Of a stretch of DNA of 25,673 bases, positions 1 to 25,673 are shown in pieces. The notes beneath the pieces are model-generated. The model did no database searches and was not told the DNA's origin. It worked only from the letters and a program-made list of their open reading frames with translations. This stretch comes from a virus: positions 1 through 25,673 of the IMG/VR virus record IMGVR_UViG_3300046011_005496, one strand, 5' to 3'. The translations under genes and the position numbers were made by a program. Positions within the stretch are counted from its first letter, which is position 1. Each line of letters opens with the position of its first letter.

Positions 1-204
1 GAATTTGATGCGATTGACCTCCAGAAACTCATTGGGGAAGTAATCGACGAACCCAACGAAAAACGCAAGCGCAATCTCGAGCCGTTCCACAACTCGTATT
101 GGCTCATCAAGGCTCCAATCACCTTGCAGGGTGTAGTGACGGAGAAGTTGAATACTGCACTGGCGCAGGTGGACGGCGTCGAGATTGCATCAGCGACACA
201 CTGA
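1..204 (+). CDS. C-terminal end of an unidentified phage protein (start lies before the window)
   Basis: Frame 1 is open from the first base to a TGA at 202-204 and gives 67 residues ending D-G-V-E-I-A-S-A-T-H. Its stop overlaps the ATG of the next gene (TGATG), which supports a real co-translated gene. The visible part has a charged stretch (E-K-R-K-R-N) followed by a mixed alpha/beta-looking end. I do not recognise a family. Its position just ahead of a methyltransferase-like gene and an ABC-ATPase/GNAT pair suggests it may belong to that cluster, but this is context only. Confidence 0.6.
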   Translation, partial: EFDAIDLQKLIGEVIDEPNEKRKRNLEPFHNSYWLIKAPITLQGVVTEKLNTALAQVDGVEIASATH

Positions 205-779
205 TGCGACGGCAAGTTCTTACACCGAATAGTCATTTGTCGACCAAGTTGCGGGTCCGCAAGGAGGCGCTTGAGCGCATCGGGAAATCTGAGGTGCATG
301 TGTTGGACGCTTTCGCTGGACAAGAAATCGTTTGGGGGGCGATGCGAAGGCTTTGCCCAAACATCAACATCACGACGCTCGGAATCGACAAGGCGAAGTA
401 TCTCAAGCCTTCGATAATCATGGGCGATAACCGCAAGGTGATGAAAGGCTTGGACCTGACGGAGTTTGACCTTATCGACTTGGACGCTTTTGGGTGTCCG
501 TGGGAACAACTTGCCATTTGCGCCGAGCAGGCTCCTGAGGTGCCTGTGGTGGCTACACACATCATCGTCACTCTTGGACCGACTCCACGGCAACTCTTGG
601 AGGTGGCTGGAATACCCAAAGATTGGACGGACCGCAAAAAAGTGCCCCACGCTTTGTTCAACAGGTGGCGTTGGGAGTGGTGGGAGAACTATTGCGCCAA
701 ACTCGGCTACAAGGAAGCCAACTACGAACTGCATCTTGATAAGTCGGCGGTAAAACGCTACGAATCTTTATGGTGGTAA
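204..779 (+). CDS. class I SAM-dependent methyltransferase-like protein
   Basis: A 191-residue protein with a Rossmann-like methyltransferase pattern. The glycine-rich motif I is V-L-D-A-F-A-G near residue 31, an acidic end of strand 2 appears as G-I-D-K, and the motif IV region reads D-L-I-D-L-D-A-F-G-C-P-W near residues 91-102. The D-L-D-x-F-G pattern resembles motif IV of Trm1-type tRNA guanine methyltransferases, although the protein is much shorter than Trm1 and lacks an obvious target-recognition domain. The start chosen is the ATG overlapping the upstream stop. An in-frame ATG at 99 would lie inside the upstream gene and is not needed. The substrate (tRNA, DNA or other) cannot be read from the sequence. 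The next genes look like a nucleic-acid modification cluster, which makes a base-modifying role plausible. Confidence 0.62.
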   Translation: MRRQVLTPNSHLSTKLRVRKEALERIGKSEVHVLDAFAGQEIVWGAMRRLCPNINITTLGIDKAKYLKPSIIMGDNRKVMKGLDLTEFDLIDLDAFGCPWEQLAICAEQAPEVPVVATHIIVTLGPTPRQLLEVAGIPKDWTDRKKVPHALFNRWRWEWWENYCAKLGYKEANYELHLDKSAVKRYESLWW

Positions 780-780
780 A

Positions 781-827
781 GTTGAGATTCACCACGGACA
801 CTCAACCATGCTGTATCATGGTCGGTA
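781..827 (+). promoter_or_regulatory. inverted repeat and possible leaderless -10 element
   Basis: The gap between two genes holds GTTGAG (781-786) and its exact complement CTCAAC (801-806) around a 14-nt loop. TATCAT (814-819) then stands 8 nt before the ATG at 828, the same spacing seen at the better leaderless promoters in this window. No -35 element at normal spacing is visible, and the next gene has no Shine-Dalgarno sequence. The repeat could be an operator or a weak attenuator. Confidence 0.25.
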
Positions 828-1040
828 ATGTCAACGCCAGACCTCGAAAACCGCTACGCCGAAGTGTGCGAACGCCTCGCCGCTACTTTGCAGGTCGTTG
901 AACGCTTGAACATGCAAATCTTTAGACTCAAACAAGAACTTGTTTCCTCTGAAGAGTTCATTGACCGCATGCTTCAGAAGGAGGAATCATGGGAGCCGAG
1001 CAAAGTAGCGGAACCACCACACCACATCAACATCAACTAG
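828..1040 (+). CDS. small coiled-coil protein of unknown function
   Basis: A 70-residue protein. Residues about 5-50 have regular leucine/isoleucine/valine spacing among charged residues, typical of a coiled coil, and the tail is proline- and histidine-rich. There is no Shine-Dalgarno sequence, so translation may be leaderless from a TATCAT -10 just upstream. The last 52 bp overlap the next gene in another frame, where the sequence of the coming ABC-ATPase gene already starts. I do not recognise a family. It may be an accessory subunit of the ATPase, but that is only suggested by the overlap. Confidence 0.5.
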   Translation: MSTPDLENRYAEVCERLAATLQVVERLNMQIFRLKQELVSSEEFIDRMLQKEESWEPSKVAEPPHHININ

Positions 1041-1708
1041 ACGCAAAACCTTTTGCCTATTCGTCAACGGCGAGAGAAGTCGCCAAAATGTTTGATTTTA
1101 CGCCCCCGCCAACTCAACCACGATTCGAACCTTTTGACCTCAAACCGCTCCTTACAACCAGTTTCACCATCGGCATTGTTGTCGGCTCATCAGGCTCAGG
1201 TAAAACACAAGCACTTTTGAACGCAGGATTTGACCCTCAACTAGAAAATGAAGTTGGTCTTTATGACTGGCACCCAAGTTTCTGCATTTTGGACCATTTT
1301 GCTATCTCAAGTCATGCGATTCAAATGCTTACGGCGGCAGGTTTCAACTCAGTACCCCAATGGTTCAAGCCCTTTCACATGCTGTCGAACGGCGAGCAGT
1401 ATCGGGCACAACTTGCTAGACGCCTCTCAGTTGCTTCCCACAATAAATCCATTCTGTTTGTAGACGAGTTCACAAGCCTCGTTGACCGCACCGTGGCACG
1501 GAGCCTATGCGAATCACTCAATCGTCACACACTGGTTTTCCCCCGAATCGTTGTTGCCACCTGCCACCGTGATGTCACTGAATGGCTCCGCCACGATTGG
1601 ATGGTCGACACCGACAGCAACGAAGTCATCCACCCCAACCAGCGGCGAACGACCAACCATTGGGCTATCGCCCTCGATGAGCATGTGGGCACCATCACCC
1701 GTGGCTGA
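989..1708 (+). CDS. ABC-type ATPase domain protein, soluble, paired with a GNAT gene
   Basis: A 239-residue ATPase with the full ABC set of motifs. Walker A is G-S-S-G-S-G-K-T at residues 66-73, the signature is L-S-N-G-E-Q at 132-137, Walker B is S-I-L-F-V-D-E at 154-160 and the H-loop histidine is H193. There are no membrane segments, so this is not a transporter by itself. The rule G-E-Q-x-R-x-x-L-A-R-R after the signature fits ABC ATPases acting on nucleic acids or as regulatory switches. ATG 989 follows AGGAGG at 978-983 with good spacing. The gene overlaps the downstream GNAT gene by about 26 bp. I recall a single fused ABC-GNAT protein of this kind in bacteria, and here the two parts are separate genes. 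A role in powering or directing a DNA modification is inference. Confidence 0.78.
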   Translation: MGAEQSSGTTTPHQHQLDAKPFAYSSTAREVAKMFDFTPPPTQPRFEPFDLKPLLTTSFTIGIVVGSSGSGKTQALLNAGFDPQLENEVGLYDWHPSFCILDHFAISSHAIQMLTAAGFNSVPQWFKPFHMLSNGEQYRAQLARRLSVASHNKSILFVDEFTSLVDRTVARSLCESLNRHTLVFPRIVVATCHRDVTEWLRHDWMVDTDSNEVIHPNQRRTTNHWAIALDEHVGTITRG

Positions 1709-2309
1709 AACCGTAGACCTCTTCAGATGCGACGGGAGACGCCTCTGGAGCCTGTTTAGACGCCACCACTACCTCTCAGGCTCCTACAACGGTCACGGCG
1801 CAATCTGCGGGGTCCTAGACGGCAATCTGGTGGGCTTCACCTCATATATCACCTACCCGTCAGGCACAATCCCTCAACCAGCCAGACGAGGACATCGAAC
1901 CGTCATCCTGCCCGACTATCAGGGCATGGGGATAGGTGTGAGGCTCTCGGATGCGTTAGGGATGCTCATGCTGAGGGAGGGATACCGATACTTCTCGAAG
2001 ACCTCCCACCCCCGAATGGGCGGCTACCGCAATAACAGCCCGCTATGGAAACCGACCAGCAAGAACGAGATGGCAAGGGAAGACTCGACTGGCACAAGCC
2101 GCTGGGAGTTGAAACGCACCCTCTGCTTCTCCCACGAGTTCATCGGCGACGACCCAAACCTTTATGCGACGGTCCTCGCCAACATCCATACCCCTGATAC
2201 CTCCCAACTATCCTTATTCGACGATGGGCTTGTTGACACAGAACAGCGAACTGAAACCGCACCGCATTTGGAACTGGACGATTCCAGCGTGGTACACGAC
2301 GCTCCCTGA
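1683..2309 (+). CDS. GNAT acyltransferase, Mom-like (possible DNA-modification enzyme)
   Basis: About 208 residues. The GNAT core is clear: H-R-T-V-I-L-P-D-Y-Q-G-M-G-I-G, where Q-G-M-G-I-G is motif A that grips the acyl-CoA pyrophosphate. It is followed by the segment S-K-T-S-H-P-R-M-G-G-Y-R and N-S-P-L-W-K. Near the N-terminus is R-R-H-H-Y-L-S-G. This pattern resembles the GNAT family that includes phage Mu Mom, which alters adenines and blocks restriction. That assignment is from memory and from the ABC-ATPase neighbour. Start choice is uncertain: ATG 1677, ATG 1683 and GTG 1701 are all in frame and none has a strong Shine-Dalgarno. The long upstream open frame from 1482 is only the shadow of the ATPase gene. 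The tail (last 50 residues) is acidic and looks disordered. Confidence 0.72.
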   Translation: MWAPSPVAETVDLFRCDGRRLWSLFRRHHYLSGSYNGHGAICGVLDGNLVGFTSYITYPSGTIPQPARRGHRTVILPDYQGMGIGVRLSDALGMLMLREGYRYFSKTSHPRMGGYRNNSPLWKPTSKNEMAREDSTGTSRWELKRTLCFSHEFIGDDPNLYATVLANIHTPDTSQLSLFDDGLVDTEQRTETAPHLELDDSSVVHDAP

Positions 2310-3054
2310 CGGCACAAGGTTCAAGACCTGCCCGCAGGCAGGAATCTGCGCCCAGTTGTGCTACGCCCGCAACGGCACCTACCTGTTCAAGAATGTCAAA
2401 GCGGCACACGACCGCAACCTCCAGTTCGTCCTTGACACACCTGAAGAATGGCGTGATGCGATGCTGTTTGAGTTGCGGCAACCAAAGTTCAACCGCATCG
2501 TCGGACCACGACAACTACCGCATCCAATCGAACACCACCAACTTGACGACTGGATGCAGGGCTGGGCACGAAGCGGACTTCCAGCAATCAGAATCCACGA
2601 CGCAGGCGACTTCTTCGCCGAGTGGTACCTCGACTTGTGGCTTGACATCGCCAATGCTAACCCACATCTCCTGTTTTATGCCTACACCAAAGAAGTTTCG
2701 CTGTTCAAAGTGAACGCCCACCGTTTCCCCAACAACTTCCGTTACCTGTTCTCCACGGGCGGACTGGAGGACCATTTCATCGACGGCGAACGCCACGCCG
2801 AAGTGTTCTCAACTACCGAAGCACTCGAAACGGCGGGTTACCTGTCACAGGATGCGAACGACCTTCTCGCTATCATGTTGCCCACGACCAAAATCGGCAT
2901 CACGGCAAACAACATCAGCCACTTCAAGAAAAAGATGGCGGGAAAAAGTTTTGGCGAGTTGACGAAGGAAAAAAGGAGAGGCAAGCGTGACGAAACGCAA
3001 AACGGAATCGTTCAAAATGTTTCTTTCGGCGGCACCGATACTTCGCCAGTTTGA
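2224..3054 (+). CDS. GP88-family protein with a Cys-rich (Fe-S-type) motif
   Basis: A 276-residue protein matching the phage/actinobacterial GP88 family. The opening L-L-T-Q-N-S-E-L-K is followed by W-N-W-T-I-P-A-W, then three cysteines in C36-P-x4-C42-x3-C46-Y-A-R-N-G-T-Y. Further on is I-R-I-H-D-A-G-D-F-F (about 122-131) and F-Y-A-Y-T-K-E. The cysteine triplet looks like a metal or Fe-S cluster site of radical-SAM type, but no function is established to my knowledge. The ATG at 2224 is placed inside the end of the GNAT gene, giving an 86-bp overlap and keeping the conserved start. The long overlap with both neighbours suggests tight co-expression. I consider it the third member of the ABC-GNAT-GP88 cluster. 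Confidence 0.8.
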   Translation: MGLLTQNSELKPHRIWNWTIPAWYTTLPDGTRFKTCPQAGICAQLCYARNGTYLFKNVKAAHDRNLQFVLDTPEEWRDAMLFELRQPKFNRIVGPRQLPHPIEHHQLDDWMQGWARSGLPAIRIHDAGDFFAEWYLDLWLDIANANPHLLFYAYTKEVSLFKVNAHRFPNNFRYLFSTGGLEDHFIDGERHAEVFSTTEALETAGYLSQDANDLLAIMLPTTKIGITANNISHFKKKMAGKSFGELTKEKRRGKRDETQNGIVQNVSFGGTDTSPV

Positions 3055-3262
3055 CAACGACACTTCCCTTCAAGACATTGCACAACATGTTGGGGTTCAT
3101 CCCGCTACAGTTGCCATTTGGAAGCGTGGCGGACGGGTCAGTTGGCGTTCAGCAGACGAAATCGCCATAAAACTTGGCAAGCACCCCTGCAACCTATGGG
3201 GAAGTGAATGGACCACCCTTTATCCACTCCAGTCGACGGAGGACAACGAAACAAGCGTCTAG
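2987..3262 (+). CDS. helix-turn-helix DNA-binding protein
   Basis: A 91-residue protein with the segment S-L-Q-D-I-A-Q-H-V-G-V-H-P-A-T-V-A-I-W-K-R-G-G, a helix-turn-helix of the kind used to read DNA. It is followed by R-S-A-D-E-I-A-I-K-L-G-K-H-P-C-N-L-W, like other small actinobacterial/phage HTH proteins. The start is GTG at 2987, because AAGGAGAG (2973-2980) stands 6 nt upstream. An alternative ATG is absent nearby. It overlaps the GP88 gene by 68 bp and so is likely made from the same transcript. It may regulate the cluster or be an excisionase-like protein, and the sequence does not decide between these. Confidence 0.66.
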   Translation: MTKRKTESFKMFLSAAPILRQFDNDTSLQDIAQHVGVHPATVAIWKRGGRVSWRSADEIAIKLGKHPCNLWGSEWTTLYPLQSTEDNETSV

Positions 3263-3275
3263 TGTTCTGTCTCTT

Positions 3276-3440
3276 ATGACGGCACAAGAAATCGCTTCCG
3301 CAATCATCTATCTCCGCAAAGTGTTCGTAGGACCAGCCGAAATCGAAAACTTCATGCGAACCATCAAGGCTCTCGAGGAAGAATATCGTCGAGTTCGCAA
3401 CGGCAACATAACCGAAGCGTGTTCGGCATGCCAGAACTAA
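3276..3440 (+). CDS. small helical protein of unknown function
   Basis: A 54-residue protein starting M-T-A-Q-E-I-A-S-A-I-I-Y-L-R. The middle is helical with alternating charge (R-T-I-K-A-L-E-E-E-Y-R-R-V-R), ending with C-S-A-C. The start ATG at 3276 lies 13 bp after the HTH stop. The longer open frame beginning at 3174 is inside the HTH gene. Its end overlaps the next gene by 13 bp, which supports a real translated gene. No family recognised. Confidence 0.5.
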   Translation: MTAQEIASAIIYLRKVFVGPAEIENFMRTIKALEEEYRRVRNGNITEACSACQN

Positions 3441-4072
3441 ACGCCAACATCCCTATCCAACAGTGGTATGTGAGGGGCAACTTCCTCAGGGACCAACAGG
3501 ATTCGCACGACAAAAAGTTTCCCTGCGTCGTTTTCGGCGTCGCCTCAATGGTTGGAAAACCGCCACTCTTCCACTTCCTTATGGAAGACGGAGGATTATG
3601 GTGGAGGATGCCTATTTCAGCGTTCTGCACACACGAAGACGCACCGCCAATGCACCTCAAAGACCTCGTTTTGTGGGACTGTCTCTCAAACTTCGTCACC
3701 GTCACCGAGTTCGACGCACTTGGCGGCATGCGTATGTCTTACCGTGACAGGGAAGGCGAAACACATAAAGGTCGCTACCTTTTCACGCTCGACTGGCACA
3801 CACCCGACCCGAACACGGTCGATTGCGGCTACTCAAACTCACCGAACGAACACAAATGCGGGCATGTCATCGAACTCGACAACGGAAACATTGCCATCCA
3901 ACCAAACAACAGGGTCCGCCTCTTTGAGCCTTCGTTCACCGTAAAAGACGAACTGGTGATTGAAAGACTCGTCAACACATACGATTGGACTGTTGAAACA
4001 GGTGATGACTGGTTGAGTGAGGACACTCAACTTTTCGAGTACGGTATGCGAAAGCCAGAAACCGATGACTAA
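3428..4072 (+). CDS. conserved phage protein of unknown function (214 residues)
   Basis: The protein begins M-P-E-L-N-A-N-I-P-I-Q-Q-W-Y-V-R-G-N-F-L. It contains G-G-L-W-W-R-M-P-I-S-A-F-C, D-L-V-L-W-D-C-L-S, and late F-T-L-D-W with N-E-H-K-C-G-H and the near-terminal N-N-R-V-R-L-F-E-P-S-F-T. This reads like a beta-rich, aromatic-rich protein that I associate with phages from aquatic samples, without a known function. ATG 3428 overlaps the upstream stop. GTG 3419 is also possible. The end overlaps the next gene by 8 bp (ATGACTAA). Confidence 0.66.
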   Translation: MPELNANIPIQQWYVRGNFLRDQQDSHDKKFPCVVFGVASMVGKPPLFHFLMEDGGLWWRMPISAFCTHEDAPPMHLKDLVLWDCLSNFVTVTEFDALGGMRMSYRDREGETHKGRYLFTLDWHTPDPNTVDCGYSNSPNEHKCGHVIELDNGNIAIQPNNRVRLFEPSFTVKDELVIERLVNTYDWTVETGDDWLSEDTQLFEYGMRKPETDD

Positions 4073-4553
4073 CCACTTTTCCCGCCTCGAACCGCTCGAG
4101 ATGTCGTTGGCTGGGTTGCTTTACCAAGTGGTGTTCTCCACTTCGCTTACTGGTAATCAAACCACCTATCTGCAAATCAAAACTGCCGCAAATCCGCCAC
4201 TCATCACCTTGTATGAACTCGAATCAGGCACCGAACCAGTCAAAATGACGATGCTCGAAACCCCGACCGTTACGAACGGAACTTCCGCAATCACGCCAGT
4301 CAACCTCAACCGCACAAAAAACACGACACCAACCACCCTGTTTTACACGAACCCCACCTCAATCAGCGGCGGCACCACCATCGACATCACCCTCGTCACC
4401 GCAGGCAAAAGCGGCGGTAAGTCAGGGGAAAACCACGGAGCGTGGAAATACAAGCCAAACACTTCGTATGTTTGGAAACTTGAGCAGTTGACAAATCAAT
4501 CCACAGTCATCACTACCAGAGTCATTTTCGCCGAGGTCTACGGCGGCTTCTAG
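4065..4553 (+). CDS. putative virion decoration/fibre-like protein
   Basis: A 162-residue protein, almost entirely beta-strand-like, rich in T, S and N. Its layout matches a widespread small phage structural family as I recall it: an N-terminal strand pair (L-L-Y-Q-V-V-F-S-T-S-L), then L-I-T-L-Y-E-L-E-S-G-T, then A-I-T-P-V-N-L-N-R and a T-T-L-F-Y-T-N-P-T repeat. Last come K-P-N-T-S-Y-V-W-K-L-E-Q-L-T-N and R-V-I-F-A-E-V-Y. Such proteins decorate the capsid or form small spikes. The ATG at 4065 overlaps the upstream stop. It is odd to find a probable virion protein upstream of the terminase and far from the head genes at 12-25 kb. An unrelated beta-sandwich protein is the alternative. Confidence 0.55.
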   Translation: MTNHFSRLEPLEMSLAGLLYQVVFSTSLTGNQTTYLQIKTAANPPLITLYELESGTEPVKMTMLETPTVTNGTSAITPVNLNRTKNTTPTTLFYTNPTSISGGTTIDITLVTAGKSGGKSGENHGAWKYKPNTSYVWKLEQLTNQSTVITTRVIFAEVYGGF

Positions 4554-4567
4554 TGGTCGGCGGCAGG

Positions 4568-4735
4568 ATGGGCGAAGACCCTAAACCTGAGCCGTGGAAG
4601 GCTCCTGAGAGCCTCGACTGGTCTGTCATTTGCGGGCATTGCTACACGCCGATGCGACCAGAACACGCCCACTATCGTTGCCACAACTGCGGTGAACGGG
4701 ATTCTTGTTGTGAGGGCGGATTCCACAATCCTTGA
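4568..4735 (+). CDS. small zinc-ribbon protein
   Basis: A 55-residue protein with C-G-H-C near residues 27-30 and C-H-N-C at about 42-45, plus a C-C pair close to the end. Two C-x2-C pairs 11 residues apart are the pattern of a zinc ribbon that may bind DNA, RNA or another protein. I prefer ATG 4568, which follows GGCGGCAGG. GTG 4553 at the end of the previous gene is also in frame and would overlap its stop. The gene ends just before a sigma70-type promoter. No specific family recognised. Confidence 0.6.
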   Translation: MGEDPKPEPWKAPESLDWSVICGHCYTPMRPEHAHYRCHNCGERDSCCEGGFHNP

Positions 4736-4760
4736 CTTTGTAACACCCCCTGTTTAGCAT
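4732..4760 (+). promoter_or_regulatory. sigma70-type promoter, leaderless, for the gene at 4768
   Basis: TTGACT (4732-4737) and TAGCAT (4755-4760) are separated by exactly 17 bp. The GTG start at 4768 lies 7 nt after the -10 element, where transcription should begin, and no Shine-Dalgarno sequence is present. Leaderless mRNAs are common in actinobacteria. Confidence 0.6.
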
Positions 4761-4767
4761 CGTTTTT

Positions 4768-5007
4768 GTGCGGCAGGACGGGATTATTTATACGCTTCAA
4801 TCGGTGAGCGGCAACTCGCAGATGACTTTCAGATTTGTGGCGGGGGACGACGATTCAGCAATCTTCGAGGCAATCGACTTCATTCTTTTTGCCACTTCAC
4901 GATACGGTTCACTTTGGAACAACAGCGCTGTCAAACTCAAAAACCCTCTCGGTGTAACCCTTCTCAACATTCCATACCCTGACCTGATAGGAGATGCGAA
5001 TGACTGA
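4768..5007 (+). CDS. small protein of unknown function, probably translated from a leaderless mRNA
   Basis: A 79-residue acidic protein (M-R-Q-D-G-I-I-Y-T-L) with a helical centre (D-S-A-I-F-E-A-I-D-F-I-L-F-A-T) and a hydrophobic end (L-G-V-T-L-L-N-I-P-Y-P). The GTG at 4768 is chosen because it sits exactly at the expected transcription start of the promoter at 4732-4760. No family recognised. The end overlaps the next gene. Confidence 0.55.
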   Translation: MRQDGIIYTLQSVSGNSQMTFRFVAGDDDSAIFEAIDFILFATSRYGSLWNNSAVKLKNPLGVTLLNIPYPDLIGDAND

Positions 5008-5296
5008 TAAAAGAAAACCCACTTTCGACGAATGGCTGAAACAAGGCTACGACCTCGGATTCTGCGGACCGCCAATCTGCCCTGACCATGACGGAATCCC
5101 CATGTCGTTCGCCGAAGAGACGATTCTCGAAGCCGATGGCGAATGGTGCTGTCACATCGTCCGCCTCTATGAGGACGCCCGCCACAAGTACGCAATCGAA
5201 CGGCACCATCCGCCGAGCGTGTGGAGAGCCGTGAACCTCGGATGGAGAGATAGCACACTCACCTTGGTGGACGAAGAAAACCCCCAAACCATCTAA
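5000..5296 (+). CDS. conserved small phage protein with a W-C-G-P-P-type motif
   Basis: A 98-residue protein: F-D-E-W-L-K-Q-G-Y-D-L-G-F-C-G-P-P-I-C-P-D-H-D-G, then E-W-C-C-H-I-V-R-L-Y and P-P-S-V-W-R-A. This cysteine- and histidine-bearing arrangement (C-G-P-P-x-C-x2-H-D-G) recurs in small proteins of actinobacterial and aquatic phages as I recall, and could hold a metal. ATG 5000 is preferred over ATG 4994 because AGGAG (4989-4993) is 6 nt upstream of the former. Its start overlaps the upstream stop. Function unknown. Confidence 0.66.
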   Translation: MTDKRKPTFDEWLKQGYDLGFCGPPICPDHDGIPMSFAEETILEADGEWCCHIVRLYEDARHKYAIERHHPPSVWRAVNLGWRDSTLTLVDEENPQTI

Positions 5297-5394
5297 ACAA
5301 CCCTTTTCAAACACAACCAACAGTGATGCGACCATTTTTGCCTGGGGAAAAAAGATGATTCCAAAACCATCGGAACCTCATCTACAAGGGAAAG

Positions 5395-5503
5395 AAACAA
5401 CACACACACCACCCACCAAAACCCCACTCAACAAAACACCCACCCAAACACCCCACTAAACCACCCCAAAACCCACCAAAACACCTAAAATCAACCCCAC
5501 CAT
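5395..5503 (+). promoter_or_regulatory. 109-nt G-free, A/C-only leader before the small terminase gene
   Basis: From 5395 to 5503 there is no G at all and only five T. The rest is A and C. A transcript of this stretch would be unstructured and C-rich, like a Rho-utilisation site, or could act as an unfolded leader that helps ribosome loading on a gene with no Shine-Dalgarno. The remaining part of this gap (5297-5394) holds one ATGCGA word and no promoter I can support. Confidence 0.4.
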
Positions 5504-5941
5504 GCCCCACAAACACGGACGAACCCACAAACTCAATCTCCAAACCCAACAAAAAATCATCGACGCCATCACCGCAGGCAACTACCTCGAAACAGCCGCA
5601 AACTACGCAAACATCAGCAAAACCACACTCTACCGATGGCTACAAGAAGCCGAACAACCCAACGCACCCAAGCGTCTGCGGGACTTTCGGGACGCCGTGG
5701 AGCAGGCTCGAGCGGCGGCAGAAGTTCGGAATGTTACGCTGGTTCAGCGGGCGGCGAATGATGGAAGTTGGCAGGCGGCTTCGTGGTTCCTTGAAAGGTC
5801 GTTCCCTGCCCGTTGGGGGAAGAATCAGAAGGTTGAGGTGACTGGTGCTGATGGTGCGCCGTTGAAGTTGGATGTTTCGGTTGATGAACTAGCGTCGAAG
5901 ATTGAGGGATTGCTCGGCGATGGTGGACCTAAACCCGAGTA
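5502..5941 (+). CDS. terS: terminase small subunit
   Basis: A 146-residue DNA-recognition subunit of the packaging motor. An N-terminal helix-turn-helix reads Q-Q-K-I-I-D-A-I-T-A-G-N-Y-L-E-T-A-A, then I-S-K-T-T-L-Y-R-W-L (residues about 17-47). It is followed by the oligomerisation segment (F-R-D-A-V-E-Q-A-R-A-A-A-E-V-R) and the typical W-Q-A-A-S-W-F-L-E-R-S-F-P-A-R-W-G. The ATG at 5502 follows a long A/C-only leader without a Shine-Dalgarno. The stop overlaps the large subunit gene. The first third of the gene uses A/C-rich codons and the rest G-rich codons, switching near 5672. In this type of phage the small subunit binds the packaging start site on the DNA, which often lies in or near this gene. 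Confidence 0.9.
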
Positions 5942-7692
5942 GCGCATCGTTGGAGGCGAGGATTGTCGCCTTTCTTCGTGATGCGACCCCGTTGAAGCGG
6001 CGGGAATGGCTTGCCAACCTCACCTATGAAGAACGGGCGGCTGTTGCTGTCATCGTTCAACGGATAGCCGAGGACCCGTGGAGCCAATATCGAGGCGACC
6101 CTATCGGCTTCGTCGAGAGAGGCTTGAAAGAAACGATTTGGAGCAAACAGCGGGAGATTCTCGAGTCGATAAGAGACAACAAACGCACTGCGGTGCCCGC
6201 CTGCCACGCCCCCGGCAAATCCCATCTAGCCGCCCGTATCGTCGCCTACTGGACGATGACTCATGCGACAGGCACCAGCCAAGTCGTCACCACAGCAACC
6301 ACCTTCAGACAAGTTCGCAACATCTTGTGGTCCCACATCCGCACACTCCACGCCCGCCACAACCTCGACGGCGACTGCCTCACCACCGAATGGAAGCGTG
6401 ATGCGACAGTTGTAGCGTTCGGATTCGCCCCAGCCCAATACAACGAAACCGCACTCCAAGGCATCCACGCACCAAACCTCCTTATCGTCGTCGACGAAGC
6501 AGGAGGCATCTCAGACACCATCGGCAACGCCCTAGAAGCCCTAATGACAGGCGAAAACACCCGCCTACTACTACTCGGCAACCCACCCACAGACACCACC
6601 AACTCATGGTTCGAACGAGCCTGCCGAAGCAACATCTACAACACCATAAAAATCTCCGCCCACGACACCCCAAACTTCACAGGCGAACCAACAGGCACCT
6701 GCACCACCTGCCCACCCACAATCAAAAAACACGCCATCGCCACACACCTAGTCGACAAACAATGGGTCAACGACATCATCCACGAACTCGGAGAAAACTC
6801 CCCATTCGCCCAAGCCAGAATCCACGCCAACTTCGTAGAAAACACCACCAACCGAATCATCCCCGCCGCATGGATAGACGAAGCAACACGAAACACCAAC
6901 CCAGCACACTCAAACGACATCAAACTCGGCGTCGACATCGCCTCAGACGGAGGAGACGAGTTCGTCATCGCCAGAATCGACGGCTACACAGCCAAAATCA
7001 TCCACACATCCAGCGGAGACGCCAACAGCAACGCCGTAACCGTCGCCCAAACCGTCCTCAAACACATCCACGACGCCGAAAACGACCTCAAAAACCAAAA
7101 TACTTTACATAACATACCTTATGGGCGCCACGGAGAGTGGTCAAACAACCACCCAGAGTCACCTACTACAGGTAGTACCGAACAAGTGTTCGCCCCTAGG
7201 GGTGGGGGGTCGGCGCTCAGTCCTGCGACGGGGGGCTTCGGCGGTATGGTCTCCGTGAAGGTTGATGCTATTGGGTTGGGTTGGGGTGTTGTGAGTTTGT
7301 TGGAGCAGTGGGGTCGGGAGGGGTTGCATGGGGCGAGGATTGTTGGGGTGAATGTGGCGGAGCGGGCTGTTGATGTGGGTCGGTTCAAGAATGTGAGGGC
7401 GGAGATGTGGTGGAATCTTCGGGTGTTGTTGGAGCCTGATTTTGGTGGGGGGCAGGTTGTTTCGTTGGTGGGTTTGGATGTGCGTTCGGTGGGTCAGTTG
7501 GGGTTGGGTGAGTTTGTGGCTGATTCTTCGGGGCGGTTGAAGGTGGTGGGGAAGGGGGAGATGCGGGGTCGGGGTTTGGGGTCTCCTGACCGTGCTGAGG
7601 CGTTGTTGTTGGGGTTTTATGAGCCGAGGGTGTGGGTTGCGCCGATTGTTGCTCCTGTGTCGGTGGGTCAGGTGAATCCTTGGTTGATGTGA
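5920..7692 (+). CDS. terL: terminase large subunit (ATPase and nuclease)
   Basis: A 590-residue motor that pumps DNA into the head and cuts it. The ATPase half has the Walker A-like A-P-G-K-S-H (K100), Walker B L-L-I-V-V-D-E (D192, E193) and the coupling motif L-L-L-G-N-P-P. The RNase H-like nuclease half has D339 in K-L-G-V-D-I-A-S-D, D449 in V-K-V-D-A-I-G-L-G-W-G and D557 in S-P-D-R-A-E-A-L. Between the first and second nuclease aspartates is a low-complexity stretch (about residues 391-440) that I would not expect from the family, at a sharp switch of DNA composition. The ATG at 5920 follows GAGGGA and overlaps the small subunit. The frame is unbroken. Confidence 0.92.
   Translation: MVDLNPSSASLEARIVAFLRDATPLKRREWLANLTYEERAAVAVIVQRIAEDPWSQYRGDPIGFVERGLKETIWSKQREILESIRDNKRTAVPACHAPGKSHLAARIVAYWTMTHATGTSQVVTTATTFRQVRNILWSHIRTLHARHNLDGDCLTTEWKRDATVVAFGFAPAQYNETALQGIHAPNLLIVVDEAGGISDTIGNALEALMTGENTRLLLLGNPPTDTTNSWFERACRSNIYNTIKISAHDTPNFTGEPTGTCTTCPPTIKKHAIATHLVDKQWVNDIIHELGENSPFAQARIHANFVENTTNRIIPAAWIDEATRNTNPAHSNDIKLGVDIASDGGDEFVIARIDGYTAKIIHTSSGDANSNAVTVAQTVLKHIHDAENDLKNQNTLHNIPYGRHGEWSNNHPESPTTGSTEQVFAPRGGGSALSPATGGFGGMVSVKVDAIGLGWGVVSLLEQWGREGLHGARIVGVNVAERAVDVGRFKNVRAEMWWNLRVLLEPDFGGGQVVSLVGLDVRSVGQLGLGEFVADSSGRLKVVGKGEMRGRGLGSPDRAEALLLGFYEPRVWVAPIVAPVSVGQVNPWLM
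7164..7202. repeat. cluster of three short palindromes inside the terminase large subunit gene
   Basis: Three inverted repeats stand side by side: TACTAC-ag-GTAGTA (7164-7177), GAACA-ag-TGTTC (7180-7191) and CCCCTAGGGG (7193-7202). The first two share an AG spacer. They sit within the unusual protein insertion and at the A/C-to-G/T switch. They may be protein-binding sites, an origin or recombination site, or a scar of an insertion. Confidence 0.5.
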
Positions 7693-7710
7693 TGCGATTG
7701 GGGGGGTTGG

Positions 7711-7735
7711 AAAAAAAATCGGTCGCCTTCGGCGA
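7711..7735 (-). terminator. possible intrinsic terminator on the minus strand
   Basis: Read on the minus strand, the stem TCGCC-gaa-GGCGA (7735-7723) is followed four bases later by eight T (7718-7711). That is the form of a Rho-independent terminator. No minus-strand gene is supported nearby, so it would end antisense RNA coming from the right. On the plus strand there is no T-run at the proper place. The stem is only 5 bp, so chance is possible. Confidence 0.35.
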
Positions 7736-7775
7736 GGGGGGGTGTTTGGTTGGGGTGGGTTTTTTGGTGGGGTAC

Positions 7776-7804
7776 TTGACACGGGTACTAAACGGGGGTA
7801 GAGT
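7776..7804 (+). promoter_or_regulatory. sigma70-type promoter, leaderless, for the gene at 7814
   Basis: TTGACA (7776-7781) and TAGAGT (7799-7804) with a 17-bp spacer form a near-consensus promoter. The start codons GTG 7811 and ATG 7814 lie 6 and 9 nt beyond the -10 element, and there is no Shine-Dalgarno. This marks the start of the small-gene operon after the terminase. Confidence 0.75.
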
Positions 7805-7813
7805 TGTCTCGTG

Positions 7814-8698
7814 ATGGGGAACCGAACCGAACTGGAACTTCACCAGTTGGCTGTCGCAACCGACACCAGACTCGCCGAACTGTACCAAAAGGACTTCCGC
7901 TTGCGGACCGACATCCAGTGGGAGGCAGAAAGAATAGCCCGCATGATTCATACCCACGGGCACGAGCGTGAGGAACTCGCCCGCAAAATCCGCTTCATCG
8001 AAACGACCGTCGACACGCTCGAGCCGCAACTTAGCGAGTGGGGTCAACTCCAGTTTGCCGACGCCGTCAAACGCCTCAAGGAGAAGTTCGAGCAACGCAA
8101 TGCGGTCGCCGAAGAGCGCCGCCCGCTCGACGCTCTCTACCAACAGCACCAGTGGAGCCGCTTCTTCCTCGTCACCAACACCAACGGGCACATCCACAAG
8201 ACGATGTATTGCCACACCTGCTTCGAGGACACCCGCTTTCAATGGCTCCCAAACCTCTCAGGATTGACGGAGGCGAACGCAGTCCAGCAGGAGGGTGAAA
8301 TCCTCTGCACCGCCTGTTTCCCCACCGCTCCCGTCGACTGGACACGAGGCGTCGCCCGCAGGGACCTCGAAGCCAGAGCCGCCAGAGCCGCCGCAAAAGC
8401 CGAGCGTGAAGCCAAGAAACTCGCCAAAGCCCTCCTCCCTGACGGCGGCGTCTTCCGCTTCAAGAATGAGCGAATCACCACCCTTCACACCGCCAAAGCG
8501 GAACTGAAGAGAGAACTCGAGTGGCAGAAGTATTATCCCAATGCGACGCATGCCTTCGCCCCAGTCGAAGAAATCCAGCGGCTCATCGAAGCAATCGCCG
8601 CCAAAGAAGGCAAGACCGCTCAGGAGGTCGAAGTGGAAACCAAGCAGAAAGTCAACAAACAGTTGAAAAAGGACGGATACGCAGGGTGGGAAATCTGA
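7814..8698 (+). CDS. coiled-coil zinc-ribbon protein of actinobacteriophage type
   Basis: A 294-residue protein. The first 115 residues are a long helical coiled coil. Then comes G-H-I-H-K-T-M-Y with C133-x2-C136, a segment R-F-Q-W-L-P-N-L-S-G-L-T-E-A-N-A-V, and C165-x2-C168 in L-C-T-A-C-F-P-T-A-P-V-D-W. The two cysteine pairs with the intervening L-S-G should hold one zinc. The C-terminal 130 residues are again helical and rich in A, K and E. This arrangement is common in phages and mobile elements of actinobacteria as I recall, but its function is not established. Start is ATG 7814 or GTG 7811 at the expected transcription start of a strong promoter. Confidence 0.75.
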   Translation: MGNRTELELHQLAVATDTRLAELYQKDFRLRTDIQWEAERIARMIHTHGHEREELARKIRFIETTVDTLEPQLSEWGQLQFADAVKRLKEKFEQRNAVAEERRPLDALYQQHQWSRFFLVTNTNGHIHKTMYCHTCFEDTRFQWLPNLSGLTEANAVQQEGEILCTACFPTAPVDWTRGVARRDLEARAARAAAKAEREAKKLAKALLPDGGVFRFKNERITTLHTAKAELKRELEWQKYYPNATHAFAPVEEIQRLIEAIAAKEGKTAQEVEVETKQKVNKQLKKDGYAGWEI

Positions 8699-8940
8699 CC
8701 GAGTTTGTTATCCAACGCCGCACCGCTGATGGGTGGCGTCGTTTCATCGTCGAAGGACAAAACGGACAAGCAGTAGGAACATCAGGCAGGCTTGCCAGAG
8801 CGATGCGATTTACCAACTTCGTCGAAGCCGACTTCTATAAGTTGCGGTTTGGGTTATGGGACTTTGAGATAGTCCAAGCAGTTGATGATGATTATGAGGC
8901 AGAACGGCAAGCGTTCAAGGAGCGTCGTCACAGTCTGTGA
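8686..8940 (+). CDS. small protein of unknown function
   Basis: An 84-residue protein with N-terminal beta strands (L-T-E-F-V-I-Q-R-R, W-R-R-F-I-V-E-G) followed by an acidic helix ending E-R-Q-A-F-K-E-R-R-H-S-L. The best start is GTG 8686, which overlaps the upstream stop by 13 bp. The open frame that extends upstream to 8521 is inside the previous gene and is Arg-rich shadow sequence. No family recognised. Confidence 0.5.
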   Translation: MGNLTEFVIQRRTADGWRRFIVEGQNGQAVGTSGRLARAMRFTNFVEADFYKLRFGLWDFEIVQAVDDDYEAERQAFKERRHSL

Positions 8941-8961
8941 TACATCGTGCGTAGCAGGGAT

Positions 8962-9264
8962 ATGACAACAACCGAATATAGCGAAACATTTACACTGACC
9001 TTTGAGGAGATGTGGCTTATTGTCAAGGCGCTGAACGCCAGACTCGGTCCGCTTATCGAAGATGGAAAAGTTGATGGTGAGGAGATGCGACTCATTTTGA
9101 GGTTGACAAGCACATTCGATGAGGCAATGTGCCGTGGTGTCGAACATCTTGAAGATGCCATCGAAAAAGACCCCAAAGACCCATTCAAGGAGGTAGTCAG
9201 TCGTTTTCGACTTTACGAAGACTTGACGAAACCACTTGACGAATGGGACATGGATGGGGTATGA
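8962..9264 (+). CDS. small acidic protein of unknown function
   Basis: A 100-residue, mainly helical acidic protein (M-T-T-T-E-Y-S-E-T-F-T-L-T-F-E-E-M-W-L-I-V-K-A-L). ATG 8962 follows GCAGGGA very closely, so the alternative GTG at 8947 cannot be excluded. Its last codons contain the promoter of the next gene. No family recognised. Confidence 0.5.
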   Translation: MTTTEYSETFTLTFEEMWLIVKALNARLGPLIEDGKVDGEEMRLILRLTSTFDEAMCRGVEHLEDAIEKDPKDPFKEVVSRFRLYEDLTKPLDEWDMDGV

Positions 9265-9265
9265 T
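9236..9265 (+). promoter_or_regulatory. sigma70-type promoter for the gene at 9296
   Basis: TTGACG (9236-9241), an 18-bp spacer and TATGAT (9260-9265). The promoter is buried in the 3' end of the preceding gene. Its -10 element begins a 30-bp block that is repeated exactly at the next promoter. Confidence 0.65.
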
Positions 9266-9285
9266 TGAACCGTGGGGAAAGGAGA
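9256..9285 (+). repeat. 30-bp direct repeat, copy 1 (promoter -10 plus ribosome site)
   Basis: Identical to 9653-9682. It carries the TATGAT -10 element, the expected transcription start and the AAAGGAGA ribosome site, so it is a portable expression leader. The flanking sequence, including the coding sequence behind it, is not repeated. Confidence 0.9.
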
Positions 9286-9295
9286 CCATGTACCT

Positions 9296-9637
9296 ATGAC
9301 ATACAAACTGAGCAAGTCCGAATGGGCGGTTGGTCGGGACATCCTCGGCTACACCGACGAGGCGAAGTTCGCCGCTCTCGTGGAGTGGGCGGACCGCAAG
9401 GGCTACTGGGCGGACTGGTCCGAGTTCGACGACGACCAGTTCATCGGCTGGCACACAACGGTCATTCAAGCCCAGCACGACGAGTACGCCACTGCCATGA
9501 GCGAGTACGAGGCGGCTGGTCTGACGGGCAAGGAAGCCGCCAAACAGTTCGCCATCAAGCAGGCGCTCGAGAAAATGAAAACGGTCCTCGAGAGCGACGG
9601 TTTTGTTGCCGTTTTGGAGGAAGACATCCCGAGTTGA
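9296..9637 (+). CDS. small acidic protein of unknown function
   Basis: A 113-residue helical, acidic, tryptophan-rich protein (M-T-Y-K-L-S-K-S-E-W-A-V-G-R-D). The middle reads W-A-D-R-K-G-Y-W-A-D-W-S-E-F-D-D-D, and the C-terminal half is helical. ATG 9296 is placed 10 nt after AAAGGAGA. The GTG at 9272 and the ATG at 9288 (out of frame, stops at once) are not used. It has its own promoter with a leader duplicated upstream of the next gene. Acidity suggests a DNA-mimic or protein-binding role, but that is a guess. Confidence 0.6.
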   Translation: MTYKLSKSEWAVGRDILGYTDEAKFAALVEWADRKGYWADWSEFDDDQFIGWHTTVIQAQHDEYATAMSEYEAAGLTGKEAAKQFAIKQALEKMKTVLESDGFVAVLEEDIPS

Positions 9638-9662
9638 CATCGGGGCAGAAACGGGGTATGAT
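9634..9662 (+). promoter_or_regulatory. strong sigma70-type promoter for the operon from 9687
   Basis: TTGACA (9634-9639) and TATGAT (9657-9662), 17-bp spacer. This is the best match to the bacterial consensus in the window. The -35 element overlaps the stop codon of the previous gene. Confidence 0.82.
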
Positions 9663-9682
9663 TGAACCGTGGGGAAAGGAGA
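9653..9682 (+). repeat. 30-bp direct repeat, copy 2 (promoter -10 plus ribosome site)
   Basis: Exact second copy of 9256-9285, 397 bp downstream. It ends in AAAGGAGA, which sets the ATG at 9687. See the copy at 9256 for its content. Confidence 0.9.
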
Positions 9683-9686
9683 GAAA

Positions 9687-9944
9687 ATGACCAAGGAAAA
9701 AGTGGTTCTAGTGGCTCTGGCGGCGGCTCTCGTTGTTGCCGTGCCAATCAAGTTCGGAACCAATACCAGAGGCAATGTTTTCAAGAAAGGCACCAAGGCT
9801 CCAGCCGCCACCGTGGTCGGTGTGTTGAACAAAGAAAAAACCACCGACAGACTCAAGAAACTTTTGGTGCCCATCGACTGGGCGAATCCGCTCGCCACTC
9901 AAGTCACCCATCCCAAGAAACCCAAAAAGGAGGAACAGAAATGA
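9687..9944 (+). CDS. small membrane-anchored or exported protein of unknown function
   Basis: An 85-residue protein that opens M-T-K-E-K and then V-V-L-V-A-L-A-A-A-L-V-V-A-V (residues 6-19), a hydrophobic helix after a short basic end, as in a signal anchor. The rest is basic and soluble, finishing K-K-P-K-K-E-E-Q-K. No signal-peptidase site or lipobox is obvious. The ATG at 9687 is placed by the AAAGGAGA site. It is first in an operon of overlapping genes (ATGA with the next). It could sit in the host inner membrane, for example for superinfection exclusion, but nothing in it proves that. Confidence 0.55.
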   Translation: MTKEKVVLVALAAALVVAVPIKFGTNTRGNVFKKGTKAPAATVVGVLNKEKTTDRLKKLLVPIDWANPLATQVTHPKKPKKEEQK

Positions 9945-10210
9945 CCACCCGCTACATCATCGTCAAGCAGGAACAGGACATGCAAGAAATGGGATGTCAG
10001 CACACGGCTTGTGATGTGTTCCACAAAAAATGGCGTGATTACTACGGTCACTGCACGAAGCCAATCAAGCCTCGCCCCGAGTGGGTCATCATTGACACGA
10101 CAACCAACGAGCGTCCCAACTACTACACCGACACTTTCTTGACGAAACAAGATGCCAAAACCGCTCTGACCCGACTTCTAAACATTCTCACGAAAGGAGA
10201 ACAGCAATGA
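9941..10210 (+). CDS. small protein of unknown function
   Basis: An 89-residue protein with a Cys/His-bearing middle (M-G-C-Q-H-T-A-C-D-V-F-H-K-K-W) that could bind a metal. It is followed by P-E-W-V-I-I-D-T-T-T-N and a C-terminal helix (D-A-K-T-A-L-T-R-L-L-N-I-L). The start ATG 9941 overlaps the previous stop (ATGA) and has AAGGAGG at 9927-9933. Its own stop overlaps the next start the same way. No family recognised. Confidence 0.62.
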   Translation: MTTRYIIVKQEQDMQEMGCQHTACDVFHKKWRDYYGHCTKPIKPRPEWVIIDTTTNERPNYYTDTFLTKQDAKTALTRLLNILTKGEQQ

Positions 10211-10689
10211 CCACGACCAGCCCGCTCTACGAAGCGACTCGCAATCTGCCGCTCAAGCAGATAGCGGCGCTCGTGCGAACCGAGGTTCGCAAGACTCTGA
10301 AAACTTGGAACTCGCAAAACGCAAGGGGGGCTGGCTTCCCGCCTGATAGGCGCTTGGACGAGATAGGGGTGTCGGTCAGGTTGGACGGCTACCGTTCAAT
10401 CAGCGTCGACTTGCAACTTTCGGACGCCTTATACGACAAGATGGGAGAGTTCGCCGAAGCGCTCTACATGGACCGTTTGACCGAAAGGCATGTCAGAGAT
10501 GACTATGACTTCATGCGAACCTACGACAACGGAAAGTACCTTGATTTGTTCAATGTCTACCAGTTGGAGAAAATCGTTGAAGAAATCCGTAACCAATACA
10601 ACTACAACAACTCCGACCTGATGATTGACTATTTTGATGTCCGCTACTACGGGACCACGAAGTTCACCAAGGGAAAGCGAGGCTGGTAG
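10207..10689 (+). CDS. unknown phage protein, N-terminus perhaps LPD29-like
   Basis: A 160-residue protein. Residues about 14-60 read L-P-L-K-Q-I-A-A-L-V-R-T-E-V-R-K-T-L, then G-V-S-V-R-L-D-G-Y-R-S-I-S-V-D. This helix-then-strand order resembles the LPD29 domain of phage polyvalent proteins as I recall it. The C-terminal half is rich in Y and D (Y-N-Y-N-N-S-D-L-M-I-D-Y-F-D-V-R-Y-Y-G). The AAAGGAGA site at 10194-10201 sets the ATG. Translational coupling to the genes on either side is likely. Function unknown. Confidence 0.6.
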   Translation: MTTTSPLYEATRNLPLKQIAALVRTEVRKTLKTWNSQNARGAGFPPDRRLDEIGVSVRLDGYRSISVDLQLSDALYDKMGEFAEALYMDRLTERHVRDDYDFMRTYDNGKYLDLFNVYQLEKIVEEIRNQYNYNNSDLMIDYFDVRYYGTTKFTKGKRGW

Positions 10690-10691
10690 TG

Positions 10692-10889
10692 ATGCGAAAC
10701 GAAAACGAAATCCCGACAGTGTCAGAGTTTGAAATGTTCGAGATGGGAATGATGACCGACGACGAGGTCGTTGACTTCTTCCAAAGGCTCGTTGACTTTG
10801 GCATGATTTGGCACCTTCAAGGTTCCTACCAGCGCATGCTTCGTCAACTCGTGCAGGCAGAACTGGTAAATCTTCCGACAAAGAGTTGA
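10692..10889 (+). CDS. small conserved phage protein (family I recall as DUF7417)
   Basis: A 65-residue protein with the pattern F-E-M-F-E-M-G-M-M-T-D-D-E-V-V-D-F-F-Q-R-L-V-D-F-G, then W-H-L-Q-G-S-Y-Q-R-M. This pattern recurs in phages of many hosts. Function is not known. It is acidic and helical. The ATG 10692 (or GTG 10689) follows the previous stop at once. Its last bases form the -35 box of the next promoter. Confidence 0.72.
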   Translation: MRNENEIPTVSEFEMFEMGMMTDDEVVDFFQRLVDFGMIWHLQGSYQRMLRQLVQAELVNLPTKS

Positions 10890-10914
10890 CAACCCACGAC
10901 TGTCCCGATAATAT
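10886..10914 (+). promoter_or_regulatory. sigma70-type promoter for the repressor-like operon
   Basis: TTGACA (10886-10891) and TAATAT (10909-10914), 17-bp spacer, overlapping the end of the preceding gene. Transcription should begin near 10921, just before the start region of the gene at 10944. Confidence 0.72.
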
Positions 10915-10943
10915 CTAACCCAACAATGAGAAAGGAAACAAAA

Positions 10944-11252
10944 ATGCCCCAAAAAGAGACCTTACCGTCGCACCTCATCGAGGTAAAAATAGATGACGAG
11001 ATATTCCAACGGCGAAGCAAATACTCAGGGATTCTCACCGACATCTCCAAGTTCCCGAACCGTTGGTTCGTGTTGAAGACAATGACTGTCAAAACCAACG
11101 ACGCACTTCCCTACATGACCAAACGACAACTCTTGCATACCTACGGAAAGCACGGGTTCGAGTTCATGGTCTACACCCATCCCCAAAAAAAGAAAGGCGT
11201 CGCCGTTCGTAGCGTCGTCGCCCGATACAATCCACAAAAAAGGAGCAAGTAA
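10944..11252 (+). CDS. unknown basic protein, first gene of the repressor-like operon
   Basis: A 102-residue protein, M-P-Q-K-E-T-L-P-S-H-L-I-E-V-K-I-D-D-E-I-F, with a basic C-terminus (P-Q-K-K-K-G-V and P-Q-K-R-S-K). ATG 10944 is preferred because AGAAAGGA lies 8 nt before it. ATG 10926 in the same frame would add six residues. The stop overlaps the start of the HTH gene (TAATG). It might be a small nucleic-acid-binding protein because of its charge, but no family is recognised. Confidence 0.58.
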   Translation: MPQKETLPSHLIEVKIDDEIFQRRSKYSGILTDISKFPNRWFVLKTMTVKTNDALPYMTKRQLLHTYGKHGFEFMVYTHPQKKKGVAVRSVVARYNPQKRSK

Positions 11253-11515
11253 TGACCATCAAACAGAAACAACGCCGCCTAACCCGCAAACAGGCAACTA
11301 ACGCAATCGGTGACCACCTCCGTGAGGTACGCATTGCCGAAGGACTTAGCCAAGAGGCACTTGCTGTCAAGGCTGGTTTAGACCGCAAGACCGTGAACCG
11401 TATTGAGAACGGATTGTTTTCGCCTTCCATCGACACCCTCGTGCGCCTATGTCAAATCCTTGGCAAGGACGCTGGAGGATTCCTCAACGAATCATTTAGC
11501 AAAGCGGCACGATGA
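11252..11515 (+). CDS. XRE/Cro-CI family transcriptional regulator
   Basis: An 87-residue helix-turn-helix repressor-type protein. The HTH runs from about residue 17 to 77: I-G-D-H-L-R-E-V-R-I-A-E-G-L-S-Q-E-A-L-A, then A-G-L-D-R-K-T-V-N-R-I-E-N-G, then S-I-D-T-L-V-R-L-C-Q-I-L-G. It probably binds operator DNA as a dimer. AAAAAGGAGC sets the ATG 11252. The stop overlaps the next gene (ATGA), the arrangement found in antitoxin-toxin pairs and in repressor operons. It may repress its own promoter at 10886-10914. Confidence 0.85.
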   Translation: MTIKQKQRRLTRKQATNAIGDHLREVRIAEGLSQEALAVKAGLDRKTVNRIENGLFSPSIDTLVRLCQILGKDAGGFLNESFSKAAR

Positions 11516-11940
11516 CAGAGAACTCGGAGTTGCCAGTTTTCCCTGTTGCTCTCATAAATCTTGCGGAAGAACTCGGAGAAGAGCGCTTGAAGCGTTTGCC
11601 TCCGCTGTTTTACAAAGAAAATGAGCCACTTGAAATGGAACTCCTCATCTTGAAACTGGTCTCAAAAGAGAACCCAAACCATGAGGTCTACCTTTACGAG
11701 TATGACGGCATAAGCCTGTTCTCGGCGATGATAGTGGACCGAGGAATGGACTCTTTACAACTTGCGTTTGACTTGGTAATGGTCAAGGCAAACCATGAAG
11801 CACCTGTTTTTAGGATTGTCGAGATTTTCAAGCCAAGAACTGTCAATGAAGTCATAGGTGAAGCGGAAGCAGACGGCTTACTCATCAGAGCAGTTGAATC
11901 CGAAGACTTACTTGAGGCATTTGGTTTGCCAGAAGCCTGA
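11512..11940 (+). CDS. acidic partner protein of the XRE regulator, unknown function
   Basis: A 142-residue acidic protein of mixed alpha/beta look (L-P-V-F-P-V-A-L-I-N-L-A-E-E-L-G-E-E-R-L, Y-L-Y-E-Y-D-G-I-S-L-F-S). It overlaps the HTH gene by 4 bp, so the two are translationally coupled, and it is followed by a terminator hairpin. Possible roles are a toxin, a repressor modulator or a plain phage protein. I see no motif to choose between them. Confidence 0.55.
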   Translation: MTENSELPVFPVALINLAEELGEERLKRLPPLFYKENEPLEMELLILKLVSKENPNHEVYLYEYDGISLFSAMIVDRGMDSLQLAFDLVMVKANHEAPVFRIVEIFKPRTVNEVIGEAEADGLLIRAVESEDLLEAFGLPEA

Positions 11941-11950
11941 AGTACGCTTT

Positions 11951-11986
11951 AGCACCCGAGAGGCTTTCCCCTTCTTCTCGGGTGCT
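11951..11986 (+). terminator. hairpin with an 11-bp perfect stem, probable terminator
   Basis: AGCACCCGAGA (11951-11961) pairs fully with TCTCGGGTGCT (11976-11986) around a 14-nt pyrimidine-rich loop. It stands 10 bp after a stop codon and separates the small-gene region from the head genes. There is no T-run behind it, so it is either a T-less actinobacterial type of terminator or an RNA-processing or protecting hairpin. Confidence 0.7.
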
Positions 11987-11997
11987 ACTGTGCCCGC

Positions 11998-12159
11998 ATG
12001 CAAAACTCAAACGAGTCACCTTTGATGGGTGCCGCCGTGGCGTTGAACGAAATGTTTTTGACACTATGCGGGTCTGGATTTAGCGAAGAACAAGCACTTC
12101 GTTTGATTGCCTTCCTGATAGAAGACATGCAGTTCTCTTCGCCAGAGCAACCCCACTAG
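11998..12159 (+). CDS. small protein before the portal gene, unknown
   Basis: A 53-residue open frame from ATG 11998: M-Q-N-S-N-E-S-P-L-M-G-A-A-V-A-L-N-E-M-F-L-T-L, then G-S-G-F-S-E-E-Q-A-L-R-L-I-A-F-L-I-E-D-M. It forms two amphipathic helices joined by a G-S-G-F-S-E-E-Q turn, a pattern I recall in small actinophage proteins. There is no Shine-Dalgarno. TACTGT at 11986-11991 could be a -10 element for a leaderless mRNA. It may be a short regulator, but function is unknown. Confidence 0.5.
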   Translation: MQNSNESPLMGAAVALNEMFLTLCGSGFSEEQALRLIAFLIEDMQFSSPEQPH

Positions 12160-12184
12160 ACCGCCCCTCTACCGCCGTTTATCT

Positions 12185-12199
12185 TAGACTTCGGAAATC
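12185..12199 (+). promoter_or_regulatory. possible leaderless -10 element before the portal gene
   Basis: TAGACT (12185-12190) stands 9 nt before the ATG at 12200, and that gene has no ribosome site. No -35 box is seen at the right distance, so this is only a hint. Confidence 0.3.
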
Positions 12200-13687
12200 A
12201 TGGCGAGCGCTGACGATTTTATTGAACTTGGCTCATCTGGTTTGCAACGGACCTCAGGGTTCGTTATCGACGAGTTCGTCTCAGACCTCAGAGGAATCAG
12301 GGGTGCCCGTGTCTACCGAGAAATGTCAGATAACGACCCAGTCATTGGGGCGATGCTTTATGCGATTGAAAAACTGATTCTCGCCATCAAGTGGGAAGTA
12401 GAACCTTGGCACGAAAAAGACAAAGAAGTCAAACGGAAAGATAAAGAAAACGCCATCTTCGTCGAGGAGTGCATGCACGACATGAGCGAATCATGGTCGG
12501 CGATGATTTCACAGATTCTTTCTTTCCTTCCTTACGGATATGCCTTTTGTGAACTTGTCTACAAGAAGCGTGTCTCGCCAGATGCCAAGAGCGGCATGAA
12601 ACGGTCTAAGTTCACTGATGGAAAAATCGGTTGGCGCAAGATTGCGCTCCGAGGACAAGAAACACTGTGGGACTGGGTGTTCGATGACAACGGCGGTGTG
12701 AGGGCTTTCCAACAGTCAGACCCGTCCGTGCCAAAAGGTTTGGTGACCATTCCCATCGAGAAGGGTCTCCTATTCCGCACTGCTAACCCTCGCAACAACC
12801 CTGAGGGCAGGTCGATTCTCCGCAACGCTTATCGACCGTGGAAGTTCAAGAAGACCATTGAGGAGATTGAGGCTGTAGGTATTGAGCGTGACTTGGCTGG
12901 TTTGCCTGTTGCCTATGTTCCACCGTCGATGCTTTCGTCCGCCGCTACCACAGCAGAAGTATCTGCCCGTAATGCGATGCAAGATTTGATTCGCCGCATC
13001 AAGCGAAACGAGAACGAAGGTGTCTTGTTCCCATTGGCTTACGATGAGCAGGGTCGTGAACTTTACAAACTGACGCTCCTCAACTCTGGTGGCACCCGCC
13101 AGTTCAATACGGATGCAGTGGTGACCCGCTATGACCAGCGAATCGCCATGACGGTCCTCGCAGATTTCATCCTTCTCGGGCACGACAAGGTCGGCTCGTT
13201 TGCTTTGGGTGCATCGAAGATTGACTTGTTCACTTCTGCCATCCAGCAGATTGCGGACACGATTGCCGATACTTTCAACGACCACGCCATTCCTCGCCTG
13301 TTTAGGTTGAACGGTATGAATACCTCAAGACTGCCGAAAATCAAGGCTGGCGAAATCACACATGTTGACTTGGGTGTCCTCGGAGACTTCGTCTCGAAGA
13401 TGACTTCGGCTGGTGCGATGCAACCAGACCTCGAGATGGACAACTATCTGAGGTCGCTCGCTAATCTTCCGCCTCGTTCGGAGCAGGAGGGCGGCATGAT
13501 GGCTCCGCAGGGCATGGACCCGTTGACTGGTCAACCAGTTCCGCCAACCCCGCCCGCAGGCGCCCCCGCAGGCGCACCCCCGCCCGCAGGCGCACCTACG
13601 GGCGCCCCCGCAGGCGAGGCTCCAGCACCAGAGCCGACCAACCTGTTCGAGATGGTGTCCCAGCAGGAACAGCAAAAAGGCGGCTGA
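12200..13687 (+). CDS. phage portal protein (DUF935/Mu gp29-like)
   Basis: A 495-residue portal, the dodecameric ring at the head vertex through which DNA enters and leaves. The N-terminal part has Y-R-E-M-S-D-N-D-P-V-I-G-A-M-L-Y-A-I-E-K-L-I, typical of this portal type. The middle has a stem-clip part with G-W-R-K-I-A-L-R-G-Q-E-T-L-W-D-W and R-T-A-N-P-R-N-N-P-E-G-R-S-I-L-R-N-A-Y-R, followed by the wing helix F-K-K-T-I-E-E-I-E-A-V-G-I-E-R. The last 70 residues include a low-complexity tail of P-A-G-A-P-type repeats (about residues 452-475). It is directly followed by the Mu F-like gene, as is usual. Confidence 0.88.
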   Translation: MASADDFIELGSSGLQRTSGFVIDEFVSDLRGIRGARVYREMSDNDPVIGAMLYAIEKLILAIKWEVEPWHEKDKEVKRKDKENAIFVEECMHDMSESWSAMISQILSFLPYGYAFCELVYKKRVSPDAKSGMKRSKFTDGKIGWRKIALRGQETLWDWVFDDNGGVRAFQQSDPSVPKGLVTIPIEKGLLFRTANPRNNPEGRSILRNAYRPWKFKKTIEEIEAVGIERDLAGLPVAYVPPSMLSSAATTAEVSARNAMQDLIRRIKRNENEGVLFPLAYDEQGRELYKLTLLNSGGTRQFNTDAVVTRYDQRIAMTVLADFILLGHDKVGSFALGASKIDLFTSAIQQIADTIADTFNDHAIPRLFRLNGMNTSRLPKIKAGEITHVDLGVLGDFVSKMTSAGAMQPDLEMDNYLRSLANLPPRSEQEGGMMAPQGMDPLTGQPVPPTPPAGAPAGAPPPAGAPTGAPAGEAPAPEPTNLFEMVSQQEQQKGG

Positions 13688-13688
13688 C

Positions 13689-14633
13689 ATGCCGCACGAC
13701 CACACGCTCGAGTCGGTCACTAAGGCTGAAATCCTTGACCCTGTTCTTCGTGAGGAGATAGCGGCACTCGCCAACCTGTACGACACTGCTTTCCGTGGTC
13801 TTGCCGCCGCCGCTGAGCGGGCGAGGAACGCCATGATTGCGGCAGGTCGCACAGGTACGGCTGACCTCCGCAGTTTTCAAGAGGTGTTTGCCGCTGAGGT
13901 GCAACGCTCTCTTGGTACTTCGCTTGTGGATGTTTCGGACGGTACCCGTGAACAGTTGTTGAGGGATGTCGAACGCTCCATTAGGGAACTGCCTGAAGGT
14001 ATTTCTGTTTCGATGCGATTCGACCGATTGGACCCTCGAGCCATTCAGTGGGCATCAACTCGGGCGGGGACACTGATTCAGCAGATTCAGACCGAAACTT
14101 TGACGGCTGTACGGCGCATCATTGCAGACGCTCTCGCAGGCGGTGGTGGGGTTATCGGCGCATCCAGTCAACTTGTGAGGGTTATCGGGCTACATGAACG
14201 CTGGCAGGCGGCGGTCGACAACTTCTACGAAAACCAAATCGAGGACCTGACCGAAATGTTCCCCGAGTTGGGGGCGGAAGAGATTGCCACTCGAGCGCAA
14301 GGCGCCGCCGAGGAGTATCGTGCTCGTCTTGTGCGAACCCGAGCGGACACGATTGCCCGCACAGAAATCATCGCCGCCCAGAACACAGGGCAGTTGGTGT
14401 CGTGGCTTCAAGCCGCCGACCAAGGTTTTTTGGACTTGAACAACGCCTACAAGGAGTGGGTGGTCGGTCCCGATGGGTGGGCTGGTATAGCGGTATGCGA
14501 AATCTGTTTGGAGTTGGGTGGCGAGACTGTGCCTGTGTTGGGGGTGTTCTCGAATGGTGAGGCGTATCCGCCAGCGCACCCAAACTGTCGATGCAACATG
14601 AATCTCATCGTCGATTTTGGTGAGGAGGAATAG
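13689..14633 (+). CDS. Mu F-like head morphogenesis protein (minor capsid)
   Basis: A 314-residue protein of the Mu gpF/SPP1 gp7 type, a minor head component that binds the portal and acts in head assembly and DNA ejection. The long helical N-terminus is followed by R-A-D-T-I-A-R-T-E-I-I-A-A-Q-N-T-G (about residues 218-234). The end has C-E-I-C-L-E-L-G-G and the hallmark P-P-A-H-P-N-C-R-C. In other phages the Mu F domain is sometimes fused to toxin domains. Here the domain ends normally, and the toxin-like domains follow in separate genes starting 2 bp further. It carries no copy of the repeated tag. Confidence 0.9.
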   Translation: MPHDHTLESVTKAEILDPVLREEIAALANLYDTAFRGLAAAAERARNAMIAAGRTGTADLRSFQEVFAAEVQRSLGTSLVDVSDGTREQLLRDVERSIRELPEGISVSMRFDRLDPRAIQWASTRAGTLIQQIQTETLTAVRRIIADALAGGGGVIGASSQLVRVIGLHERWQAAVDNFYENQIEDLTEMFPELGAEEIATRAQGAAEEYRARLVRTRADTIARTEIIAAQNTGQLVSWLQAADQGFLDLNNAYKEWVVGPDGWAGIAVCEICLELGGETVPVLGVFSNGEAYPPAHPNCRCNMNLIVDFGEEE

Positions 14634-14635
14634 TC

Positions 14636-17600
14636 GTGGCTGACATCAAAAACCTCGTCAGAGTTGATGCGATGGTTCGCCGTGCCTTACGCAAAGCCTC
14701 TTTTGGCGGGGACCGTAGTGCGGCTGGCAGGTATGCCGCCGAACAGAGATGGAAGAATCATCAGAAAAAAGAACAAGCAGGCGGCAATGTGACCACCCCG
14801 CCAATCACAACGCCCACTGTTCGCACCACTGAAGAGAAACTCGCCAACGGTCCACAGAACTTTATCTTTGGGCTTGACCAGTACGGCATGCCCAAGATGG
14901 GCACACTCGACGAGTTGAAAAAACGATATGGTCGTGGCGCCGCCGCCCGCTCCAGTTATTTTTTGGACAAATACGGGGTGAAGGTACGGATTGTTCCAGT
15001 GAAGGCTGGAAGCCTTGAAGAAGTAACGCAGTTGGGTGCGCTTCAAGCCATCGAAGAGGTGATGATGAACACCGAAAACGGGGCGACGCTGGTAAAAAAC
15101 ATTTCGTTGGGTGATGATGGTTCGTACACCTACAAAAACATGGACGCCAATGGCTACTACCAAAGCGGTTACATTACGCTGAAACAAGAGACGATTCAGG
15201 GGCGAATACTGAAACTGCTCCCTGCGCTCAGAGACGGCAAAGTGGATGTTGGGCAAAATCTGTCGTTCAGATTTACTCAAGAGGGTGTCACGATTCCAGT
15301 GGATGGTGGAACTGCTGTTGTTCGGACGATGTGCCAACGGGCGGGCTATGCGGTGATGGTTCACGAGTTCGGTCATGCGATTGACATGGCGGGCGGGGGT
15401 CGCAGAATGGACGCTTCATCGACGGTTCACTATGGGCGTGGAATCTTGGGGCTGGGGAAAATCCCTACATCTGTTTCCCGTTACGGTCAGGGCAATGAGT
15501 TTGAGTATGTGGCTGAGGCGTGGACGGCTTGGTTCCTGTTTGGTCAGACATCGGTAAAAACTGGTTTTTCTGCGGATTCTTATGGCGAGTTGGCGGCACC
15601 GATTCTTCGCCCGATTTTTGAGGATAGGAAAGATGTCGTCAAGATGTTGGAGCGGTCCATCGACATTGCCGATTTGCCACCAGAGCATCCAGTCATCATG
15701 TTTATTTTGGCGCCGTTTATTTCGAGCGCCGCCCTTATCAAAGCGTCGTTCGGTGGCGACCGCTCCGCCGCTGGTCGCTATGCCGCCGAGCAGAGATGGA
15801 AAGGGCATGTCAAGGGGGGCAAATCTGCATCGGTGGTTGTGAACGAGTCTCAGTTGTCGTGGCTGACAAAACCAACTGATACGAGTTCAGAAGACTTCAC
15901 CAAAAGGATTGTTGAGCGACTTGTCGAAAAGTTTAGTTTCTTTGAGTTGAGCGCCGCAGTGTTGGTGCAACTATCCATGTCTTATCCCAAGGAAGGGCAA
16001 CAGGCGTTGCGGTTGCTGAACGCCTATAAAGAAGAACTGAGTGGTGCCAAAAACTCAAAAGAAGTGGGCATTATTGTCAACGAAATAATCTCTAGACAGG
16101 GCGCTCAACCGAGGATGTATGACAGTTGGGAAACCGAAGAACTCGAGTTGATACGACTTTCTGGGTCAATAGGTGACATGGAATCCGACTCTTTGACGCA
16201 GGCGGACAGGTTGGTCCACACCTTGAAACAAGGGTGGACCGTTGGCAGTCAAAAAGGTAGGGCGCAAGTGGCGGCGTTGACTGGACAAAGCCTTGGTGCC
16301 TCATCAAATCGAAACGCCGAGCAGGACTACGAGAGAAAAGATGCCGACGAACTTACAAAGATAATGAATACAGATGAGGGGTATGCGGCGAAACAAGTTT
16401 TGACTGCTTTGGTGAAAGAAGTGTACGACGACACGCAACGGCTCATAAAAGAAAAACTGCCAGAAGGTACGACGCATGTAAGGCTGTTCAGGGGCACCGC
16501 TTTGACGGAAGAACAACTGAGGGATGCCAAGGACGGGCTTCTGGATGTGGCGGTCACGAGTAGTTGGACGAGTAGCCCGAAGATAGCGGGAGATTTTCGT
16601 GGGACTTACAAACCGCTTTGGGATGCGACGGGGGAGCGCAGAAAACTGGAAGAAGTGAAAATAACCGCCTTGGTTCCCGTAGGTTCGATTTTTGCTGTGG
16701 GTTTGCAGGGTTTTGGCGGAAAAGGGGAACGGGAGGTTTTGGTTCTTGGTCCATCGGTCGAAGTGCAGAGGGTTGTTCTGTCAACAGAGGCGGTCGGGAA
16801 GAACCTTGCCGCTCTCATCAAAGCCTCCTTCGGTGGTGACCGCTCAGCGGCAGGTCGTTATGCGGCTGAGCAAAGGTGGAAAGGGCATGTGAAAGACAAG
16901 CCTGCTGGCAGTCCGCCGTCTGGTGGGGCAGGGGACTTCATGCGTTTGATAAACGGCACACCGCAGACCTACACAGTCAAGGGCGTGATTCAGGTTCACG
17001 GGTTCGGCATAGATGGCGGCATAAGCCGTGGGCATTACGACGACTTGGTCAAAGCCGACCCAAATGAGGAGGGCAACTCGACTGGCGTGTGGCAGACCAC
17101 CGCTGGGGAGTTCCGCCGCATGGCTACCAGCGGTGAGTTGGACTTGTCACCGAAATGGGTAGACCATGTGGTTCGCAGTCTGCGGGAACACTCAGATGAC
17201 ACGAGGGTTGCAGTGGAACTGGGTGTGGACGCCATCATTGTGCGAAACCAGCCCATTGTTCCTATTCGTCCTGACCAGCCGCACACCGCCAAAGACATTG
17301 TCAGTATTGGGCAAGCCATCAACAGTAGCGCTCAAATAGACGAGGATTGGGGTCTCAATAACGACACCGATAAAAAGTTGACCGTCAACACGAGTCCACG
17401 CAATAAGGGACCAGTCAAGTCTGGAACACTTAGCCGCTGGGAGAAAGGGTGGGAAACGGACTACAACAACCTGCCTTACTGCAAGGAAATCGCAAGCCAC
17501 GCCGCCTATCTGATGGGACAAGTAGATGCTCCCGTCGAACGGTGGGGGCGGGACCGTGGTTCTCGTGCGCCATCAGAGGCGATGCTGGCGCAAGACGCCA

Positions 17601-18184
17601 AGGATTTGTTGGCGAGCATCCACCAAGGCGTTGAAGGTCAACCTGTTCTGTGGCGTGGCTTGGAGCCGTCTCGGTCGGCTACGAAAGGCTTGGTGGACAA
17701 GGCTCAGGTTGGCGATACGCTGACTCTCGGTTTGGCGTCGACCAGCAGGGACGCTATTGCGGCGGCGAAATACACGCAGGCTTACAGCGGTGAAAGCAAA
17801 CCAATCCTCATGCGAATCGAAGAAGGCTCAAAGGGTGTTTCCCTTGGCGACAGGGCGTTGTATCGGCACGACCAAGAAGTCATAACGAGCGGCAAGTTCG
17901 AGGTCGTCGGTGTCCAAACCGTGACTGTCCCACAGTGGCAGATGCCCTCGCTCGGAGTTGAGACGATTCAACCATCAGAAAGAATCGTCATCGCACGGGA
18001 AGCGTTGCCGAAGGTGAAGGCTTTGTTGCCCCCAGAACAGTATGCGGCTATTGAACGGTCCGTGGAGCGAGAGGCACGGAACAAGGTGGAGTTTGAGAAA
18101 AAAACCGTGACTGTGAAGATTGTGTCGGTTCGCCAAACGGAGACCTTCAACCCTGAGACTGAGGAGTTTGAGGCGAATGGCTGA
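14636..18184 (+). CDS. three-module cargo polyprotein: metallopeptidase, ADP-ribosyltransferase, ADP-ribosyltransferase
   Basis: An 1182-residue protein built of three units, each starting with the 23-residue tag (residues 20-42, 369-391, 729-751). Unit 1 holds H243-E-F-G-H247 and E294 in Y-V-A-E-A-W, the pattern of a zinc metallopeptidase. Unit 2 holds R619 in L-F-R-G-T, T-S-S-W-T-S-S (641-647) and E698-R-E700, the R-S-E set of ADP-ribosyltransferases. Unit 3 has a second such set: R1007 in L-W-R-G-L, S1035-T-S1037 and D1079-Q-E1081, where the first acid is D instead of E. Start is GTG 14636 after GAGGAGGAA. It follows the Mu F-like gene directly. I infer head-packaged effector cargo. Whether it is cut at the tags is unknown. 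Confidence 0.8.
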   Translation: MADIKNLVRVDAMVRRALRKASFGGDRSAAGRYAAEQRWKNHQKKEQAGGNVTTPPITTPTVRTTEEKLANGPQNFIFGLDQYGMPKMGTLDELKKRYGRGAAARSSYFLDKYGVKVRIVPVKAGSLEEVTQLGALQAIEEVMMNTENGATLVKNISLGDDGSYTYKNMDANGYYQSGYITLKQETIQGRILKLLPALRDGKVDVGQNLSFRFTQEGVTIPVDGGTAVVRTMCQRAGYAVMVHEFGHAIDMAGGGRRMDASSTVHYGRGILGLGKIPTSVSRYGQGNEFEYVAEAWTAWFLFGQTSVKTGFSADSYGELAAPILRPIFEDRKDVVKMLERSIDIADLPPEHPVIMFILAPFISSAALIKASFGGDRSAAGRYAAEQRWKGHVKGGKSASVVVNESQLSWLTKPTDTSSEDFTKRIVERLVEKFSFFELSAAVLVQLSMSYPKEGQQALRLLNAYKEELSGAKNSKEVGIIVNEIISRQGAQPRMYDSWETEELELIRLSGSIGDMESDSLTQADRLVHTLKQGWTVGSQKGRAQVAALTGQSLGASSNRNAEQDYERKDADELTKIMNTDEGYAAKQVLTALVKEVYDDTQRLIKEKLPEGTTHVRLFRGTALTEEQLRDAKDGLLDVAVTSSWTSSPKIAGDFRGTYKPLWDATGERRKLEEVKITALVPVGSIFAVGLQGFGGKGEREVLVLGPSVEVQRVVLSTEAVGKNLAALIKASFGGDRSAAGRYAAEQRWKGHVKDKPAGSPPSGGAGDFMRLINGTPQTYTVKGVIQVHGFGIDGGISRGHYDDLVKADPNEEGNSTGVWQTTAGEFRRMATSGELDLSPKWVDHVVRSLREHSDDTRVAVELGVDAIIVRNQPIVPIRPDQPHTAKDIVSIGQAINSSAQIDEDWGLNNDTDKKLTVNTSPRNKGPVKSGTLSRWEKGWETDYNNLPYCKEIASHAAYLMGQVDAPVERWGRDRGSRAPSEAMLAQDAKDLLASIHQGVEGQPVLWRGLEPSRSATKGLVDKAQVGDTLTLGLASTSRDAIAAAKYTQAYSGESKPILMRIEEGSKGVSLGDRALYRHDQEVITSGKFEVVGVQTVTVPQWQMPSLGVETIQPSERIVIAREALPKVKALLPPEQYAAIERSVEREARNKVEFEKKTVTVKIVSVRQTETFNPETEEFEANG
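14693..14761 (+). repeat. tag copy 1
   Basis: Encodes residues 20-42 of the 14636 protein, before the metallopeptidase unit. Core FGGDRSAAGRYAAEQRW followed by K-N-H. Ser of D-R-S uses AGT, and Arg of G-R-Y uses AGG. Confidence 0.95.
15740..15808 (+). repeat. tag copy 2
   Basis: Encodes residues 369-391 of the 14636 protein, before the first ADP-ribosyltransferase unit, preceded by A-A-L-I. Core unchanged, followed by K-G-H-V-K. Ser of D-R-S uses TCC, and Arg of G-R-Y uses CGC. Confidence 0.95.
16820..16888 (+). repeat. tag copy 3
   Basis: Encodes residues 729-751 of the 14636 protein, before the second ADP-ribosyltransferase unit, preceded by A-A-L-I. Core unchanged. Ser of D-R-S uses TCA, and Arg of G-R-Y uses CGT. 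Confidence 0.95.
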
Positions 18185-19088
18185 CTTGGGTTTCATCGAC
18201 GACCTCTGGTTCGACAGGCTTGGGGAACTTGATGAGGAGATGCGATTGGCTGACCTCATCAAAGCCTCTTTTGGCGGGGACCGTAGTGCCGCAGGCAGGT
18301 ATGCGGCTGAACAGCGATGGAAGGGTCATGTCAAGAAACAGCCAGTCGCCCCGTCCAATCCCTACAACCTTCAGGTCTCGGAGAATCTTGGCGCCCAGTT
18401 GTCTCTCATAGGGGCGGCGATGCGAACGGTCGAGGACGCTGGTGTGGAGACGAAGGCGTATGGTCGCTCTGATTTGACTCCTGACGACATAGACAAGTTG
18501 GACGATGAGATTCATGCGATGAGGAAAAGAATCGACGGGGCAGACAAGTTGAACGATTTTCGATTGAGCAAGGGGAAGATTTCGGAGGAGGAGTATCTTC
18601 GTATGAATGAAGTGTTGAGAAGAGCGCACGAGGCAAGAAGATTGGGGAGAATGGCGTTGACGAAAATGCTTCGTGACCCTTCCGATGAGGATTTTGAGGA
18701 TGAGTTGTTGGTGAGCCGTGACGCAGATGGCAAACTTGCTGGGCTAACGATGATTTCAACACTCAAAAAAGATGTCGATTTGAGGATGCTCTACCACAAC
18801 GGTCCGCCAGTTGTTCTGAATGTCAAGGGCAGGTCCGTCTATGTGGAGTTTTTAGTGAGTTTTCAATCGGTTCCCCAAATGGGCAAGGCATTGTTTGGGG
18901 AGTTGCTGAAACATTCCGCTGGTAAGGGTGTTCAGAGCATCATGCTGGAAACCACGGATGAGAGCAGGGACTATTGGCAGAGAATCGGTTTCAAGCCGAT
19001 GCAGTCATACGGTGTGGTTAGCGTGGACCGTCACTCAATCGAGTTTCCTGTTGATTTGATGGTCAATAAAATGGAAGAGGGCAACTGA
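18177..19088 (+). CDS. tagged cargo protein with a GNAT acetyltransferase domain
   Basis: A 303-residue protein. The short acidic leader (residues 1-28, ending L-A-D-L-I) is followed by the tag at 29-51, a helical linker, and a GNAT-like domain from about 185. The domain shows V-S-R-D-A-D-G-K-L-A-G-L-T, then V-Y-V-E-F-L-V-S-F-Q-S-V-P-Q-M-G-K-A-L-F-G-E-L-L, then the late GNAT motif D-Y-W-Q-R-I-G-F-K-P-M. The A-box here is Q-M-G-K-A-L rather than the usual R-x-x-G-x-G, so acyl-CoA binding should be checked. The ATG at 18177 overlaps the previous stop. Start at 18120 in another annotation would be inside the previous gene. Likely cargo like its neighbours. Confidence 0.72.
   Translation: MADLGFIDDLWFDRLGELDEEMRLADLIKASFGGDRSAAGRYAAEQRWKGHVKKQPVAPSNPYNLQVSENLGAQLSLIGAAMRTVEDAGVETKAYGRSDLTPDDIDKLDDEIHAMRKRIDGADKLNDFRLSKGKISEEEYLRMNEVLRRAHEARRLGRMALTKMLRDPSDEDFEDELLVSRDADGKLAGLTMISTLKKDVDLRMLYHNGPPVVLNVKGRSVYVEFLVSFQSVPQMGKALFGELLKHSAGKGVQSIMLETTDESRDYWQRIGFKPMQSYGVVSVDRHSIEFPVDLMVNKMEEGN
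18261..18329 (+). repeat. tag copy 4
   Basis: Encodes residues 29-51 of the 18177 protein. Core unchanged, followed by K-G-H-V-K-K. Closest in codon use to copy 1 (shared AGT and AGG), yet it still differs from it at several synonymous sites. Confidence 0.95.
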
Positions 19089-19089
19089 C

Positions 19090-20697
19090 ATGGCTGGCAT
19101 CCAAGACCTTGATTACTATGACGATGACGACCTTATCGAACTGTTGCGGCAGGTTGACCTCGAGGAGATACTAAAAGCGTCTTTCGGTGGCGACAGGTCT
19201 GCCGCTGGTCGCTATGCCGCTGAGCAACGCTGGAAGGGTCATGTGAAACGGGAGGACAAGGGCAAGGAGGGTAAGACCTTGCGGGATGCTACGGCTGAGG
19301 TGTCGGCGCTTTTGAGGCGGATAAACGGCATGCTGGAGTATCCGATAAGTGATAAAGGTTCGGCGGGAAACCCGATGACTCCAGAGGAATACGAGTCTTC
19401 GTCAGCCACCAGTTTTCGGTTCGTTTATGTAAAGACTGGGAAGAACGGAAAGGTCATGCTTGTTCCGTCGAAGCAGTCAATGGAGGCGGAAAGACGAGTC
19501 AACGAGTTGGGGCAACAGGCGTTCAAGGAAATCGGCGCAAGGCTGGTAGCAAACGGGACGGTAACTCAGAAGGAACTCGACGATGCGATTTCCTTTCAGC
19601 GGGCGCCAGAGGATGCTGATGAGTCGCCTGACGCCGACCTGTATCGGCGGGCGATGGCTGGCGACAAGTCACTTGGCAATGAGGTTGCCGAGAAGGGGCG
19701 GAGGGTTGCGGAGGCTAAGGAGGCGGCGGCAAAGGCGAAGGGGGCGTTGATGAAGGCGACCCGTGAATACAACAAGTACCTAGAAACCGAAGGCGGTCGT
19801 TCGTATGACGAGACCGCTCGACGCCTATGGGAAGCAAGAAAACAGGCGAGGGCGGCGAACATTGACGCAAGGCTCGAGTTGGCTACCGCCGACGAAGTCC
19901 TGATGGAAGCAATCAGGGAGATTCGACCAGTTGACTACAAGGCGCTGGACGACGCTCGGAAGGCTGGGAAGGAAAACAGTTTGAGGGTGCAAGGGCTTAT
20001 TGGCGCCGAAGTAAAACGGGTGTTGGCTGGGGATAATGCGATGAGCGACAACCACCCCGCCAACAAAGTTGATGTTCCAACAACAACCTTACTCAGAATC
20101 GCAGATGACAAACCTCAATCCAAAACTGGAAACCAAGTGGTCGCAGAGATTATGGGGGAGGTGTCACGAAGGTTCCCGAAGAAGTTGCTCGACTTGGTCG
20201 CTGGGGTGAGGCACAAGTTCACCTCTCGGGGCGGTGGATACTACAACGATGGAATGAACTTGATTCAATCCGACATGGACGACGCCGACACTTTGACCCA
20301 TGAGACTGTTCACGCCATCTCGTACAGGGACAGTGCTACGAGGGTATTGGAGCAGGCGGCACTCAGTCGCCGAGTATTTGGTAAGCCAGACCAGCCAGAT
20401 GATTCTTTCGCAAAGAAACTAGAAAAAGGTTTGCAGAGAGTCGTTGGGGGCACGAAGGCTGTGGGATGGAGATTGGGCGGTAAATACATTGAGGACAAGT
20501 TTGTTGCTGGGTATCAGGGACGGATGTACGGTCTGGAGCGAAGCAACTATCAGTCGCAACCAACAGAGATTTTGACGATTGCAACCGAGAATGTGTTTGG
20601 CGGTGCAAGTTATTTCAGGTCCACTGGAAGATTGGACCAAGATTTGATGATGACGGCGTTGGGCTGGCTATTGGTCGGTGGGTCGAACCGTGATTGA
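19090..20697 (+). CDS. tagged cargo protein with a second HExxH metallopeptidase domain
   Basis: A 535-residue protein. An acidic leader (Y-D-D-D-D-L-I-E-L-L, residues 10-19) precedes the tag at 29-51. A long helical middle (residues about 180-290, rich in A, K, E, R) follows. The C-terminal part carries H404-E-T-V-H408 in T-L-T-H-E-T-V-H-A-I-S and later E493 in Q-P-T-E-I-L-T-I-A-T-E, a plausible third zinc ligand. It differs from the metallopeptidase of the 14636 protein apart from the zinc motif. ATG 19090 lies one base after the previous stop. It could cut host proteins after injection or head proteins during maturation. The first is favoured by the tag context. Confidence 0.72.
   Translation: MAGIQDLDYYDDDDLIELLRQVDLEEILKASFGGDRSAAGRYAAEQRWKGHVKREDKGKEGKTLRDATAEVSALLRRINGMLEYPISDKGSAGNPMTPEEYESSSATSFRFVYVKTGKNGKVMLVPSKQSMEAERRVNELGQQAFKEIGARLVANGTVTQKELDDAISFQRAPEDADESPDADLYRRAMAGDKSLGNEVAEKGRRVAEAKEAAAKAKGALMKATREYNKYLETEGGRSYDETARRLWEARKQARAANIDARLELATADEVLMEAIREIRPVDYKALDDARKAGKENSLRVQGLIGAEVKRVLAGDNAMSDNHPANKVDVPTTTLLRIADDKPQSKTGNQVVAEIMGEVSRRFPKKLLDLVAGVRHKFTSRGGGYYNDGMNLIQSDMDDADTLTHETVHAISYRDSATRVLEQAALSRRVFGKPDQPDDSFAKKLEKGLQRVVGGTKAVGWRLGGKYIEDKFVAGYQGRMYGLERSNYQSQPTEILTIATENVFGGASYFRSTGRLDQDLMMTALGWLLVGGSNRD
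19174..19242 (+). repeat. tag copy 5
   Basis: Encodes residues 29-51 of the 19090 protein, preceded by L-E-E-I-L. Core unchanged. Arg of D-R-S uses AGG, Ser uses TCT, and Arg of Q-R-W uses CGC. Confidence 0.95.
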
Positions 20698-20995
20698 ACA
20701 CACTTGGGTTGTCGAACATGAGGGGCAGGATAGTGAGGTCGTCTGGGATGATGTTTCCTTGACGCTTTTCGGTCCTGCGCCGATTACGGTGCGAGCGCAC
20801 GAGTTGGTCAAGGCTCGGCAGGTCGTGTATGTGACGCCTGTTGGTCCAAGGATGGTTGCTTCGCTGGATGAGCAGTTAGCGGCGTGGGCGACGATTTCGC
20901 AAGCCATCGAAGACTCTGGCTATGAACTGGTGGGCGGCAGTAAGGCGCCGATGGAACCAGAGATGGAGTTAGAAGATAACCCCTCTAGCGAGTGA
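20690..20995 (+). CDS. small acidic protein between cargo genes, unknown
   Basis: A 101-residue acidic protein (M-I-E-H-T-W-V-V-E-H-E-G-Q-D-S-E-V-V-W-D-D-V) with mostly beta strands and an acidic disordered tail (M-E-P-E-M-E-L-E-D-N-P-S-S-E). GTG 20690 overlaps the previous stop. GTG 20678 is also in frame. Its stop overlaps the start of the protease-cargo gene (GTGA). It lacks the tag. Being coupled to the prohead protease gene it could be a chaperone or inhibitor of it, but this is only position. No family recognised. Confidence 0.55.
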   Translation: MIEHTWVVEHEGQDSEVVWDDVSLTLFGPAPITVRAHELVKARQVVYVTPVGPRMVASLDEQLAAWATISQAIEDSGYELVGGSKAPMEPEMELEDNPSSE

Positions 20996-23900
20996 CGCAA
21001 GGCTGGTCAACTACTACTGTCGATGCGATGGCTGAGACCAGCATGCAAAAAGATGTCGAGTTGGCTCAAGCATGGGCTAAGGGCGAGGTGGCGTGGGAAG
21101 ACCTGCCGCCGCATGTTCAAGACGCCATTGACGAGGTCATGGCAGACGAGTTACCAGATGAGGCTTCTGTCAGTGATGCCATGACTAAAAGCGAAGAGGC
21201 GTTGACGCTTCTTCATAAGTCTGATGGTGAGCATCGTTTCACGCTTGGTCCTTGGTACATCCCAAACAGATATGACGCTCATGGGGAGTGGACTGATGCG
21301 GACGAGTTGCAGAAGGCGCTTTGGGAGTATGTGCGAACTGGTGACCGTGGTATCAGGTTGCAACATGACAAGGACATCGTTGCTGGAGAGTGGCTGGAGG
21401 CGATGTCGTTCCCTGTTCCTGTGACCATTGGGATGAACAAAGCGGAGGGGAGCCAGCAGGTTACCTATCCGTCTGGGACCGTGTTCCTCGGTGTGCAGTG
21501 GAAGCCGTGGGCGTGGGAGTTGGTCAAGGAAGGCAAGATTCGAGGGTTTTCGATTGGTGGTGCGGCGGCTCGTATCGAGATGATGATGCCCGACGATGCG
21601 ATTGCCAAAGCATCGTTCGGCGGTGACAGGTCAGCGGCAGGGCGTTATGCCGCAGAGCAGAGATGGAAAGGACACGCCAAGGGCGGCAAGCCGACAGGCG
21701 GCGAAGCATCCCAAAGGGTGACCGACATGCGGCAACGAAGCCAGCCGCTTATGAACATGATTGAAAGGTTCTCCGACAAAAAACTTCTCGATAGCGCCGT
21801 GGAATCACTGAAGAAACGGGGCATCGCCAACCCCACTCTTCCTGATGACGATGAAGTGAACAAGAAACTTGCTGATGGTCTGAAAAAGAACTTTGCATCG
21901 TTGATGAAGCAAGCCGAGGATGCTATTGCCGCATCGGAAAAGGCGATGAAGAACGGCGATACGGCAACCCTAGACGAGCAAAACAATGCACTGCAAAAAA
22001 TCAAGAACAAGTTTGGGGCATTGAACCGAGCGACCCTCAAGGAGGAAGAGGCGAAGGTGGGGATTCCCAAGAACATCTCCGAGAACAATCTTCAGACGAT
22101 GATGTACGCCAGCGTCGCCCTCATTTACGACAACGCCAAAAAGTTCATCGACCAAGAAATCAAACGGAATAAGGGGATACCGATTTGGAAGGCGTCTTTC
22201 GGTGGCGACAGGTCCGAGGCTGGGCGGTATGCCGCCAATCAACGCTGGCAGGGTCAGGGTTTGCGTGGCGTCGAAACCAGCGGGCAGAAGACGACTGCGG
22301 TTATGCACGATGTTGTGACCCGTGTGCTTGGGCGTGTTGCTCAGGCTCGGGCAAGAAAAGAAATGAGGCAAGAAGAGGGCAGGTCTTCGTTGCTGTCCCG
22401 CATCAAGTATGTGTTCTCAAATGATTACACCAATCCTGAGCCTTTGGCGAGGAAGTGGGTGAAGGATGCGGCTCGTTTGGCGATGCGGGACAAAGAACGG
22501 GCAACCGATATGCAGGTTTCTTCCGTAGTCGCTTTGCCTGAAGGCAAGCAGGTGATTTTGGACCGAGGGAAGTTGACGACTGTTGGTAAGCAACAGCCAA
22601 CCTCATCTCAGGTGCATGTCGATACCATCATGGGCGGCAAGAAACGCAAACGAAATAAACGCAAGCCAATCATGGTCGATAAAGCGAAGAGTCCAGCATG
22701 GCAACGAGAAGAAGGAAAAAACCCCAAGGGCGGATTGAACGCTAAGGGTCGTGCTTCGGCAAAGGCACAGGGCATGAATCTGAAACCGCCAGTCAAGAGC
22801 GGCGACAATCCTCGCCGTGCCTCATTCCTTGCTCGTATGGGTAATGCGAATGGTCCAGAGTATGACGAAAAAGGTAAGCCGACACGGTTGCTTCTTAGTT
22901 TGAGGGCGTGGGGCGCTTCATCGAAAGCAGATGCCCGCAAGAAGGCGGCGGCTATCTCTGCTCGCAATAAGGCGAAAGAGACGAAGAAAGCCAAGGGCGG
23001 TCTGTCGGAGTGGTTTGACGAGAAGTGGGTTGATTTGTCAAGACCGAAAGAGGGCGGCGGTTTCGAGGAATGTGGGCGTCCTGATGCTTCGGAGGGCAAG
23101 TATCCAAAATGCGTTCCTGCTTCTGTTGCGGCGAAGATGTCGGAGAATGAGCGCAGGTCTGCTATTCGCCGCAAGCGTCAAGCAGAGGCTAAGGGGCGTC
23201 GTGAAAACGGCAAACCGATAAATGTGCCGACCTTCAAGTCGAAGAATGTGCCGACTGACCCCAAGTTGTATGCACGGGTAAAATCTGAGGCAAAAAAGAA
23301 GTTCGATGTGTACCCATCTGCCTATGCCAATGCTTGGCTTGTGCAGGAATATAAGAGGAGAGGTGGTGGATACAAGGTACAAAAATCTTTTGATGCGATT
23401 ATAGATAACCGTTTGGCAACAGCAAGAATCAAAAAACAAATGTTTGAAAAAGCGGTTTCATTTGGGGGTGACCGTTCCGAAGCAGGCAGATATGCCGCCA
23501 ATCAACGATGGAAAGGCAGAGGGCATGTTGCTCAAAAGCACATTCGTAGTTGGCATAAACAGTTTGGGCGTGGAAAGATGCAATACCCCAAAACACCTGA
23601 AGGTAAAGCACTTGCTCAAACAATGCCAAGTTTGAACACTCATTGTGATTTTGATAGTTTGGCGAAAGAGTTACAACGAACAGGGATGACATCAAATAGC
23701 CCTGACTATGCGATGGTGGTCTACGGGTTTTTGACGGATGAGCGTCGTGCTACTTGGGACAAGTTGATTGGTGACGCCGTGAGCGGTGTACCGCAAGGAA
23801 CGAACCCTGAGGGTTCTAGGGTGTTTGTGAAGGCTGGTGGAGGAGGTTCAGGTAAATCATCTACTCCAGCGATGGAGGGTGTGAACATTCCGACTGCTGG

Positions 23901-24609
23901 TGAGAAGATTGACGGCAAGGCAACTCCTCGTAATGCTGTCATATCTAACGCTGATGATGTAAAAGAACTGTTACCCGAATGGAGTCAGTCCGAAAAGTCA
24001 TCAGATAACAAGATGACGATAACCCCGAAAGGTAAGCAACTTCCTGACGGTCCTTTGATGCAAAGACGGGCTTCGCTCGTGCATGAAGAGTCTTCACTTA
24101 TCGGGAACTTGATTGTTACCGCCGCAATAGAAACGAAGAAAGATTTGATTGTTGACGGGACTTTGGATAACGGTGTCGAAAAGTCTTTGGCTAAGTTGCA
24201 GTCGTATCGTGACGGTGGTGCGGCGGAGGTTCATTTGATTACTTATTCGTGTGATACCGATGAGGCGGAGGCTCGGGCTTATGTTCGTTCCAAGGAAACT
24301 GGTAGGTCGGTACCTGTTGAAAGTTTGAGAAACGCTCACATCAAGGTGTCGTCTAACTTCCCTCAATACCTTGAGAAAGGCAACCTTGATTCGGTGACGG
24401 TGGTTGACACGAACTTGAACGATGACGGTTCCAAGCGTCCTGCTACAAAGATTTTTGAGTATAAGCCTTCAGGTGGGATAAAGATTTTGAATCAAGTGTT
24501 GTATCAGCGTTTCTTGGACAAGCGAAACGACTCAATGAAATCTGGTATCAACCCGTTCGAGTTGGATGAAGAAGTAAATCAGCAGATAGTGAACTCACAG
24601 AAGGGATGA
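20992..24609 (+). CDS. XkdF-like prohead protease fused to tagged cargo, ending in a zeta-toxin-like kinase
   Basis: A 1205-residue protein. Residues about 82-200 match the XkdF-like (S78-type) prohead protease: L-G-P-W-Y-I-P-N-R-Y-D-A-H-G-E, then L-Q-H-D-K-D (H125), then G-K-I-R-G-F-S-I-G-G (S187), the probable nucleophile. Tag 6 (206-228) leads a helical segment. Tag 7 (400-422) leads a very basic region with S-P-A-W-Q-R-E-E-G-K-N-P-K-G-G-L-N-A-K-G-R and W-V-D-L-S-R-P-K, resembling domains I recall as DUF6321 and DUF5872. Tag 8 (820-843) leads a zeta-toxin-like kinase: Walker A G-G-G-G-S-G-K-S-S (K955), H1031-E-E-S-S and V-D-G-T (D1055), T-G-R-S-V-P. Start GTG 20992 overlaps the previous stop. 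A protease joined to its likely cargo suggests self-cleavage. Confidence 0.8.
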   Translation: MTQGWSTTTVDAMAETSMQKDVELAQAWAKGEVAWEDLPPHVQDAIDEVMADELPDEASVSDAMTKSEEALTLLHKSDGEHRFTLGPWYIPNRYDAHGEWTDADELQKALWEYVRTGDRGIRLQHDKDIVAGEWLEAMSFPVPVTIGMNKAEGSQQVTYPSGTVFLGVQWKPWAWELVKEGKIRGFSIGGAAARIEMMMPDDAIAKASFGGDRSAAGRYAAEQRWKGHAKGGKPTGGEASQRVTDMRQRSQPLMNMIERFSDKKLLDSAVESLKKRGIANPTLPDDDEVNKKLADGLKKNFASLMKQAEDAIAASEKAMKNGDTATLDEQNNALQKIKNKFGALNRATLKEEEAKVGIPKNISENNLQTMMYASVALIYDNAKKFIDQEIKRNKGIPIWKASFGGDRSEAGRYAANQRWQGQGLRGVETSGQKTTAVMHDVVTRVLGRVAQARARKEMRQEEGRSSLLSRIKYVFSNDYTNPEPLARKWVKDAARLAMRDKERATDMQVSSVVALPEGKQVILDRGKLTTVGKQQPTSSQVHVDTIMGGKKRKRNKRKPIMVDKAKSPAWQREEGKNPKGGLNAKGRASAKAQGMNLKPPVKSGDNPRRASFLARMGNANGPEYDEKGKPTRLLLSLRAWGASSKADARKKAAAISARNKAKETKKAKGGLSEWFDEKWVDLSRPKEGGGFEECGRPDASEGKYPKCVPASVAAKMSENERRSAIRRKRQAEAKGRRENGKPINVPTFKSKNVPTDPKLYARVKSEAKKKFDVYPSAYANAWLVQEYKRRGGGYKVQKSFDAIIDNRLATARIKKQMFEKAVSFGGDRSEAGRYAANQRWKGRGHVAQKHIRSWHKQFGRGKMQYPKTPEGKALAQTMPSLNTHCDFDSLAKELQRTGMTSNSPDYAMVVYGFLTDERRATWDKLIGDAVSGVPQGTNPEGSRVFVKAGGGGSGKSSTPAMEGVNIPTAGEKIDGKATPRNAVISNADDVKELLPEWSQSEKSSDNKMTITPKGKQLPDGPLMQRRASLVHEESSLIGNLIVTAAIETKKDLIVDGTLDNGVEKSLAKLQSYRDGGAAEVHLITYSCDTDEAEARAYVRSKETGRSVPVESLRNAHIKVSSNFPQYLEKGNLDSVTVVDTNLNDDGSKRPATKIFEYKPSGGIKILNQVLYQRFLDKRNDSMKSGINPFELDEEVNQQIVNSQKG
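21607..21675 (+). repeat. tag copy 6
   Basis: Encodes residues 206-228 of the 20992 protein, at once after the prohead protease domain. Core unchanged, followed by K-G-H-A-K-G-G. Arg of D-R-S uses AGG, and Ser uses TCA. Confidence 0.95.
22189..22257 (+). repeat. tag copy 7 (variant type)
   Basis: Encodes residues 400-422 of the 20992 protein. The variant core is FGGDRSEAGRYAANQRW followed by Q-G-Q: Ala becomes Glu after D-R-S, and Glu becomes Asn before Q-R-W. Confidence 0.93.
23449..23520 (+). repeat. tag copy 8 (variant type)
   Basis: Encodes residues 820-843 of the 20992 protein, before the zeta-toxin-like kinase. It has the same E/N variant core as copy 7, and an inserted Val gives K-A-V-S-F-G-G. 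Confidence 0.93.
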
Positions 24610-24613
24610 TGCG

Positions 24614-24850
24614 ATGAGAGAACCGAATGATTATGAACTGTGTAAAACGATTGCTTGCATGATTGTGGAAGGTTTATCTGAGCATGACATCTCGAAGTTT
24701 GGGGTGTTGAACACAGATGAGGGTCGTCTGTGTTATGCGGCGGCGTTGGAAAATCCGAAGTATTGGTCACAAATCGGTTTGGAAGTTGAGGCAGGTTGGT
24801 GTTGTTCTGGTCTTCCGCAAGGGCTTCGTGAGTATTTGGGGTTGACATGA
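24614..24850 (+). CDS. small protein of unknown function
   Basis: A 78-residue protein, M-R-E-P-N-D-Y-E-L-C-K-T-I-A-C-M-I-V-E-G-L, mostly helical with several cysteines (C-K, A-C, L-C-Y, W-C-C). It lacks the tag. It begins 4 bp after the previous stop and its stop overlaps the next cargo gene (ATGA). The coupling suggests it acts with its neighbour. No family recognised. Confidence 0.58.
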   Translation: MREPNDYELCKTIACMIVEGLSEHDISKFGVLNTDEGRLCYAAALENPKYWSQIGLEVEAGWCCSGLPQGLREYLGLT

Positions 24851-25673
24851 CATGCGATTGTGGTTGCGGTAAATCGCCGTTGTCCAAGGGGGAGCAGACA
24901 GTTTTGAAGCACCTTAGAGATGGGGTGTTGTGGGATTTGCCTGACGCTTTGTGGGCACAGGTTGTGTCAGAGGTGGAGAAGGCTGGTTCTATTACGAAAG
25001 TTCAGGGTTCAGCGCAAGTCATTTTGTACGATGCGATTACCAAGCAGGCTGGAGGGTTTGGTGGGGACCGTTCGGCGGCTGGTCGCTATGCCGCCGAGCA
25101 GAGATGGAAAGGTCATGTCAAGGCGGTACCGCAAGCAGGTGAAGCAAGAAGAGCAAAGGAAATGCCATTGCCACAGGGCGAAAGCGAAAAGTTGGGTACG
25201 CCTGTCCGCTGGGACCCTAAATCACGAAGGCAAATCGTAAAGGTGTCAACGGTGGAAGAAGCGTATGAAGAGATTGCCAAAGGAAATATCGTCGAGATGG
25301 CAACCGCTCAAGAAGCCGTCACCATTGTCGAGAAGATGGCGGATTACCTAAAAGAGGTTGAGGAGAAGACTGGGGAAAAGCCGAAGAATCTGAACTTTTG
25401 TCAAATCTCGGTTCCTGGGACGAACTTGTTTTGTGGTTCGTCGGTGGCGACGGACAAGTATCCAGATGGTGTACCTCGTGTCGAGATGCCTCAGTTGTCT
25501 GGTATCCCTAAGGAAGGTAGCAAGGCAGACAAGTTGGCTCGCATCGACGATGAAGGAAATGTTGATGTCGGTAAGGCGTTCGTCGACAAGTTAGCGAAAG
25601 AGGGAGTCGAGACCAAGGAGGCTGAGGTTCCTGCCAGTTGGTTGAAGGCGTCGCAGAGCGAGTTGAAAGGCTC
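24847..25673 (+). CDS. tagged cargo protein, incomplete at the window end, ParB-like end
   Basis: The open frame runs from ATG 24847 to the last base (275 codons, no stop). The N-terminus has C-D-C-G-C-G-K, a possible metal site, then a helical leader. The tag is at residues 71-90, ahead of a K-G-H-V-K. After it come two helical stretches and then S-V-P-G-T-N-L-F-C-G-S. The last visible part, V-P-A-S-W-L-K-A-S-Q-S-E-L-K-G-S, resembles the L-K-A-T-Q-x-E-L region of ParB-like nuclease domains in phage polyvalent proteins as I recall it. The rest lies outside the window, so the effector type is not settled. Confidence 0.7.
   Translation, partial: MTCDCGCGKSPLSKGEQTVLKHLRDGVLWDLPDALWAQVVSEVEKAGSITKVQGSAQVILYDAITKQAGGFGGDRSAAGRYAAEQRWKGHVKAVPQAGEARRAKEMPLPQGESEKLGTPVRWDPKSRRQIVKVSTVEEAYEEIAKGNIVEMATAQEAVTIVEKMADYLKEVEEKTGEKPKNLNFCQISVPGTNLFCGSSVATDKYPDGVPRVEMPQLSGIPKEGSKADKLARIDDEGNVDVGKAFVDKLAKEGVETKEAEVPASWLKASQSELKG
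25057..25116 (+). repeat. tag copy 9
   Basis: Encodes residues 71-90 of the 24847 protein. The core FGGDRSAAGRYAAEQRW and K-G-H are intact, but the usual K-A-S before it is replaced by K-Q-A-G-G. Ser of D-R-S uses TCG. Confidence 0.93.

What the first reader, a model, noticed from the sequence alone, without database searches (positions are those of the whole stretch)
14636..25673. A nine-copy peptide tag joins different effector domains behind the head genes: a possible cargo-injection system
Seen: the core FGGDRSAAGRYAAEQRW stands nine times in five proteins, mostly directly before a different domain (metallopeptidase, two ADP-ribosyltransferase-like, GNAT, second metallopeptidase, zeta-like kinase, ParB-like). 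One copy directly follows an XkdF-like prohead protease domain. Known: phage T4 packs and injects the ADP-ribosyltransferase Alt and internal proteins that carry capsid-targeting sequences cut by the prohead protease, and Mu F domains are fused to toxins in some temperate phages. Inference: here the tag is the targeting or processing signal of a modular injected-effector set, located right after Mu F. I know no named family for the tag.
Basis: partly seen in the sequence, partly recalled or inferred. Interest (0 to 1): 0.95.

Follow-up and report, generated by a model that had tools for sequence, protein, structure and literature searches.

The report
Phage tag-and-cut signals for injected enzymes
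A family of uncultured viruses of bacteria marks each of its many enzyme domains with the same short tag next to a likely cutting site for the virus's own head-assembly protease, which points to a modular way of loading enzymes into the virus particle for injection.

Summary
Nine tag copies stand in five proteins right after portal and MuF; seven are exact, two read FGGDRSEAGRYAANQRW. Synonymous sites differ widely while the peptide is kept (pS 0.73, pN 0.08).

In related viral contigs I found 309 copies (246 after removing overlapping contigs), mostly in the head-gene block where they can be placed. All 275 copies with a strict core and complete 3' side are followed by at least 116 residues. 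The following segments form 51 clusters, including ADP-ribosyltransferases, zincin metallopeptidases, GNATs and zeta kinases.

The main new result lies outside the window. Related XkdF-protease phages carry other tags at the same place. Five tag families share a hydrophobic-x-Lys triplet just before the tag, and share cargo families. HK97 capsid protein is cut after such a triplet (F-N-K|S).

Best reading: XkdF cuts after hydrophobic-x-Lys, separating fused cargos and removing propeptides, and tagged effectors ride in the head. Cutting, packaging and injection are inferred, not shown. No isolate with tags A-D was found here. New variant of a known kind.

The parts
12200..13687 (+). Mu-type portal protein
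   Evidence: Pfam PF06074 E 1.5e-31; closest isolates are Arthrobacter phages at 51-53% identity
13689..14633 (+). MuF head morphogenesis protein, separate gene
   Evidence: Pfam PF04233 E 1.9e-8
14636..18184 (+). Tagged protein 1: three tag-cargo units
   Evidence: ORF and tags
14687..14752 (+). L-R-K site plus tag copy 1
   Evidence: triplet read from sequence
14771..15736 (+). Cargo: zincin metallopeptidase (cluster CL5)
   Evidence: Invariant HExxH in 11 of 11 aligned; profile match to a zincin metallopeptidase fold in PDB, E 1.2e-6
15734..15799 (+). L-I-K site plus tag copy 2
15815..16816 (+). Cargo: ADP-ribosyltransferase-like domain (CL2)
   Evidence: Conserved R-G and ExE columns; AlphaFold2 model; structure matches
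16814..16879 (+). L-I-K site plus tag copy 3
16898..18181 (+). Cargo: second ART-like domain (CL14)
   Evidence: HHalign probability 93 to CL7, which has a Pfam ART hit
18177..19088 (+). Tagged protein 2, GNAT-like cargo (CL11) from 18339
   Evidence: HHalign 96.7% to CL10; no direct Pfam GNAT hit
18255..18320 (+). L-I-K site plus tag copy 4
19090..20697 (+). Tagged protein 3, second metallopeptidase cargo (CL1) from 19252
   Evidence: HExxH invariant in 21 of 21 aligned
19168..19233 (+). I-L-K site plus tag copy 5
20678..20995 (+). Small untagged gene, 105 residues, unknown
   Evidence: No Pfam or PHROG hit
20992..24609 (+). Tagged protein 4: XkdF protease followed by three tag-cargo units
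21208..21579 (+). XkdF-like prohead protease domain (Peptidase_S78_2), residues 73-196
   Evidence: Pfam E 2.7e-10; candidate H and S columns invariant in 15 of 15 aligned, catalytic role inferred
21601..21666 (+). I-A-K site plus tag copy 6, directly after XkdF
21682..22185 (+). Segment of unknown function (CL15)
   Evidence: No Pfam hit; weak PHROG of unknown function
22183..22248 (+). I-W-K site plus tag copy 7 (E/N variant)
22594..22623 (+). QPTSSQVHVD peptide, identical to the major capsid protein N-terminus of relatives, followed by a Lys/Arg-rich tract
22714..22911 (+). DUF6321, residues 575-640; DUF5872 further on
   Evidence: Pfam E 4.4e-19 and 2.3e-11
23443..23511 (+). F-E-K site plus tag copy 8 (E/N variant)
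23524..24606 (+). Cargo: zeta-toxin-like kinase (CL3)
   Evidence: Pfam PF06414 E 5.5e-15; PHROG minor head protein
24847..25671 (+). Tagged protein 5, runs off the window; cargo CL0
   Evidence: function not assigned by any search
25036..25107 (+). I-T-K site plus tag copy 9

Best explanation
Each repeat is a two-part signal: a cleavage triplet, hydrophobic-x-Lys, directly followed by a clade-specific tag, placed in front of every cargo domain of a set of head-packaged effector proteins. Shown by position: the genes lie on one strand in the head block, most of them nearly touching, so late expression with head proteins is likely. Inferred: tagged proteins enter the prohead; the XkdF protease cuts after hydrophobic-x-Lys, which removes N-terminal propeptides, frees the protease from its own polyprotein and separates fused cargos; each mature cargo then starts with the tag; the units stay in the head, held by the tag on DNA or a head protein, and are injected with the DNA, where the enzymes act on the host. 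What the tag itself binds is unknown.
For: Hydrophobic-x-Lys stands before all nine window tags (sequence). It lies within 13 residues before 231 of 237 unique A tags, against 61 of 223, 60 of 203 and 35 of 174 in windows further upstream. Four other tag families in XkdF phages show it: with Lys required, position -3 is hydrophobic in 28/28, 25/25, 14/14 and 16/16 (background 36%); without that demand the residue before the tag is Lys in 29/34, 23/23, 14/14 and 16/16. In 356 further stretches position -3 is hydrophobic in 302/324, 232/237 and 107/120 Lys-preceded B, C and D tags; those scan patterns demanded Lys but not the hydrophobic residue. HK97 gp5 is cut at K103/S104 (PMC10275583, passage) and the fetched record reads TFNK|SLGS. 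T4 gp21 and relatives cut after Glu following a short motif (PMC9026906, passages). A tag follows XkdF by 7-8 residues in 12 of 26 XkdF proteins, 10 of 20 non-redundant. None of 275 tags is C-terminal, against about 100 of 286 with under 116 residues for random placement. Of 25 cargo clusters with three or more members, 18 occur both first in a protein and internally (17 of 24 non-redundant). Cargo families recur behind other tags. MuF fusions link the cargo to a head protein.
Against: No cleavage, virion content or injection was measured. A protease site alone does not explain a 20-residue conserved tag. Scaffold-like and major capsid proteins, the usual substrates, carry no tag. B and D tags occur beside closely related XkdF domains of one clade, so the tag is not simply dictated by the protease. 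In 5 of 26 XkdF proteins no tag follows in the same protein, one of them cut by a contig end. 12 of 80 XkdF loci show none of the five tags. XkdF was found on only 17 of 120 C, 36 of 120 B and 8 of 116 D stretches, most of them pieces of longer contigs or fragments. Position -3 is hydrophobic in only 4 of 10 B and 0 of 11 C contexts that lack the Lys. The XkdF-tag model is too poor to judge (pLDDT 51.5). Cargo metallopeptidases could be the processing enzymes instead, as proposed for polyvalent proteins (PMC5512222, passages).
Confidence: 0.58

Rival explanations
1. The tag is a capsid-targeting or docking signal only. It sorts each protein into the prohead, and no cutting at the tag takes place.
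For: The tag is long, strongly conserved and specific to cargo and protease proteins, apart from one MuF fusion. It is present on single-domain proteins close to the N-terminus (first tag 15-592 residues in, median 60).
Against: One tag per domain inside multi-domain proteins is more than sorting needs. The near-universal hydrophobic-x-Lys directly before five unlike tags is not explained.
Confidence: 0.2
2. The effectors are not packaged. They act inside the same cell late in infection, and the tag localises them or is cut there.
For: Only gene position and head-protein fusions point to virions; I saw no proteomics for these phages.
Against: MuF fusions to the same kinds of effectors, the adjoining prohead protease and the head-block position of most placed tags.
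Confidence: 0.12
3. The cargo metallopeptidases, not XkdF, process the tagged proteins.
For: All 10 contigs spanning portal/MuF to the capsid gene (8 non-redundant) encode at least one HExxH cargo. Autoprocessing by such domains has been proposed for polyvalent proteins (PMC5512222, passages).
Against: The hydrophobic-x-Lys motif matches the HK97 prohead protease site. HExxH cargo was seen in only 32 of 71 tagged contigs, though most are fragments.
Confidence: 0.06
4. The repeats are neutral linkers or shared DNA that helps recombination between cargo genes.
For: Cargo is swapped at the tag: upstream DNA homology ends within -16 to +3 bases of the tag end in six comparisons, chosen for identical upstream residues and different cargo.
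Against: Tag copies differ at 73% of synonymous sites while the peptide is kept. Tags stand near N-termini and were not seen at C-termini. In the swaps the tag DNA is less similar (0.71-0.78) than the 240 or so bases before it (0.82-1.00), so it seems to travel with the cargo.
Confidence: 0.04

Closest known systems
T4 internal proteins and Alt with capsid targeting sequences (PMC7411985, PMC9026906; passages read)
   Same: Short N-terminal propeptide, a short prohead-protease motif ending in a charged residue, and enzymes such as an ADP-ribosyltransferase bound for the host.
   Different: Lys instead of Glu at the cut position; the signal is repeated inside multi-domain proteins; a long conserved tag follows the site. 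No sequence comparison of the tag with T4 signals was made.
Polyvalent proteins of phages (PMC5512222; passages read)
   Same: Zincin peptidases, ARTs and other effectors in large multidomain proteins tied to late phage genes. Relative G032 scores just under the cut-off of Pfam ART-PolyVal.
   Different: Here the domains are spread over several genes, each domain with its own tag. I saw no tag of this kind in the passages read.
MuF polymorphic toxins (PMC5576092; passages read)
   Same: MuF gene next to portal, with effector domains linked to it in some relatives.
   Different: In the window MuF is a separate gene in which no effector domain was recognised. Immunity gene and lysogeny were not tested.
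HK97 prohead protease and capsid protein (PMC10275583; passages read)
   Same: Cut after Lys in F-N-K|S.
   Different: The substrate there is the capsid protein's own scaffolding domain, not effectors.
Arthrobacter phages Laroye, Kovu, Ottawa
   Same: Portal, MuF, XkdF, scaffold-like, DUF2190-like and capsid genes in the same order.
   Different: XkdF is C-terminal to a 2H/LigT domain (Pfam run on Kovu). No A tag in the head-region proteins translated and none by tblastn.

Membership tests
XkdF prohead protease (Peptidase_S78_2) | Profile match over the domain | tested here: met
   E 2.7e-10, 40.7 bits against cut-off 24
XkdF prohead protease (Peptidase_S78_2) | Candidate catalytic His and Ser conserved | tested here: met
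   Both columns invariant in 15 of 15 rows; their catalytic role is inferred, not tested
XkdF prohead protease (Peptidase_S78_2) | Cleaves head proteins | not testable with these tools
   Needs biochemistry
T4-type capsid-targeted internal proteins | Prohead-protease motif ending in Glu (L/I-x-Glu, partly recalled) at the propeptide end | tested here: not met
   Hydrophobic-x-Lys instead
T4-type capsid-targeted internal proteins | Present in the virion and injected | not testable with these tools
   No isolate or proteome found
Polyvalent proteins | Several effector domains in one polypeptide within a phage late/packaging context | tested here: met
   14636-18184 and 20992-24609 proteins, beside portal and MuF
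Polyvalent proteins | Named polyvalent-associated domains | tested here: inconclusive
   ART-PolyVal in relative G032 at 31.0 bits against cut-off 31.2; none listed for the ten window proteins scanned
MuF polymorphic toxins | MuF domain N-terminal to the toxin domain in one protein | tested here: not met
   MuF 13689-14633 is separate; met only in relative G032
MuF polymorphic toxins | Cognate immunity gene and temperate phage | not tested
   -
ADP-ribosyltransferase fold (15815-16816) | R, S-x-S and ExE catalytic signature | tested here: met
   R226-G227, E305 and E307 invariant in 17 of 17; the SSW block is the majority sequence but not invariant
ADP-ribosyltransferase fold (15815-16816) | Fold match | tested here: inconclusive
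   Top PDB rows are ARTs, but Z 6.3 at most; Foldseek PDB best E 0.32

The most novel reading that the evidence does not exclude
Many uncultured tailed phages share one code for loading enzymes into their heads: a prohead-protease site, hydrophobic-x-Lys, followed by one of at least five interchangeable tags. Any domain placed behind the code is packaged, trimmed and injected, so phages can swap effectors like cartridges.
Probability: 0.42. Interest if true: 0.92.

Novelty: new variant of a known kind. Interest (0 to 1): 0.8.

Why it matters
If right, it gives a sequence rule that predicts which proteins of uncultured phages are carried in the head, where they are cut and where each effector begins. 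It turns dozens of uncharacterised enzyme families into testable injected effectors and offers candidate cargo-loading peptides for phage biology. It would also put the specificity of XkdF/HK97-type proteases next to T4 gp21 in one scheme, hydrophobic-x-charged residue.

Tried and rejected
Chance or repeat-DNA origin: rejected by shuffles, reversed-protein control (best 7.0 bits against a 14-bit threshold) and pS/pN. Host or plasmid origin: 44 pattern matches in genomes of 84,980 species. My protein pattern translated 25 of the 44; none of those showed the K-A-F context, and no stretch had a second match. Tags B and D were absent from 394 genomes of the class of a Cellulomonas genome; tags A, C and E were not searched there.

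Known domain for the tag: none. The only Pfam hit among three tag peptides was SPOR at E 0.079; PDB hits had E 0.84 and worse. Isolates: weak hits at E 6 and worse for tag A, none for B, C, D; E was not searched, and such short queries are insensitive. Search for tag strings of A, B, C and D in the held papers: none.

XkdF-tag structure: pLDDT 51.5, unusable. A first XkdF tree with 30 rows missed the C clade and was replaced by one with 54 rows. One search used a pattern one codon short and its zero is meaningless; one search is the repeat. One search also used a miscounted pattern and is not relied on.

Rows dropped: 5 of 76 contigs without a tag of 14 bits; 14 tags without a strict core left out of the logo and the 275 count; 4 of 309 segments under 60 residues left out of clustering. 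Nineteen of the 76 contigs overlap a longer one; without them 57 contigs, 54 with tags, 246 tags in 187 proteins remain, and the minimum of 116 residues after a tag still holds in 215 of 215.
Full report
The repeat is real. Nine copies stand in five ORFs from 14702 to 25107, seven exact and two with E and N substitutions. The window is a whole 25,673-base linear viral record. The copies differ widely at synonymous sites (pS 0.73) but hardly in sequence (pN 0.084), and the 60 bases on either side show no more than 50% ungapped identity between copies. So the peptide is under selection and the copies are old.

Where it is found. A corrected degenerate pattern gave 57 stretches in IMG/VR and a broader one 97. 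From these I gathered 76 contigs, the window included. A profile finds 309 copies at 14 bits or more in 235 proteins in 71 contigs; the best score on reversed proteins is 7.0. Nineteen contigs overlap longer ones; without them 246 copies in 187 proteins in 54 of 57 contigs remain. In genomes of 84,980 bacterial and archaeal species a pattern of this kind gives 44 single matches that look like chance. Phage isolates and plasmids give nothing convincing.

The host is probably an actinobacterium: the closest isolated portals are from Arthrobacter phages, and relative G014 encodes WhiB.

Gene context. In G009, the longest record of the first set, the order is terminase, tagged gene, portal, MuF, tagged genes, XkdF gene, tagged genes, scaffold-like gene, DUF2190-like gene, major capsid gene, and most other contigs fit pieces of it. 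Of 309 tags, 259 are on contigs that show MuF or the capsid gene; 3 of these lie beyond the capsid gene and 27 before MuF. Four tags lie upstream of the terminase. XkdF was found in 23 of 37 records searched, none known to be complete, and in 10 of 10 contigs spanning portal/MuF to the capsid gene, 8 of them non-redundant. Among 26 XkdF proteins, 12 have a tag 7 or 8 residues after the domain, 9 have one further on, and 5 have none above threshold. No terminase, portal, scaffold-like, DUF2190-like or capsid protein of the set carries the tag; MuF does in one relative.

Tag and cargo. All 275 tags with a strict core and a complete 3' side have at least 116 residues after them; random placement would leave about 100 of 286 with fewer. 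The 305 segments form 51 clusters. Families named with support: zeta kinase, ADP-ribosyltransferases, zincin metallopeptidases, GNATs and DUF3626. Many clusters have no name. Of 25 clusters with three or more members, 18 are found both first in a protein and internally. In five cases the same 16 residues precede different cargos. There, in six comparisons, the DNA homology ends within -16 to +3 bases of the tag end, and the tag DNA is less alike than the DNA before it, as if tag and cargo moved together.

Link to the head. Relative G032 encodes a 2275-residue protein with MuF, metallopeptidase matches and an ART match just under its cut-off, with tags between. Cyanophage PSS2 fuses MuF to a zeta kinase. 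The best viral structure match of the ART model is a head-morphogenesis-domain protein.

A wider code. I took the 80 best of 366 XkdF loci in IMG/VR. Thirty carry this tag, called A. Most of the others carry different repeated peptides in the same place: B, KHLxGQHDQSTHGSWA; C, KGDVxGHxFHGNQYT; D, K[AFY]NPxxDxxGRFxTGG; E, KGGPGSGRHPEGG. By commonest tag per locus: A 30, C 16, B 15, D 4, E 3, none 12; four loci are mixed. Three A-type contigs also hold D tags, two of them overlapping.

The common element is a hydrophobic-x-Lys triplet at the tag start. With Lys required, position -3 is hydrophobic in 187 of 188 A tags with KA, then 28/28, 25/25, 14/14 and 16/16 for B to E, against 36% background; without that demand the residue before the tag is Lys in 29/34, 23/23, 14/14 and 16/16 for B to E. 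A less conditioned count for A gives 231 of 237, against 20 to 30% in control windows. Three further scans each reached the 120-stretch limit; in the 356 stretches read, position -3 is hydrophobic in 302/324, 232/237 and 107/120 Lys-preceded B, C and D tags. Those patterns required Lys, so only the hydrophobic position is a free test there, and some stretches come from contigs already seen. Of 310 stretches with a recognised tag, 288 hold one type only. Twelve A-cargo profiles match segments behind other tags.

Tag type follows the XkdF tree (10 changes against a shuffled mean of 30.0, 0 of 200 as low), but B and D share one close clade. So the protease alone does not set the tag.

Interpretation. 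HK97 gp5 is cut at K103/S104 (PMC10275583, passage read); in the fetched record the site is TFNK|SLGS. T4-type proteases cut after Glu following a short motif (PMC9026906 and PMC7411985, passages read; the exact L/I-x-E form is partly recalled). The triplet here fits that scheme with Lys. I therefore think XkdF trims propeptides and separates cargos at these sites and that the tag, now N-terminal, helps hold or deliver the cargo. The sequence pattern is shown. Cutting, packaging and injection are inference. The tag's partner is unknown.

Novelty. I found no report of tag strings A-D in the held library, nor of the arrangement in search listings. That library lacks most subscription papers. The kind, head-packaged injected effectors cut by a prohead protease, is known; the repeated, clade-specific tag code is the new variant.

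Noticed in passing
22594-22623; relatives G001, G002, G005, G007, G018, G039, L020, L103, L123: The N-terminal peptide of the major capsid protein (QPTSSQVHVD) recurs in the XkdF polyprotein and, with changes, in other proteins, several of them small and between terminase and portal, followed by Lys/Arg-rich tracts. Of all 8-mers in 26 capsid proteins of my contig set only these recur in its other proteins; G007 shows the same variant in both. It may be a capsid N-arm mimic or a shared protease site.
   Followed up: partly
L183:14023-15156, L184:14381-15502: Arthrobacter phage genes annotated as RNA ligase or aldolase carry an XkdF protease domain; the Kovu copy is a 2H/LigT domain fused to it.
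   Followed up: partly
L218:4627-9126 (cyanophage PSS2): MuF fused to a zeta-toxin kinase in an isolate phage, homologous to the window's tagged kinase.
   Followed up: partly
22714-22911 and on; L221:1186-2199: DUF6321 and DUF5872, which lie between tags here, appear together in a T4-like cyanophage gene next to the terminase small subunit, and DUF6321 alone in small proteins of Pelagibacter and Methylophilales phages.
   Followed up: no
G009 9356-10450, G012 19577-20695, G018 8660-9760, G010 288-1565: These genes hold a sub-threshold tag-like stretch about 65 residues from the N-terminus (for example RSQAGRLAAQQR): 2.4 to 10.7 bits for G009, G012 and G018, 9.2 bits for G010.
   Followed up: no
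L073:2061-3434: One metallopeptidase cargo segment carries an apparent HNH-type zinc motif near its end, before the next tag (read by eye).
   Followed up: no
989-1708 and 2164-3054: A P-loop NTPase with a weak nSTAND-like match and a GP88-family protein lie upstream in the window.
   Followed up: no
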